This document shows, one piece after another, positions 1 to 55,890 of a DNA stretch of 55,890 nucleotides. Below the pieces are notes generated by a model that made no database searches, was not told where the DNA came from, and saw only the letters and a program-made list of their open reading frames with translations. The stretch is from Alphaproteobacteria bacterium (lineage in GTDB: Bacteria > Pseudomonadota > Alphaproteobacteria > Reyranellales > Reyranellaceae), in NCBI GenBank assembly GCA_016869975.1, contig VGCZ01000036.1, forward strand, positions 1 through 55,890, in the 5' to 3' direction. The translations under genes and the position numbers were made by a program. The stretch's first letter is position 1; every line of letters begins with the position of its first letter.

Positions 1-648
<648 letters not shown>

Positions 649-659
649 ACCCGGCCCTT

Positions 660-679
660 ACCTTCCCCGTCCGGGGGAA
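660..679. repeat. Short palindromic repeat, G-rich arm before permease start
   Basis: ACCTTCCCC and GGGGGAAGG arms face each other across a short loop between the ATPase and first permease genes. The sequence matches the terminal hairpin of the dispersed family seen in full at 15577-15720. The G-rich right arm runs on into GGGAGG, which is positioned as the ribosome binding site of the GTG start at 691. Confidence 0.7.
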
Positions 680-690
680 GGGAGGTTCAA

Positions 691-1494
691 GTGAAAGGCT
701 TTTCGCCCTCCATCCCGGCGCTCGTGCTGCTGGGCGTGTTCTTCCTCTATCCCGTCGTGCGTATGCTGGGCTTCGCCGTCGAGGGCGGCACGATGGAGTG
801 GTTCGCCAAGGCGCTGGGCGAGAAACTCTATCTGCAGGTCTTCTGGGTCACCTTCCAGATCGCCGCCATCGTCACGATCGTCTGCCTGCTGCTGGCCTAT
901 CCGCTGGGCTTCCTGCTGGCGACCACGACGCCGGGCTGGGCGGCTCTCGGCTTCATCTTCGTGCTGCTGCCGCTATGGACCTCCGTCCTGGTGCGCACCT
1001 ACGCCTGGATGGTGCTGCTGGGCCGCAACGGCGTGCTCAATCGCTGGCTGGTGGGCAGCGGCATCGTCGACGATCCGCTGCCGCTCCTGCACAACCTCAC
1101 CGGCGTGCTGATCGGCATGGTGCATGTGCTGCTGCCCTACATGGTGCTGCCGATCTACGGCGCGGTGAAGCGCGTTGATCCCGCCATCGTCGCCGCCGCG
1201 CAGGGCCTGGGCGCCTCGACCTGGCGAATCTTCTGGCGCATCTACCTGCCGCTGACGCTCAACGGCATCTTCGCCGGCTGCGTCATCGTCTTCGTGCTGT
1301 CGCTGGGCTTCTATATTACGCCCGCGCTGCTCGGCGGCGGCCGCGTGATCATGATCGCCATCCTGATCGAGCAGGAGGTGCGCCAGTCGCTGAACTGGCA
1401 GTTCGCCGCCGCGCTCTCGTCCGTGCTGCTGGCCGCGACGCTCGCCGTCTACGGCCTCGCCCGCAAGAGCATGCGCGCGGAGCCCGCGCCATGA
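691..1494 (+). CDS. ABC transporter permease, PotB-like
   Basis: A 267-residue inner-membrane permease with about six hydrophobic segments and the binding-protein-dependent transport loop (AAAQGLGASTWRIFWRIYLP, about residues 168-187) that docks on the ATPase. The start is GTG at 691, eight or so bases after GGGAGG. The last four bases, ATGA, overlap the start of the next permease, so the pair is translationally coupled. Length and loop placement fit the PotB half of spermidine/putrescine importers; the substrate itself cannot be read from the permease. Confidence 0.92.
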   Translation: MKGFSPSIPALVLLGVFFLYPVVRMLGFAVEGGTMEWFAKALGEKLYLQVFWVTFQIAAIVTIVCLLLAYPLGFLLATTTPGWAALGFIFVLLPLWTSVLVRTYAWMVLLGRNGVLNRWLVGSGIVDDPLPLLHNLTGVLIGMVHVLLPYMVLPIYGAVKRVDPAIVAAAQGLGASTWRIFWRIYLPLTLNGIFAGCVIVFVLSLGFYITPALLGGGRVIMIAILIEQEVRQSLNWQFAAALSSVLLAATLAVYGLARKSMRAEPAP

Positions 1495-2273
1495 GGTCAC
1501 GTCACGCCCTGGTCGCGTTCTGCGCGCTGGTCTACTTCTTCCTGCTGCTGCCGCTGCTGGTCGTGTTCCCGATCTCGCTCAGCTCGGCGCCCTACATGCA
1601 GTTCCCGCCGCCGGGGCTCAGCTGGCAGTGGTACGAGCGCTATCTCGACGACCCGCAATGGATCGACGCCACCATCCGCTCGCTGCAGGTTGGCGCGGCG
1701 ACGGCGGTGCTGTCGTTGGCGTTGGGCGTGCCGCTCAGCTTCGCGCTGATCCGTGGGCGCTTCTACGCCCGGGAGACGGTCGACCGGCTGGCGATGGCGC
1801 CGCTCATCGTGCCGCACATCATCCTCTCGGTCGCGGTCTATGGCCTGTTCGCGCGGCTGAAGCTGATCGGCGAATGGTACGGGCTTGTCGTGGCGCATAC
1901 CCTGCTGGCGCTGCCCTTCGTCGTGCTGGTGATGGGCGCCGGCCTGCGCGACTTCGACCGCTCGCTGGAGCAGGCGGCCGAGGGGCTGGGCGCCAGCCGC
2001 TGGCGCACGCTCACGCGCGTGACCCTGCCGCTGCTGCGGCCCAGCCTGGTCTCGGCCGGGCTGCTGGCCTTCATCACCTCGTTCGACGAGGTCGTCGTGG
2101 CGCTGTTCCTATCTGGCGCGCGCATGACCTTGCCCAAGAAGATGTTCGACAACATCCTGATGGAAATCGATCCGACCATCGCCTCGGTCTCGGTGATGCA
2201 GATCCTGCTGGTGTCGCTGGTGCTGGTGCTGATCGGCCGCTTCGGCCGCGGCCTGAACGCCACGGCGCGGTGA
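1491..2273 (+). CDS. ABC transporter permease, PotC-like
   Basis: A 260-residue second permease of the same importer, starting inside the stop codon of the first (ATGA overlap). It has about six hydrophobic segments and the EAA loop EQAAEGLGASRWRTLTRVTL near residue 165. The central conserved FDEVVVALFLSGARMTLPKKMF is typical of PotC-type subunits. No binding protein is present downstream, so it is probably encoded upstream of the window. Confidence 0.92.
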   Translation: MRSRHALVAFCALVYFFLLLPLLVVFPISLSSAPYMQFPPPGLSWQWYERYLDDPQWIDATIRSLQVGAATAVLSLALGVPLSFALIRGRFYARETVDRLAMAPLIVPHIILSVAVYGLFARLKLIGEWYGLVVAHTLLALPFVVLVMGAGLRDFDRSLEQAAEGLGASRWRTLTRVTLPLLRPSLVSAGLLAFITSFDEVVVALFLSGARMTLPKKMFDNILMEIDPTIASVSVMQILLVSLVLVLIGRFGRGLNATAR

Positions 2274-2286
2274 GAGGGAGGGAAGA

Positions 2287-3615
2287 ATGGCCGACAGCAT
2301 CTTCCACAAGGACTTCAAGGCCATGCCCTGGTGGTGGGAGTGGTGGCACCCCAGCAACGATCTGTCGCAGGACCCGCCGAAGAAGACCGACGTGCTGGTG
2401 GTCGGCGCCGGCTATGGCGGGCTGTCGACGGCGCTGGAGCTGGGTCGCTCCGGCGTCGACGTCACCGTGCTGGAGCGCGGCGATTTCGGCGTCGGCGCCT
2501 CGACGCGCAATGGCGGCGGTGTCAGCGGCGGCACCACCCTGGGCAAGGGCTTCTCGGGCAAGGGCGTGAAGAGCGACCCCGAGGAGTGGAAGAAGGTGAT
2601 GGCCCGCATGCTGGCCGATGCCGCCGATTCGCTGGCGCAGGTCCAGACCGTGATCGAGCGCGAAGGCATCGAGTGCCATTGGCGCATGAGCGGGCGCTTC
2701 AGCGGCGCCTACACCCAGCGGCACTACAACGAGCAGGCGGCCAAGACCGGCACCTACAACGACAGCGCCGGGCTGGGCACCTACATGATCCCGCGCGAGC
2801 GCCAGCGCGAGGAGATCGCCTCGGACTACTACTACGGCGGCATGGTGGTGGAGCGCACCGGCCAGCTGCATCCGGCGCTGTACTACGGCGGCCTGCTGAA
2901 GGCCGCGAGTCGCGCCGGCGCGAAGCTCTGCGCGCAATGCGACGCCGAGAAGATCGAGCGCAAGACCGGCGGCTTTACGGTCTTGACCAGCAAGGGCCCG
3001 ATCGAGGCGAAGGAGGTGGTGATCGCCACCAACGGCTACACCACCGATCTGACGCCGACCTTGAAGCGCCGGCTGGTGCCGGTGGCCAGCCACATCATCG
3101 CCACCGAGGAACTGCCCGAGGACCTGATCCAGAGCCTGATTCCGAAGAACCGGGTGATCAGCGATACCAAGCGCGTGCTCTGCTACTACCGCCAGTCACC
3201 CGACAACAAGCGGGTGATCTTCGGCGGCCGCGCGCGTTTTACCCAGGTTCCGCCCGAGGTCAGCGCGCCGGTGCTGCACCGCTACATGCTCGACCGCTGG
3301 CCCCAGCTCAAGGGCACCAAGGTGACGCACGCCTGGACCGGCAACGTCGCCTTCGCCTTCGACTTCCTGCCGCATATGGGCCAGGAGCAGGGGATGCACT
3401 ATTTGATGGCCTGCAATGGCTCGGGCGTGGCGATGATGTCGTATCTGGGCTACCAGACCGCGCGCAAGATCGCTGGCGGGTCGAACCAGCCGGTCAACGC
3501 CTTCGACGGCCAGGAGTTTCCCACGATGCCCGGCTACAGCGGCAACCCGTGGTTCCTGCCCCTGGTTGGCGCCTGGTACCGCACCCGGGACTGGTGGGAC
3601 CGTCATGTCGCATAG
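2287..3615 (+). CDS. FAD-dependent oxidoreductase (DAO/PuuB-like)
   Basis: A 442-residue flavoprotein of the D-amino-acid oxidase fold. The dinucleotide-binding motif GAGYGG is at residues 40-45, followed by the acidic end of the second strand (TVLERGDFG). A flavin-contacting ASTRNGGGVSGG follows. The C-terminal part contains GNVAFAFDFLPHMG and NGSGVAMMSYLG, as in gamma-glutamylputrescine/glycine oxidase relatives. The N-terminus is Trp-rich (MPWWWEWW), as in many PuuB/OrdL proteins. It starts 13 bases after the permease stop with GAGGGAGGGAAG as ribosome site. Oxidation of the amine imported by the preceding ABC system is the likely role. Confidence 0.9.
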   Translation: MADSIFHKDFKAMPWWWEWWHPSNDLSQDPPKKTDVLVVGAGYGGLSTALELGRSGVDVTVLERGDFGVGASTRNGGGVSGGTTLGKGFSGKGVKSDPEEWKKVMARMLADAADSLAQVQTVIEREGIECHWRMSGRFSGAYTQRHYNEQAAKTGTYNDSAGLGTYMIPRERQREEIASDYYYGGMVVERTGQLHPALYYGGLLKAASRAGAKLCAQCDAEKIERKTGGFTVLTSKGPIEAKEVVIATNGYTTDLTPTLKRRLVPVASHIIATEELPEDLIQSLIPKNRVISDTKRVLCYYRQSPDNKRVIFGGRARFTQVPPEVSAPVLHRYMLDRWPQLKGTKVTHAWTGNVAFAFDFLPHMGQEQGMHYLMACNGSGVAMMSYLGYQTARKIAGGSNQPVNAFDGQEFPTMPGYSGNPWFLPLVGAWYRTRDWWDRHVA

Positions 3616-3671
3616 CCATTGGGCGACTTGATTTCCTGCCACGAACCGCTACACATCCGCCGCGCCTCGCG

Positions 3672-3747
3672 GTCCCCATCGTCTAGAGGCCCAGGACACC
3701 GCCCTTTCACGGCGGCGACGCGGGTTCGAATCCCGCTGGGGACGCCA
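3672..3747 (+). tRNA. tRNA-Glu: tRNA-Glu (UUC)
   Basis: This is a 76-nt cloverleaf with the CCA end encoded. The acceptor stem is GTCCCCA/TGGGGAC. The anticodon stem CCGCC/GGCGG encloses the loop CTTTCAC, giving anticodon TTC at 3706-3708. The T arm contains GGTTCGAATCC. The discriminator is G3744, followed by CCA at 3745-3747. It is a single copy on the plus strand, in the gap after the oxidase gene. A weak upstream promoter (TTGATT, 16-base spacer, TACACA) can be proposed at 3628-3655. Confidence 0.97.
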
Positions 3748-3947
3748 CATCGTGGCCCACGCCTCGACCACGGCCGCTCCCAATCATTTGTTGTCGCCAT
3801 GGCGAAGCTCATTGATGAAGCCGTGGAAGTCGTCCGTCGCATGGCATCGGATGATCAGGACGACATCGCGCGCTGTTCGCGCGCGGAATAGGGGGCATGC
3901 TTTCGCAGCGGGCCGAGCGCTGTGCATCGGGTGATATCGTCGGCATC

Positions 3948-5159
3948 ATGAGTACACCTCTCGAAGGCCTCCGCATCCTCGATCTCACCACTGTGCAGAT
4001 GGGCCCGTGGTGCACGCGCATCGCGGCCGACCTCGGCGCCGACGTGATCAAGGTCGAGGCGCCGGAAGGCGACTCCAGCCGTTACAGCAGCAGCGCGCGC
4101 CATCGCGGCATGGGTGGCGGCTTTCACCACAACGCGCGCGGCAAGCGCTCGATCGTGCTCGATCTGAAACAGAAGGCGGCGCGCGACGCGATTTTTCGGC
4201 TGGCCGCCAAGGTCGACGCGCTGGCCACCAATATCCGGCCGGCGGCGATGAAGCGGCTGGGGCTGGACTACGCCGCGGTGCGCACGGCCAATCCGTCGAT
4301 CGTCTATCTCAGCATGGTGGGCTACGGCAGCGGCGGGCGTTACGCCGGCCGGCCGGCCTATGACGACCTGATCCAGGCGGCGTCGGGCGTCACGACCCTG
4401 CTGCACCGATCGACCGGCGAGCAGCGCTTCATCCCGATGGCGGCGATCGATCGCATTGTCGGCGGCGCGGCAGCCAACGCGTTGCTCGCCGGCCTGCTGG
4501 CGCGCGCGCGTAAGGGTGTGGGCCAGCACATCGAAGTGCCGATGTTCGAGACCATGGCGCAGTTCGTGCTGGCCGAGCACATGCAGGGCTCGACCTTCGA
4601 TCCGCCACTCGGCCCGCCGGGCTACGCCCGCACCCTGTCGCGTTCGCGCAAGCCCTATGCGACGAAGGACGGCCACCTCGCCGTGCTGTGCTACAACGAC
4701 GGCCAGTGGCGGCGCTTCTTTGAGGCGGTCGGCAAGGGCGAGATGCTGCGCAGCGATCCGCGCTTCGCCGATATCGCCGCGCGCACCGCGCATATCGACC
4801 AGCTCTACGACATGGTCGCCGCCGAGGTGAAGGAGCGCACGACGGCGGAGTGGCTCAAGCTGCTGCACGAGATCGACATCCCGCACATGGTGCCGCACAC
4901 GCTGGAGACCTTGCTCGAGGATCCGCATCTCAAGGACAGCGGCTTCTTCGTCTTTGCGGATCATCCCTCGGAAGGCCGCATCCGCACCATGCGCGAGCCC
5001 AGCACCTGGTCCGAGACTGAACCGCCCACCGGCACCTTCGCGCCCCGCCTGGGCCAACATACCCGCGAGATTCTCGCCGAGGCCGGCTACGGTGAGGGTG
5101 AGATCGATGCGATGATCCGCGACAAGGTGGCGATCACCGACGGGGCGAAGCAGGGGTAG
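3948..5159 (+). CDS. Class III CoA-transferase (CaiB/BaiF family)
   Basis: A 403-residue member of the formyl-CoA/carnitine-CoA transferase family, which moves CoA between carboxylic acids. The N-terminus LRILDLTTVQMGPWCTRIAA, the following LGADVIKVEAPEGD and the RPAYDDLIQAASG segment (D139/D140, near the expected catalytic Asp) are family hallmarks. ATG at 3948 is preferred over in-frame starts upstream because family homology begins directly after it. There is no partner CoA-transferase or dehydrogenase beside it, so the acid substrate is unknown. Confidence 0.88.
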   Translation: MSTPLEGLRILDLTTVQMGPWCTRIAADLGADVIKVEAPEGDSSRYSSSARHRGMGGGFHHNARGKRSIVLDLKQKAARDAIFRLAAKVDALATNIRPAAMKRLGLDYAAVRTANPSIVYLSMVGYGSGGRYAGRPAYDDLIQAASGVTTLLHRSTGEQRFIPMAAIDRIVGGAAANALLAGLLARARKGVGQHIEVPMFETMAQFVLAEHMQGSTFDPPLGPPGYARTLSRSRKPYATKDGHLAVLCYNDGQWRRFFEAVGKGEMLRSDPRFADIAARTAHIDQLYDMVAAEVKERTTAEWLKLLHEIDIPHMVPHTLETLLEDPHLKDSGFFVFADHPSEGRIRTMREPSTWSETEPPTGTFAPRLGQHTREILAEAGYGEGEIDAMIRDKVAITDGAKQG

Positions 5160-5169
5160 GGTCCAGGCC

Positions 5170-5802
5170 ATGGATCACGTGCTCGTTCTCATCAGCGTCT
5201 TCGCGGTCTTCATCCCCGCGCTCATCCTGCCGGGGCCGGATTTCGTGGCCGTGGTGCGCTCCTCGATGACCTACGGCACGCGCGCCGGGTTGATGACGAC
5301 ATTGGGCGTGTCGATCGGCCTGTGTATGTACGCCACGCTCAGCCTGCTGGGCCTGTCGGCGATCCTGATGGAGTATCAGTGGCTGACCTGGGCGGTGCGC
5401 GTCGCCGGCGGCGCCTACCTGATCTATCTCGGCATCAAGCTGCTGCGCGCGAAGCCCGAGGCGATCGATCTCAACCAGCCGATGCGCCAGGTGGGCAAGC
5501 GCACGATCCTGTTCGGCTTCCTGGTGACCTTGACCAATCCCAAGGCGATCGTGCTGTTCGCCAGCGTCTTCGCCACCGCGGTCAGCGCGTCGACACCGGT
5601 CTGGCTGATGGCGCTGATGATCGGCCTGGTGACGCTCTCGTCGCTGACCTGGTACGCCTGCGTCAGCCTCTTCATGTCCTCCGGTCCCGTCATGCGCCGC
5701 TTCCAGGGCGCCAAGCATTGGATCGAGCGCGCCGCCGGCGTGTGCTTCATCGGCCTGGGCGGCAAGGTGCTGGCCGACGCCGGTCGGCCCGTGTCGGCCT
5801 GA
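5170..5802 (+). CDS. LysE family amino-acid exporter
   Basis: A 210-residue membrane protein with about six hydrophobic helices and the family signature PGPDFVAVVRSSMTYGTRAG (about residues 19-38). Later come the Asn-Pro-Lys of LTNPKAIVLFASVF and a C-terminal amphipathic segment with GLGGKVLAD. It probably exports an amino acid, homoserine/threonine-type lactone or similar small solute. It starts 10 bases after the CoA-transferase stop and may be cotranscribed with it. Confidence 0.9.
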   Translation: MDHVLVLISVFAVFIPALILPGPDFVAVVRSSMTYGTRAGLMTTLGVSIGLCMYATLSLLGLSAILMEYQWLTWAVRVAGGAYLIYLGIKLLRAKPEAIDLNQPMRQVGKRTILFGFLVTLTNPKAIVLFASVFATAVSASTPVWLMALMIGLVTLSSLTWYACVSLFMSSGPVMRRFQGAKHWIERAAGVCFIGLGGKVLADAGRPVSA

Positions 5803-5983
5803 TTTCGTTCTCCCCGCGAAGCCGAGGAGACGGGAAGAATGTTCATCCGCGGCGCGCCTTGTTCGTTCTCATAATTGCCCCGGTGGCGCCCCTGGTCCGC
5901 CACATGGACCTCCCACCTCAAGGACGGGTCGACGTGCTTGGCGCGGCCGACCGAAACCCATAGTCCGGAGGAGGGATCCGATC

Positions 5984-6391
5984 ATGAAGAAGACGATTCT
6001 CGCGCTCGCGATCATGGGACTGTCGGGCATCGGATTCGCAGGCGCCGCCGTCGCCCAGACGCCGCGCCTGTCGGACATCCCGCCCGGCGCCATCCACACC
6101 CCGGGCATCGGTCCGGGCTACATCTTCCCGAGCTACGGCGTCTACAAGGCGATGAGCGACAACCCGCTGTCGGCGACATCGATGACGCTGGGTGCGGACA
6201 CGATGTCGGAGGCTGCGATCGATTCGGGCGAGGCGCATGCGCGGTCGATCCTGCGCGCCCAGGGCTTCACCGACGTGCGGGACCTGCGCCCGGGACCGAA
6301 CGGCTCGTGGAATGGCCAGGTGACTCGACGCGACGGCGCGGCGCTGGTCGGCGTCGATCGTGACGGCGTCGTCAGCCTCTACCAGCCGTAG
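5984..6391 (+). CDS. Small exported protein, PepSY-like C-terminus
   Basis: A 135-residue protein not recognised by name. Residues 1-25 form a Sec signal peptide (MKK, hydrophobic core, AVAQ cleavage site), so it is predicted periplasmic. The C-terminal 50 residues (ARSILRAQGFTDVRDLRPG and onward, ending in VDRDGVVSLYQP) have the helix-then-strands pattern of PepSY-type domains, though the match is weak. The ribosome site is GGAGGAGGGA. It converges with the hydrolase gene on the other strand with a gap of only ten bases. Confidence 0.75.
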   Translation: MKKTILALAIMGLSGIGFAGAAVAQTPRLSDIPPGAIHTPGIGPGYIFPSYGVYKAMSDNPLSATSMTLGADTMSEAAIDSGEAHARSILRAQGFTDVRDLRPGPNGSWNGQVTRRDGAALVGVDRDGVVSLYQP

Positions 6392-6401
6392 CGGCGAGCG
6401 A

Positions 6402-7499
6402 TCACGGCGCGCGTGTCAGCCAGTCGAGGATCTTCGGGTTCTCGTCGCGCGGGTAGGTGTGCGAGAGGTCGGGGATCTCGCGGTAGGTGACGCGCGCGCC
6501 GGCCGCCTCGAAAGTCTCGCGCGCCTGCTGCGCCATGACCGCCGGGAACATCCAGTCGTGCGCGCCGTGCACGATGTAGAGTGGGCAGGCGCGCAACTGG
6601 TCCTGATCCATCATGCCGAGCATCATGGGATGGAAGCTCGCCGCCACCGGCGCGTAGTGCGTGAAGGGCGCGCCCTCGCGCACGCCGCCGACATAGGTGA
6701 AGGTGCCGCCGTCGCTCATGCCGGTCATCAGGATGCGGGCGTGGTCGATGCGCCAGCGTTCGCCGATGAAGGCGATCATGCGCGTGATGTTCTGGGCGTC
6801 GACTTCCGGGTCCATCAGCGACCAGGTGCTGCCCACGGCGGTGGGCGACAGCAGGATGGCGCCGCGGCTGCGCGCGTCGCGCAGCCAGGACCACAGGAAG
6901 GCGCGGCCGTTGCCGCTGCCGCCGTGCAGCGCCACGACCAGCGGCCATTCGCGATCGGCGCTGTAGTACTCCGGCACGTAGAGCGAGAAGCCGCCGCGCT
7001 CGCCGGGCGTGTCGCTGCTGTGCATCACGCCGACCTCGGCGTCCGGGTTGGCCCGCGCCGCCAGCTTGGCGACAAGCTCGGCGTCGGCGCGGGCGGCGGA
7101 GTCGAGGAAGAACATGTTGATCGGCCTGAGCGAGCCGGCCAGCGGATAGATCGCCTCGGCGGCACGCGCATAGCCGCGCAGCGAACGATAGGCCACGGCG
7201 ATCGGCTGCGGCGCATCGACGGCTTCGACCAGGCCGGTCAGGCTTTCGAGCACGGCTTCGCCGGCGCCCACCAGCCGATCGCGCACCGGCACGAGATGCT
7301 CGGGCCACTCGATCGCCCTGCAGCGCTCGATGGCCGTTTGCAGCGGCGGGCCGCGGTCGGCCACTGCGTCGACGAGTTGCGGCAGCTGCGCCGGATTGAG
7401 ATGGCGCGCGGCGAATTCGAGCGCGTTCAGGCCCTGGAGCAGGGCCGGCGTGATCGCGGCGATCGAGTCGATCACCGGCTCCTGCGACTCGTCGGGCAT
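6402..7499 (-). CDS. Alpha/beta serine hydrolase with helical N-terminal extension
   Basis: A 365-residue protein. From about residue 185 it is an alpha/beta hydrolase of the esterase/phospholipase class: oxyanion segment ALHGGSGNG, nucleophile elbow GMSDGG (Ser262), acid HGAHDW (Asp315) and His347 in LSHTYP. There is no signal peptide. The first 160 residues are alanine- and leucine-rich and predicted helical, without a domain I recognise. The gene follows the VOC gene by eight bases on the same strand, so both probably form one transcript. Confidence 0.82.
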   Translation of the reverse strand: MPDESQEPVIDSIAAITPALLQGLNALEFAARHLNPAQLPQLVDAVADRGPPLQTAIERCRAIEWPEHLVPVRDRLVGAGEAVLESLTGLVEAVDAPQPIAVAYRSLRGYARAAEAIYPLAGSLRPINMFFLDSAARADAELVAKLAARANPDAEVGVMHSSDTPGERGGFSLYVPEYYSADREWPLVVALHGGSGNGRAFLWSWLRDARSRGAILLSPTAVGSTWSLMDPEVDAQNITRMIAFIGERWRIDHARILMTGMSDGGTFTYVGGVREGAPFTHYAPVAASFHPMMLGMMDQDQLRACPLYIVHGAHDWMFPAVMAQQARETFEAAGARVTYREIPDLSHTYPRDENPKILDWLTRAP

Positions 7500-7507
7500 G
7501 GTGTCGC

Positions 7508-8005
7508 TCAGGACGCGGCGGCCGCGGGCGTGCGCTTGCCCGCCTGCCAGGCGCCCAGGATCTCATGCGCGTGACGCTCCGCGTTCATCGCCGCGTCATG
7601 GCCCGGCTTCTTCGCTGTGAGCTCGATGACGTAGCCGTTGGGATCGCGGAAATAGATCGAATCGATGAAGCCGTGGTTGGCGACGCCGCGCACCTCGCGA
7701 CCCTCGGCCTTGCCCTTGGCCAACATGTCCTGGAGCGCCCGTGGGCTGACCTCAAGCGCGATGTGCAGATCGAAATCGTGCTGATCCTTGAACTCGAAGG
7801 GCCGGTCGGGCGCCTCGAAGAAGGCAAGGCAGGAGCCGTCCTCCATGCGGAAGAAGGTGTGCAACACCGAGGTGTCGCGACCGGTCTTGGTCTCCTGGAT
7901 GTGCAGCGCGTGGGTGAGCGGCAGGCCGAGGAAATCCTCGTAGAAGGCCCGCGTTTCCTCGGAGTCTCGGCAGCGATAGGCGTTGTGGTGCAGGCCCTTG
8001 ATCAT
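7508..8005 (-). CDS. VOC/glyoxalase family protein
   Basis: A 165-residue vicinal-oxygen-chelate protein. It shows two beta-alpha-beta-beta-beta repeats: GLHHNAYRCRDSEETRAFYE at the start, FDLHIALEVS in the middle and the terminal metal-ligand strand DPNGYVIELT. His6/7, the central His and the final Glu are plausible metal ligands. Start ATG at 8005 is set by AAGGAGC seven bases upstream. The frame stays open through the neighbouring repeat, but that extension is repeat DNA and not homologous protein. Substrate unknown. Confidence 0.85.
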   Translation of the reverse strand: MIKGLHHNAYRCRDSEETRAFYEDFLGLPLTHALHIQETKTGRDTSVLHTFFRMEDGSCLAFFEAPDRPFEFKDQHDFDLHIALEVSPRALQDMLAKGKAEGREVRGVANHGFIDSIYFRDPNGYVIELTAKKPGHDAAMNAERHAHEILGAWQAGKRTPAAAAS

Positions 8006-8025
8006 GGTCACAGCTCCTTGGCTGT

Positions 8026-8158
8026 TACCTTCCCCGGCCTCGCGGGGGGAGAAGGTGCCCGAAGGGCGGATTGGGGGTGCCGGCATAGCGGTCAGTCACG
8101 GCAACGGGAATCGTAGCACGAACCACCCCCACCCGGCGCTTCGCGCCACCTTCCCCTG
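8026..8158. repeat. Full-length composite palindromic repeat, copy 1
   Basis: This copy lies between the VOC (minus) and UbiA (plus) genes. It opens with a C-rich/G-rich hairpin (ACCTTCCCC...GGGGGGAGAAGGT). The stretch from 8049 to about 8097 is nearly identical to the reverse complement of 15650-15700, including GCCGGCATAGCGGTCAGTC. It ends with CGCTTCGCGCCACCTTCCCC, matching the other end of the second copy. A further C-rich/G-rich palindrome follows to about 8216. It has the form of a short MITE-like element with inverted ends and encodes no protein. Confidence 0.8.
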
Positions 8159-8297
8159 CCTTCGGGCGCGCGAGCGCGCCCTTGGGGGACGGTCGGAGTC
8201 CCTCCCTTGGTAGGGGAGCGTAGCTACAGCCCCTAGTGTCCGGCTGGCTTTCAACCCCATGGTGTAGTATGCCGACACCGACACGACAGGAAGCCCC

Positions 8298-9176
8298 ATG
8301 AGCGTTCTGGCGATTGTCCGGCTGATCCGGCCGGAGCAGTGGGTGAAGAACGCGTTTGTCGTCGCGCCGCTGTTCTTCACGCCGGCGGCGCTGACTGTCG
8401 CCGGCCTGCGCAACGTCGCGCTGGGCGTCGCCTGCTTCTGCGCCGTCTCCAGCGCGGTCTACGTGCTGAACGACTATCGCGACCGCGAGTCCGACCGCAT
8501 GCACCCGCGCAAGAAGCACCGGCCGCTGGCGGCGGGCACCGTGGCGGTGCCGGTGGCCTTCGCCCTGATGGCGGCGCTGCTGGCCTTCGCGCTGGCAGGC
8601 GCCTTCCTGTGGCTGCCGCGCGCCTTCTTCTGGGTGGTGGCGCTCTACTTCGCGGTCAACGTCGCCTACACCTTCGGCCTGAAGTCGGTGGCGATCATCG
8701 ACGTCATGGTGATCGCGCTGGGCTTCGTCTTGCGCGTCGAGGGCGGCGCGTTCCTGATCGGCGTCGAGGCCAGCGCCTGGCTGATGATCGCCACCGGCCT
8801 GCTGGCGTTGTTCCTCGCCGTCGCCAAGAGGCGCGACGATCTCGTGCAGGGCCTCGATTCGAGCCACCGCAAGAGCATCGAGGGCTACACCAAGCCGTTC
8901 CTCGATTCGATCATCGCCGTGATCCTGGGCGCGCTCCTGGTGACCTACCTGATCTACGCCACCGACACCAACGTGATGCAGCGCCTGGGCACGACCAAGG
9001 TGTTCTACACCACGCCCTTCGTGGTCGCCGGCATCCTGCGCTACCTGCAGATCACCATGGTAGAGGAACGCTCCGGCTCGCCGACCCGCATCCTGCTCAC
9101 CGACCGTATGATCCTGTGGTGCGTGATCGGCTGGATCGCGACTTTCGTGGTGCTGATCTATGGCCGCGTGGCTTGA
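8298..9176 (+). CDS. UbiA-type decaprenyl-phosphate phosphoribosyltransferase-like
   Basis: A 292-residue polytopic membrane prenyltransferase. The first Asp-rich motif, NDYRDRESDRMHP (N58, D62, D66), followed by KKHRPLAAG, matches the DPPR synthase branch (Mycobacterium Rv3806c, Azorhizobium NoeC) better than ubiquinone or heme prenyltransferases. The second motif region is YTFGLKSVAIIDV. The known reaction of that branch transfers phosphoribose from PRPP to polyprenyl phosphate, the first step to polyprenyl-phosphoryl-arabinose. DprE1 and DprE2 homologues follow in the same cassette. Ribosome site AGGAAG precedes the ATG. Confidence 0.85.
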   Translation: MSVLAIVRLIRPEQWVKNAFVVAPLFFTPAALTVAGLRNVALGVACFCAVSSAVYVLNDYRDRESDRMHPRKKHRPLAAGTVAVPVAFALMAALLAFALAGAFLWLPRAFFWVVALYFAVNVAYTFGLKSVAIIDVMVIALGFVLRVEGGAFLIGVEASAWLMIATGLLALFLAVAKRRDDLVQGLDSSHRKSIEGYTKPFLDSIIAVILGALLVTYLIYATDTNVMQRLGTTKVFYTTPFVVAGILRYLQITMVEERSGSPTRILLTDRMILWCVIGWIATFVVLIYGRVA

Positions 9177-9181
9177 GGATT

Positions 9182-9209
9182 CCTTCTCTCCGCGTAGGCG
9201 GGGAGAAGG
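9182..9209. repeat. Short palindromic repeat within arabinose-lipid cassette
   Basis: A hairpin of the CCTTCTCTCCGC/GCGGGGAGAAGG type fills most of the 42-base gap between the UbiA-like and flippase-like genes. Its right arm lies about 10 bases before the ATG at 9219 and probably doubles as ribosome binding site. Confidence 0.7.
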
Positions 9210-9218
9210 CAAAGACCC

Positions 9219-10214
9219 ATGACCGCGCCTCGGTCGGGCCCCGAGGCCTGGCGGCGGCGGGCCGTGTGGTGGTTCGCGGGCGGTCTGCTGGCGTCGATTC
9301 TCGTCGCCACCGCGGTCTTCGCCTTCGGCGAGTCGAAGACGATGGTTGAGACCATCGGCAAGATCAGCCCCGGCGTCGTGCTCGGCTGCCTCGGACTGTC
9401 GCTGGTCAACTACGGCGCGCGCGCGTTGCGCTGGCACCTCTACACGCGCGGCCTGGGGCTGGGCGTGAGCCTGCCGCGCGACACGCTGTACTACGTCGCC
9501 GGCTTCGCCATGACCGTGACACCGGGCAAGATCGGCGAGGCGCTGCGCCTGTGGTTCCTGCGCCGTGGCCACGGGCATGGCTACGAGCGCACCCTGGCGC
9601 TGATCGCCGCCGACCGCATCGCCGACGCCACCGCCCTGGTGCTGATCGCGCTCATCGGCATCGCGCTCCTGCAAGCCAGCGTCGTGGCGATCGCGCCGAT
9701 GGCCGTCATCACTCTGATCGCCGTGTTCCTCGCGGTGCGCCCGCGCTACCTCGCGATCATGGTAGGCTGGGGCTATGGCGTCGTGCGGCGCTGGCCCAGG
9801 CTGTTCGGCCGCCTGCGCATCGCGGTCAAGCAATTGGCCAAGCTCGGCTCGCCGTGGCGTCTGATGGCGGCGCTGCTGCTCTCGCTCGTCGGCTGGTTCG
9901 CCGAGGTAATCCAGGTCTGGTGGGTGGTGCGCGCGCTGGGCGGCGCCATCGATATCTGGGGCGCGGCGGTGGCCTTCGCGGTGTCGATGGTGCTGGGCTC
10001 GGCGACCATGCTGCCCGGCGGGCTGGGTGGCACGGAGATCGGCATGGTGGCGTTGCTGACGCAGCGTGGCGTGTCGTTCGAGATCGCGGTGACGACCACG
10101 GCGCTCGTGCGCGTGACGACGCTGTGGTTCTCGGTGGCGCTGGGCATGGGATTCCTGCCGCTCGCCATGCGGCGCGTCACGGCTGACGGCAAGATCCGGG
10201 GGGCGACGGCATGA
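9219..10214 (+). CDS. Flippase-like membrane protein (LPG synthase TM/UPF0104 family)
   Basis: A 331-residue integral membrane protein with about seven to eight hydrophobic segments. Family marks are LSLVNYGARALRWHLYTRGL, TPGKIGEALRLWFLR near residue 105 and the conserved loop LPGGLGGTEIGMVALL near residue 265. There is no soluble lysyl-transferase domain. The family includes proteins implicated in moving or modifying lipid-linked substrates. Its place between the UbiA-like and DprE1-like genes suggests it handles the polyprenyl-linked pentose. It overlaps the next gene by four bases (ATGA). Confidence 0.82.
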   Translation: MTAPRSGPEAWRRRAVWWFAGGLLASILVATAVFAFGESKTMVETIGKISPGVVLGCLGLSLVNYGARALRWHLYTRGLGLGVSLPRDTLYYVAGFAMTVTPGKIGEALRLWFLRRGHGHGYERTLALIAADRIADATALVLIALIGIALLQASVVAIAPMAVITLIAVFLAVRPRYLAIMVGWGYGVVRRWPRLFGRLRIAVKQLAKLGSPWRLMAALLLSLVGWFAEVIQVWWVVRALGGAIDIWGAAVAFAVSMVLGSATMLPGGLGGTEIGMVALLTQRGVSFEIAVTTTALVRVTTLWFSVALGMGFLPLAMRRVTADGKIRGATA

Positions 10215-11536
10215 TGTGGAAGACCGCCACCTTCAGCGGCTGGGGACGGCTGCCCTACGGCACCTGCGAGGCGGCGCGGCCGGAGCGGCTGTCGCAATTG
10301 CGCGCGGCGATGACCGGCGGCGGGGCGGGAACCGTGATCGCGCGCGGCCTGGGCCGCAGCTACGGCGATTGCGCCGTCAACGAGGGCGGCCGCCTGGTGC
10401 TGACCGAGCGGCTTGATCGCCTGGTAAGCTTCGACGCCACGACGGGCGAGGTCGTCGTCGAGGCGGGCATCAGCCTGCGCAGCCTGCTCGATATCTTCCT
10501 GCCGCGCGGCTTTATCGTGCCGGTCTGCCCGGGCTCGGCCTTCGTCACCGTGGGCGGTGCGATCGCCAACGACGTGCACGGCAAGAACCACGAGAAGGAC
10601 GGAGCCTTCGCCGCGCATGTCGGGTGGTTCGAGCTGATGCTGCCCGATGGCGAGATCGTCCGGGTGTCGCGCGAGAGCGACGCGGCGCTGTTCGACGCCA
10701 CCGTGGGCGGCATCGGGCTGACCGGCATCATCGTCACCGCCTGCCTGCGCCTGACCCGTGTGCCGTCCAACGCGCTGATCGTGCGCGAGCGGCCGGTGCC
10801 CGATCTCGACGCGCTGCTGGCCAAGCTGCACGAGGAGGCGAGCGCCACCTACTCGGTGGCCTGGTTCGACGCGCTGGCCGGCGGCGGCGGCCTGGGCCGC
10901 GGCATCGTCGAGACGGCGACGGTGTCGCCCACCAGCATCCAGATCAAGCCACGCAAGGCCAGGAGTCTGCCGATCACGCCGCCGTCGCTGGTGCTCAATC
11001 CGCTGTCGGTGCGCGCCTTCAACGCGCTCTATCGCGCGCGCATGCCGAGCAATGGCCGCGAGAGCCTGCGCGGCTACGACAAGTTCCTGTTCCCGCTCGA
11101 CTCGCTGCGGGGCTGGAACCGCATGTACGGCAAGCCCGGCTTCCGCCAGTTCCAGAGCATCGTACCGGCCGCCGCGCTGGTGCCGCTGCTCGAACGCATC
11201 CGCGCGTCGCGCGCCGGCTCCTTCCTCGCGGTGCTCAAGGCGATGGGGCCGGCCGGGACGGGCATGCTGGCCTTTCCGATGGCGGGCTACGCCGTGGCGC
11301 TCGACTTCCCCAACCGGCCAGGTGTCGTCGAGCTGCTGGGCGACCTCGAACGCATCACGCTGGAGCATGGCGGCCGCGTCTATCTCGCCAAGGATTCCTG
11401 CCTCTCGGCGCAGGGTTTCGCCGCGATGTATCCGCGCCTGCCCGAGTTCCAGGACGTGCTCGAGCGCGTCGATCCGAAGCGGCGGCTGGGTTCGACCATG
11501 TCCAGACGGCTGGGAATCCGCGGAGGCGCGCCATGA
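10211..11536 (+). CDS. dprE1: DprE1-like decaprenylphosphoryl-ribose 2'-oxidase
   Basis: A 441-residue FAD oxidase of the VAO fold. The FAD domain has RGLGRSYGDCAVNEGG (about residues 45-60), PGSAFVTVGGAIANDVHGKN (108-126) and GGIGLTGIIV. His123 corresponds to mycobacterial His132 and Lys394 (YLAKDS) to the catalytic Lys418. The residue aligned with the benzothiazinone target Cys387 is Ala363 (GYAVALDFP). The C-terminus RRLGSTMSRRLG also matches DprE1. In mycobacteria DprE1 makes the 2-keto intermediate that DprE2 reduces. The gene is coupled to dprE2 by ATGA. Confidence 0.9.
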   Translation: MMWKTATFSGWGRLPYGTCEAARPERLSQLRAAMTGGGAGTVIARGLGRSYGDCAVNEGGRLVLTERLDRLVSFDATTGEVVVEAGISLRSLLDIFLPRGFIVPVCPGSAFVTVGGAIANDVHGKNHEKDGAFAAHVGWFELMLPDGEIVRVSRESDAALFDATVGGIGLTGIIVTACLRLTRVPSNALIVRERPVPDLDALLAKLHEEASATYSVAWFDALAGGGGLGRGIVETATVSPTSIQIKPRKARSLPITPPSLVLNPLSVRAFNALYRARMPSNGRESLRGYDKFLFPLDSLRGWNRMYGKPGFRQFQSIVPAAALVPLLERIRASRAGSFLAVLKAMGPAGTGMLAFPMAGYAVALDFPNRPGVVELLGDLERITLEHGGRVYLAKDSCLSAQGFAAMYPRLPEFQDVLERVDPKRRLGSTMSRRLGIRGGAP

Positions 11537-12279
11537 CCATGTCCCGCTGGCTGATCCTGGGCGCCACCTCGCCGATCGCGCGTGAGTTCGCACGGGTGGC
11601 CGCCGCCTCCGGCGCCGACATCGTGCTCGCCGGGCGCGACATGGAGGACATGGAGCGCAGCGCCGCCGACATTCGGGCGCGCAGCGAGCGCGCCGTGTCG
11701 GTGGTCGAGTTCGATGCGCTCGACATGGCCGCGCACGAGGCCTTCGTGCGCCGCTTCGACGAGGGCGGCGAGGGGTCGGTTGGCGTGTTCGTCGCCTTCG
11801 GCTTCATGCCCTCGCAAGCCGAGATCGACGCCACTCCCGAGCTCGGCGCGCATGTCATCAACGCCAACTTCACTGGCGCGGCCTCGGTCCTGCTGTGGCT
11901 CAAGCCGGTGCTGGAGAAGCGCAAGGGCGTGGTCGTGGTGCTGGGTTCGGTGGCCGGCGACAGGGGGCGGGCGTCGAATTACACCTACGGCTCGGCCAAG
12001 GCGGGGCTGCACACCTTCCTGCAGGGGCTGCGCATCGTGCTGGGTCGTTCCGGCGTGCGGGTGATCAACATCAAGCCGGGCTTCATCGACACCGGCATGA
12101 GCTGGGGCAACGTCAAGGACGGCCCGTTGATGGCTGAGCCCAGGGCGCTGGCCGAACGGGCGCTGAAGCTGGCCGACGGCAAGGGCGAGGGCGAGTCCTA
12201 CTTCCCCTGGTTCTGGTTCGTCATCATGACCATCATCAAATCAGTGCCCTACAAGATCTTCCGCAAGCTGCCGATCTGA
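11533..12279 (+). CDS. dprE2: DprE2-like short-chain reductase
   Basis: A 248-residue SDR. The nucleotide-binding start is WLILGATSPIARE (residues 6-18), the active site is VLGSVAGDRGRASNYTYGSAKAG with Ser139, Tyr152 and Lys156, and the PG motif is INIKPGFIDTGM. A hydrophobic C-terminus (FPWFWFVIMTIIKSVPYKIF) resembles DprE2 and would hold it at the membrane. It should reduce the keto product of DprE1 to polyprenyl-phosphoryl-arabinose. Start ATG 11533 overlaps the dprE1 stop; the frame extends upstream but there it is antiphase to dprE1. Confidence 0.88.
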   Translation: MTMSRWLILGATSPIAREFARVAAASGADIVLAGRDMEDMERSAADIRARSERAVSVVEFDALDMAAHEAFVRRFDEGGEGSVGVFVAFGFMPSQAEIDATPELGAHVINANFTGAASVLLWLKPVLEKRKGVVVVLGSVAGDRGRASNYTYGSAKAGLHTFLQGLRIVLGRSGVRVINIKPGFIDTGMSWGNVKDGPLMAEPRALAERALKLADGKGEGESYFPWFWFVIMTIIKSVPYKIFRKLPI

Positions 12280-12495
12280 CACGAAACGAACCGATATTTG
12301 CGGAATGCAAAATGATCTGATTCTGTTTCTCATATTAGTTTAATAAAACTATATAAATAATTGATATATAATGCATATTTGTATATGCTAGGCACGTATG
12401 TGTCGCCGTGCGCACATCGCGCAAACCTTCTCAAACGCCATCATTTCGACGCTCCTAGGGGCGGATTTCGGGGGTGTCGAGCCGAAGCGCGTACA
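12280..12495. other. A+T-rich intergenic stretch
   Basis: No gene is visible. From about 12290 to 12395 the sequence is strikingly A+T-rich (ATTAGTTTAATAAAACTATA and similar runs) in a window that is otherwise G+C-rich throughout. The change is abrupt on both sides. It follows the end of the arabinose-lipid cassette and precedes a phage-type gene, which suggests acquired DNA or a silenced promoter region. Confidence 0.8.
12361..12389 (+). promoter_or_regulatory. Sigma70-like promoter candidate
   Basis: TTGATA at 12361-12366 and TATGCT at 12384-12389 are separated by exactly 17 bases, matching 5/6 and 4/6 of the vegetative consensus. Transcription would start near 12396, 100 bases before the terminase-like gene. 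A+T-rich DNA yields such matches by chance more easily, so this is a candidate only. Confidence 0.4.
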
Positions 12496-13359
12496 ATGGC
12501 GTCCATGACGACCACCGAACCTGCGAAACCCACCGACCGCCTCTCGCCGCGCCACGCCCGCTTCGTGGCGGCCTACCTCGAGGACTTCAACGCCACCCAC
12601 GCCTATATCCGCGCCGGCTACAGCCCGCAGAGCGCCGCGGGCAACGCGTCGCGGCTGCTGCACCGGCCGGAGATCGCGGCGGCGATCGCCGACGGCAAGC
12701 GGCGCCTCACGCGGGCGCTGGCGATCGGTCCCGAGCGCATGGCCAGGGAATACGCCCGCATCGCCTTCGCCAATATCGACGACTTTGTAGATGTCGACGC
12801 CGACGGCGGCGTGCGCATCGACCTGGCCAGGGCGGATCGCGCCCAGCGGGCGGGGCTGGTCGACCTCACGGTCATCGAGGGCACCGAGTCGCGACCGCGG
12901 CGGGTGCGGATCAAGCTGGACAAGCTGCGCGCGCTCGACCAGCTGACCAAGCGGCTCGACCTGTTCGGCGAGAAGCCGGCGCCGGAGGTCTCGGCGGAAG
13001 AGCAGGGACGATTTCGGGAGGTGGTCGAGGGCCTGCAGCGAGTGCTGCGGTTCGAGCGCGAGCGGCGCATCGAGCTGGAGCGCCAGCTCGGGCTGGCGCA
13101 GGCGCCACCCGAGCCCGAGCCCGAACTCAAGCCCGAGCCGGAGATTCTCGAGGAGCCCGAGGCGGAGCCGATCGTGCTGCGGGGATTGGGTCCGCCCGAT
13201 CCGCCGCACCTGGCGGCCCCCATCTTGTGGCGCCACGTGTCCGGCTTGCATCCGAACGCCAAGATCATCAGTTCGGGCGGACGGAAGCCCGGCGACCCGC
13301 CGGACTCCTACGAAGCATTGAAGCAATGGGCGACAGCTTCCCCACCGAGGCGAAGGTGA
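12496..13359 (+). CDS. Orphan terminase small-subunit-like protein
   Basis: A 287-residue protein. Residues 16-70 match the DNA-binding helix-turn-helix domain of phage terminase small subunits (LSPRHARFVAAYLEDFNATH, then AYIRAGYSPQSAAGNASRLL). The middle part (residues 70-160) fits the family oligomerisation region. The tail is unusual: a Pro-Glu rich stretch (EPEPELKPEPEILEEPEAEP, about residues 205-225) followed by a Gly/Pro-rich end. No large terminase, portal or capsid gene is nearby, so it is a phage remnant or a domesticated DNA-binding protein. ATG 12496 is chosen; ATG 12505 is possible. Confidence 0.8.
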   Translation: MASMTTTEPAKPTDRLSPRHARFVAAYLEDFNATHAYIRAGYSPQSAAGNASRLLHRPEIAAAIADGKRRLTRALAIGPERMAREYARIAFANIDDFVDVDADGGVRIDLARADRAQRAGLVDLTVIEGTESRPRRVRIKLDKLRALDQLTKRLDLFGEKPAPEVSAEEQGRFREVVEGLQRVLRFERERRIELERQLGLAQAPPEPEPELKPEPEILEEPEAEPIVLRGLGPPDPPHLAAPILWRHVSGLHPNAKIISSGGRKPGDPPDSYEALKQWATASPPRRR

Positions 13360-13392
13360 GATAGAAGGACAGATCGGGTACGAGGATCGGCG

Positions 13393-13749
13393 ATGCGACG
13401 AGCGAGTGGTTGGGTCATAGCGGCGCTGTGCCTGTCGGCCTGTGCCGACGAGGCGGCCGAGCAGGTGGTAACGGTGCGGTCCGATCCGCCCGGCGCCTCC
13501 TGCCAGGTCACGCGGGACAACCTCTCGGTCGGCGCCGTGCCGGCGACACCGGGGAGCATCAGGGTGACCAAGGGCACCGCGCCGCTGATCGTGGCCTGCT
13601 CGCTGTCGGGTTACGAGACAATCACCGGCGGCTTCGAGGCGCGCTACCGCGGCGGCAACCTGTTCGCCGCACGCGGCGGCGGGCCGCCGGCGGTCGACCC
13701 GCGCGACTATTCCTATGCCGACGAGCTGATGATCACCTTGCGACGGTAA
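13393..13749 (+). CDS. Small predicted lipoprotein, PEGA-like
   Basis: A 118-residue protein with a lipoprotein signal: charged start MRR, hydrophobic core and lipobox LSAC, with Cys18 as lipidation site. The mature part begins with VVTVRSDPPGASCQVTRDN, the strand-turn pattern of PEGA domains, and contains a second Cys pair candidate (VACSLSGYE). It is probably anchored in the outer or inner membrane facing the periplasm. Function unknown. Ribosome site GAGGA lies eight bases upstream. Confidence 0.75.
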   Translation: MRRASGWVIAALCLSACADEAAEQVVTVRSDPPGASCQVTRDNLSVGAVPATPGSIRVTKGTAPLIVACSLSGYETITGGFEARYRGGNLFAARGGGPPAVDPRDYSYADELMITLRR

Positions 13750-13762
13750 TGCGCTCCGTCGC

Positions 13763-13844
13763 CCGTCATCCCGAGTGCAGCGAGGGATCTCCTCGAAACG
13801 GGGCGCTGCTATCACGAGATCCCTCGCTGCGCTCGGGATGACGG
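13763..13844. repeat. Long inverted repeat (29-bp arms)
   Basis: The left arm 13763-13791 begins CCGTCATCCCGAG. The right arm 13816-13844 is its reverse complement with one mismatch out of 29, and a 24-base loop separates them. The same 29-base sequence recurs as a single arm at 26348-26376, so it is a dispersed family distinct from the C/G-rich hairpins. Transcribed RNA would form a strong hairpin between the lipoprotein and PhyH genes. Confidence 0.9.
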
Positions 13845-13872
13845 GGGGCGGTAGAGACACAGGAGACCAACC

Positions 13873-14754
13873 ATGCGGCTGACCAAGTCCCAGGTCGAGG
13901 ATTTCTGGCGCGACGGCTATCTCGTCGTCGAGGACGCGGTGACGCCCAAGCAGCTCGCGGCGCTGCGGGCGGAGATCGACACCTGGGTCGAGCAGAGTCG
14001 CGCGCATACCCAGCCCTTCGGAACGCCCACGGTCGACGGCCGGCCGCGCTTCGACATGGGTACCGAGCACAGCGCGGCCAAGCCGGCGCTCCGGCGCATC
14101 AACAATCCCTCCGACATCTCCGAGGCCTATCTCGAGGTGATGCGCGACGCCGGCACGGTCGACATGGTGGCCGACCTGATCGGCCCCGACGTGAAGTTCC
14201 ATCACTGCAAGATCAATCTGAAACTGTCCGGCGCGAAGACCCAGGTCGACTACCACCAGGACTTCGCCTACACGCCGCACACCAACGACGACATCGTCAC
14301 CGCGCTGCTCTTCCTCGACGACAACGATCCGACCAATGGCGCGCTGACCGTGGTGCCCGGCTCGCACAAGGGGCCGATGCTCTCGCTCTTCCAGGGCGAA
14401 CGCTTCACCGGCGCGGTCGATCCCAAGGTCGAAGCGGAGCTCAAGGCCAAGAGCGTGCCGTGTTACGGCAAGGCCGGCTCGGTCTGCCTGATGCACACCA
14501 AGCTGGCGCATGGCTCGGAGCCCAACCGCAGCGATCACTCGCGCGGCCTCTATATCTGCGTCTACACGGCGGCCGACGCCGTGCCGATCGCGCGCAACCC
14601 GATGCCCAGCACGCACGAGGGGGAGATCGTGCGCGGCAAGCCGGCGCGTTTCGCGCGCCTGCAGGCCGGCCAGGTCGAGCTCCCGCAGCAGCCGAAGTCG
14701 GCTTCGTTCTTCACGGTGCTCGGCCAGGATTCGGCGAAGGCCGCCGCCGAGTGA
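13873..14754 (+). CDS. Phytanoyl-CoA dioxygenase family protein (PhyH)
   Basis: A 293-residue non-heme Fe(II)/2-oxoglutarate oxygenase. The iron triad is visible as His128 and Asp130 (DYHQDFAYTPHT) and distal His213 (KLAHGSEPNRS). Arg224 (DHSRGLY) is placed to bind 2-oxoglutarate. The double-stranded beta-helix core lies between them, with VVPGSHKGP as the usual turn. It is cytosolic. The substrate cannot be read from sequence; the family hydroxylates many acyl and small secondary metabolites. It overlaps the next gene by GTGA, so the two products are probably made together. Confidence 0.88.
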   Translation: MRLTKSQVEDFWRDGYLVVEDAVTPKQLAALRAEIDTWVEQSRAHTQPFGTPTVDGRPRFDMGTEHSAAKPALRRINNPSDISEAYLEVMRDAGTVDMVADLIGPDVKFHHCKINLKLSGAKTQVDYHQDFAYTPHTNDDIVTALLFLDDNDPTNGALTVVPGSHKGPMLSLFQGERFTGAVDPKVEAELKAKSVPCYGKAGSVCLMHTKLAHGSEPNRSDHSRGLYICVYTAADAVPIARNPMPSTHEGEIVRGKPARFARLQAGQVELPQQPKSASFFTVLGQDSAKAAAE

Positions 14755-15569
14755 GCATCGCGGCGATCGACGAGGGCGCGGCGACCGGCGAGCTCGCCGC
14801 GCTGTTCGCCGATATCCGCGCCACCCTGGGCGTCGGCGTCGTCAACCTGATCTGGCGCCACCTCGCCACCATCGAGGGCGCGCTGCCCTGGGCGTGGAGC
14901 GCGGTGCGACCGCTCTATGTCGACGGCGTCATCGAGGCCGAGGCCGAGCGTTTGCGCGCGCGCATGCGGCTGCTCGACCTGCCGCGTGTACCGTCCGAGG
15001 TACTGACATCGGTCGGTCTCGATGCCGCGGCGATGTCGGGCGTGAAGACGGTGATCGCGACGTACGACCGCAGCAACACCATGAATCTGTTGGCGCTGTC
15101 GTCGCTGCTCGCCAGCCTCGACGGCGACGTCGCGTTGGGCGGGCAGGCGAGCGGCGGTCGCACCGGCGGCGTCGAGGGCGCATTGCCCAGGCTGCTGAAC
15201 GAAAGCGATGTGGCGCCCGAGACCTGGGCGCTGGTACTGCGGCTCAACATGCTGGGCGAGCGCGACGAGGGCAGGGTGCTGGCCAGCATGTATCGCCACC
15301 TCGCGCACTGGCCGGGTGTGCTGGCGTTGGCGTGGACGTTGCTCGCGCCGGCCGACGCCGACGGCAGCCTCGGCGGCGCGATCGCCGACAACCTCGCCGG
15401 CGCCAGGGCGCGCGCGCGTTCGCTGGCCGCGATGCTGAAGCCGTCGAGCGCCGCCCACCTGCCGCCGGCGGAGCGCGCCGCGGCGCGCAAAGCGATCACG
15501 CTCTTCGTCGATCACCCGATCGGCAAGATGGTCACGATCTGCCGAATGCTGAGGCTGGCGATTCGGTAA
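14751..15569 (+). CDS. DehI-family protein lacking the catalytic Asp
   Basis: A 272-residue protein resembling group I haloacid dehalogenase DehI, which has two similar halves. Matches include VNLIWRHLATIEGALPWAW (first half), ATYDRSNTMNLLALSSL and LAHWPGVLALAWTLLAP (second half). Aligned by eye with Pseudomonas putida DehI, the water-activating Asp189 position is Met180 here (LASMYRHLAHWP). Dehalogenation by the known mechanism is therefore doubtful. The GTG start at 14751 sits in the PhyH stop region. It may act on the product of the PhyH enzyme; that is inference. Confidence 0.7.
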   Translation: MSIAAIDEGAATGELAALFADIRATLGVGVVNLIWRHLATIEGALPWAWSAVRPLYVDGVIEAEAERLRARMRLLDLPRVPSEVLTSVGLDAAAMSGVKTVIATYDRSNTMNLLALSSLLASLDGDVALGGQASGGRTGGVEGALPRLLNESDVAPETWALVLRLNMLGERDEGRVLASMYRHLAHWPGVLALAWTLLAPADADGSLGGAIADNLAGARARARSLAAMLKPSSAAHLPPAERAAARKAITLFVDHPIGKMVTICRMLRLAIR

Positions 15570-15576
15570 GACGAGA

Positions 15577-15720
15577 TACCTTCCCCCGCTGGCGGGGGAA
15601 GGTGGCGCGAAGCGCCGGATAGGGGTGGTTGGTACGACAACCCCACTGTCCGCGACTGACCGCTATGCCGGCACCCCCATCCGCCCTTCGGGCACCTTCC
15701 CCCGCAAGCGGGGGAAGGTA
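15577..15720. repeat. Full-length composite palindromic repeat, copy 2
   Basis: The element is bounded by two hairpins of the ACCTTCCCCCGC/GCGGGGGAAGGT type (15578-15603 and 15694-15719). Its interior matches copy 1 at 8026-8158 in opposite orientation (GACTGACCGCTATGCCGGCA, then CATCCGCCCTTCGGGCACC). It lies between two convergent genes and has no open frame of note. Its form suggests a non-autonomous mobile or structural element that could end transcription from both sides. Confidence 0.85.
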
Positions 15721-15724
15721 GAGA

Positions 15725-16579
15725 CTACTCCGCCGCCCGGCGCTCCGCCGTGCGCCACGACAGCCACTCGGCCATGGCGGCCTCCATGGTCATGAACACC
15801 GCGCCATGCTCGATCAGCTTCTGGATCAGCCGCTCCATCATGATCATGCGATGGCCACGACCGATGACATGCGGATGGAAAGTGTAGGTGAGGATGCCGC
15901 GCTCACGCACGCGGGTCATGTAGATGAAGTCGTCGACGAAGTTCTCGAGCACACCGCCGGCGTTCATCAGCCCCTGCTGCACGCCGCCGGTGGGCAGACG
16001 CATGTATTCGAAGTGCGGGTAGTCGTCGAGCGACCAGGAGATCGGCATCTCCAGCAGCGAGGTCTCGCGGCCGCGCACGAAGTGCTTCAGCAGCTCGGCC
16101 TGGTCGCCCTGGCGCGCCCAGTAGCAATCGTAGTCGTCGCCCATCATCGAGCTGTCGTAGCGCATGCCGTGCTTGAGCAGCAGCTCGATGCTGTGCGGGC
16201 TCAGATCCCAGGCCGGCGAGCGATAGCCGCGCGCATATCTGCCCGACACGCGCTTGATCGACTCGTTGCCGCGCACGATCTCCTCTTCCTCCTCCTCGCG
16301 GCTGAGCGAGACGGGCAGGCGATGGGTCCAGCCGTGATGCGCCAGCTCGTGGCCGGCCGCGACATAGGACTCGACGCTGGCGGTTGCGCTGTCGATGGTG
16401 TGGCCCGGCGTGAAGAAGGTCGCCTTGATGTCGTAGCGCTTCAGCAGCTCGACGATGCGGGGGATGGCGACGAGATCGTACTCGCCGCGCGAGATCGCCG
16501 TCGGCGAGGTCATGCCGCGCGAGATGAAGCCCGACATGTGGTCGTGGTCGAAGGTCAGGCAGACGATGTAGCGGCGCAT
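15725..16579 (-). CDS. NodB-type polysaccharide deacetylase family protein
   Basis: A 284-residue metal-dependent deacetylase-fold protein. Motif 1 is LTFDHDHM (Asp11 and Asp13) and motif 2 is HHGWTH (His82 and His86). Later come GYRSPAWDLSP (motif 3) and TFHPHVIGRG near residue 240, with a conserved His. Lack of a signal peptide points to a cytosolic amidase or deacetylase acting on a small molecule rather than on cell-wall glycan. ATG 16579 is preferred because GGGGAGG lies eight bases upstream. Confidence 0.85.
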   Translation of the reverse strand: MRRYIVCLTFDHDHMSGFISRGMTSPTAISRGEYDLVAIPRIVELLKRYDIKATFFTPGHTIDSATASVESYVAAGHELAHHGWTHRLPVSLSREEEEEEIVRGNESIKRVSGRYARGYRSPAWDLSPHSIELLLKHGMRYDSSMMGDDYDCYWARQGDQAELLKHFVRGRETSLLEMPISWSLDDYPHFEYMRLPTGGVQQGLMNAGGVLENFVDDFIYMTRVRERGILTYTFHPHVIGRGHRMIMMERLIQKLIEHGAVFMTMEAAMAEWLSWRTAERRAAE

Positions 16580-16863
16580 GGCGAGGCCTCCCCGTGGGTC
16601 CGGCGGGCGCGATGGTATGACCAGAGGGCCGGGGCGACAACCCGCATGGCGATCCGACGGCCGCCGTCGCGCGTCAGCTTCGTGTTGTCTTTCCCGTACG
16701 GACGCAGCATGATCGGTCAAGACAAGTGGGCAGAACGCAGCCTAACGAACGCACGGCGCCGGGACTCTTTCGGTGACAACGAGGCGAAAGTGGCTGGGCC
16801 GTATGGGAGGAACTGGGTTGGCATCGAACGATTCGTCGGCCGTGGCCGGACGGGGCTAGGGCC
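16580..16863. promoter_or_regulatory. Divergent intergenic region with putative promoters
   Basis: These 284 bases separate the minus-strand deacetylase from the plus-strand livG, so promoters for both should lie here. No gene is visible. The only symmetrical element noted is CTTTCG/CGAAAG (16767-16772 and 16785-16790, 12-base spacer), a weak candidate operator. Confidence 0.4.
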
Positions 16864-17688
16864 ATGACAGAAGCGTCGGTTTCCAGCGCGCGAGGCGCGC
16901 CGGCGGCGAAGATCGTCCTCGATATCGCGGATGTCTCGAAGAAGTTCGGCGGCGTGACGGCGGTCGAGAACGTGGCGATGACCGTCCCCGAGGGACGCAT
17001 CCTGTCCGTCATCGGCCCCAACGGCGCCGGCAAGACGTCGCTGCTCAACATGATCTCGGGCTTCTACAAGCCGGACACCGGCAGCATCCGCCTGCGCGGC
17101 GACGACATCACGTCGAAGCGGCCCAGCGAGATCGCCGCGCTCGGCATCGCGCGGACCTTCCAGAACATCGCGCTGTTCAGCGGCCTGACGGTGCTCGACA
17201 ACCTCATGCTCGGACGCCACGTGCACATGAAGTCGGGCGTGCTGGCGAGCGCGCTTTACTGGGGCTGGGCGCGGAAGGAGGAGATCGCGCACCGCCAGCG
17301 CTGCGAGGAGATCATCGAGTTCCTCAAGCTCCAGGACCTGCGCAAGCAGCAGACGGCGGCGCTGGCCTATGGCCTGCGCAAGCGCGTCGAGCTCGGCCGC
17401 GCGCTGGCGCTGGAGCCCAAGATCCTCCTGCTCGACGAGCCCATGGGCGGCATGAACCAGGAGGAGAAGGAGGACATGGCGCGCTTCATCCTGGACGTGA
17501 ACCAGGAGCGCGGCGTCACCGTCGTCCTCATCGAGCACGACATGGGCGTGGTCATGGACATCTCCGACCAGGTCGTGGTGCTGGATCGCGGTCGACGCAT
17601 CGGCGGCGGCACGCCCGACGAGGTGCAGCGCGATCCGCGGGTCATCCAGGCCTATCTGGGCACCTCGAAGGGAGCGGCGGCGGCATGA
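16864..17688 (+). CDS. livG: Branched-chain-type ABC transporter ATPase LivG
   Basis: A 274-residue ATPase. Walker A is GPNGAGKTS (residues 51-59). The signature region is ALAYGLRKRVELGRALALEP, in the LAYG form typical of LivG. Walker B is ILLLDEPMGG and the switch His is in VVLIEHDMG. The first 18 residues are an Ala-rich leader not usual in the family. It overlaps the acyl-CoA synthetase gene by four bases (ATGA), so importer and ligase are made together. Confidence 0.92.
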   Translation: MTEASVSSARGAPAAKIVLDIADVSKKFGGVTAVENVAMTVPEGRILSVIGPNGAGKTSLLNMISGFYKPDTGSIRLRGDDITSKRPSEIAALGIARTFQNIALFSGLTVLDNLMLGRHVHMKSGVLASALYWGWARKEEIAHRQRCEEIIEFLKLQDLRKQQTAALAYGLRKRVELGRALALEPKILLLDEPMGGMNQEEKEDMARFILDVNQERGVTVVLIEHDMGVVMDISDQVVVLDRGRRIGGGTPDEVQRDPRVIQAYLGTSKGAAAA

Positions 17689-19622
17689 GCGTCCTGCGGT
17701 CGAAAGACACCGATACGCTGCCCAAGCTGATGCTGCGCAACGCGCGCGAGCGGGCGGACGAGCCGGCGCTGCGCGAGAAGAACCTCGGCATCTGGCGCAC
17801 CTATTCCTGGGCCCAGTACCTCGAGGAGACGCGGGCCTTCGCCCTGGGCCTCAAGGCCCTGGGCTTCGCGCGCGGCGAGAAGCTGACGGTGGTCGGCGAC
17901 AACCGGCCGCGTCTGTATTTCGCGCAGATCGCGGCGCAGGCCCTGGGCGGATACTCGGTGCCGGTCTACCAGGACTCGATCGCCAGCGAGCTGGTCTACG
18001 TGCTGAACCACGCCGAGGTGTCGGTCGTCGTCGCCGAGGACCAGGAGCAGGTCGACAAGATACTGTCGCTGCGCGAGCGGCTGCCGAAGCTGCGCTGGCT
18101 GATCTACGACGATCCGCGCGGCATGGGCGCCTATCGCAAGCACGATTTCATCCGCTCGTTCGCCGAGGTCCAGGAGGCGGGCCGCGCGGCGGACGCCGCC
18201 ATGTTCGCCGCCGAGGCGGCCAAGGGCTCGGCCGACGACCTCGCGATGATCGCCTATACCTCGGGCACGACGGGCAATCCCAAGGGCGTGATGCTGTCGC
18301 ATCGCAACATGATCTCGGTCGCCGAGAGCTTCGCCGCGGCCGAGGGGGTCAGGATCGGCGACAATTGGCTGTCCTACCTGCCGATGGCCTGGGTCGGCGA
18401 CACCACCTTCACCGTCGGCGTCGGCCTCGTCGTGCCGATCGTCGGCAACTGCCCGGAGAATCCCGAGACGGTGCAGCGCGACCTGCGCGAGCTCGGTCCC
18501 GACGCGCTGCTGGCGCCGCCGCGCATCTGGGAGAACATGCTGACGACGATGCAGGTGAAGAGCGGCGACGCCACGCCGCTGAAGCGCTGGGTGTACGAGC
18601 GCTTTCGCGGGCTTGCCGAACGGGTCGAGCTGGCGCGCTCGGAAGGCCGGCCCGTTCCGTTCATGGATCGCCTCGGCTACGCGCTGGGCACGTTCTTCGT
18701 CTACGGCCCGGTGCGCGACCAGCTGGGTCTGCGCAACGCCCGGACCTGCTACACCGGCGGCGCGCCGCTGGGGCCGGACAATTTCCGCTTCTTCCGCTCG
18801 TTCGGGGTCAACCTCAAGCAGGTCTATGGCGCCACCGAGGCCAGCGCACTGATCGCCGTGCAGCCCGACGCCGAGGCCAATCCCAACACCGTCGGGCGCA
18901 CCCTGCCGGGCGTGGCGGTGCGGGTGGCGGAGGGCGGCGAGGTGCAGGTCAGCGGCGACAACATCTTCAAGGGCTACTTCAAGCAGGACGACGTCACGCG
19001 CGACACCCTGACCGACGACGGCTGGCTGCGCACCGGCGACGCCGGCTTCGTCGACAAGCAGGGCCACGTCGTGATCATCGACCGGGCCAAGGACGTCGGC
19101 AAGCTGGCGGACGGCACGCCCTTCGCGCCGCAGTTCGTCGAGAACAAGCTCAAGTTCAGCCCCTTCATCCGCGAGGTCGTCGCCTTCGGCGACCAGCGCC
19201 CCTTCGTCGCCGCGATGATCGCCATCGACATCAGCACGGTCGGCAACTGGGCCGAGAAGCGCGGCCTGGCGTACACCAGCTTCATGGACCTCAGCCGCAA
19301 GCCCGAGGTCGCGCGGCTGGCGATCGAGGAGGTCGCCAAGGCCAATCGCGGCCTGCCGGACGCGGCGCGCGTCCGCCGGTTGCTGCTGCTCAACAAGGAA
19401 CTCGACGCCGACGACGCCGAGATGACCCGCACCCGCAAGGTGCGGCGGCGGTTCGTCGCGGAGAAGTACGCCGCCGTGATCGACGCGTTCTACGGCGGCA
19501 AGTCCTCGGTCGACGTGACGCTGGAGATCACCTTCGAGGACGGCCGCAAGTCGACCATCACCCAGACCATCGCGATCCACGACGTGCCGGCGGCGGACGC
19601 GTCCGGCCGCCAGGCGGCCTGA
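17685..19622 (+). CDS. Long-chain-type acyl-CoA synthetase (AMP-binding)
   Basis: A 645-residue adenylate-forming enzyme that would activate a carboxylic acid with ATP and CoA. The P-loop core is IAYTSGTTGNPKGVMLSHRN near residue 190. The adenine motif is VYGATEAS near 385, the hinge aspartate is in DGWLRTGDAGF near 450, and TRTRKVRRRF near the C-terminus holds the likely catalytic lysine. Length and the long insert match FadD15-type long-chain ligases. Its position inside the Liv operon suggests the imported compound is a carboxylic acid that is trapped as its CoA thioester. Confidence 0.92.
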   Translation: MSVLRSKDTDTLPKLMLRNARERADEPALREKNLGIWRTYSWAQYLEETRAFALGLKALGFARGEKLTVVGDNRPRLYFAQIAAQALGGYSVPVYQDSIASELVYVLNHAEVSVVVAEDQEQVDKILSLRERLPKLRWLIYDDPRGMGAYRKHDFIRSFAEVQEAGRAADAAMFAAEAAKGSADDLAMIAYTSGTTGNPKGVMLSHRNMISVAESFAAAEGVRIGDNWLSYLPMAWVGDTTFTVGVGLVVPIVGNCPENPETVQRDLRELGPDALLAPPRIWENMLTTMQVKSGDATPLKRWVYERFRGLAERVELARSEGRPVPFMDRLGYALGTFFVYGPVRDQLGLRNARTCYTGGAPLGPDNFRFFRSFGVNLKQVYGATEASALIAVQPDAEANPNTVGRTLPGVAVRVAEGGEVQVSGDNIFKGYFKQDDVTRDTLTDDGWLRTGDAGFVDKQGHVVIIDRAKDVGKLADGTPFAPQFVENKLKFSPFIREVVAFGDQRPFVAAMIAIDISTVGNWAEKRGLAYTSFMDLSRKPEVARLAIEEVAKANRGLPDAARVRRLLLLNKELDADDAEMTRTRKVRRRFVAEKYAAVIDAFYGGKSSVDVTLEITFEDGRKSTITQTIAIHDVPAADASGRQAA

Positions 19623-19633
19623 GGAGGGGCGGG

Positions 19634-20533
19634 ATGTCCTCGGAAGACCTCGGCTTCTTGTGGGCGCTGCTCGTCAACGGCGCCTCGATCGGCCTGATGT
19701 ACGCGCTGATCGCGCTCGGCTTCGTGCTCGTCTACAAGGCGACCGACGCGATCAACTTCGCGCAGGGCGAGTTCGTGATGCTGGCCTCGTTCGCCGCCGC
19801 GCTGGCGCTGGGCATCGGCGGCATGCCGGTGATCGCCGCGGTGCTGCTGGCGGTCGCGCTGATGATCGGCTTCAGCTTCGGTCTCGAACGCGTCGTGCTG
19901 CGCCCGCTGCTCGGCCGGCCGGTCGTCGCCGTCATCATGGCCACGATCGGCCTGGCGGCCATGCTGCGCGGCCTGCCGCCGATCACGATCGGCGGCGAGA
20001 CGCGCGCCCTGCCGCTGCCGGTCGGCGACGAGCCGGTCCGCCTCGGCGCCGCCAGCCTGCCGCCGATCCAGGTCGTCGGCGCCATCGTCGCGGTGCTGTT
20101 CTTCGTCGCCTTCACCTGGTTCTTCAAGAAGAGCCGCATGGGCGTGGCGATGCGCGCGGTGGCCGACAATCAGCAGGTCGCCATGGCCATGGGCATCAAC
20201 GTCGAGCGCTATTTCGCGCTGGCGTGGGCGATGGCGGGCATCGTCTCGGCGCTGGGCGGCGTCCTGTGGGGCAGCATGCTGGGCGTCGACGTGCACGTCG
20301 CGGTCATCGGCCTGAAGGTCTTTCCCGTCGTGATCCTGGGCGGCCTCGACTCGATCGGCGGCGCGCTGGTCGGCGGGCTGATCATCGGCATCGTCGAGTC
20401 GCTGGCGGCCGGCTACCTCGACCCCTATGTCGGCGGCGGCACGAAGGACTTCGCGCCTTATCTCCTCATGATCCTCGTGCTGATGTTCCGACCCTACGGA
20501 ATCTTCGGCAAGCGCAAGATCGAACGCGTCTAG
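19634..20533 (+). CDS. livH: Branched-chain-type ABC permease LivH
   Basis: A 299-residue permease with about eight hydrophobic helices. LivH features include GLMYALIALGFVLVYKATDA at the start, INFAQGEFVML, and the docking loop MRAVADNQQVAMAMGINVER near residue 175. The late GGLDSIGGALVGGLIIGIVE is also typical. The start is ATG 19634, with GAGGAGGGGC upstream, 11 bases after the ligase stop. Confidence 0.93.
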   Translation: MSSEDLGFLWALLVNGASIGLMYALIALGFVLVYKATDAINFAQGEFVMLASFAAALALGIGGMPVIAAVLLAVALMIGFSFGLERVVLRPLLGRPVVAVIMATIGLAAMLRGLPPITIGGETRALPLPVGDEPVRLGAASLPPIQVVGAIVAVLFFVAFTWFFKKSRMGVAMRAVADNQQVAMAMGINVERYFALAWAMAGIVSALGGVLWGSMLGVDVHVAVIGLKVFPVVILGGLDSIGGALVGGLIIGIVESLAAGYLDPYVGGGTKDFAPYLLMILVLMFRPYGIFGKRKIERV

Positions 20534-20548
20534 GGCGGAAAGCGGGCC

Positions 20549-21616
20549 ATGTTCCATCGCGAATCCGGAGTGTTCAAGACCAGCTACGGCGCCGACATGG
20601 CGCTCTACCCGCTGCCGGTCGCGCGCTGGACCGTCGTGGTCCTGCTGGCGATCTTCGCCATCGTCCTGCCGCTCTTCGTGCACTCCTACTACCTGTCGAT
20701 CCTCAATCTGATCTTCATCGCCATCGTCGGCGCGCTGGGGCTGAACATCCTCGTCGGCTACACCGGCCAGATATCGATCGGCCACGGCGCCTTCATGTCG
20801 GTCGGCGCCTACACGGCCGCCAACCTGGCGGTGAAGCTCGACCTGCCGTTCTGGCTCACGCTGCCGGCCGGCGGGCTGATGGCGGCGCTGATCGGCGTCA
20901 TCGTCGGCATGCCCAGCCTGCGCATCAAGGGTCTGTATCTCGCGATCGCCACGCTGGCCGGGCAGCTGATCATCGAGTGGACCTTCAATCGCGTGCCGGC
21001 GATCTCCGGCGGCGCCCAGGCGTCGATCGAGGTGCCGCGTCCGTCGCTGTTCGGCGTCGCGCTCAACACCCAGGGCGAGCTCTACTTCTTCCTGCTGTTC
21101 TTCGCCGTCCTGGCGATCGTGGCGACGCTGAACCTGATGCGCAGCCGGATCGGCCGGGCCTTCGTCGCGGTGCGCGACCAGGACATCGCCGCCGAGATCA
21201 TCGGCATCAACATCTACCGCTACAAGCTGATGGCCTTCGCCATCTCGTCGTTCTACGCGGGCGTCTGCGGCGTCCTGTACACCTATTACTTCGGCATCGC
21301 CAACTACGAGCAGTTCCAGCTCGTCGTCTCGATCGACTATCTGGCGATGATCATCATCGGCGGGCTGGGCTCGGTGCTGGGCACGATCCTGGGCGCCATC
21401 TTCGTCACCCTGCTGCCGATCGCGATCAGGCTGCTCGTCGAGTCGGTCGGCGTCTACTTCTTCGACGCCGGCGAGCTGTCGAGCGTGGCGGCTAGCCTGA
21501 GGCTGATCATCTTCGGCGGGCTGATCATCTTCTTCCTCGTGGTCGAACCCGAGGGACTGAACCGGCTCTGGCGGAATATCCGGAACTACTTCCGGGTCTG
21601 GCCTTTCTCGTATTGA
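20549..21616 (+). CDS. livM: Branched-chain-type ABC permease LivM
   Basis: A 355-residue permease with about ten hydrophobic segments. LivM marks are GLNILVGYTGQISIGHGAFM, LRIKGLYLAIATLAGQ and the docking loop VRDQDIAAEIIGINIYRYK near residue 210. A conserved GGLGSVLGTILGAIFV follows. The C-terminus is aromatic-rich (RNYFRVWPFSY) in place of an ATPase fusion. The gene overlaps the reading frame of the next gene only at its unlikely upstream GTG-type start. Confidence 0.93.
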   Translation: MFHRESGVFKTSYGADMALYPLPVARWTVVVLLAIFAIVLPLFVHSYYLSILNLIFIAIVGALGLNILVGYTGQISIGHGAFMSVGAYTAANLAVKLDLPFWLTLPAGGLMAALIGVIVGMPSLRIKGLYLAIATLAGQLIIEWTFNRVPAISGGAQASIEVPRPSLFGVALNTQGELYFFLLFFAVLAIVATLNLMRSRIGRAFVAVRDQDIAAEIIGINIYRYKLMAFAISSFYAGVCGVLYTYYFGIANYEQFQLVVSIDYLAMIIIGGLGSVLGTILGAIFVTLLPIAIRLLVESVGVYFFDAGELSSVAASLRLIIFGGLIIFFLVVEPEGLNRLWRNIRNYFRVWPFSY

Positions 21617-21654
21617 GGGGGCCCATCGTGGTGGGAACGACAAGGGAGGTTGGC

Positions 21655-22902
21655 ATGGCTTTGATGCGCAGAGGTCTCGGAGTGGCCATCGTGGCGGGCT
21701 CCCTGGCGTTGGCCGGGCAGGCGTTCGGCCAGGGCAAAGAGGCGGTGTTCGGATTGCACTGCGACCGGACGGGCGCGACCCAGACGGTCGGCGTGTTCCT
21801 GTGCCCCGGCTATCACGACTACATCAGCCTGGTGAACAGCAGGGGCGGCGTCGAGGGCTTCCGCATCCGCGTCATGGAGATCGACAACGAGTACAAGGTG
21901 CCGCCGGCCGTCGAGGCGCACGAGCGCTTCAAGAAGGAAGGCGCGGTGCTGACCGGTCTGTACGGCACGCCGCACACCGCGGCGCTGGCGAAGCGGCTGG
22001 AAGAGGACAAGATCCTCGGCACCTCGCCGGGCTTCGGCACGGCGGCGGCGGCCGATGGCCGGCGCTCGCCCTACGTCTTCCCGGTGGCGGCGAGCTACTG
22101 GTCGCAGGCGACGGCGTCGGTCAAGTTCGCCAAGGACCGGCTGGGCGGCAGCCTCAAGGGCAAGAAGATCGCCTACCTGTTCTTCGACAACCCGGCCGGC
22201 AAGGAGCCCATGGGCATCTTCGAGGACCTCGCCAAGCTCGAGGGCTTCGAGCTGCGCACCTTCGCGGTGCCGGCGCCGGGCGTCGAGATGGGCGCGCAGG
22301 TGCTCGACATCACCGGGCGATTCCGCCCCGACTTCGTGATCGCCCATCTCTTCGGCCGCGCGCCGTCGGTGGCGATCAAGGAGCTCAAGGGCAAGGGCTA
22401 CCCGCTGAGCAAGGTGATCGGCTTCGTCTGGGCCTCGGCCGAGGCCGATATCCAGGCCGCCGGCGGCATGGCCTTCGCCGAGGGCTACAACACCCTGCAG
22501 TTCGCCGGCGTCGGCAAGGACTTCCAGGTCCTGCGCGACATCGAGGCGATGTACAAGGCCCAGGGCAAGGCGGTGCCGAAGGAGATGGACTCGACCGTCT
22601 ACTATAACCGCGGCGTGTTCGTCGCGGCGCTGCACGTCGAGGCCTTCCGCAACGCCGTCAAGGCGAAGGGCGGCGCGATGCCGACGGGCGAGGAGGTGCG
22701 CAACGGGCTGCGCGCGGTGCGCAACTTCACGCTGGGCGGCATGGTCCCGCCGCTGCAGTTCTCGGCCGAGGACCACGAGGGCGGCGGCTTCGCCCAGGTG
22801 TGGACCGTGAAGGGCGGCAAGCTGGTCAAGTCGACCGACTGGTTCCAGGCCTACCGCGACATCATCAAGAAGCACCTCGAGGCCGAAGCGAAGAAGTCCT
22901 GA
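21655..22902 (+). CDS. Liv-type substrate-binding protein
   Basis: A 415-residue periplasmic binding protein of the Leu/Ile/Val fold. Residues 1-24 form a Sec signal (MALMRRGL, hydrophobic core, GQAFGQ). The mature part shows SLVNSRGGVEGFRIRVMEID and YDTEYK-like NEYKVPPAVEAHERFKKEG, then the second lobe FDNPAGKEPMGIFEDLAKLEG. ATG 21655 is preferred over an upstream in-frame start because AAGGGAGG lies seven bases before it and the signal peptide begins there. Together with the ligase gene it implies uptake of an organic acid rather than a plain amino acid. Confidence 0.9.
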   Translation: MALMRRGLGVAIVAGSLALAGQAFGQGKEAVFGLHCDRTGATQTVGVFLCPGYHDYISLVNSRGGVEGFRIRVMEIDNEYKVPPAVEAHERFKKEGAVLTGLYGTPHTAALAKRLEEDKILGTSPGFGTAAAADGRRSPYVFPVAASYWSQATASVKFAKDRLGGSLKGKKIAYLFFDNPAGKEPMGIFEDLAKLEGFELRTFAVPAPGVEMGAQVLDITGRFRPDFVIAHLFGRAPSVAIKELKGKGYPLSKVIGFVWASAEADIQAAGGMAFAEGYNTLQFAGVGKDFQVLRDIEAMYKAQGKAVPKEMDSTVYYNRGVFVAALHVEAFRNAVKAKGGAMPTGEEVRNGLRAVRNFTLGGMVPPLQFSAEDHEGGGFAQVWTVKGGKLVKSTDWFQAYRDIIKKHLEAEAKKS

Positions 22903-22969
22903 CGGACGGGCGCGGGGCGGGCGGCGCGTCCGCCCCGCGCCATTCTCCAGCGATCACACGGATGGACGG

Positions 22970-23764
<795 letters not shown>

Positions 23765-23793
23765 AGCGGGCCTAAGGCGGCTATACTGCCGCC

Positions 23794-24540
23794 ATGGCCC
23801 AGCACGACGATCTCAGAAAGCTGTTCGACCAGGCCAAGCGCATCGTGGGCTTCACGGGCGCCGGCATCTCGACCGAGTCGGGCATCCCGGACTTCCGCTC
23901 GCCCGGCGGCATCTGGACGCGCTACCAGCCGATCCAGTTCCAGGACTTCATGGCGTCGGAGGAGATGCGCCGCGAATCCTGGCGGCGCAAATTCGCCACC
24001 GACGAGGTGATGCGCAAGGCGACGCCCAACGCCGGCCATCGCGCCATGGCGCGGCTGGTCGAGACCGGCAAGATGAGCGCGATCATCACCCAGAACGTCG
24101 ACGGCCTGCACCAGGCCTCGGGCGTGCCGGACTCCAAGGTGATCGAGCTGCACGGCAACTCGACCTACGCCACCTGCCTCGATTGCGGCGAGCGGCACGA
24201 GCTCGACGACATCAAGGCGACCTTCGCCAGGAACGAGACCTTGCCGGACTGCGCCAAGTGCGGCGGCATCGTCAAGACGGCGACGATCTCCTTCGGCCAG
24301 GCGATGCCCGTGGTGCCCATGGCGCGCGCCCAGGAGGAGACCATGGCGGCCGACCTGTTCATCGTGCTGGGCAGCTCGCTGGTGGTCTATCCGGCGGCGG
24401 CGTTCCCGACCATGGCCAAGCGCAACGGCGCCAAGCTGGTGATCATCAACCGCGATCCCACCGATCAGGACCGCATCGCCGACCTCGTGGTGCACGACGA
24501 GATCGGCCCGACGATGAGCCGCGCGGTGGGGGTGAATTAG
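23794..24540 (+). CDS. cobB: NAD-dependent protein deacylase, sirtuin family
   Basis: A 248-residue Sir2 protein. The NAD site shows GAGISTESGIPDFRS (residues 22-36) and QNVD (100-103), and the catalytic His is His120 in ELHGN. A zinc site is formed by Cys128, Cys131, Cys153 and Cys156. The terminal VVYPAAAFPTMA fits the Rossmann lobe. It removes acyl groups from protein lysines. It starts 29 bases after livF and may share its transcript. Bacterial sirtuins are known to control acyl-CoA synthetases, so its neighbour ligase is a possible target. Confidence 0.92.
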   Translation: MAQHDDLRKLFDQAKRIVGFTGAGISTESGIPDFRSPGGIWTRYQPIQFQDFMASEEMRRESWRRKFATDEVMRKATPNAGHRAMARLVETGKMSAIITQNVDGLHQASGVPDSKVIELHGNSTYATCLDCGERHELDDIKATFARNETLPDCAKCGGIVKTATISFGQAMPVVPMARAQEETMAADLFIVLGSSLVVYPAAAFPTMAKRNGAKLVIINRDPTDQDRIADLVVHDEIGPTMSRAVGVN

Positions 24541-24544
24541 GAGT

Positions 24545-24568
24545 CCTTCCCCGCTGGCGGGGGAAGGT
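24545..24568. terminator. Palindromic repeat at convergent junction (sirtuin/DUF4337)
   Basis: CCTTCCCCGC and GCGGGGGAAGG form a hairpin across two bases (TG), right after the sirtuin stop and before the stop of the opposing gene. It lacks a T-run, so intrinsic termination is inferred only from position and structure. It belongs to the dispersed family. Confidence 0.6.
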
Positions 24569-24576
24569 GAGCCGGT

Positions 24577-25173
24577 TCAGAACAGATGGATGGCGTGCGG
24601 CGCGAACAGGCCGATGCCGGTGAAGGCTACGCCGACGATCCCGAGCCCGGCCGAGAACCATGTCAGCATGGCGATGCCGGTGATGATGGTGGCTGACGCC
24701 AGCACGATGGCGATCTGCAGCGCCGCCGAGGCCACCTCGTAGTGGTGGTGGGCGGCCGCCGCGTCATCGCGCTTCTTCTCGGCCTTCTTGGCGCGCGCGG
24801 CCAGTTCCTTGCGGCCCTCGTTCGTCTCCGGCTCGGTGTCGTAGCGCGCGGCTTCCTCCTTCCAGCGCTTGACCATGGTCTCGGCCGCCTCGCGTTGCTT
24901 GGGATCGCTGAAGGACGGCAGCATGATTTCCAGCTCGCGCGCGTGCGACTGCACGACGGTGCGGCGCACGGTCTTGCCCTGGAAGAACGCCCAGAGGTTC
25001 GAGGCCTCGATGTTCTGGGACAGCGTCGTCGTCTGTGCCGCTTTGCCGAGCGTCTCGGAGATCGCCAGCAGCAAGGCGAGCACGGAGATCAGCAGCGCGA
25101 TCTGCTTGTTGCTGGCGCCATGATGCTCGGCGTGCTCCGCTTGTTCGTGGGGCGCGTGCCCGTGTCCAGCCAT
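24577..25173 (-). CDS. DUF4337-type membrane protein
   Basis: A 198-residue protein. A His-rich N-terminus (HGHAPHEQAEHAEHHG) precedes a first membrane helix (QIALLISVLALLLAISETLG). A cytosolic or periplasmic helical charged middle follows (residues 60-145, WAFFQGKTVRRT, then many Glu/Lys/Ala). Two more membrane helices lie at the C-terminus. The layout fits DUF4337, whose function is unknown. ATG 25173 is chosen over an upstream start that would add a basic leader. The His-rich start could bind metal, but that is speculative. Confidence 0.75.
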   Translation of the reverse strand: MAGHGHAPHEQAEHAEHHGASNKQIALLISVLALLLAISETLGKAAQTTTLSQNIEASNLWAFFQGKTVRRTVVQSHARELEIMLPSFSDPKQREAAETMVKRWKEEAARYDTEPETNEGRKELAARAKKAEKKRDDAAAAHHHYEVASAALQIAIVLASATIITGIAMLTWFSAGLGIVGVAFTGIGLFAPHAIHLF

Positions 25174-25232
25174 CGATGAGGTCCCCCGGAGGACTGTGGT
25201 CGCTCGAGTTATGCCCGGGCGATGATGACGCT

Positions 25233-25256
25233 TCAATTGTATGGCCTGTGAATTGA
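25233..25256. promoter_or_regulatory. Inverted repeat in divergent promoter region
   Basis: TCAATT at 25233-25238 and AATTGA at 25251-25256 form a perfect dyad with a 12-base spacer. It lies in the 151-base gap between the DUF4337 gene (minus) and the TAXI binding-protein gene (plus). It is a candidate operator; A+T content here is above the surroundings, which adds weight. Confidence 0.3.
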
Positions 25257-25324
25257 TGGCGACACGACGCCTCGGCTCGCTCTAGAGTCGCCGTCACAGA
25301 CCTGACCACGCAGGGAGAAGCCAT

Positions 25325-26332
25325 ATGTCCATCGGCAAATGGGCCACCGCCGCGATCGCCGCGCTGGCGATCGGCGTCATGAGCGCCGGCGCGTCGGCGC
25401 AGCAGATGCAGTTCTTCCGGATCGGCACCGGGGGCACGGCCGGCACCTACTATCCGCTGGCCGGCGTGATCGCCAACGCGGTCTCCAACCCGCCCGGCAG
25501 CCGCGCCTGCGACGCCGGCGGCTCGTGCGGCGTGCCCGGCCTGGTGGCCACGGCCGTTGCCACCAACGGCTCGGTGGCCAACGTCAACGGCATCGCCGGC
25601 GGCAGCCTCGAATCGGGCTTCTCGCAATCCGACGTGGCTTACTGGGCCTACACCGGCACCGGCATCTACGAGGGTAAGCCCAAGGTCGAAGGGCTGCGCG
25701 CCATCGCCAACCTCTATCCGGAGAGCTTCCACCTCGTGGCGCGCAAGGGTAGCGGCATCAAGGGCGTTACCGATCTGAAGGGCAAGCGCGTGTCGCTGGA
25801 CGAGCCGGGCTCGGGCACCCTGGTCGACGCCCGGCTGATCCTCGCCGCCTTCGGCATGAGCGAGAAGGACCTCAAGGCCGAGTACCTCAAGCCGCAGCAA
25901 TCCGCCGACAAGCTCAAGGACGGCGCGATCGACGCCTTCATCAGCGTCACCGGCTATCCGCAGGGTGCCATCGCCGAGCTGGCGGCGACCTCCGGCATCG
26001 AGCTGATCCCGATCGAGGGGCCGGCGGTCGACAAGCTGCTGTCGCAGTATAGCTTCTTCGCCAAGGACGCGATCCCCGACAACGCCTACAAGGGCGTCGC
26101 CGGCGTCAAGACGGTGAGCGTCAACGCGCAATGGCTGACCTCGACCAGGCAATCTGAGGCTTTGGTCTACGGCATCGTCCAGGCGCTGTGGAACGCCAAT
26201 ACGCGCAAGCTGCTCGACGCCGGCCACGCCAAGGGCAAGGAGATCAAGGCCGAGACCGCGCTCACCGGCATCGGCATCCCGCTGCATCCCGGCGCGGAGA
26301 AGTTCTACCGGGAGAAGGGGATGCTGAAGTAG
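25325..26332 (+). CDS. TAXI-type TRAP transporter binding protein
   Basis: A 335-residue periplasmic protein with a Sec signal (residues 1-25, ASAQ end). The TAXI family start is FRIGTGGTAGTYYPLAGVIA, followed by the conserved SDVAYWAYTGTG region. Then come LVARKGSGIKGVTDLKGKRV and SLDEPGSGTLVDARLIL. Cys62 and Cys68 (RACDAGGSCG) might form a disulfide. It should deliver an organic anion such as glutamate or a dicarboxylate to the fused permease encoded downstream. Confidence 0.92.
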   Translation: MSIGKWATAAIAALAIGVMSAGASAQQMQFFRIGTGGTAGTYYPLAGVIANAVSNPPGSRACDAGGSCGVPGLVATAVATNGSVANVNGIAGGSLESGFSQSDVAYWAYTGTGIYEGKPKVEGLRAIANLYPESFHLVARKGSGIKGVTDLKGKRVSLDEPGSGTLVDARLILAAFGMSEKDLKAEYLKPQQSADKLKDGAIDAFISVTGYPQGAIAELAATSGIELIPIEGPAVDKLLSQYSFFAKDAIPDNAYKGVAGVKTVSVNAQWLTSTRQSEALVYGIVQALWNANTRKLLDAGHAKGKEIKAETALTGIGIPLHPGAEKFYREKGMLK

Positions 26333-26347
26333 GGCGCCGCCACCTCT

Positions 26348-26416
26348 CCGTCATCCCGAGCGCAGCGAGGGATCTCTTCCTGGGACCGCCGGCGGGACGC
26401 CGGCGGTCCCAGGAAG
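26348..26416. repeat. 29-base dispersed arm plus perfect 19-bp hairpin
   Basis: Bases 26348-26376 are the same 29-base unit found as arms at 13763-13844. It runs directly into a perfect hairpin: arm CTTCCTGGGACCGCCGGCG (26376-26394), loop GGA, and the complementary arm to 26416. It sits between the TAXI binding-protein and permease genes. There it could protect the upstream message or lower permease expression. Confidence 0.9.
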
Positions 26417-26446
26417 ATGCGCTGGTTCATCTCTCACGAATTCTCA

Positions 26447-28648
26447 ATGAGCACCGATATCGATCTCAAGAAGGCGGAGGCGCTCGAACGCAAGTTCGAC
26501 TCCGAGGTCCGCTTCCGCCCCATCCTGCCGCCGGCGTCGTGGATTGTTGCCGGCCTGCTGTTCGCGCTGTCGTGCTTCCACTTCTACACCGCGGGCTTCG
26601 GGCTGTTGCGCGAGACGACGCATCGCGGCATCCACATGGCCTTCGTCATCGGCCTGATCTTCCTGGTCTTCGCCCTGGTCGGCAGCAAGGCCGACGACGC
26701 GCGCCGGTCCTCGCTGCTGTCGCCCGGCGGCGTGCCGTTGTTCGACTGGCTGCTGATGGTCGCGACGGTCGTGGCGGCGCTCTACATCCCCTTCGTCTTC
26801 CACGACCTGGCGTTTCGCGTCGGCAACCCGCTGAGCATCGACGTGATCATGGGCACGGTGCTGATCGTGGCCGTGCTGGAGGCGACGCGGCGCACCATGG
26901 GCTGGCCGCTGGTGATCATCGCCGGCGTGTTCATCGTCTATGCGCTGGTCGGGCCGTCGATGCCAGGCATCCTCGTGCATCCCGGCGCGACGTGGAACGA
27001 GGTGGTGAACCACCTCTACCTCACCAGCCAGGGCATCTACGGCATCCCGATCGGTGTCGTGGCGACCTACGTGTTCCACTATGTGCTCTTCGGCGTGCTG
27101 GCCATGCGCATCGGCCTCGGCCAGCTCTTCCTCGACCTCGCCATGGCGGTGGCGGGCCGCTATGCCGGCGGTCCGGCCAAAGTCTCGATTTTCGGTTCGG
27201 CGCTGTTCGGCATGATTTCCGGCTCGTCGGTGGCCAACGCCGTGACCGTGGGCTCGCTCACGATCCCGATGATGACGCGGCTGGGCTACAGGAAGCACTT
27301 CGCGGCCGGGGTCGAGGCGACCGCCAGCACTGGCGGACAGATCACGCCGCCGGTGATGGGCGCCGCGGCCTTCCTGATGGTCGAGTATCTCGGCGTGCCG
27401 TACCAGACGATCATCGTCGCGGCGATCCTGCCGGCCTTCATGCATTTCTTCGGCGTCTTCGTGCAGACGCATTTCGAGGCCAAGCGCTATGGCCTGCGCG
27501 GTGTAGCGCCGGAGGATCTGCCGAATCTGCGCCAGTCACTGCGGCGCGACTGGCCGACGCTCATTCCGTTGTTCGGCCTGCTGATCGTGCTGTTCGCCGA
27601 CTACACGCCCTATGTCGCGGCTTTCACCGGCATCCTGCTGTGCCTGGTCGTGGGCTTGGCGCGGCGCACCGCCGGCCGTCCGCCGATCATCGAGGCCGTG
27701 CTGGTCGCGCTGTGGTTCGTGTTCTTCTTCAAGGGTCGCTCGTTCCTGCCGCCATTCTTCGTCGACAACTTCGAGCAGATCAGCGGCGTGCTGATGATCG
27801 CGCTGCTGCTGGCGCTGTGGTGGCTGAACAAGGCACCCAAGCTGCCATGGACCGAGCTGGTCGACGGCTTCGTCGTCGGCGCCAAGTACGCGCTGGCGGT
27901 CGGCGCGGCGGCCGCCTGCGTCGGCATCATCATCGGCATCGTCACGCTCACGGGCGTCGGCTTCAAGATCGCCTTCATCACCGTCGAGGCGGCCAAAGCG
28001 CTGTCGGAGAGCGGGCCGGTCACCGCGGTCGCCGGCCTGCTGGGCTACAGCTCGGGCGAGCAGGCGCTGGTGCTGTTCTTCACCCTGGTGCTGCTGGCCA
28101 TCGTCTGCGTGCTGATGGGCTGCGGCATTCCCACGACCTCGACCTACATCATCATGGTCGCGGTGGCGGCGCCGGCCTTGAAGCTGCTGGGCGTGCCCGA
28201 CCTCGTCGGCCACTTCTTCGTCTTCTATTTCGGCGTGCTGGCCGACATCACGCCGCCCGTGGCCGTCGCCGCCTACGCGGCGGCGAGCATGGCCAATGCC
28301 GATCCGTTCAAGACGGGCAACACTGCCTTCCGCCTGGCGCTGGGCAAGGCGCTGGTGCCCTTCGTCTTCGTCTACTCGCCGGTGATGCTGCTGGTGCTGC
28401 CAGGTTTCAGCTGGGGTGAGTTCGCCGTCACGGTGGGCGGCTGCCTGATCGGCATCGTCATGCTCTCGTCCGCCTTTGCCGGGTGGTTGCTGACCCACAT
28501 GTCGCGATGGGAACGATGGCTGATCGGGCTGGCCTCCATCCCGGTGATCGCGCCCGGCCTGACGCCGACACTCGTTGGCTTGGCCGCGGGCGCGCCAGTG
28601 CTGATCAGCCAGATCGTCAAGGCGCGGCGGATGCCCGCGCCTGCCTGA
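26447..28648 (+). CDS. TRAP transporter fused permease (4TM/12TM)
   Basis: A 733-residue polytopic membrane protein in which the small (DctQ-like) and large (DctM-like) TRAP subunits are fused, as in TAXI systems. About 17-18 hydrophobic segments are present. Large-subunit marks are SGSSVANAVTVGSLTIPMM, TASTGGQITPPVMGAAAFLM and the second half CGIPTTSTYIIMVAVAAPAL with ADITPPVAVAAYAAA. It runs on an ion gradient together with the binding protein upstream. ATG 26447 is chosen; ATG 26417 abuts the hairpin and has no room for a ribosome site, though it cannot be excluded. Confidence 0.9.
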   Translation: MSTDIDLKKAEALERKFDSEVRFRPILPPASWIVAGLLFALSCFHFYTAGFGLLRETTHRGIHMAFVIGLIFLVFALVGSKADDARRSSLLSPGGVPLFDWLLMVATVVAALYIPFVFHDLAFRVGNPLSIDVIMGTVLIVAVLEATRRTMGWPLVIIAGVFIVYALVGPSMPGILVHPGATWNEVVNHLYLTSQGIYGIPIGVVATYVFHYVLFGVLAMRIGLGQLFLDLAMAVAGRYAGGPAKVSIFGSALFGMISGSSVANAVTVGSLTIPMMTRLGYRKHFAAGVEATASTGGQITPPVMGAAAFLMVEYLGVPYQTIIVAAILPAFMHFFGVFVQTHFEAKRYGLRGVAPEDLPNLRQSLRRDWPTLIPLFGLLIVLFADYTPYVAAFTGILLCLVVGLARRTAGRPPIIEAVLVALWFVFFFKGRSFLPPFFVDNFEQISGVLMIALLLALWWLNKAPKLPWTELVDGFVVGAKYALAVGAAAACVGIIIGIVTLTGVGFKIAFITVEAAKALSESGPVTAVAGLLGYSSGEQALVLFFTLVLLAIVCVLMGCGIPTTSTYIIMVAVAAPALKLLGVPDLVGHFFVFYFGVLADITPPVAVAAYAAASMANADPFKTGNTAFRLALGKALVPFVFVYSPVMLLVLPGFSWGEFAVTVGGCLIGIVMLSSAFAGWLLTHMSRWERWLIGLASIPVIAPGLTPTLVGLAAGAPVLISQIVKARRMPAPA

Positions 28649-28650
28649 CT

Positions 28651-28676
28651 ACCTTCCCCCGCTGGCGGGGGAAGGT
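28651..28676. terminator. Palindromic repeat at convergent junction (TRAP/dehydratase)
   Basis: A perfect hairpin, ACCTTCCCCCGC against GCGGGGGAAGGT with a TG loop, starts two bases after the TRAP permease stop and ends six before the end of the opposing dehydratase gene. It is identical in sequence to the hairpin at 15578-15603. Probable bidirectional terminator. Confidence 0.65.
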
Positions 28677-28681
28677 AGGGC

Positions 28682-30451
<1,770 letters not shown>

Positions 30452-30469
30452 GATGTCCTCCCTTGAGCC

Positions 30470-31558
30470 CTACGGCATAGTAGCGCGCTGGATACGCCGT
30501 TCGTCGAGGCCCACGGAGCGGGCGGTGGCGACGAGGCTCGCCCAGGTGTCGTCAGGCAGCGGTATGCCTTCGGCGTTGCGCTTGGCGCGGTAGTGGATCT
30601 CCTGCTCGCCGGGTACCAGCACCTCCTCGTCGGCGCTCACCGGTTTGGAGCCCTTCACGAAGGCGGTGTAGCGGTCGACCTCCGGCCCGAAGAAACCGCT
30701 GGGATCGACCACCTTGGGATCGACGTAGAACGAGAACATGCCATTGGCGAAGGGGCGGTCGAACGCCGTGGCGCCGTTGCCGCTGAGCGCGCCGCCGAGC
30801 AGCTCGCACATGAAGGCGAGGCCCGAGCCCTTGTGCTCGCCGAAGGCGCGGATCGCGCCCTTGCTCTTGCGGTGATCGCGCGGACCCTCGGGCGTATACT
30901 CGCCGTAGAGCACGTGCGGGTCGCCGCTCGCCCTGCCGTCCTGGTCGATCAACGCGTCGTCGGGCACCGGCTTGCCGCCCTGGCTGGCGACCAGCACCTT
31001 GCCCTCGGCGACGATCGAGGTGGCGAAGTCGAGGACCAGCGGGTCGCGGCCGGGGCGGGGGATGCCGACGCAATAGGGCGCGGTCGAGAACCGCCGATCG
31101 ACGCCGCCATAGGGCGCCACCAGCACCGAGCCGGCGGCGTTGACGAAGTGCACCGAGACCAGCCCTTCGGCCGCGGCCATTTCGGCCCAATCGCCGGTGC
31201 GGCCGGTGTGGCCGGCGTTGCGCAGGGCCACGGCGGAGAGCCCGTTGCGCTTGCACTTGTCGATGCCGATGCGCACGGCCTGCGGGCCCACGGTCTGGCC
31301 GAAGCCGAACTTGCCGTCGACCACCGCCAGCACCGGCGTGTCGACCAGCACGTCGACCACGACGTCGGGGTGGATCACCTTGTCGACCAGGGTCTTCACA
31401 TAGCGCGGCACGCGGATGACGCCATGGCTGTCGTGGCCGGTGAGGTTCGACTCGACCAGGTACTGGCCGATGCGTTGGGCCTCGGCCGCCGAGCATCCCG
31501 CGGTGGCGAAGATGTCTCGGACAAATTCCTTGAGATTCAAAGGCTTGATCGTGACCAT
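30470..31558 (-). CDS. Ldh-family (malate/lactate type) NAD(P) dehydrogenase
   Basis: A 362-residue type-2 malate/L-lactate/ureidoglycolate dehydrogenase family protein. Family marks are TGHDSHGVIRVPRY (residues 40-53), RNAGHTGRTGDWAEMAAAEG near 115, APYGG and the Gly-rich FGEHKGSGLAFMCELLGGAL near 245. The family reduces 2-keto acids or oxidises 2-hydroxy acids. Pairing with the sugar-acid dehydratase suggests a step in aldonate or hydroxy-acid use. It is the first gene of a minus-strand pair. Confidence 0.9.
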   Translation of the reverse strand: MVTIKPLNLKEFVRDIFATAGCSAAEAQRIGQYLVESNLTGHDSHGVIRVPRYVKTLVDKVIHPDVVVDVLVDTPVLAVVDGKFGFGQTVGPQAVRIGIDKCKRNGLSAVALRNAGHTGRTGDWAEMAAAEGLVSVHFVNAAGSVLVAPYGGVDRRFSTAPYCVGIPRPGRDPLVLDFATSIVAEGKVLVASQGGKPVPDDALIDQDGRASGDPHVLYGEYTPEGPRDHRKSKGAIRAFGEHKGSGLAFMCELLGGALSGNGATAFDRPFANGMFSFYVDPKVVDPSGFFGPEVDRYTAFVKGSKPVSADEEVLVPGEQEIHYRAKRNAEGIPLPDDTWASLVATARSVGLDERRIQRATMP

Positions 31559-31594
31559 GGACCTGGCTCGTCACACTGTGTAGGGGATGGTGAA

Positions 31595-31622
31595 TGGACG
31601 TTGAACGGCGTTCAGCCTATAT
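31595..31622 (+). promoter_or_regulatory. Promoter with palindromic operator candidate before desaturase gene
   Basis: A perfect odd palindrome TGAACG-G-CGTTCA (31602-31614) lies inside the spacer of a possible promoter, TGGACG at 31595-31600 and CTATAT at 31617-31622 (16-base spacer). It sits between the divergent Ldh-type (minus) and desaturase (plus) genes, 30 bases before the desaturase ATG. Repressor control of one or both is suggested. Confidence 0.4.
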
Positions 31623-31651
31623 GGAAGCCCCCTTTGAAGAGGACTGACCGG

Positions 31652-32644
31652 ATGGTCGCCGATACTGCGCCCAACGCGGCGTTCACCCACAGCGACACGC
31701 CGCTGCCGCACCCGGAGCGGGCGAAGCGGATTCTGGCGGCGCATCCCGAGGTGCGCGCACTGTTCGAGCGCGATCCCTGGTCGGTGTTGTGGACGGTGTT
31801 GCTGGTGGCGCTGCAGGTCGGCGTCGCGATCGGGCTGACGCTGCTCGACGCGCCGTGGTGGGCGATCGTACTCGCCGCTTACGTCGTCGGCGCCTTCGTC
31901 AATCATGCCCTGTTCGTGCTGATCCACGACTACACGCACAACGCCATCTTCAAGACCGCCAACGCCAATCGCCTGGGCTCGATCCTCGCCAATGTCCCGA
32001 TCGTCTTTCCGGCGGCGATCGGCTTTCGCAATTACCACCTGCTGCACCACAAGTATCTCGGCATCCCCGGCCTCGACGCCGACGTGCCGACGCAGAACGA
32101 GGCGCGCTGGGTGGGCAATAGTCCGTGGCGCAAGACGTTCTGGCTCAGCATGTTCTGGGCGGTGCAGGGCATCCTGCGGCCGACCACGGTGAAGGCGATC
32201 CGCACCGTCGACGGCTGGGTGGTGTTCAACGCCTTGGCCATGGCGGCGGCGATGGCGCCGATCGTCTGGTTCTTCGGCTGGTGGCCGGTCGCCTACCTGT
32301 TCCTGTCGACGATCTTCTCCCTTGGCGTGCACCCGGTGGGCGCGCGCTGGATCCAGGAGCACTATGTGTTCAAGGAAGGGCAGGAGACCTATTCCTATTA
32401 CGGCCCGCTGAACAAGCTGTCGTTCAACATGGGCTACCACAACGAGCACCACGACTTCCCGCAGGTGCCGTGGTCGAGGCTGCCGGCGGTACGCGCGGCG
32501 GCGCCGGAATTCTACGACCACCTCTATCACCACAAATCGTGGACCAGGCTGCTGTTCCACGTGCTCTTCAGCCGCAAGTTCCGGCTGCACAATCGCATCG
32601 TGCGGCCAATGCCCGAGGGCATGAAGGACGTGGTCGCGGTGTGA
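31652..32644 (+). CDS. Dihydroceramide Delta4-desaturase-like membrane desaturase
   Basis: A 330-residue membrane di-iron desaturase. His boxes are HDYTH (92-96), HLLHH (129-133) and HNEHH (263-267). The region around the third box (EHYVFKEGQETYSYYGPLNK, then FNMGYHNEHHDFPQVPW) is close to human/plant DEGS enzymes. The N-terminal segment TDTPLPHPERAKRILAAHPE-like (residues 14-33) matches the sphingolipid desaturase N-terminal domain. Four or more hydrophobic helices are present. It would insert a trans double bond in a ceramide or related long-chain lipid. No sphingolipid synthesis genes lie in the window. Confidence 0.88.
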   Translation: MVADTAPNAAFTHSDTPLPHPERAKRILAAHPEVRALFERDPWSVLWTVLLVALQVGVAIGLTLLDAPWWAIVLAAYVVGAFVNHALFVLIHDYTHNAIFKTANANRLGSILANVPIVFPAAIGFRNYHLLHHKYLGIPGLDADVPTQNEARWVGNSPWRKTFWLSMFWAVQGILRPTTVKAIRTVDGWVVFNALAMAAAMAPIVWFFGWWPVAYLFLSTIFSLGVHPVGARWIQEHYVFKEGQETYSYYGPLNKLSFNMGYHNEHHDFPQVPWSRLPAVRAAAPEFYDHLYHHKSWTRLLFHVLFSRKFRLHNRIVRPMPEGMKDVVAV

Positions 32645-32647
32645 GTT

Positions 32648-32673
32648 ACCTTCCCCCGCCAGCGGGGGAAGGT
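32648..32673. terminator. Palindromic repeat at convergent junction (desaturase/SDR)
   Basis: ACCTTCCCCCGC and GCGGGGGAAGGT with a CA loop form a perfect hairpin three bases after the desaturase stop and five before the end of the opposing SDR gene. It is the inverse-loop version of the copy at 28651-28676. Probable bidirectional terminator without T-run. Confidence 0.65.
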
Positions 32674-32678
32674 AGTCA

Positions 32679-33449
32679 TCACACCTTCACGTGCGGCTGG
32701 TTCAGGCTGGCGATGTAGCCGCGATTGTGCGTCGGGCTAATCACCAGCTCGTTGATCACCACGTGCGCGGGCATGCAGGCGATGTAGCGGATAAGATCGC
32801 CGCAATCCTCCGACTGCACCATCTTGGCGCGGTCTTCCTTGCTCACCGGCACCGGCCGCTTGTCGAGGATCGGTGTCGCCACCTCGCCAGGGCAGAAGGC
32901 GCAGGAGCGGATGCCGTTGACGCACTCCTCCATGTTGATGGTGTGACTCATCGCCACCACGCCATGCTTGGCGGCGTTGTAGACCGAGCCGCTCACAAGG
33001 CCCGGCCAGCGACCGGCCCAGGACGAAGTGTGGATCATCAGGCCGCCCTTCTGCTTGCGCATCATCGGCAGCACCGCGGTGACGCAGTAGAAGGCGCTCG
33101 ACAGATTGGCGCCGACCACCAGGTCGATGCCCTCCGGCGTCAGCTTCTTGAAGCTGCGGTCGCCGATGTTCAGGCCGGCGTTGTTGATCAGGATGTCGCA
33201 GCGTCCGAACTTCTTCTCGATCGCCTGGGCGATGCGGTTGACCACGCCAGACTTCATCATGTCGCCGGCCTGGATCACTGCCTTGCCGCCGGCCTTCTTG
33301 ATGGTCGCCGCCGTCTCCTCCAGCGGCGCCTTGCGCCGGCCGGTCAGGACGACCGTCGCGCCCTCGCTGGCGAGCGAAATCGCCGCCGCCTGGCCGATGC
33401 CGGTACCCGCGCCGGTGACCCACGCGACCTTGCCGTTCAAAGCGCCCAT
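32679..33449 (-). CDS. Short-chain dehydrogenase/reductase
   Basis: A 256-residue classical SDR. The cofactor motif is TGAGTGIG (residues 12-19), NNAG is at 89-92, the catalytic Ser143 is in HTSSWAG, and Tyr157 and Lys161 are in YNAAK. Arg at the end of the second strand (LTGRRKAP) favours NADP(H). It lies 79 bases downstream of the sugar ABC ATPase gene on the same strand, so it may oxidise or reduce the imported sugar or polyol. Confidence 0.9.
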   Translation of the reverse strand: MGALNGKVAWVTGAGTGIGQAAAISLASEGATVVLTGRRKAPLEETAATIKKAGGKAVIQAGDMMKSGVVNRIAQAIEKKFGRCDILINNAGLNIGDRSFKKLTPEGIDLVVGANLSSAFYCVTAVLPMMRKQKGGLMIHTSSWAGRWPGLVSGSVYNAAKHGVVAMSHTINMEECVNGIRSCAFCPGEVATPILDKRPVPVSKEDRAKMVQSEDCGDLIRYIACMPAHVVINELVISPTHNRGYIASLNQPHVKV

Positions 33450-33528
33450 GACGTTTCTCCCCTCGATTGGATCGCCTGAAATGGAAAGCGGCGCCGCAGG
33501 GGCGCCGCGATCGAATCCCTGACGACGC

Positions 33529-34629
33529 TCAGAGGACCTGCTCGGTCTTGTCGTCGATCAGATGCATGTTGGCCATGTCGGCGCAGAGCTTCATCGTCTG
33601 GCTCTCGCGCGCACCGGCGTTGGGATTGACGCGGCCGCAGATATCGATGCCGTTGATCGCGAAGTAGACCAGCGTCTCCATGCCCATGGGCTCGGTGACG
33701 TCGAGCTTCACGTCGAAGGTTTGCATGTCGGCCTCGAGGTGCGGGCGCGTCTCGGTGAGATGCTCCGGCCGCAGGCCGAACAGCAGGCCGGGCTTGCCGA
33801 CATGGGGGCGATAGCGGGCCGTGCGCGAGGCCGGCACCGCCAGGCTGAGCGTGTCCGACAGCCTGACCTTCAGCGCGTCGCCCGAAGCCTCGAGCTGGCA
33901 GGGCACCATGTTCATCGCCGGAGAGCCGATGAAGCCTGCCACGAACTTGGTCTTGGGCGAGTGGTAGAGCTCGTTGGGCGGGCCGACCTGCTCGATGTTG
34001 CCGCCGTTCATCACGACCACGCGGTCGGCCAGGGTCATCGCCTCGATCTGGTCGTGCGTGACGTAGACCGTGGTCGTGCGCACCTTCTGGTGCACCTTCT
34101 TGATCTCGGTGCGCATCTGCACGCGCAGCTTCGCGTCGAGGTTCGAGAGCGGCTCGTCGAACAGGAACACCTTGGGGTCGCGCACGATGGCGCGGCCCAT
34201 GGCGACGCGCTGACGCTGGCCACCGGAGAGCTGCTTGGGCTTGCGGTCAAGCAGCTCGGTGATGTCGAGAATCTGCGCCGCCTGGCGAACCCGCTGGTCG
34301 ATGATGTCCTTGGGCGTGCGCTTGAGCTTGAGCCCGAACGACATGTTCTCGTAGACGTTCATATGCGGGTAGAGCGCGTAGTTCTGGAACACCATGGCGA
34401 TGTCCCGGTCCTTCGGCGGCACGTCGTTGACCACGTCGCCGCCGATGGCGATGTCGCCGTCGGTGATCTCCTCCAGGCCGGCGATCATGCGCAGGGTCGT
34501 GCTCTTGCCGCAGCCTGACGGGCCGACGAGGACCACGAATTCCTTGTCCATGATGTCGAGGTCGATGCCGCGGACGGCCAGCACCTCGTCGTACTTCTTG
34601 ACGACCTTGCGCAACGTTACTTGAGCCAT
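33529..34629 (-). CDS. Carbohydrate ABC transporter ATPase (MalK/UgpC type)
   Basis: A 366-residue ATPase. Walker A is GPSGCGKST (residues 36-44), signature [19 protein letters not shown], Walker [17 protein letters not shown] and switch [18 protein letters not shown]. Residues from about 235 form the MalK-type regulatory/TOBE part, including [11 protein letters not shown]. It energises the two permeases encoded upstream. It starts six bases after the end of the second permease gene. Confidence 0.93.
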
Positions 34630-34635
34630 AGCCGA

Positions 34636-35550
34636 CTAACCCTTCGTTGCGCCGGCCGTCAGGCCCGCGATGTAGTAGTCCATGAGGAAGGCGTAGATGA
34701 TCAGCGGCGGCGCGGCACCGAGCAGGGCGCCGGCCATGATCTGGCCCCAGTTGAACACGTCGCCCTTGATCAAGGTGGTGATGATGCCTACGGGCAGCAC
34801 CAGCTCCTTGGTCGAGGTCGTGAACGCGAGCGGATAGAGGAACTGTGCCCATGACACGGTGAAGGCGAAGATGGTGGCGGCGATCAGACCGGGCAGCGCC
34901 ACGGGAATGAAGATCTTGGTCAGCGTCTGGAACCAGGTGGCGCCGTCGATCAGGGCAGCCTCGTCCAGCTCCTTGGGGATCGAGGCGAAGTACCCGATCA
35001 TGATCCAGGTGCAGAACGGCACCGTCAGCGTCGGGTAGAGGATGATCATCGTCCACCAGTGGTTCATCAGCTGGATGCCGAACGTGTCATTCACCCAGGC
35101 GAACATCTTGAACAGGGGGATGAAGAGAAGCGTCTCGGGAATCAGGTAGGTCAGGAAGACGCCGGTGGCGAGCGTCGCGGAGCCCCAGAACTTCATGCGC
35201 GCCAACGCAAAGGCAGCGACGACGCTGATCATCATGGTGATGGTCACGACGCAGACCGAGATCAGCGCCGAATTGAGGAAGAAGGTGAGGAAGACATTGT
35301 CGGTGAGCAGGCCGATGTAGTTCGACAGAGTCGGATCGAACACCCACCAGGGATTGATCTCCGCCGAGATCTCCGCGCTGCTCTTCAGCGACGTGACAAA
35401 CATGTAGATCGGCGGCGTCAGGAAGAAGATCGCGAAAAGGGTCAGGAAGAAATACGACCAGCGCAGCGCCCAGCGCCGATCGCGGCTCATGCTGCCGTAG
35501 CGCGGACGAGTCGGCGCTCCCGGGGAGGTGGTGATCGTGGCGTCGGCCAT
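34636..35550 (-). CDS. Carbohydrate ABC permease (MalG type)
   Basis: A 304-residue inner-membrane permease with about six hydrophobic helices. The docking loop is SIPKELDEAALIDGATWFQT near residue 190, followed by KIFIPVALPGLIA. The long charged N-terminus (about 35 residues) precedes the first helix, YFFLTLFAIFFLTPPIYMF. It overlaps the stop/start boundary of the other permease by one base, showing tight coupling. Confidence 0.92.
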   Translation of the reverse strand: MADATITTSPGAPTRPRYGSMSRDRRWALRWSYFFLTLFAIFFLTPPIYMFVTSLKSSAEISAEINPWWVFDPTLSNYIGLLTDNVFLTFFLNSALISVCVVTITMMISVVAAFALARMKFWGSATLATGVFLTYLIPETLLFIPLFKMFAWVNDTFGIQLMNHWWTMIILYPTLTVPFCTWIMIGYFASIPKELDEAALIDGATWFQTLTKIFIPVALPGLIAATIFAFTVSWAQFLYPLAFTTSTKELVLPVGIITTLIKGDVFNWGQIMAGALLGAAPPLIIYAFLMDYYIAGLTAGATKG

Positions 35551-36479
35551 CAGACTTCACTCCCCCGCTTGTTGATGTCGCGCAGGATGATCGTGGCGCC
35601 GACCGCGAGGATCGGCACCATGAACAGTGACACCGCCGCGCCAAGCGGGATGTCGCCGCTCTCGATGCCGAGCCGGAAAGCCCATGTCGCGAACAGGTGC
35701 GTGGTGTTCAACGGGTCGCCGCGCGTGAGCACGCGCACGATGTCGAAATTGGCGAAGGTGAGGATGGTCGAGAACAGCGCCGTGATGGCGATGATGTTCC
35801 GCATCATCGGCAGGTTAATGTACCAGATGCGCTGCCACCAGCTCGCGCCGTCGATCTCCGCCGCCTCGTGCAGCTGCTCGGGCACGGATTTCAGCGCCGC
35901 CAGATACATGATCATGAAAAACGGCGCGCCGATCCAGACATTGACCAGGATGACGCAGAAGCGCGCCCAGCCGGTCTCACCCAGCCAGGGGATCGGGCCG
36001 ATGCCGAGCGGCTCGAGCAGCCAGTTGAAGGCGCTGTAGGACGAATCGAACAGCCACAGCCAGGACAGCGTGCTCATCGCCGCCGGAATGACCCAAGGCA
36101 CCAGCAGCATGCCGCGCCACTTGCGCTGCTTTTTGCCGGGGATGTTGTTCACCAAGTGGGCGACGACGAATCCGATGAACGCCTTGAAGACGACGGCCGA
36201 TATGGCGAACAGGCAGGACTGCCAGACGACCATCCAGAACGTATCGCGGCTGAACAGGAAGTCGAAGTTCTTGAACCAGACGAACTTGGTCATCGCCTTG
36301 TTGAGCATGGCGAGGTAGAGCGCGTAACCGGCCGGATAGGCGACCAGGGTGAAGATCAGGACGATCAGCGGCAACGTCATCAAGAAAGCGATGGTCGACT
36401 TGCGCTGCATGAGTTTCTGCAGGCCGCTTCGCTTGTCCGCGCTGCTGGCGGCGGACACCCGGAGAGCGGTATCGGCCAT
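35550..36479 (-). CDS. Carbohydrate ABC permease (MalF type)
   Basis: A 309-residue permease with about six hydrophobic helices. The docking loop is SVPEQLHEAAEIDGASWWQR near residue 210, followed by IWYINLPMMRNIIAI. The N-terminal 25 residues are polar and include a basic cluster. It is the first permease of the sugar importer and begins 92 bases after the binding-protein gene. Confidence 0.92.
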   Translation of the reverse strand: MADTALRVSAASSADKRSGLQKLMQRKSTIAFLMTLPLIVLIFTLVAYPAGYALYLAMLNKAMTKFVWFKNFDFLFSRDTFWMVVWQSCLFAISAVVFKAFIGFVVAHLVNNIPGKKQRKWRGMLLVPWVIPAAMSTLSWLWLFDSSYSAFNWLLEPLGIGPIPWLGETGWARFCVILVNVWIGAPFFMIMYLAALKSVPEQLHEAAEIDGASWWQRIWYINLPMMRNIIAITALFSTILTFANFDIVRVLTRGDPLNTTHLFATWAFRLGIESGDIPLGAAVSLFMVPILAVGATIILRDINKRGSEV

Positions 36480-36571
36480 GGCGTGCTCCTAACCTCTTGC
36501 TTACAACCTGATGAGAAGCGACAGGTCCGGGAGCACCGCCGACCGCGGTGCTCCCGGAGATCGCCGGTGGG

Positions 36572-37912
36572 TCAGGTACGCATGTAGCCTTCGAGCTCGC
36601 TGGCCGCCCAGCCCAACACTCGGTCCATCGGCTCGCCCCTGATGGCGTAGCGTACCACCATCTGCGTCTCGAGGCCGTGGCGGTAGATCTGCACCGCGAT
36701 CTTGTGCGGCGCCGGCGCGGCGGCGATCGACAGGATCTGGTGGTTGAAGGGATTCGGGTAGTGGTAGAGCGTACCCTTCGGCGGCCCTTCCTCGGCCCAC
36801 ACCTTCATCGTCGTCAGATTGGCGAACGCCGGAATGTCGTAGCCGGCGCTGGCCTTGACCATCTCCTCGATCGCCGGCGCCTGCGACAGCGCCGTCAGCA
36901 GGCTCTTGGCCGCCGGCTGGTTCTTGCTGAAGTTCCAGATGCCCCAGAACGGCGTGGTGAAGGGGCCATAGCGGCCGGCCGGGCCGGCGGCCATGCCGTG
37001 GTGCCAGGTCTGCTCGGCGATCTTGGGCTGGTCGCGCCGCGCCACTGCCCAGGCGCTGGGTGGGTTCATGATCAACGCCGTCTTGCCAGCGACAAAGGCG
37101 CGGTTGTTGGTGGCGTCGTCATAGGACGGCGCGTCCGGCGGCAGGAAAGCGACGAGCTGTTTCCAGTACTCCAGCGCCTGCTTGACCTTGTCGGACTTCA
37201 CCGTGATTTCGCCTTTGGCGTTCACTACTGCCGCGCCGAAGCTCTGAAAGATCGCGCCGCAGGTGTCGACCGAGTCGGCCGTGGTACCCAGCCCGATAGC
37301 GAAGGGTACGCCGGCCTTGTGGCAGGCGCCCGCCGCCTTGAGGAATGCGTCGAGCGTCCAGGAATCGGCCTTGGGCGGCCCGCCCGCCGGGTAGAGCGCC
37401 TGGATGTCGATACCCGCGTGCTCCTTCAAGAGATCGATGCGCGAGCACGGACCCTTGAACTGCGCGCCGGGCGTTCCCGGCACGCCGAGCCACTTGCCGC
37501 CGATCTTGCCCAGATACTGCGTGATGGCACTGGCCTCGCCATTCGCCTTGATCAGCGGCGCCATGATGTCGTCGACCGGCACGAGCTGGTCGGAATACCG
37601 CGCCGGGTCCCAGCTGCCGAACGCCAGGATGTCGTGGCCCGACTTGGCCTGCGACTCGGCGGCGGCGGTGATGATGAGCTTGTTGCCCTGCGAGGTGATG
37701 AAGTCGATCGACAGGTCGACTTTTTCCTTCTCGGCCCATGCTTTGGAGGCGGCCTCGACGGCCTTGTTAGCACCGGGCACCCAGTGATCCCAGAAGCCGA
37801 TCGAGAGCTTGCCGGCGGCGAACGCGCCGCGGACGAAGGGCGCGGCGACGAGGGCGCTGGATGCCGCCGCCGTCTTGGCGACGAACCGACGCGTGACTTT
37901 CCTGGCTGTCAT
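36572..37912 (-). CDS. Sugar ABC transporter binding protein with Tat-like signal
   Basis: A 446-residue extracellular solute-binding protein (family 1). The N-terminus has a twin-arginine pattern, TRRFVAKTAAASS, followed by a hydrophobic stretch and GAFA. This suggests export in a folded state. The mature start KLSIGFWDHWVPGANKAVEA and later FTTPFWGIWNFSKNQPAA fit sugar or polyol binders. ATG 37912 is chosen because GAGGAGGAAA lies eight bases upstream; the longer open frame has no family match. Substrate unknown. Confidence 0.9.
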   Translation of the reverse strand: MTARKVTRRFVAKTAAASSALVAAPFVRGAFAAGKLSIGFWDHWVPGANKAVEAASKAWAEKEKVDLSIDFITSQGNKLIITAAAESQAKSGHDILAFGSWDPARYSDQLVPVDDIMAPLIKANGEASAITQYLGKIGGKWLGVPGTPGAQFKGPCSRIDLLKEHAGIDIQALYPAGGPPKADSWTLDAFLKAAGACHKAGVPFAIGLGTTADSVDTCGAIFQSFGAAVVNAKGEITVKSDKVKQALEYWKQLVAFLPPDAPSYDDATNNRAFVAGKTALIMNPPSAWAVARRDQPKIAEQTWHHGMAAGPAGRYGPFTTPFWGIWNFSKNQPAAKSLLTALSQAPAIEEMVKASAGYDIPAFANLTTMKVWAEEGPPKGTLYHYPNPFNHQILSIAAAPAPHKIAVQIYRHGLETQMVVRYAIRGEPMDRVLGWAASELEGYMRT

Positions 37913-38085
37913 TTGCGTTTCCTCCTCCAGACATCCGGCGATGCCGGCTTTGTCGTTATGCCGGCGCCCGACGGCGCTCGGATGGAAGCCCCTAGAGCGG
38001 TGCCTGTTCGCCGGCACCCGCGCCAAGATGCTAACCCCTTTGTCGAGCGGCGGTCCACCTCATATTCTGAGCCTTGGAAGTCGAG

Positions 38086-38115
38086 CGAAGCGGGACCGAC
38101 GCGACGCCCGCTTCG
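38086..38115 (-). terminator. Hairpin downstream of RraA-like gene
   Basis: CGAAGCGGG at 38086-38094 and CCCGCTTCG at 38107-38115 form a perfect 9-bp stem with a 12-base loop. On the minus strand it follows the RraA-like stop by about 25 bases. There is no T-run, so termination is only suggested. The remainder of the 227-base gap 37913-38139 shows no gene. Confidence 0.35.
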
Positions 38116-38139
38116 TCCCACGGGGAATGTGAGGAATTC

Positions 38140-38847
38140 CTAGTGAATATCCGCCGATTGCTTCAGCGCCTTCTCGAGCACGGCGAAGGAGAAGCCCTTC
38201 TTCTTCGAGGCTTCGATGATCACCTTCTCCTTGCGCGTCAGCAGGTCGACCGCGCCGGCGATCTTGCCGGCGACCTCGTGCGGGATCACCACCGCGCCGT
38301 GCATGTCGGCATGCATCAGATCGCCGTCGCGCACCGACATGCCGCAGATCGTCACCGGCACGCCGACATCGACCACGTGCACGTAGGCGTGGCTCGGCAT
38401 GATGCTGCCGGCCAGCATCTGGAAGTTGGTGGCGTTCATCGGCACGTCGCGGATGCAGCCGTTGGTGACAACGCCCAAGGCGCCCAGGCCGCGATGGACG
38501 TGACTATTGACCTCGCCCCAGAACGAGCCGTAGCCGGCGCGGATGCCGTCGAGATCCTGCAACACGATGATCGAGGGCTTCGGCCCGCCCTGATCGACGT
38601 ACTTGTACCATTTCAGCCGCATGTCGCGGTCCTCGGCGGGCGAGCGGAACGACGGCTCGCAGGAGCGGATCGCGCCGGTGCGCGCGTAGCCGACGATCGG
38701 CGGCAGGTCGGGATAGACGCATTGCAGCGGCTCGACATTGTAGCCATGCAGGCGGCGCTGCGGCGCCACGATCTCCAGCGCGTTGCAGATCGTCGGCGTG
38801 TCGAACTTCTGCAGGGTCTTCAGGATTTTGGCGTCTAACGCGGGCAT
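38140..38847 (-). CDS. RraA-like HMG/oxaloacetate aldolase family protein
   Basis: A 235-residue protein of the RraA/4-hydroxy-4-methyl-2-oxoglutarate aldolase family. The metal/substrate motif is GVVTNGCIRDVP (Arg133, Asp134), preceded by a Gly-rich turn. The C-terminal DLMHADMHGAVVIPHEVAGK is the other family signature. Metal-dependent retro-aldol cleavage or decarboxylation of a keto acid is likely; RNase E inhibition is improbable outside enterics. ATG 38847 follows GAGGAAACG by seven bases. It lies between an amidohydrolase gene and the sugar importer on the same strand. Confidence 0.87.
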   Translation of the reverse strand: MPALDAKILKTLQKFDTPTICNALEIVAPQRRLHGYNVEPLQCVYPDLPPIVGYARTGAIRSCEPSFRSPAEDRDMRLKWYKYVDQGGPKPSIIVLQDLDGIRAGYGSFWGEVNSHVHRGLGALGVVTNGCIRDVPMNATNFQMLAGSIMPSHAYVHVVDVGVPVTICGMSVRDGDLMHADMHGAVVIPHEVAGKIAGAVDLLTRKEKVIIEASKKKGFSFAVLEKALKQSADIH

Positions 38848-38921
38848 TGGATCGTTTCCTCGGAGCCAACAGGACGCGCGCACTGTGTCCCGGCTTCGCG
38901 GATGGTTCAAGCGTCCGCGGG

Positions 38922-40391
38922 TCAGCGCACTGGTCGCGATTGCGGCAGGCGATCGCGCTTGCCGTAGACCGGCGGTGCGAGCTGCTCGGCGGTTCGGCCC
39001 GCCCAGTCGCGCTGCGGCACGGTCGACACGCGCTTAGCCTGGCCTTCAACGAGTTGCGCGGTCATCGCCGCGATGTCGACTGTCAGGACCTCGCCATCGC
39101 GCACGATCTGCCGTCCGTCGATGTAGACGTGTCGGATGGCGCGATCGCCGGCGGAGTAGATCAGGCTGCGCACCGGCTCGATCGCCGGCTGCATGTATGG
39201 ATGGGACATGTCGACCAGCGAGAAGTCGGCCTTGCAGCCCGGCGCCAGCCGGCCGAGATCGGGGCGCCTGAGGATGCTCGCGCCGCCGACGGTGGCCGCC
39301 TCGAAGGCGTGGCGCGTCGTGCCCATCCTATAGTTGCCGGTGAGGACGCGCGACAGGTAGCAGGCCAGCCTCAGCTCATCGAGCATGTTGTGCGGAAAGG
39401 TATCCGTGCCGATGCCGACCGGGATGCCGGCGTCCATGTACCGGCCGATGCTGTTCAGCGCGATGCCGCGGCGGGCGAACACCGTGGGGCAGTGTGCCAC
39501 CGCCGCCCCCGATGCGCGCAGGCGCGCGAAGTCGTCGCTGTGCGGCCAGTGCAGCTGCGGGTGATCGTTGAGGAAGATGCAGTGGCCAATGATCAGGTCG
39601 GGCGACAGCACGCCGATCTGGTCGAGCCATTCGATCGGCGTCTTGCCGTGGCGCCGCGTCATCTCGTTGAACTCGACGACCGCCTGACCGGCATGGGTCT
39701 GCAGCGGGATGTTTCGCTTGCGCGCCTCGGCCAGCGCGTCCTTGAACAGGCCCTCGGTACAGGTGTCGATCTGCGAGGGGCCCATCATGCCCGACAGCCG
39801 GCCGCTGGGATGCGCCATGGCCGCGTCGATGGTCTTGAGCGCCGCCGCGAATGCGGCTTCGCCCGCCTTGATGTCCCAGGCGTAGTCCACGACGTGGCCG
39901 TTCTTGGTGTACCAGTAGCCCGAACGGAACATCGGGCAGAGCACGGCGCGGATGCCGGTGGACGCGAGGTCGTCGATCCATCCATCGCGGCTGATCGACA
40001 GGTCGGTGACCGTGGTGACGCCGCTTTTGAGCAGCTCCGAGATCGCCACGCGCGAGGAGGCGCCGGCGGCATCGGCTTCCATGCCGAAGACCGGCAGGAA
40101 CTCGTAGAGCGAACTCTGGCCCAGCTTGTCGCTGGCGACCTCCTCGGTCAGGCCCTTGTTGCCGGGCTCGGAAAAGGGATGGGTATGCACGTTGATCAGG
40201 CCGGGCAGGGCCATGAATCTACGTCCCTCGATGGTCGTGTCCACCCGCCCGGCATAGCCCGGGCCGGCATGGATGATCTCGTTGCCACGAAAGGCGAGGT
40301 CGGCGCGCTGGAGGTACACGTGCCGTCCCTCGGACTCGTCCCAGGCGACGATGACATCGAGGTCGCGGATCAGGGTGATACTGTCGTTCAT
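38922..40391 (-). CDS. Amidohydrolase (ATZ/TRZ/deaminase type)
   Basis: A 489-residue metal-dependent hydrolase of the cytosine/guanine/triazine deaminase group. Metal ligands are His69 and His71 (NVHTHPF), a central His in LQTHAGQ, His in IIGHCIF and Asp in GIGTDTFPHNM. The beta-sandwich parts flank the barrel (start to about 60, and from about 400). It would deaminate or dechlorinate a heterocycle, or cleave a related amide. The start is ATG 40391, divergent from the DapA-like gene, with 98 bases between them. Confidence 0.88.
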   Translation of the reverse strand: MNDSITLIRDLDVIVAWDESEGRHVYLQRADLAFRGNEIIHAGPGYAGRVDTTIEGRRFMALPGLINVHTHPFSEPGNKGLTEEVASDKLGQSSLYEFLPVFGMEADAAGASSRVAISELLKSGVTTVTDLSISRDGWIDDLASTGIRAVLCPMFRSGYWYTKNGHVVDYAWDIKAGEAAFAAALKTIDAAMAHPSGRLSGMMGPSQIDTCTEGLFKDALAEARKRNIPLQTHAGQAVVEFNEMTRRHGKTPIEWLDQIGVLSPDLIIGHCIFLNDHPQLHWPHSDDFARLRASGAAVAHCPTVFARRGIALNSIGRYMDAGIPVGIGTDTFPHNMLDELRLACYLSRVLTGNYRMGTTRHAFEAATVGGASILRRPDLGRLAPGCKADFSLVDMSHPYMQPAIEPVRSLIYSAGDRAIRHVYIDGRQIVRDGEVLTVDIAAMTAQLVEGQAKRVSTVPQRDWAGRTAEQLAPPVYGKRDRLPQSRPVR

Positions 40392-40489
40392 GGTCGCTCC
40401 CGGGGTCGGCGTTCGGCGTAATGATATACGCGTAGGCGGCGTGTGCCACGGGTGGCATGATCGGCCCTGTCCGTTCGATGGAGCATCCG

Positions 40490-41443
40490 ATGTCCGCGCG
40501 TCTCGACGAAACCGCCAAAGGCGTCTTCATTATCGCCGCCACGCCGTTCACCGACTCGGGCGCGGTCGACTACGACAGCGTCGATTCGCTCACCGACTTC
40601 TATATCGGCTGCGGCGTGCATGGCTTCACCCTGCTCGGCATGATGGGCGAGGCGCACAAGCTCACGCCCGACGAGTCGCTGGCGGTGGTCAAGCGCGTGA
40701 TCGCGCGCGCCGGCGGGCGCAAGGTGATCGTCGGCGTCAGTCACGCTGCGATCGATCCGCTGCGCCGCCTGTCGCACGAGGTGATGGCCGCTGGCGCCGC
40801 TGGCGTGATGGTGGCGCCGGCCGCCGGCCTGAAAGGCGACGACGCGCTGTACGGCTACTACAAGCAGGTGTTCGAAGCGCTCGGCCCCGACGTGCCGGTG
40901 GTCTACCAGGACTATCCCCAGACCACTGGCGTGTTCCTGCCCGTGCCGGTGTTCAACCGCATGGTCCAGGATTTCCCGCAGCTCGTGATGCTCAAGCACG
41001 AGGACGCGCCGGCGCTCAACAAGATCACCCGCATCCGCGAGGCCGAGGCCAAGGGGCAGCGCCGTGTGTCGATCCTGGTCGGCAATGGCGGCATCTACTA
41101 TCCGCAGGAGCTGCGCCGGGGCGTCGACGGCGCGATGACCGGCTTCGCCTGGCCGGAGATGCTGGTGCAGGTGCATGCGCTCTTCGCCGCCGGAAAGGTG
41201 GAGGAGGGCGAGGACCTGTTCGACATCTACCTGCCGCTGGTGCGCCACGAGGTCCAGCCCGGCATCGGCCTGGCTCTGCGCAAGGAAGTGCTGCGCCGTC
41301 GCGGCGCGATCAAGAGTGCCAAGCAGCGCGCGCCCGGCTCGTCACTGACGGCCGCCGACGTGGTCGAGCTCGACAATCTGATAGCCCGCCTCGAACGCCG
41401 ACTTGCCGCATCGGGCAAGGCACGGCCTTTGGCGGCGGAGTAG
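40490..41443 (+). CDS. DapA-family keto-acid lyase/dehydratase
   Basis: A 317-residue class I aldolase-fold enzyme. The Schiff-base lysine is Lys169 (VMLKHED) and the catalytic Tyr139 is in VVYQDYP. The DapA GTTGE loop reads GMMGE here, so true dihydrodipicolinate synthase activity is unlikely. A keto-deoxy sugar-acid or similar lyase/dehydratase role fits better. ATG 40490 is preferred, with GGAG about seven bases upstream; ATG 40478 is possible. It ends four bases before the hydantoinase gene. Confidence 0.87.
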   Translation: MSARLDETAKGVFIIAATPFTDSGAVDYDSVDSLTDFYIGCGVHGFTLLGMMGEAHKLTPDESLAVVKRVIARAGGRKVIVGVSHAAIDPLRRLSHEVMAAGAAGVMVAPAAGLKGDDALYGYYKQVFEALGPDVPVVYQDYPQTTGVFLPVPVFNRMVQDFPQLVMLKHEDAPALNKITRIREAEAKGQRRVSILVGNGGIYYPQELRRGVDGAMTGFAWPEMLVQVHALFAAGKVEEGEDLFDIYLPLVRHEVQPGIGLALRKEVLRRRGAIKSAKQRAPGSSLTAADVVELDNLIARLERRLAASGKARPLAAE

Positions 41444-41447
41444 AATC

Positions 41448-42914
41448 ATGCCTGCTTACGACCTGATCATCCGCAACGCCCGCATCGTCACGGTCGAGCG
41501 CGTCACCGAAGGCGACATCGCCGTGAAGGACGGCGTGATATCGGCCATCGGCAAGGCCTCCGGCGACGCCACGCGCGAGATCGACGCCGGCGGCAAGTTC
41601 GTGCTGCCCGGCGGCGTCGACAGCCATGTGCATGTCGCGCAGAAATCCGGCATGGGCATCATGTGCGCCGACGATTTCTACACCGGCACGCGCTCGGCGG
41701 TGTTCGGCGGCACGACGACGATCATTCCCTTCGCCGCGCAGCATCGCGGCATGTCCCTGCGCAAGGTGGTGCAGGACTATCACCAGGAGGCGACGCCCAA
41801 GGCGCTGATCGACTACGCCTTTCATCTGATCATCTCCGACCCCTCGCCGCAGGTGATGGGCCAGGAGCTGCCGGCGCTGATCAAGGACGGCTACACCTCG
41901 TTCAAGATCTACATGACCTACGACGCGCTGAAGGTCACCGACTACCAGCTGCTCGACATCCTCGCGCTGGCACGCAAGGAAGGCGCGCTGGTCATGGTGC
42001 ACGCCGAGAACCACGACATGATCCAGTGGCTGGCGCATCATCTGGTCGAGCAGGGCCATGTCGCGCCCAAGTTCCACGCCATCGCCCATGCCCGCGTCGC
42101 CGAGGCCGAGGCGACCAACCGCGCGATCTCGCTGGCCCGCCTGGTCGACGCGCCGATGCTGATCGTGCACATGTCGGAGATCGAGGCGATCGACACGGTG
42201 CGCCAGGCGCGCGCCAAGGGCTTGAAGATCTTCGCCGAGACCTGCCCGCAATACATCGCGCTCACCGCCGACGATCTCGACAAGCCCGACGTGCAGGGCG
42301 CGATGTGGTGCTGCAGCCCGCCGCCGCGCGACTCGGCTGCGCAGGAGGCGGTATGGGCGGCGCTGAAGGACGGCACCTTCGACGTTTTCTCCTCCGACCA
42401 CGCGCCCTACCAGTTCAACGAGGGCGGCAAGATCCCCAAGGGCCTGAAGACGACGTTCAAGGAAATGGCCAACGGCGTGCCCGGCCTCGAGCTGCGTCTG
42501 CCGCTCTTGTTCTCCGAGGGCGTGCAGAAGGGCCGCATCGACCTGCACCAGTTCGTGGCGCTCTCCGCCACCAACCACGCCAAGCTCTACGGCCTCTATC
42601 CGCGCAAGGGCACGATCGCGGTGGGCTCCGACGCCGACCTCGCGATCTGGGACGACAAGAAGGACGTAACCGTGCGCTGGACCGACCTGCACGACAATGT
42701 CGGCTACACGCCCTACGAAGGCCGCCGCGTCACCGGCTGGCCGGTCACCGTGATCAGCCGCGGCCGCGTCGTGGTCGAGAACGGGACGCTGAACGCTGAG
42801 AAGGGCAGCGGGCAATTCCTGAAGTGTGTCACCCCCGACGCCTCACGCCCCCTGGGCCGCGCTGCGCCGGAGATGACCAAGATGGCGAGCTTTGGCGCGC
42901 GGCCGCTGTTTTAG
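41448..42914 (+). CDS. hydA: D-hydantoinase/dihydropyrimidinase
   Basis: A 488-residue cyclic amidohydrolase. Metal ligands are His60 and His62 (DSHVHV), the carboxylated Lys153 (SFKIYMTYD), His185 (MVHAEN), a later His (IVHMSE) and Asp in SSDHAPY. These, plus the length, fit D-hydantoinase/dihydropyrimidinase closely. It opens hydantoins or dihydropyrimidines to N-carbamoyl acids. An N-carbamoyl-D-amino-acid hydrolase and a hydantoin-racemase homologue lie downstream. The start ATG 41448 is four bases after the DapA-like stop, so both are one operon. Confidence 0.93.
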   Translation: MPAYDLIIRNARIVTVERVTEGDIAVKDGVISAIGKASGDATREIDAGGKFVLPGGVDSHVHVAQKSGMGIMCADDFYTGTRSAVFGGTTTIIPFAAQHRGMSLRKVVQDYHQEATPKALIDYAFHLIISDPSPQVMGQELPALIKDGYTSFKIYMTYDALKVTDYQLLDILALARKEGALVMVHAENHDMIQWLAHHLVEQGHVAPKFHAIAHARVAEAEATNRAISLARLVDAPMLIVHMSEIEAIDTVRQARAKGLKIFAETCPQYIALTADDLDKPDVQGAMWCCSPPPRDSAAQEAVWAALKDGTFDVFSSDHAPYQFNEGGKIPKGLKTTFKEMANGVPGLELRLPLLFSEGVQKGRIDLHQFVALSATNHAKLYGLYPRKGTIAVGSDADLAIWDDKKDVTVRWTDLHDNVGYTPYEGRRVTGWPVTVISRGRVVVENGTLNAEKGSGQFLKCVTPDASRPLGRAAPEMTKMASFGARPLF

Positions 42915-42924
42915 TGGGTCGCTC

Positions 42925-43383
42925 GTGCAGCCGATCTCCCTCTTGATCGCGGGATTGCTTTGCGCGGCAGGACTAACAGCGATGCCGGCGTCAACCACTG
43001 CTGTGACACCAGCAAAGCTATCTATCGAGGTTTTCTTTGACGCAAACTCCAGCGACCTGAACGAAGTTGCGAGAAGCACGCTTCGCAGGGAGATTCCGGC
43101 AATACGCTGGGATCGTGGGTGCCGCAATATTCGTGTGGCCGGCCATTTGGACGGGGCTGAAGCAAAGGCCGGGAAAGCCGGCGCACTTGACCGGCAACGA
43201 GCAGCTAACGTCCGAGATGTTCTCCAGAAATTTGGTTTCCTTGACCGAGTTATTGACACGTTCGCCTACGGCAGCGACCTGCCACTGGTTTATCGACGTG
43301 ATGCCATGCAGAGGCTGATTGTTTCCGATCACGAGCCTCAGAATCGGCGAGCCGAGGTCCATTGGAGTTGCAGGATTCCATAG
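42925..43383 (+). CDS. Exported OmpA-like domain protein
   Basis: A 152-residue protein (from GTG 42925; TTG 42892 would add 11 residues). A hydrophobic signal-like start (LLIAGLLCAAGLTAMPAS) is followed by an OmpA C-terminal-type domain. Visible elements are IEVFFDANSSDL, IRVAGHLDGAEAKAG, ALDRQRAANVRDVLQKFG and a final NRRAEV. It probably binds peptidoglycan in the periplasm. Codon use is less G+C-biased than in the flanking catabolic genes, suggesting separate origin. It starts right after the hydantoinase stop. Confidence 0.7.
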   Translation: MQPISLLIAGLLCAAGLTAMPASTTAVTPAKLSIEVFFDANSSDLNEVARSTLRREIPAIRWDRGCRNIRVAGHLDGAEAKAGKAGALDRQRAANVRDVLQKFGFLDRVIDTFAYGSDLPLVYRRDAMQRLIVSDHEPQNRRAEVHWSCRIP

Positions 43384-43561
43384 AACCGCTGGATCGGCGT
43401 TCTCAGAGGAGATCACCAGTTGCCGGCCACCTCGGACTCGCCGTCGCGACGTTGGGGCTGATCCTTATCCGGCAGTAAAGCGTCGTCGGTGAGACGACAG
43501 CAGGCATCGAATGGTGCGCGGCTATCGCCTACAGATTCGCCAAGAATGTCACGCTTTGCTA

Positions 43562-43572
43562 ATGTCTGACAT
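43562..43572 (+). promoter_or_regulatory. Palindrome before ParD-like gene
   Basis: ATGTC-T-GACAT is a perfect dyad 17 bases before the antitoxin ATG. It overlaps a possible -10 hexamer (CATACT, 43570-43575). Antitoxins of this type bind such sites to repress their own operon. Short palindromes also arise by chance. Confidence 0.4.
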
Positions 43573-43589
43573 ACTTGAAAGGTGGCTCC

Positions 43590-43967
43590 ATGAACGTCTC
43601 GTTGACGCCCGAGCTCGAACGCTATGTGAAGGCGAAGGTAAAGTCTGGCTACTACAACAACGCCAGCGAGGTCGTGCGCGAGGCGCTGCGGGAAATGATC
43701 CTCCTCGATCCGGTGAACCGAAAGCGCACGCGTACCTCCAAGGGTCTGGAGGAGACTGCGGCCGCCTACCAAGCCGAAAGGGCGGAGAGACCTCGCAGGG
43801 CAACAGGGAAAGGAGCCGCTGCTCGGGCAGCGGCCGACGCTCGCGCGTTGGAGCGTCTGCGGGCGGCGATCGCCAAGGGTGATGCCGCGCCCGATGACGA
43901 GAACTTCAGCTTCGACAAGCTTCGCGCGAAACTGGACGCGGAGGATCGCAAGCGGAAGCGGCGGTGA
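43590..43967 (+). CDS. parD: ParD-like antitoxin with central insertion
   Basis: A 125-residue protein. Residues 1-45 are a ribbon-helix-helix domain of ParD type (MNVSLTPELERYVKAKVKSG, YNNASEVVREALREM). The C-terminal part (LERLRAAIAKGDAAP, then FSFDKLRAKLDAED) is the usual toxin-binding helix region. Between them, residues 46-87 are a basic, Ala/Arg-rich insertion absent from ordinary 80-residue ParD proteins. The gene overlaps the toxin start by four bases (GTGA). Ribosome site AAAGGTGG precedes ATG 43590. Confidence 0.85.
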   Translation: MNVSLTPELERYVKAKVKSGYYNNASEVVREALREMILLDPVNRKRTRTSKGLEETAAAYQAERAERPRRATGKGAAARAAADARALERLRAAIAKGDAAPDDENFSFDKLRAKLDAEDRKRKRR

Positions 43968-44263
43968 ACACGTGGCGGCTGTCTGCGACGGCGGCCGGCG
44001 ACCTTCTCCGGATCGGCCGATACAGCAGGCGGAAATGGGGCAAGCCACACTCAGATCGGTACCTAGCCGGTCTGCACGGTCGGTTCGCGATGCTGGCGGA
44101 GAGGCCTGGAGCGGGAATCGCACGAGACCATATATCGCCTGGTCTGCGTAGCTTTCCATTTCGCGTGCACGTCATCTACTATCGTCGGATCGCCACCGGC
44201 ATTCGTGTCGTGCGCGTGCTCGATGGCCGCCGTCGCCCCGAGCGACTGCTGGCAGGCCACTGA
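43964..44263 (+). CDS. parE: ParE/RelE-family toxin
   Basis: A 99-residue toxin of the ParE/RelE fold. Family pattern elements are LSATAAGDLLRIGRYSRRKW, the Y-L-x-G-L helix (DRYLAGLHGRF), LAERPGAGIARD and the terminal strands VHVIYYRR and VVRVLDGRRRPERLL. GTG start at 43964 overlaps the antitoxin stop, giving the coupled antitoxin-first order typical of type II modules. ParE members act on DNA gyrase and RelE members on ribosome-bound mRNA; the sequence looks closer to ParE. Confidence 0.88.
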   Translation: MNTWRLSATAAGDLLRIGRYSRRKWGKPHSDRYLAGLHGRFAMLAERPGAGIARDHISPGLRSFPFRVHVIYYRRIATGIRVVRVLDGRRRPERLLAGH

Positions 44264-44287
44264 AGGCATGAAACGAGGAGATTAGTC

Positions 44288-45241
44288 GTGTCTCGCCACC
44301 TGAAAGTCGCCGCCGCCCAGCTCGGGCCGATCCATCTCGCCGACAGTAAGGCGTCGGCGGTGAAGCGCATGATGGCAATGTTGCGCGAGGCCGCCGCCTC
44401 GGGCTGCAAGTTCGTGGTGTTTCCCGAGCTGGCGCTGACCACGTTCTTTCCGCGGTGGTGGATGACAGATCAGGCCGAGATCGACCGGTTCTTCGAGGCG
44501 CAGATGCCGAGTCCGGAGACCTTGCCGCTGTTCGAGCTGGCGCGGGAGAAGAAGGTTGGCTTTTACCTCGGTTATGCCGAGCTGACCGAGGAGGAGGGCA
44601 AGGTCAGGCGGTTCAATACGTCGATTCTGGCCGGCCCGGACGGCCGCATCGTCGGTAAGTACCGCAAGGTGCATCTGCCGGGGCATGTCGATCACATCCC
44701 GACCGCGCCGTTCCAGCATCTGGAGAAGCGCTATTTCGACGTCGGCAATCTCGGCTTCAACGTCTGGCGCATGTTCGACGAGGACGTCGTCATGGGCCAG
44801 TGCATCTGCAACGACCGGCGCTGGCCGGAGACGTTCCGCGTTATGGGCCTGCAGGGCGTCGAGATGGTGGCGCTGGGCTACAACACGCCCACCGACAACA
44901 TCTATTTCCAGGAGCCGCCCTATCGCCGCGTATTCCATCATCTGCTCAGCGTGCAGGCCAACGCCTACCAGAACGGCACCTGGATCATCGCCACGGCCAA
45001 GGCCGGCAAGGAGGACGGCTTCGGCATGTACGGCGCCTCGGTGATCGTGGCGCCGACCGGCGAGATCGCGGCGCAGGCGATGAGCGAGGACGACGAGCTG
45101 ATCATGTTCGACGCCGATCTCTCGATGGGCGAGTCGATCCGGCAGAACGTGTTCAACTTCGCCAAGCACCGCCGGCCCGAGCACTATAAGCTCATCACCG
45201 AACGCGTCGGCGCCGAGCCGCCGCCGCCAACCCGCAAGTAA
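44288..45241 (+). CDS. N-carbamoyl-D-amino acid hydrolase (nitrilase fold)
   Basis: A 317-residue nitrilase-superfamily amidase. The Glu-Lys-Cys triad is Glu47 (VFPELALTTFFPRW), Lys127 (GKYRKVHLPGH) and Cys174 (CICNDRRWPET). Long identical stretches with the Agrobacterium D-carbamoylase as I recall it (RRFNTSIL, PFQHLEKRYF, YNTPT, FHHLLS) make the call firm. It releases D-amino acid, CO2 and ammonia from N-carbamoyl-D-amino acid. It starts with GTG at 44288 after AGGAG, 24 bases after the toxin gene, and completes the hydantoinase pathway. Confidence 0.93.
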   Translation: MSRHLKVAAAQLGPIHLADSKASAVKRMMAMLREAAASGCKFVVFPELALTTFFPRWWMTDQAEIDRFFEAQMPSPETLPLFELAREKKVGFYLGYAELTEEEGKVRRFNTSILAGPDGRIVGKYRKVHLPGHVDHIPTAPFQHLEKRYFDVGNLGFNVWRMFDEDVVMGQCICNDRRWPETFRVMGLQGVEMVALGYNTPTDNIYFQEPPYRRVFHHLLSVQANAYQNGTWIIATAKAGKEDGFGMYGASVIVAPTGEIAAQAMSEDDELIMFDADLSMGESIRQNVFNFAKHRRPEHYKLITERVGAEPPPPTRK

Positions 45242-45256
45242 TCAGAGCTGGGGCCG

Positions 45257-45877
45257 ATGCAGTACGCCGCTTCCGAACTCACGCCACACGAGCGCTACAA
45301 GCTGCTGATTTCCTTCGTGCTGCCGCGGCCGATCGCCTGGGTGACGACGATCGGACCGACGGGCGTGGTCAACGCCGCGCCGTTCAGCTTCTTCAACGTC
45401 TTCGCCGAGGACCCGCCGCTCTGCATGTTCGCGATCAACAAGCGGCCGGACGGGCGGATCAAGGACACCTGGGTGAATATCCAGCGCACCGGCGAGTTCG
45501 TGGTGAACCTTACCGACGAGCCGCTGGCGCAGGCGATGCACGAGTCGAGCGGCGACTTTCCGCCCGATATCGGCGAGCCGGACTACCTCAAGCTCGGCCT
45601 CGCGCCCTCGACGGCGATCAAGCCGCCACGGCTGGCGGCGGCGCCGTGGTCGCTGGAGTGCAAGACCTGGCAGGTGATCAACGTCAAGGACGACCGCCAG
45701 CTGATCATCGGCGAGGGCGTGCATTTCCACGTGCGCGACGAGCTGTGGGATCCCAAGGCGATGCGCGTGCTGATGGACAAGTACCAGCCCGTGGGCCGCA
45801 TGTTCGCGGACCGCTACTGCCGGACCAACGACCGCATGCTGTTTCCGTCGGCCGAGGGGCCGCGCCGCGACGGTTGA
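45257..45877 (+). CDS. Flavin-reductase-like FMN-binding protein
   Basis: A 206-residue split-barrel flavin-binding protein (DIM6/NTAB type). Marks are LPRPIAWVTTIGPTGVVNAA near the start, APFSFFNVFAEDPPLCMFAI, and VVNLTDEPLAQAM. It binds FMN and may supply reduced flavin or reduce a small molecule. It follows the carbamoylase by 15 bases and is likely cotranscribed. It meets the opposing M28-like gene with only three bases between the stops. Confidence 0.88.
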   Translation: MQYAASELTPHERYKLLISFVLPRPIAWVTTIGPTGVVNAAPFSFFNVFAEDPPLCMFAINKRPDGRIKDTWVNIQRTGEFVVNLTDEPLAQAMHESSGDFPPDIGEPDYLKLGLAPSTAIKPPRLAAAPWSLECKTWQVINVKDDRQLIIGEGVHFHVRDELWDPKAMRVLMDKYQPVGRMFADRYCRTNDRMLFPSAEGPRRDG

Positions 45878-45880
45878 CGT

Positions 45881-47089
45881 CTACGCCGCCAGCAACGTCC
45901 TCGTCGCGTCGAGCATCGACTTGTAGGCGATGTCCAGCAGCGCCGGTGACGTGACCAGGTCGGGCACATCGTCGGGCGTGCGCATCAGCGGGAAGGTGCC
46001 GTCGAAGGACAACAGCGGCACGTCCTTGCCAAGGAACTCGCGCCAGATCGCGCCCTCGCCGCTGAATCGCTCGGTGCCGGCGAAACCGCCGGGTTTCAGC
46101 GCCGCCCCCATGCCCGTGTTCGGCCCGGCCGGCTTGGTCGACATCGCCACGCGTGTGGTCGCCAGCGACAGCGCGCGCTCGCCCGGCTTCTTCACGCCTA
46201 CGCCGGCCGCGGCGCCGACATGGACCACCCCGTAGGGTTCGACCTTGTAGCCCCATTTGATCAGGCTCTTCAGCCCGTTGAACTCCAGCTCGTTACCCGT
46301 TGTGGCGATGAAGATGATCGGCATCTCGCGCGCGAAATGCGCCGCGAGTTCCAGCGCCAACGCGATGCCGGTACCGCGCTCGCCGGCGGCGGTGAACCAG
46401 CCGCCGATCGGCGTGGTGATCACCAGCGGCGCCAGGCCGCCGGCGCCCAGCTCGGCGATGATCGTCTCGTCGCGATCCGACACACGGCGCGCGCGGAACT
46501 CGACGTTCACGCCGCCGGCCTTCAGCGTCTCCAGATGCTCGCCCGAGATCATCACCGTCGGAATACCGCTGCCCTTGCGCGCGGGATCGGAGTCGACGCC
46601 GATCAGCGCCGGCTTGGGCTCCTCGCTGCCGAACTTGCTGAAGGTCGGCAGCAGCACGATCGGCGACTTGGCGTTGGGCGGCGAGCTGATCGAGCCGGCG
46701 ATATCCTTTCGGTCGACGTTGTTCTCGAGCGTCACCGGCCGGATGATCGGCGTCGTCGAGCTGACCTGATTGTAGGCCTCGTAGAACAGCGGTAGCGCCT
46801 CGAGCACGCGGCCCTTGGCCTTGACCTCAACGAAGAACTCGTAGCGCTCGAAAATGTAGGGGATCTTCTTGGTCGGCGCGCCCAGCCGCTTCAGCTCGGC
46901 ATCGACAAAGGCGATGGTGTTGCGACCCTCAGGGGTGGCGCTGCGGTGGTGCGGCCACGTGCTGTAGCCCTGGACCAGCTTGTAGAGCCGCTCGCCGACC
47001 TGACCGCGCGGCTGCGCCCAGGCGCGCACGCCGCTCCCCGAGGCCAGCGCGGCGGCGCCGGCGAGCGTGGCGCGTCGCGACAGCCGCAT
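45881..47089 (-). CDS. M28-like exported protein with lost metal ligands
   Basis: A 402-residue protein with a Tat-like signal (MRLSRRATLAGAAALASGSG). The fold outline of M28 aminopeptidases is visible: an early HRSATPEGRNTIAFVDAELK, a PA-like middle (about 115-195), ETIIAELGAGGLAPLVITTP, GTGIALALELAAHFA and IIFIATTGNELEFNGLKSLI. The usual ligand motifs AHYDS, GADDN and EE read TPIGG, AGERG and NE. Zinc peptidase activity is therefore doubtful. It lies one base after the racemase gene on the same strand. It may be a binding or structural protein. Confidence 0.7.
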   Translation of the reverse strand: MRLSRRATLAGAAALASGSGVRAWAQPRGQVGERLYKLVQGYSTWPHHRSATPEGRNTIAFVDAELKRLGAPTKKIPYIFERYEFFVEVKAKGRVLEALPLFYEAYNQVSSTTPIIRPVTLENNVDRKDIAGSISSPPNAKSPIVLLPTFSKFGSEEPKPALIGVDSDPARKGSGIPTVMISGEHLETLKAGGVNVEFRARRVSDRDETIIAELGAGGLAPLVITTPIGGWFTAAGERGTGIALALELAAHFAREMPIIFIATTGNELEFNGLKSLIKWGYKVEPYGVVHVGAAAGVGVKKPGERALSLATTRVAMSTKPAGPNTGMGAALKPGGFAGTERFSGEGAIWREFLGKDVPLLSFDGTFPLMRTPDDVPDLVTSPALLDIAYKSMLDATRTLLAA

Positions 47090-47090
47090 G

Positions 47091-47756
47091 TCAGCCCGCC
47101 CAGCCCAGCCGCGCCTGGCCGATGGCCATGGCGACGGCGGCCTGAGTCGGCTCGACCACCGGAACGCCGACCTCGCGCTGCAGGCGCTCGCGATAGCGCG
47201 CCATGCCGGCGCACCCCATGACCAGCACGTCGGCGCCGTCGCGCTTGCGCAGCTCGGTGCCGATTTCGGCCATGCGGTTGAAGGTGCGGTCCTCGTCGCT
47301 GAGCTCGACGACGCCCAGACCGATGGCGCGGTCGCCAGCGAAGCGGTCCTGCACGCCCATCTGCCTGATGTAGCGCAGGTGGCGCGGGATCGAGCGGTCG
47401 AGAATGGCAATCACGCCGAAGCGCTGCCCGAGCGTCATGGCAGTGAGCACACCGCACTCGGCGATGCCCAGCACCGGCTTGGCCGTGGCCTCGCGCGCGG
47501 CGTGAAGGCCGGGGTCGCTGAAGCAGGCGATGACGAAGGCCGCACAGTCGTTGTCGCGCGCCGACACGGTGCGGCTGATCGGCTGGACCACGCTCTCGAC
47601 ATCGGCCTGGCTCTGGATGCCAGGCGGGCCCTCCTTGAGCGTCATGCATTCGATCGACGGGCCGCCCGCCATGCGCAGCGGCGCCATGGCGTCGTCGATG
47701 CCGCGGGTCACGGCATCGGTCGAGTTGGGGTTGATGACCAGGATTCGCTCGGACAT
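47091..47756 (-). CDS. Asp/Glu/hydantoin (or allantoin) racemase
   Basis: A 221-residue cofactor-independent racemase. The two catalytic cysteines are Cys78 (FVIACFSDPGLHAAR) and Cys182 (LVMGCAGMARY). The start RILVINPNSTDAVTRGID is typical of hydantoin and allantoin racemases. It would interconvert enantiomers of a 5-substituted hydantoin for the D-specific hydantoinase. Allantoin racemase is an alternative given the PuuE-like genes nearby. ATG 47756; divergent from the amino-acid importer genes. Confidence 0.9.
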   Translation of the reverse strand: MSERILVINPNSTDAVTRGIDDAMAPLRMAGGPSIECMTLKEGPPGIQSQADVESVVQPISRTVSARDNDCAAFVIACFSDPGLHAAREATAKPVLGIAECGVLTAMTLGQRFGVIAILDRSIPRHLRYIRQMGVQDRFAGDRAIGLGVVELSDEDRTFNRMAEIGTELRKRDGADVLVMGCAGMARYRERLQREVGVPVVEPTQAAVAMAIGQARLGWAG

Positions 47757-47808
47757 CGGCGTGCCTCTCTTCGTCGCGGGGATTGTCCCGGCTTGGCCCC
47801 TGAATTGC

Positions 47809-47852
47809 AATCGTCGGCTCGTCGTCGGCTCGTCGTTGGCTCATTGTCGGCT
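47809..47852. repeat. Four tandem 11-base repeats in divergent promoter region
   Basis: Four consecutive units, AATCGTCGGCT, CGTCGTCGGCT, CGTCGTTGGCT and CATTGTCGGCT, run from 47809 to 47852. Each ends in the same GGCT. The 11-base period is close to one helical turn, so the units face the same side of DNA. They lie between the racemase gene (minus) and the amino-acid binding-protein gene (plus). Confidence 0.8.
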
Positions 47853-47910
47853 TGCGCCGGCCCGGCGGGCGCGGCAACGTCCGCCTGGAGTTTCGGACGG
47901 GGGAATACAC

Positions 47911-48753
47911 ATGTTTCACAGACTCGCTGCGGCGGCCGCCGCCGCGCTGATCCTGGCGTCGCCGGCTTTCGCCCAGGACAAGCTGCCGCCCTTGCGTACC
48001 GGGGTCGACGGCACCTTCGCGCCGCACGCCATGCCCAAGCTGGGCGGCGGCACCGAGGGCTTCCAGATCGACCTGTTCACCGAGGTGGCCAAGCGCATGA
48101 AGCGCGAGATCATCATCGATTCGGTGAGCTTCTCGACTCTGATTCCTGGTATGCAGGCCGGCCGCTACGACTTCATCGCCGCGCCGACCACGGTGACCCG
48201 CGAGCGCGCCGAGAACATGCTGTTCACCGCCGGCTATCTGTGGACCGCCTTCCAGTTCGGCATCAAGAAGGGCTCCACGCCGCTCAAGGGCTGGGAGGAC
48301 CTCAAAGGCAAGGCCGTGTCGGTCAACAAGGGCACGCCCTACGAGAAGCTCAGCAAGGAGATGGGCTAGAAGCACGGCTTCACCGTGCAGGTCTACGACA
48401 CCCAGCCCGACGCTACCCAGGCGGTAATCGCCGGCCGCGCCTACGCGACCTTGGGCGGCAACACCACCATCGTCTATGCCGCCAGCAGGAACCCGCAATT
48501 CGCCGCTGACCTTGAGCTCAAGGAGACGCGCGCGCACTGGGCGGCGCCGGTACCGAAGACCAACCCGGCCTTGCGCAAGGAGCTGCAGGACACCATCAAC
48601 TGCATGAAGAAGGACGGCACGATCGTGAAGATGTCGACCAAGTGGTTCGGTCGCGAGCCACCGGCCGACGCGCTGGAGCGGGTGATCACGCCGGGCTACG
48701 GCCCGCCGGATATGCCGGGCTACGATCCGACGCCGCACGATTTGAAGTGCTGA
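47911..48753 (+). pseudogene. Polar amino-acid ABC binding protein with in-frame TAG
   Basis: A 280-codon frame for a family 3 binding protein, interrupted by TAG at 48367-48369. The start is a Sec signal (MFHRLAAAAAAALILASPAF, then AQ). Family regions are GTEGFQIDLFTEVAKRM and FDFIAAPTTVTRERAENML-like before the stop, and AVIAGRAYATLGGNTTIVYA after it. Both sides are in the same frame and match one continuous protein, so a single base change (for example TGG to TAG) explains it. The importer genes downstream are intact. Confidence 0.85.
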
Positions 48754-48781
48754 TGGCTGAAGTGCAGATGATCGGGCGTTG

Positions 48782-49522
48782 ATGGCCAAGACGATCGTCG
48801 AGGCGCGCGGCCTGCACAAGCATTTCGGCGCCCTGCATGTGCTGAAAGGCGTCGATCTCGATGTGGCCGAGCGCGAGCTGGTGTTCGTGATCGGTCCATC
48901 GGGCTCGGGAAAATCGACGCTGTTGCGCTGCCTGAACCGGCTGGAGGAGCCCAGCGCGGGCAGCGTCGTCGTCGACGGCATCGACCTGCTCGATCCCAAA
49001 ACGGACATCAACCATGCGCGCCAGCGCATCGGCATGGTGTTCCAGTCGTTCAACCTCTATCCGCACATGACGGCGCTGGGCAACGTCACGCTAGCCTTGC
49101 GCAAGGTGGCCGGCAAGTCGCGCGCCGAGGCTGATGCCATTGGCCGCAAGGCGCTCGAACGCGTCGGGCTGGCGGATCGCGCCGACCACACGCCGGGCCA
49201 GCTTTCGGGCGGCCAGCAGCAGCGTGTCGCCATCGCCCGCGCCATCGCGCTGGAACCGCGCGTGATGCTGTTCGACGAGCCGACCAGCGCGCTCGATCCT
49301 GAATTGGTCGGCTCGGTGCTGGGCGTGATGCGCGATCTGCGCGCCGACGGCATGACCATGGTGGTGGTGAGCCACGAGATGGGCTTCGCGCGCGCTGCGG
49401 CCGATCGCGTGCTGTTCATGGATCACGGCGTGGTCGTGGAGGAGGGGCCGCCGGCGGCGATCTTCGAGAACCCCACCCAGGACCGCACGCGCGCCTTCAT
49501 CAGCCAGATCCAGCGGCATTGA
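48782..49522 (+). CDS. Polar amino-acid ABC transporter ATPase (GlnQ type)
   Basis: A 246-residue ATPase. Walker A is GPSGSGKST (residues 38-46), signature [19 protein letters not shown], Walker [18 protein letters not shown] and switch [11 protein letters not shown]. These are GlnQ/HisP-class forms. ATG 48782 is chosen; no strong ribosome site is seen. It is followed after two bases by the first permease gene. Function depends on a binding protein, and the adjacent one carries a stop codon. Confidence 0.92.
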
Positions 49523-49524
49523 CC

Positions 49525-50205
49525 ATGTCGACCTGGGAGCGGTTTCTCGACACCTTCTTCAACGCCAAGGTGATGGCGCGTTATCTGCCGGACATCCTCT
49601 CCGGCGTGGTGGTGACCATCGAGCTGGCGGTGCTGATCGTGATCTCCGGTCTGGCCGCCGGCCTCGCGCTGGCCTTGCTGCGCAGCCTGGGTGTGCGGCC
49701 GTTAAACTGGCTGATCGTCTTCGTCGTCGACCTGTTCCGTTCGCTGCCGCCGCTCGTCATCATCGTGCTGATGTATTTCGGCCTGCCCGCGGCCGGCCTC
49801 TCGCCATCGGGCTTCGTCTCGACCTGGCTGTCGCTGGCTTTCGTGCTGATGGCGTTCTCCGAGGAGATCTTCTGGGCCGGCATCACCTCCATTCCCAAGG
49901 GCCAGTGGGAGGCGTCGCGCTCGACCGGCCTGTCCTATGGCCAGACCCTGATGAACGTGGTCCTGCCGCAGGCACTCAGGCTCACCATCCCGCCGCTCAC
50001 CAACCGCACCATCGCCATCACCAAGGGCACGGCCTTGGGCACGGTGGTGGCGGTCACCGAGATCCTCGGCCAGGCGTCGTCGGCGGTGTCCAACAGCTAC
50101 AACCCGTCGCCGCTCATGATGGGCGCCGCCGCCTATATCGTGCTGTTCTTCCCGGTCGTGGTGGCGGGGCGCTGGATCGAGACCAAATTCGCGTGGAAGC
50201 GATGA
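49525..50205 (+). CDS. Polar amino-acid ABC permease 1
   Basis: A 226-residue HisM/GlnP-type permease with about five hydrophobic segments. Family marks are LFRSLPPLVIIVLMYFGLP and the docking loop SIPKGQWEASRSTGLSYGQT near residue 130, then VVLPQALRLTIPPLTNRTIA. It overlaps the second permease by four bases (ATGA). Confidence 0.92.
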   Translation: MSTWERFLDTFFNAKVMARYLPDILSGVVVTIELAVLIVISGLAAGLALALLRSLGVRPLNWLIVFVVDLFRSLPPLVIIVLMYFGLPAAGLSPSGFVSTWLSLAFVLMAFSEEIFWAGITSIPKGQWEASRSTGLSYGQTLMNVVLPQALRLTIPPLTNRTIAITKGTALGTVVAVTEILGQASSAVSNSYNPSPLMMGAAAYIVLFFPVVVAGRWIETKFAWKR

Positions 50206-50867
50206 TCCAGAGCTTCTTCAACGCCGAGATCGCCGCCGCCGCCATGCCCATCGTGCTTGATGGTCTGCTCAACACGATCTTGTTGTCGCTGCTGGTGGTG
50301 CCGCTGGGCCTGCTCGGTGGCCTGATCCTGGCGCTGCTCGCCAGCGTTCGACATCCGCTGGTGCGTTGGCCGCTGATGGCCTGGGTCGATTTCTTTCGCG
50401 CCTTCCCGCCGCTCGTGCTGCTGGTGTTGCTGTTCGCCGGCCTGCCCTTCGCCGGGCTGGAGCTGGGCGGTTTCGCCTGCGTCGCTATCGCCTTCTTCCT
50501 CAATACCGGCGCCTATTACGGCGAGATCCTGCGCGCCGGCATCGACTCGGTGCCGTCAGGGCAGATCGAGGCCGCGCGCTCGACCGGCCTCTCCCGCCTG
50601 CAGTCCATGGCCTATGTCGTGCTGCCCCAGGCCGTGCGCAACGTGCTGCCCGACCTGATGTCCAACACGCTGGAGGTGGTGAAGCTCACCTCGCTGGGCA
50701 GCGTCGTCGCCGTGCCCGAGCTGCTGTTCCAGGCCCGCCAGGCGCAGAGCGTCACCTACAACCCGACGCCGATCGTCATGGCCGCGGTGATCTACTTCCT
50801 CATCCTGTGGCCGCTGGTGCGGCTGCTGAGCCGGCTGGAAAACCGGGCGCTGGCCGCGCGGCGCTAG
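50202..50867 (+). CDS. Polar amino-acid ABC permease 2
   Basis: A 221-residue HisQ/GlnP-type permease. Marks are DFFRAFPPLVLLVLLFAGLP, the loop SVPSGQIEAARSTGLSRLQS near residue 120 and VVLPQAVRNVLPDLMSNTLE. Start ATG 50202 lies within the end of the first permease gene. The two form the heteromeric channel of one importer. Confidence 0.92.
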   Translation: MIQSFFNAEIAAAAMPIVLDGLLNTILLSLLVVPLGLLGGLILALLASVRHPLVRWPLMAWVDFFRAFPPLVLLVLLFAGLPFAGLELGGFACVAIAFFLNTGAYYGEILRAGIDSVPSGQIEAARSTGLSRLQSMAYVVLPQAVRNVLPDLMSNTLEVVKLTSLGSVVAVPELLFQARQAQSVTYNPTPIVMAAVIYFLILWPLVRLLSRLENRALAARR

Positions 50868-50918
50868 AAATTCACCGGCGTCCGGGCCACGATGCGCGCT
50901 GCCGCGCAGGAGTTGCCC

Positions 50919-51821
50919 GTGACCGATCCCGACCGTTTCCGCTATTCGCCGATCATCGAGCGTCCGAAATGGAAACTGCCCAACGACGCGCGGGTCGCGG
51001 TCTGGGTGGTGCCCAATATCGAGCACTACGAGTACCTGCCGGCCGAGGTGCGGGTGCGCGATCCGTGGCCGCGCAGCCCGCATCCGGACATCCTCGGCTA
51101 TGGCGGGCGCGACTACGGCAACCGCGTCGGCCTGTGGCGCATGTTCGAGGTCACCGACCGTTACGACATACGCTGTACCGTCTCGCTGTCGCTGTCGGTG
51201 ATCGAGATGTATCCGGAGATCCTCGAGGCGATGGAGGCCAGGCGCTGGGAGTATATGAGCCACGGCCTGCTCAACACGCGCTACCACTGGGGCTACAGCG
51301 AGGAGGAGGAGCGCGCTACCATCGCTCATTGCCAGGAGATCCACGAGCGCTGCACCGGGCGAAAGCTGCGCGGATGGTTCTCTCCGGCGGTGTCGTTCAC
51401 GGAGCGCACGCCCGACCTGATCGCCGAGGCGGGCATCACCTACTATTGCGATTTCTATCACGACGATCAGCCGACGCCGATCAAGGTGCGCAAGGGCAAG
51501 CTGATCTCGATCCCGTACTCGATGGACATCAACGACGCGATGATCTACCGGCAGCCCTTCGAGGCGGCGGAGTTCGCGCGCATGATCGTCGACCAGTTCG
51601 ACACGCTCTACCGCGAGGGCGCGACGCAGCCCCGGGTGATGTGTATCGCGCTGCATCCCTACATGATGGGCGCACCGCATCGCGTGAAGCATCTCGACCG
51701 CGCGCTGGCCTACATCCGCTCGCACAGCGACGCCTGGATCACCACCGGCGAGGAGATCGCCGACTGGTACATCGCCCATGGCATGGCGGCCTATCAGCAA
51801 CACATCGGCGCGGAGGCCTGA
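50919..51821 (+). CDS. PuuE/allantoinase-like deacetylase-fold protein, copy 1
   Basis: A 300-residue protein of the polysaccharide-deacetylase fold, in the branch that contains metal-independent allantoinase PuuE. Family marks are ARVAVWVVPNIEHYEYLP, RDYGNRVGLWRMFEVTDRY, EYMSHGLLNTRYHWGYSEEE and LHPYMMGAPHRVKHLDRALA. GTG 50919 is preferred because AGGAG lies six bases upstream; ATG 50892 has no ribosome site. Ring opening of allantoin or a related ureide is possible. It is followed after two bases by a related gene. Confidence 0.85.
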   Translation: MTDPDRFRYSPIIERPKWKLPNDARVAVWVVPNIEHYEYLPAEVRVRDPWPRSPHPDILGYGGRDYGNRVGLWRMFEVTDRYDIRCTVSLSLSVIEMYPEILEAMEARRWEYMSHGLLNTRYHWGYSEEEERATIAHCQEIHERCTGRKLRGWFSPAVSFTERTPDLIAEAGITYYCDFYHDDQPTPIKVRKGKLISIPYSMDINDAMIYRQPFEAAEFARMIVDQFDTLYREGATQPRVMCIALHPYMMGAPHRVKHLDRALAYIRSHSDAWITTGEEIADWYIAHGMAAYQQHIGAEA

Positions 51822-51823
51822 TC

Positions 51824-52717
51824 ATGCCGGCACCGATCCCCGCGGGCATGGACAACCCGCACTACAATTACTCGCCGATCGATCGCCGCAAGCCGATAAG
51901 CTGGCCCGGCGGCAAGCGCATCGCCTATTGGGTGATGCTGCACCTGGAGCACTGGGAACTGTCGCCGCCGAAGGACGCAAGACGCGATCCACGCCATGTC
52001 GGTGAGTTCGGGTCCTACGATCCCGACTATCGCACCTGGACGCAGCGCGAATACGGCAACCGCGTCGGCATCTTCCGCGTGCTCGATCGGCTCGACCACT
52101 ACGGTATCCGCGCCACGGTGGCGATCAACGCGCATGTCGCGGAGACCAACTGGTATCTTGTCGAGCAGTGCGCTAGACGCGGCTATGAATTCATCGCCCA
52201 TGGCAGCCACGCCACGCGCATGATGACCTCGAAGATGACCGAGGAGGAGCAGAGGGCGGAGATCGTCGGCGCGATCGGCGCCGTCGAGCGCGCCACCGGC
52301 AAGCGGCCGCGCGGCTGGCACGGGCAGGATTACGGCGAGTCGGCGCGCACGCCGGTGCTCTTGGCTGACGCCGGCCTCGACTATGTCGCGGACTGGCCTA
52401 ACGACGACGAGCCCTATGCGATGAAGGTGGGCAAGCCGCCGCTGGTCTCGCTGCCGACGCAGCCCGAGTGGGACGACGTGCAGCAGCTGTGGCTGCGGCG
52501 TGTGCCGAGCTGGCGCTATCCTGACATCGTCTCGGAAGCCTTCGAGACCTTGCACGCCGAGGGCGGCCGCACCTTCTGTCTCGCGGTGCACCCCTGGCTG
52601 ATGGGTATGGCGCAGCGCATCCGCTACCTCGACGAGGCGCTGGCGCGCCTGTCGAAGTTTAACGATGTCTGGCAGGCCACCGGCAGCGAGATCGTCGACG
52701 CCTTCCGTGCCCAGTAG
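51824..52717 (+). CDS. PuuE/allantoinase-like deacetylase-fold protein, copy 2
   Basis: A 297-residue relative of the preceding protein. Parallel motifs are RIAYWVMLHLEHWELSPP, REYGNRVGIFRVLDRLDHYG, EFIAHGSHATRMMTSKMTEE and VHPWLMGMAQRIRYLDEALA. The two are clearly homologous but well diverged, so an old duplication or a two-subunit enzyme is likely. ATG 51824 follows GGAGG by about nine bases. No signal peptide, so cytosolic. Confidence 0.85.
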   Translation: MPAPIPAGMDNPHYNYSPIDRRKPISWPGGKRIAYWVMLHLEHWELSPPKDARRDPRHVGEFGSYDPDYRTWTQREYGNRVGIFRVLDRLDHYGIRATVAINAHVAETNWYLVEQCARRGYEFIAHGSHATRMMTSKMTEEEQRAEIVGAIGAVERATGKRPRGWHGQDYGESARTPVLLADAGLDYVADWPNDDEPYAMKVGKPPLVSLPTQPEWDDVQQLWLRRVPSWRYPDIVSEAFETLHAEGGRTFCLAVHPWLMGMAQRIRYLDEALARLSKFNDVWQATGSEIVDAFRAQ

Positions 52718-52839
52718 GGTGCAACTGCGGTTGACGCCGTCCCGCTAGGGTCATTGAGGTTCGCGCCCGACCTTGCCATAGTGCGCCTCTTCGCGGCCGC
52801 CACGTGCGGCCGTAACTCTTTGAAGTATCAGGACTTGTG

Positions 52840-54033
52840 ATGACCCCCGCGCGGACCATCCTGCCCGGCACCAAGGCCTCGGTCAGCGGCTACGTCGCGG
52901 CCATGCCGACCTCGCGTATCGGCGACGTCGCGGCCTTGGGTCGTGGCGATCCCGACGTGATCCCGCTGTGGTTCGGCGAGGGCGATCTGGTGACGCCCTC
53001 GTTCATCATGGACGCCGCCGAGAAAGCGATGCGCGCCGGTCGCACCTTCTACACCTGGCAGCGCGGCATCCCCGAGCTGCGCGCGGCCATCGCGAAGTAC
53101 CAGAGCGCGCTCTACGGCATTTCCTGCGCGGCTGACCGCATCACCGTGACCAGCTCGGGCATGCAGACCATCGCGCTCGCCAGCCAGCTGATTTTCGACG
53201 CCGGCGACAACATCGTCGTGGTCTCGCCGGTGTGGCCCAACATCACGGCGGCGGTGAACATCACCCGCGCCATCGCCAAGCCGGTGACGCTCGACCGCGC
53301 CGAGGATGGCCGCTTCTCGCTCGACCTGCAGAAGGTGTTCGACGCGGTCGACGATCGCACACGCGCGGTCTTCGTGAACTCGCCGGGCAATCCGACCGGC
53401 TGGATGATGCCCAGCGAGCAGCAGAAGGCGCTGCTCGACTTCGCGCGCGAGCGCGGCATCTGGATCATGGCCGACGAGGTCTATACGCGGCTGGTCTACA
53501 ATCGGCCGTACGCACCGTCCTTTCTCCAGCACGCCGGCCCGGAAGACCCGGTGATCTCACTGCAGAGCTTCTCCAAGCCCTGGGCGATGACCGGCTGGCG
53601 GCTGGGCTGGATGACCTCGCCGCACGGCTTCGGCGAGGAGCTCGCCAAGCTGGTGCAGTTCAACATTTCAGGCACGGCCGAGTTCATCCAGTGCGGCGGG
53701 CTGGCGGCGATCGAGCAGGGCGAGCCTTTCGTGAAGGAGATGCTCGAACGCTGCCGGGCCGGCGGCGAGCTGGTCTACCAGCGGCTCAAGGCGCTGCCGC
53801 GCGTGCGCGTGGCGCGGCCCGAGGCGGCGTTCTACGCCTTCTTCTCGGTCGACGGCATCGACGACAGCCTGAAGTTCGCCTCCAAGCTGGTGACCGACTA
53901 CAAGGTCGGCATCGCGCCCGGCGTGGCGTTCGGCGCTGGCGGTGAAGGCAATTTCCGGCTGTGCTTCGCCTCGGGCGCCGAGCGCCTCAGCCGCGCCATG
54001 GACCGCATCGAGGCGGGCATCAAGGCGAACTGA
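52840..54033 (+). CDS. Class I/II PLP aminotransferase
   Basis: A 397-residue fold type I aminotransferase. The PLP lysine is Lys246 (SFSKPWAMTGWRLGW). Asp212 (ADEVYTRLVY) pairs with the pyridine nitrogen, Asn184 lies in NSPGNPTG, and the C-terminal Arg in NFRLCFASG binds the substrate carboxylate. It would deaminate an amino acid, possibly one released by the carbamoylase; stereospecificity cannot be read. ATG 52840, with GTG 52837 just before it as an alternative. It is preceded by a 122-base gap without genes. Confidence 0.92.
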   Translation: MTPARTILPGTKASVSGYVAAMPTSRIGDVAALGRGDPDVIPLWFGEGDLVTPSFIMDAAEKAMRAGRTFYTWQRGIPELRAAIAKYQSALYGISCAADRITVTSSGMQTIALASQLIFDAGDNIVVVSPVWPNITAAVNITRAIAKPVTLDRAEDGRFSLDLQKVFDAVDDRTRAVFVNSPGNPTGWMMPSEQQKALLDFARERGIWIMADEVYTRLVYNRPYAPSFLQHAGPEDPVISLQSFSKPWAMTGWRLGWMTSPHGFGEELAKLVQFNISGTAEFIQCGGLAAIEQGEPFVKEMLERCRAGGELVYQRLKALPRVRVARPEAAFYAFFSVDGIDDSLKFASKLVTDYKVGIAPGVAFGAGGEGNFRLCFASGAERLSRAMDRIEAGIKAN

Positions 54034-54049
54034 TGCGTAACCGTCTTCA

Positions 54050-54205
54050 ACCTTCTCCCCGCGAAGGCGGGGAGAAGGTGCCGAGCGCAGCGAGGCGGAT
54101 GAGGGGCTTCGGGCCTTTCAACGCGCGCACCGTTCGTTGCGAGTCCGCGCAGCCCCTCATCCGCCCTTCGGGCACCTTCTCCCCGCCTTCGCGGGGAGAA
54201 GGAGT
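54050..54205. repeat. Composite palindromic repeat of the dispersed family, copy 3
   Basis: Terminal hairpins CCTTCTCCCCGC/GCGGGGAGAAGG lie at both ends (about 54050-54077 and 54174-54203). Inside them GCGGATGAGGGGC near 54097 is answered by GCCCCTCATCCGC near 54150. The interior differs from copies 1 and 2 except for the CATCCGCCCTTCGGGCACCTTC end. Its last bases, GGGGAGAAGGAG, form the ribosome site of the next gene. Confidence 0.8.
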
Positions 54206-54211
54206 GTCACC

Positions 54212-54973
54212 ATGACTCCCGCCATCGAGGTCGCGGATCTGCGCAAGGAGTACGGCAAGATCGTTGCCGTCGACGATCTGTCGTTCGTCGTGCCGGGCGG
54301 GGCGGTGCTTGGGCTGCTGGGCGGCAACGGCGCGGGCAAGACGACGACGATCTCGATGTTGCTGGGCCTGCTCGAGCCGACCTCGGGTGCCGTGAAAGTG
54401 CTCGGCATCGACATGCTGACGCAGCGCTTCAAGGCCCTGCCGCGCATGAACTTCTCCTCGCCCTATGTCGACCTGCCGCATCGCCTGACGGTGCGGCAGA
54501 ATCTCGACTTTTATGGCCGCCTCTATGGCGTGCCCGACGTGAAGAAGCGCCTGGCCGAGATCTCCGACACCTTGCAGATCGGCGACATGCTGGAGCGCCC
54601 GGCCGGCGCGCTGTCGGCCGGCCAGAAGACCCGCGTGGCGCTGGCCAAGGCCTTGATCAACAAGCCCGACGTGCTGCTGCTCGACGAGCCGACGGCCTCG
54701 CTCGATCCCGACACCGCCGACTGGGTGCGCACACTCCTGAAGGATTACCAGCGCCAAACCGGCGCCACGATCCTGCTGGCCTCGCACAACATGAGCGAGG
54801 TTGAGCGGCTCTGCGACGACGTGATCATGATGCAGCAGGGCAAGGTCTTCGAGCGCGGCGCGCCCGGCGAGCTGATCGCGCGCTTCGGCCGCAACGACAT
54901 GGAGGAGGTCTTCCTCGACATGGCGCGCGGCCGCCAGCGCGGGCTCGACGACCTCAAGAAGGTGGCGGAGTAG
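54212..54973 (+). CDS. ABC-2 type exporter ATPase
   Basis: A 253-residue ATPase. Walker A is GGNGAGKTT (residues 37-45), signature LSAGQKTRVALAKALINKP (Ala in place of the usual Gly), Walker B VLLLDEPTASLDPD and switch ILLASHNMSE. The class is that of drug, polysaccharide or lipid exporters (DrrA/NodI-like). ATG 54212 follows AGAAGGAG supplied by the upstream repeat; an earlier in-frame start lies inside the repeat. It is followed after three bases by its permease gene. Confidence 0.92.
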   Translation: MTPAIEVADLRKEYGKIVAVDDLSFVVPGGAVLGLLGGNGAGKTTTISMLLGLLEPTSGAVKVLGIDMLTQRFKALPRMNFSSPYVDLPHRLTVRQNLDFYGRLYGVPDVKKRLAEISDTLQIGDMLERPAGALSAGQKTRVALAKALINKPDVLLLDEPTASLDPDTADWVRTLLKDYQRQTGATILLASHNMSEVERLCDDVIMMQQGKVFERGAPGELIARFGRNDMEEVFLDMARGRQRGLDDLKKVAE

Positions 54974-54976
54974 GCG

Positions 54977-55774
54977 ATGGGCGCTTCGCTTCGACGCATC
55001 GGCGCGGTGGTGCTGCGCCACGTTTATCTCTTCCGCACCTCATGGCTGCGCATCCTCGATTCGATCTACTGGCCCGCCGTGCAGATGGTGATGTGGGGCT
55101 TCCTCACCCAGTTCCTGTCGAACCAGACCAGCTACGTGGCGCAGGCCTTCGGCGTGCTGCTCTCGGGCCTGCTGCTGTGGGAGGTGCTGATCCGCGGCAA
55201 CCTCTCGCTGTCGATCGCCTTCCTCGAGGAAATGTGGTCGCGCAATCTCGGCCATCTCTTCGTCAGCCCACTGCGGCCGATCGAGATGGCCGCCGGCATT
55301 GTCACGGTCTCGCTTTTGCGCACTTTGCTCGGCATGATTCCGGTGTCGCTGCTGGCCTGGGCGTTTTTCGGATACTCGGTTTACGACCTCGGCCTGCCGC
55401 TGGTCGCGTTCTTCCTCATCCTGCAGATGTTTGGCTGGTCGGTCGGCCTGTCGATGTCGGGCATGATCATGCGCATGGGGCTCAGCGCCGAAACCTTCGC
55501 ATGGGCCGGCATCTTCATCCTGCTGCCGGTCAGCGGCGTCTACTACCCGATCGCGGCGTTACCGACCTGGCTGCAATACATCGCCTGGTGCATTCCCACG
55601 GCCTATGTCTTCGAGGGCATGCGCACGATTCTGACGCAGCAGGTGGTGCGCTGGGACTTCATGCTGATCGCCTTCAGCCTGGCGGCGCTCTACCTGGCCA
55701 TCGGCTTCCGGGTCTTCCTGCTGTTCTTCAACTCGTCGCGGCGCAAGGGCACGCTGCTGCAGCAGGGTGAATAA
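54977..55774 (+). CDS. ABC-2 type transporter permease
   Basis: A 265-residue membrane protein with about six hydrophobic segments, fitting the ABC-2/NodJ-type permease. Marks are RNLSLSIAFLEEMWSRNLGH with LFVSPLRPIE in the cytosolic loop, and the late GVYYPIAALPTWLQYIAWCI with PTAYVFEGMR. With the preceding ATPase it forms an exporter whose substrate is unknown. Confidence 0.92.
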   Translation: MGASLRRIGAVVLRHVYLFRTSWLRILDSIYWPAVQMVMWGFLTQFLSNQTSYVAQAFGVLLSGLLLWEVLIRGNLSLSIAFLEEMWSRNLGHLFVSPLRPIEMAAGIVTVSLLRTLLGMIPVSLLAWAFFGYSVYDLGLPLVAFFLILQMFGWSVGLSMSGMIMRMGLSAETFAWAGIFILLPVSGVYYPIAALPTWLQYIAWCIPTAYVFEGMRTILTQQVVRWDFMLIAFSLAALYLAIGFRVFLLFFNSSRRKGTLLQQGE

Positions 55775-55859
55775 TCTCGAGGGGAGAAAACGAATGGGGT
55801 GGGGCACGGTTTCCTGAGACAGCGCACTGCGCTACCGATCGTAAAGACGGAGGTAGAGC

Positions 55860-55890
55860 ATGGACGGAAATAATGGGCTGGAACCGGGTG
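55860..55890 (+). CDS. Possible gene start cut by window end
   Basis: GGAGG at 55849-55853 lies about six bases before ATG 55860, which opens a frame (MDGNNGLEPG) running to the window end. Too short to identify. The preceding 85 bases contain no other convincing start. Confidence 0.35.
   Translation, partial: MDGNNGLEPG

Follow-up and report, generated by a model that had tools for sequence, protein, structure and literature searches.

Organization of the operon

The window, a stretch of 55,890 nucleotides from the genome of a Reyranellaceae alphaproteobacterium, contains four tightly packed genes on the plus strand at 8298–12279. All four reading frames are intact, and the coordinates and gene families given in a preliminary description of this DNA hold. 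The first gene (8298..9176, 292 aa) encodes a predicted UbiA-fold polyprenyl-phosphate 5-phosphoribosyltransferase (DPPR/PPPR synthase), the second (9219..10214, 331 aa) a flippase-like membrane protein of family PF03706 (LPG_synthase_TM), the third (10211..11536, 441 aa) a DprE1-like FAD oxidase and the fourth (11533..12279, 248 aa) a DprE2-like SDR reductase. The last two junctions, PF03706/oxidase and oxidase/SDR, are 4-base overlaps, the second of which reads ATGA. An AT-rich gap lies 3′ of the operon (12280..12460; G+C 0.387 vs 0.668 for the window), and a consensus scan of 8000–12600 found no terminator-like site.

The UbiA-fold synthase

The product of the first gene matches Pfam UbiA (83 bits) and passes the NCBIfam model for decaprenyl-phosphate phosphoribosyltransferase (NF008977; 249.5 bits, cut-off 234). 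It scores only 36 bits against the heme O synthase model and 35 bits against the ubiquinone UbiA model, and we therefore reject a quinone or heme enzyme, the grouping that had been named among the results that would refute an arabinose-lipid reading. Among PDB entries the protein matches the DPPR synthase 8j8j best (E 7e-36). The NDYRDRESD motif picked out earlier is present at residues 58–66, with N58, D59, D62 and D66 aligned to N73, D74, D77 and D81 of the 8j8j chain. These NDxxDxxxD residues are reported to be conserved in this type of synthase (PMC11127046), and all are kept here. No fused HAD phosphatase is present on the 292-residue protein.

The PF03706 membrane protein and its slot in related cassettes

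The second protein scores 136.6 bits against PF03706 (cut-off 33.4) and 82.5 bits against TIGR00374. Its description as flippase-like is consistent with this family, and it is in addition the most unusual part of the operon, occupying the slot that GtrA takes in some related cassettes. No credible PDB match was found by sequence. The AF2 model is poor (mean pLDDT 62.7), and the top three PDB structure matches of this weak model are P. aeruginosa MprF (E 1.5e-3 to 2.7e-3). The PF03706 relatives named in NCBIfam are phospholipid flippases (MprF and the GlcN-PG flippase). MprF carries a synthase domain and transports aminoacyl-phosphatidylglycerol, whereas the window's protein, which shares PF03706, TIGR00374 and the weak structural match with the MprF type, has in its 331 residues the flippase-type region only.

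We compared 70 DprE1 loci, seeking neighbours within 4 kb by our own profiles; L026–L028 (the same records as L041, L042 and L044), L034 (the same as L119) and the short or partial L033 and L040 were left out. Near DprE1, PF03706 is found in 12 loci and GtrA in 17, and by these profiles no locus has both. This exclusivity is weak (p 0.025, or 0.12 with L126 counted, uncorrected for kinship); in L126 a GtrA-like gene, recognized by eye, belongs to a divergent GT2 set ∼3 kb away from the PF03706 cassette. Pfam confirmed PF03706 in 8 of 8 cases (the window, L121, L123–L126, L129 and L149) and GtrA in all five loci tested (L134, L136, L138, L156 and L157). The order UbiA–PF03706–DprE1 recurs in 11 of the 12 PF03706 loci, the PF03706 gene coming first in L149, and the order UbiA–GtrA–DprE1 is seen in L136, L151, L156 and L157. 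The PF03706-bearing cassettes comprise the window's own and those of five other families. In 21 of the 70 loci UbiA lies near DprE1, and the profiles detect none of PF03706, GtrA or a Wzx-like protein inside the 4-kb limit. UbiA neighbours were sorted here by a score threshold, the HAD profile having shifted onto UbiA, and the placing of L145 and L055 may be wrong. At least one of the 21, L127, carries what looks by eye like a gene for a small EmrE-like protein of four helices. Wzx-like proteins (PF13440 in L029) were counted separately and are not the four-helix type called MATE in PMC11127046; in L149 such a gene lies somewhat farther off.

Among 385 sampled alphaproteobacterial genomes, for each of which scoring was limited to the top three to five first-look candidates, the DprE1-like oxidase occurs in 51 and the PF03706 subfamily, defined as relatives of the window's protein at E up to 1e-15, in 19. 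Sixteen of these 19 genomes are DprE1-positive, where ∼2.5 would be expected (hypergeometric 6e-13, uncorrected for kinship), and three lack DprE1. The surroundings of DprE1 were covered in 43 of the 51 positive genomes (all but G101, G109, G209, G263, G319, G326, G373 and G396). The PF03706 gene lies beside DprE1 or UbiA in 11 of the 16, among which G326, G373 and G403 have it beside UbiA, and is unlinked in the other five. Some unlinked copies, probably paralogues, sit next to genes judged by eye to be trpS-like or gyrA-like; those in L194 and L196 adjoin GT2-like genes (by eye), in neighbourhoods that look like other polyprenyl-phosphate sugar systems. The linked copies do not form one clade in the PF03706 tree, the linked L149 copy pairing with an unlinked copy from a DprE1-negative genome.

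We propose that the PF03706 protein represents another kind of flippase, one that acts on polyprenyl-phosphate pentoses. The second gene looks like a new part of such a cassette; our literature search, mostly at the level of search results, found no published tie of PF03706 to the arabinose-lipid pathway, and figures S11 and S12 in the supplement of PMC11127046 may show a PF03706 case. A different assignment of this gene seems unlikely, yet it deserves some weight: the enzymes would make polyprenyl-phosphate arabinose, the PF03706 protein would move a phospholipid or hopanoid or handle the acceptor lipid, and GtrA or another carrier encoded elsewhere would flip the donor. The named phospholipid flippases among its relatives, the five unlinked copies, the GtrA-like gene of L126 and the 21 loci with neither PF03706 nor GtrA nearby are compatible with such a job. 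The strong co-occurrence with DprE1, the equivalent slot held by GtrA in four loci and the GT2-like neighbours in L194 and L196 argue instead for a donor flippase.

The oxidase and the reductase

The best PDB matches of the oxidase are DprE1 (E 1e-83; 179 identities over 425 aligned residues), with 284 bits to DprE1 vs 59 bits to other flavin oxidases. The protein falls below the cut-off of the NCBIfam DprE1 equivalog (NF053785; 400.7 bits vs 500), and for this reason we call it DprE1-like and not DprE1. Its placement within the DprE1 kind is supported by this pairwise difference in PDB scores and not by the equivalog model; the oxidase tree comprises DprE1 homologues only. The catalytic His and Lys positions noted from the sequence are kept, H123 and K394 corresponding to H132 and K418 of DprE1, and among 70 oxidase homologues His132 is retained in 69 and Lys418 in 65. 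Tyr314, Asn385 and Cys387 of DprE1 are replaced in the window's oxidase, with Ala363 at the place of Cys387.

The SDR likewise misses the cut-off of its equivalog model (NF053786; 164.3 bits vs 250) and is named DprE2-like on that account; against PRK07102 it scores 238 bits (cut-off 267). Tyr152 and Lys156 are located as first described, in YGSAK at 152–156; a Tyr-x3-Lys pair is combined with an adjoining DprE1-like gene. The operon could in principle yield a lipid-linked pentose other than arabinose (ribose, a keto form or a different epimer) through an oxidase and reductase that have drifted from DprE1 and DprE2, as the missed equivalog cut-offs and the three replaced residues might suggest. 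We consider this improbable, given the retention of His132 and Lys418 among the homologues, the overlap of the oxidase and reductase genes and the report that Cys387 is non-essential (PMC6128881).

Recurrence in related genomes

Each of the four genomes sampled from the genus carries the quartet, as does the sole sampled genome of a second genus. The four proteins are 82–95% identical in three congeners (the UbiA gene of L042 is cut by the contig start), and the quartet is therefore not a chance assembly. In two congeners the neighbouring genes match on either side of the quartet; in the third they match downstream, as far as its contig allows. A decaying relic without present function, which the lack of a visible transferase or phosphatase beside the operon might suggest, is highly improbable against four intact frames, two overlapping stop–start junctions and this level of identity in shared surroundings as far as the contigs reach. 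Genes c118 and c119, found near some cassettes, read as a TAXI-type TRAP transporter and were rejected as cassette partners.

Candidate transferases

The preliminary description reported no arabinosyltransferase, phosphatase or Nod gene in the window. In a Pfam scan (E up to 0.001) of 53 distinct window ORFs, some of them shadow frames and the called genes at 5984–6391, 13393–13749, 19634–20533, 43021–43416 and 48385–48750 being left out, we likewise found no glycosyltransferase or phosphatase family, and saw no pilin family. As to Nod genes, the window encodes three proteins (15725–16720, 50892–51821 and 51848–52717) assigned at family level to PF01522, to which NodB also belongs.

A genome search for GT-C transferases, put forward earlier as a check, gave no assignable transferase. 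A putative GT-C membrane family (profile A1), a candidate arabinosyltransferase by its distribution, occurs in 9 of the 385 genomes by the same scoring, all nine DprE1-positive, and is absent from the window's own genome. Two multi-helix proteins without a Pfam family adjoin DprE1 in six loci of Reyranellaceae genus g3; one of them, a Reyranella-type GT-C candidate used as query, has no counterpart in the window's genome. A Siccirubricoccus-type candidate gave no matches in a search without positive control, and a GT-C-like protein of L131 was found only in its own genome among the 385. The window's genome encodes three weak PMT_2 proteins, two of them below the Pfam cut-off. No credible PDB match was found for profile A1, the L131 protein or the genome candidate L079. 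These data point to a small number of membrane proteins as possible arabinosyltransferases.

A proposed arabinose-donor pathway

Our analysis supports the reading of the cassette as DPA-type on most of the points named earlier as able to refute it, since the first enzyme scores as a DPPR synthase and the oxidase is far nearer to DprE1 than to other flavin oxidases in the PDB. The operon very probably yields polyprenyl-phosphate D-arabinofuranose from PRPP, and would on its own supply a lipid-linked donor of arabinose. What the analysis shows directly is the content and order of the genes, their intact frames, the retained residues, the recurrence of the set and its co-occurrence pattern; the chemistry at each step, the flipping by PF03706 and the transfer in the periplasm are inferred from sequence. 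The 5′-phosphate would be removed by a phosphatase encoded elsewhere, and C2 would be inverted by oxidation (DprE1-like) and reduction (DprE2-like) to give polyprenyl-phosphate D-arabinofuranose. The PF03706 protein would then move polyprenyl-phosphate arabinose across to the periplasmic side, and a GT-C transferase encoded at another locus would attach arabinose there to an envelope glycan, lipid or protein. We regard this stand-alone pathway, with PF03706 flipping and GT-C transfer to an envelope acceptor, as probable. More tentatively, the PF03706 subfamily might represent a further polyprenyl-phosphate-pentose flippase type that replaces the GtrA/SMR and EmrE-like proteins, and stand-alone cassettes with unlinked GT-C proteins, of which the A1 type would be one new family, in several alphaproteobacterial families might arabinosylate an envelope component that is part of the cell's basic equipment, not a variable O antigen or pilin.

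Relation to known systems

D-arabinose lipids are typical of the mycobacterial wall and serve as a drug target in mycobacteria. The counts reported here suggest that they are not rare in a large Gram-negative class. The set had been presented as best known from mycobacteria and Azorhizobium; it is not confined to them, as the oxidase is found in 51 of the 385 alphaproteobacterial genomes and the pathway type was described in Gram-negatives in 2024 (Kelly 2024, PNAS; PMC11127046). The precedent reported there combines a synthase, a flippase and a GT-C protein, joined by DprE1/E2 homologues in the case of Araf-containing glycans. The three-component pentofuranose system of Citrobacter youngae O1/O2 shares with our operon the UbiA-type polyprenyl phosphoribose synthase and a lipid donor flipped for periplasmic transfer, and the epimerizing step of O2 and the DprE1/E2 homologues reported for Araf relatives (PMC11127046) also resemble the window's set. 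In contrast, the C. youngae synthase is fused to a HAD phosphatase, the flippase proposed for it is a four-helix protein compared to EmrE/ArnE, and the GT-C lies in the same locus (PMC11127046), whereas the window's UbiA protein is unfused, a PF03706 protein takes the flippase place, and neither a phosphatase nor a GT-C was seen in the scanned ORFs. Direct evidence of activity is described as lacking for the flippases proposed so far in such pathways (PMC11127046); with a candidate that travels with the pathway, the flippase step becomes testable.

The mycobacterial DPA pathway (Rv3806c, Rv3807c, DprE1, DprE2, Rv3789) has in common with the operon the DPPR synthase and the DprE1/DprE2 pair, but Rv3789, called an SMR-type protein, and Rv3807c, called a phosphatase (PMC11127046), have no counterpart of their type in the operon, and Cys387 of mycobacterial DprE1 is Ala in the window's oxidase. 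Compared by description, arabinosylation of Pseudomonas paraeruginosa pilin is likewise a Gram-negative use of a D-Araf supply with a ubiA gene, but there it is served by pilin and TfpW genes (PMC11841053, PMC12369383), and no pilin family was seen in the scanned ORFs of the window. The noeCHOP genes of Azorhizobium caulinodans, also compared by description only, are four consecutive genes of an alphaproteobacterium, of which noeC, noeH and noeO have been likened to mycobacterial arabinose-precursor genes; unlike the operon studied here, they lie within a nod operon and act in Nod-factor arabinosylation (PMC2443382).

Composition of the cassette

The four genes of the cassette (8298–12279, + strand) lie in one direction on C36, one of the 96 contigs of a 4.84-Mb genome, and encode a UbiA-family protein (8298–9176), a flippase-like, MprF-type protein of family PF03706 (9219–10214), an oxidase (10211–11536) and a short-chain dehydrogenase/reductase (SDR; 11533–12279). 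A 42-base gap separates the UbiA gene from the second gene, and genes 2/3 and 3/4 each share a four-base overlap. The preliminary description of this set as a DPA-type arabinose-lipid cassette holds for the predicted enzymes. The UbiA protein scores above the NCBIfam cut-off for decaprenyl-phosphate phosphoribosyltransferase (DPPR synthase), with the ubiquinone and heme models about seven times lower, which argues against a quinone or heme prenyltransferase. It is identical to the solved DPPR synthase at 93 of 272 aligned residues and contains all four motif residues.

The oxidase matches the solved DprE1 at 179 of 425 aligned residues. In the alignment it keeps counterparts of His132, Lys418, Tyr60 and Gln336, with replacement of Cys387 by Ala (residue 363), Tyr314 by Leu and Asn385 by Ala. 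Nitro-benzothiazinones bind covalently to Cys387, a residue dispensable for DprE1 activity according to the available text of PMC6128881; across 70 homologues this position is occupied by Ala (60), Ser (5), Thr (3), Val (1) or Cys (1). The SDR is DprE2-like and scores below the NCBIfam equivalog cut-off; the pair is therefore named DprE1-like and DprE2-like.

Distribution and relation to known systems

Among named relatives, the one closest to the oxidase (90% identity) comes from a Reyranellaceae metagenome-assembled genome. A DprE1-like gene (E ≤ 1e-40) is found in 23 of 61 genomes (the window's own and 60 relatives), including 4/4 of its genus, and 51 of the 385 sampled genomes of the class carry one. 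The cassette itself is of a known kind and is not rare. When 70 DprE1-like proteins and mycobacterial DprE1 were placed in one tree, built by a quick method with SH-aLRT as the sole support measure, six Roseomonadaceae/Acetobacteraceae proteins formed the sister group of the window's five-member group (support 99).

For Citrobacter α-pentofuranoses, the available text of Kelly and colleagues (PMC11127046) presents a synthase, a proposed flippase and a GT-C transferase (GT136), and reports DprE1/E2 homologues for Araf-bearing glycans; flippase activity of the Citrobacter protein and of Rv3789 is, per the authors, without direct evidence. Judged from sequence, the operon would work like the donor half of this system. 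As described in that text, however, the Citrobacter system includes a phosphatase, its own flippase family and a local GT-C, all three missing from the window, and the operon is therefore a variant and not a plain member. A polysaccharide containing D-arabinose is described for the alphaproteobacterium Devosia in the available text of PMC8707391.

Alternative genes in the flippase position

Profiles were used to classify 70 loci by genes within 4 kb of the oxidase. A UbiA gene lacking the HAD phosphatase domain (short UbiA) accompanies a PF03706 gene in 10 loci, and a HAD-fused UbiA does so in two. GtrA-type genes occur in 17 loci (short UbiA, 9; fused UbiA, 8) and Wzx-like genes, with fused UbiA, in six loci of one clade. 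None of the three types accompanies short UbiA in 16 loci or fused UbiA in five, and 14 loci have no UbiA nearby. Among the proteins tested, Pfam confirmed 5/5 as GtrA and 8/8 as PF03706. GtrA lies between UbiA and DprE1 in four loci, the position of PF03706 in the window.

By profiles, the three types never overlap in the 70 loci. Two exceptions were seen by eye: in L126 a GtrA-like gene lies ~3 kb from the PF03706 cassette, grouped divergently with a GT2-like gene, and in L149 a Wzx-like gene lies somewhat farther away. L127, tallied as having none, encodes what looks by eye like a 122-aa four-helix EmrE-like protein (4684–5052); its gene lies two genes upstream from UbiA-DprE1, and the protein may be the flippase for this cassette. 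On the DprE1 tree the PF03706 label has to change five times, with three of these changes forced by well-supported branches, and the gene has therefore undergone repeated gain or loss.

Co-occurrence and role of the PF03706 protein

Two findings merit further study: the recurrence of the PF03706 gene and the transferase family described below. Relatives of the window's PF03706 protein (E ≤ 1e-15) occur in 19 of 385 class genomes spanning 11 families; 16 are DprE1-positive, against ~2.5 expected by chance (hypergeometric 6e-13, ignoring kinship), and three are negative (G093, G233, G237). The gene adjoins DprE1 or UbiA in 11 of the 16 and is unlinked in five (G065, G123, G309, G325, G402). In the tree, the G309 and G402 copies each form a pair with one from a DprE1-negative relative and therefore probably have a separate function; as a counter-case, however, the linked G328 copy (L149) pairs with the unlinked copy of DprE1-negative G237. 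Unlinked copies in G309 (L194) and G237 (L196) adjoin GT2-like genes (by eye); this placement is consistent with a role in the transport of polyprenyl-phosphate sugars in general.

A four-sequence AlphaFold model of the protein was of poor quality, with a mean pLDDT of 62.7; the top three PDB entries matching it are all MprF, none below E 0.001. In two genomes of one family, a HAD-fused UbiA (by eye) is divergent from a PF03706 gene with no DprE1 nearby (L189:2274–4912; L190:5809–8440); this arrangement may be a counterpart of the system that uses ribose.

A candidate GT-C transferase family

In G266, a divergent gene for a 535-aa membrane protein adjoins the cassette. Relatives (E ≤ 1e-15) occur in nine of 385 genomes from five families, all nine DprE1-positive (hypergeometric 7e-9, uncorrected for kinship). 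An eight-member profile matches 12 of 27 DprE1-positive genomes, eight of which supplied its sequences, and none of 10 DprE1-negative genomes. G266 and G287 have the gene close to the cassette and the other seven do not, although in the draft genome of G107 gene and cassette are each at the end of a contig. Near the N-terminus, all eight members carry an invariant Glu-Asp (mostly TEDGYY), and towards the C-terminus they have in common a QxGxLG...DGKVN stretch; from the sequence we read the family as putative GT-C transferases. Two members scanned gave no Pfam family over cut-off, and no related solved structure was found. The profile partially matches congener G001 and has no match at E 0.001 in the window's genome, where the sole GT-C candidates seen are three weak PMT_2 proteins.

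In G164 (L202:5881–7344), the gene adjoining a family member reads by eye as an undecaprenyl-phosphate sugar-phosphate transferase, a hint that the acceptor is a glycan. Six Reyranellaceae loci of genus g3 carry, beside DprE1/DprE2, two kinds of multi-helix protein with no Pfam family (L047:5773–7395; L057:7433–8683), which are candidate GT-C transferases.

Genomic surroundings

Transport and catabolism genes flank the cassette (ABC and TRAP transporters, CoA transferase, PhyH dioxygenase, amidohydrolases). Both flanks are common to the window and two congeners; a third, whose contig starts inside UbiA, shares the downstream side. The window had been described as lacking arabinosyltransferase and phosphatase genes, and a Pfam scan of 53 distinct window ORFs (five called genes fall outside the scan) likewise returned no glycosyltransferase or phosphatase family. 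Three window proteins belong to PF01522, the family that includes NodB.

Immediately 3′ of the operon lies an AT-rich gap (12280–12460; G+C 0.387 versus 0.668 for the contig) and an orphan ORF (12361–13359, + strand) whose product matches the phage terminase small-subunit domain (PF03592, 86.9 bits); one congener (L041) has a relative at the same position, where none was seen in two further congeners. A further ORF (30593–32641, + strand), its called start probably too far upstream, combines fatty-acid desaturase (PF00487) and sphingolipid Δ4-desaturase N-terminal (PF08557) domains, which is unusual for bacteria.
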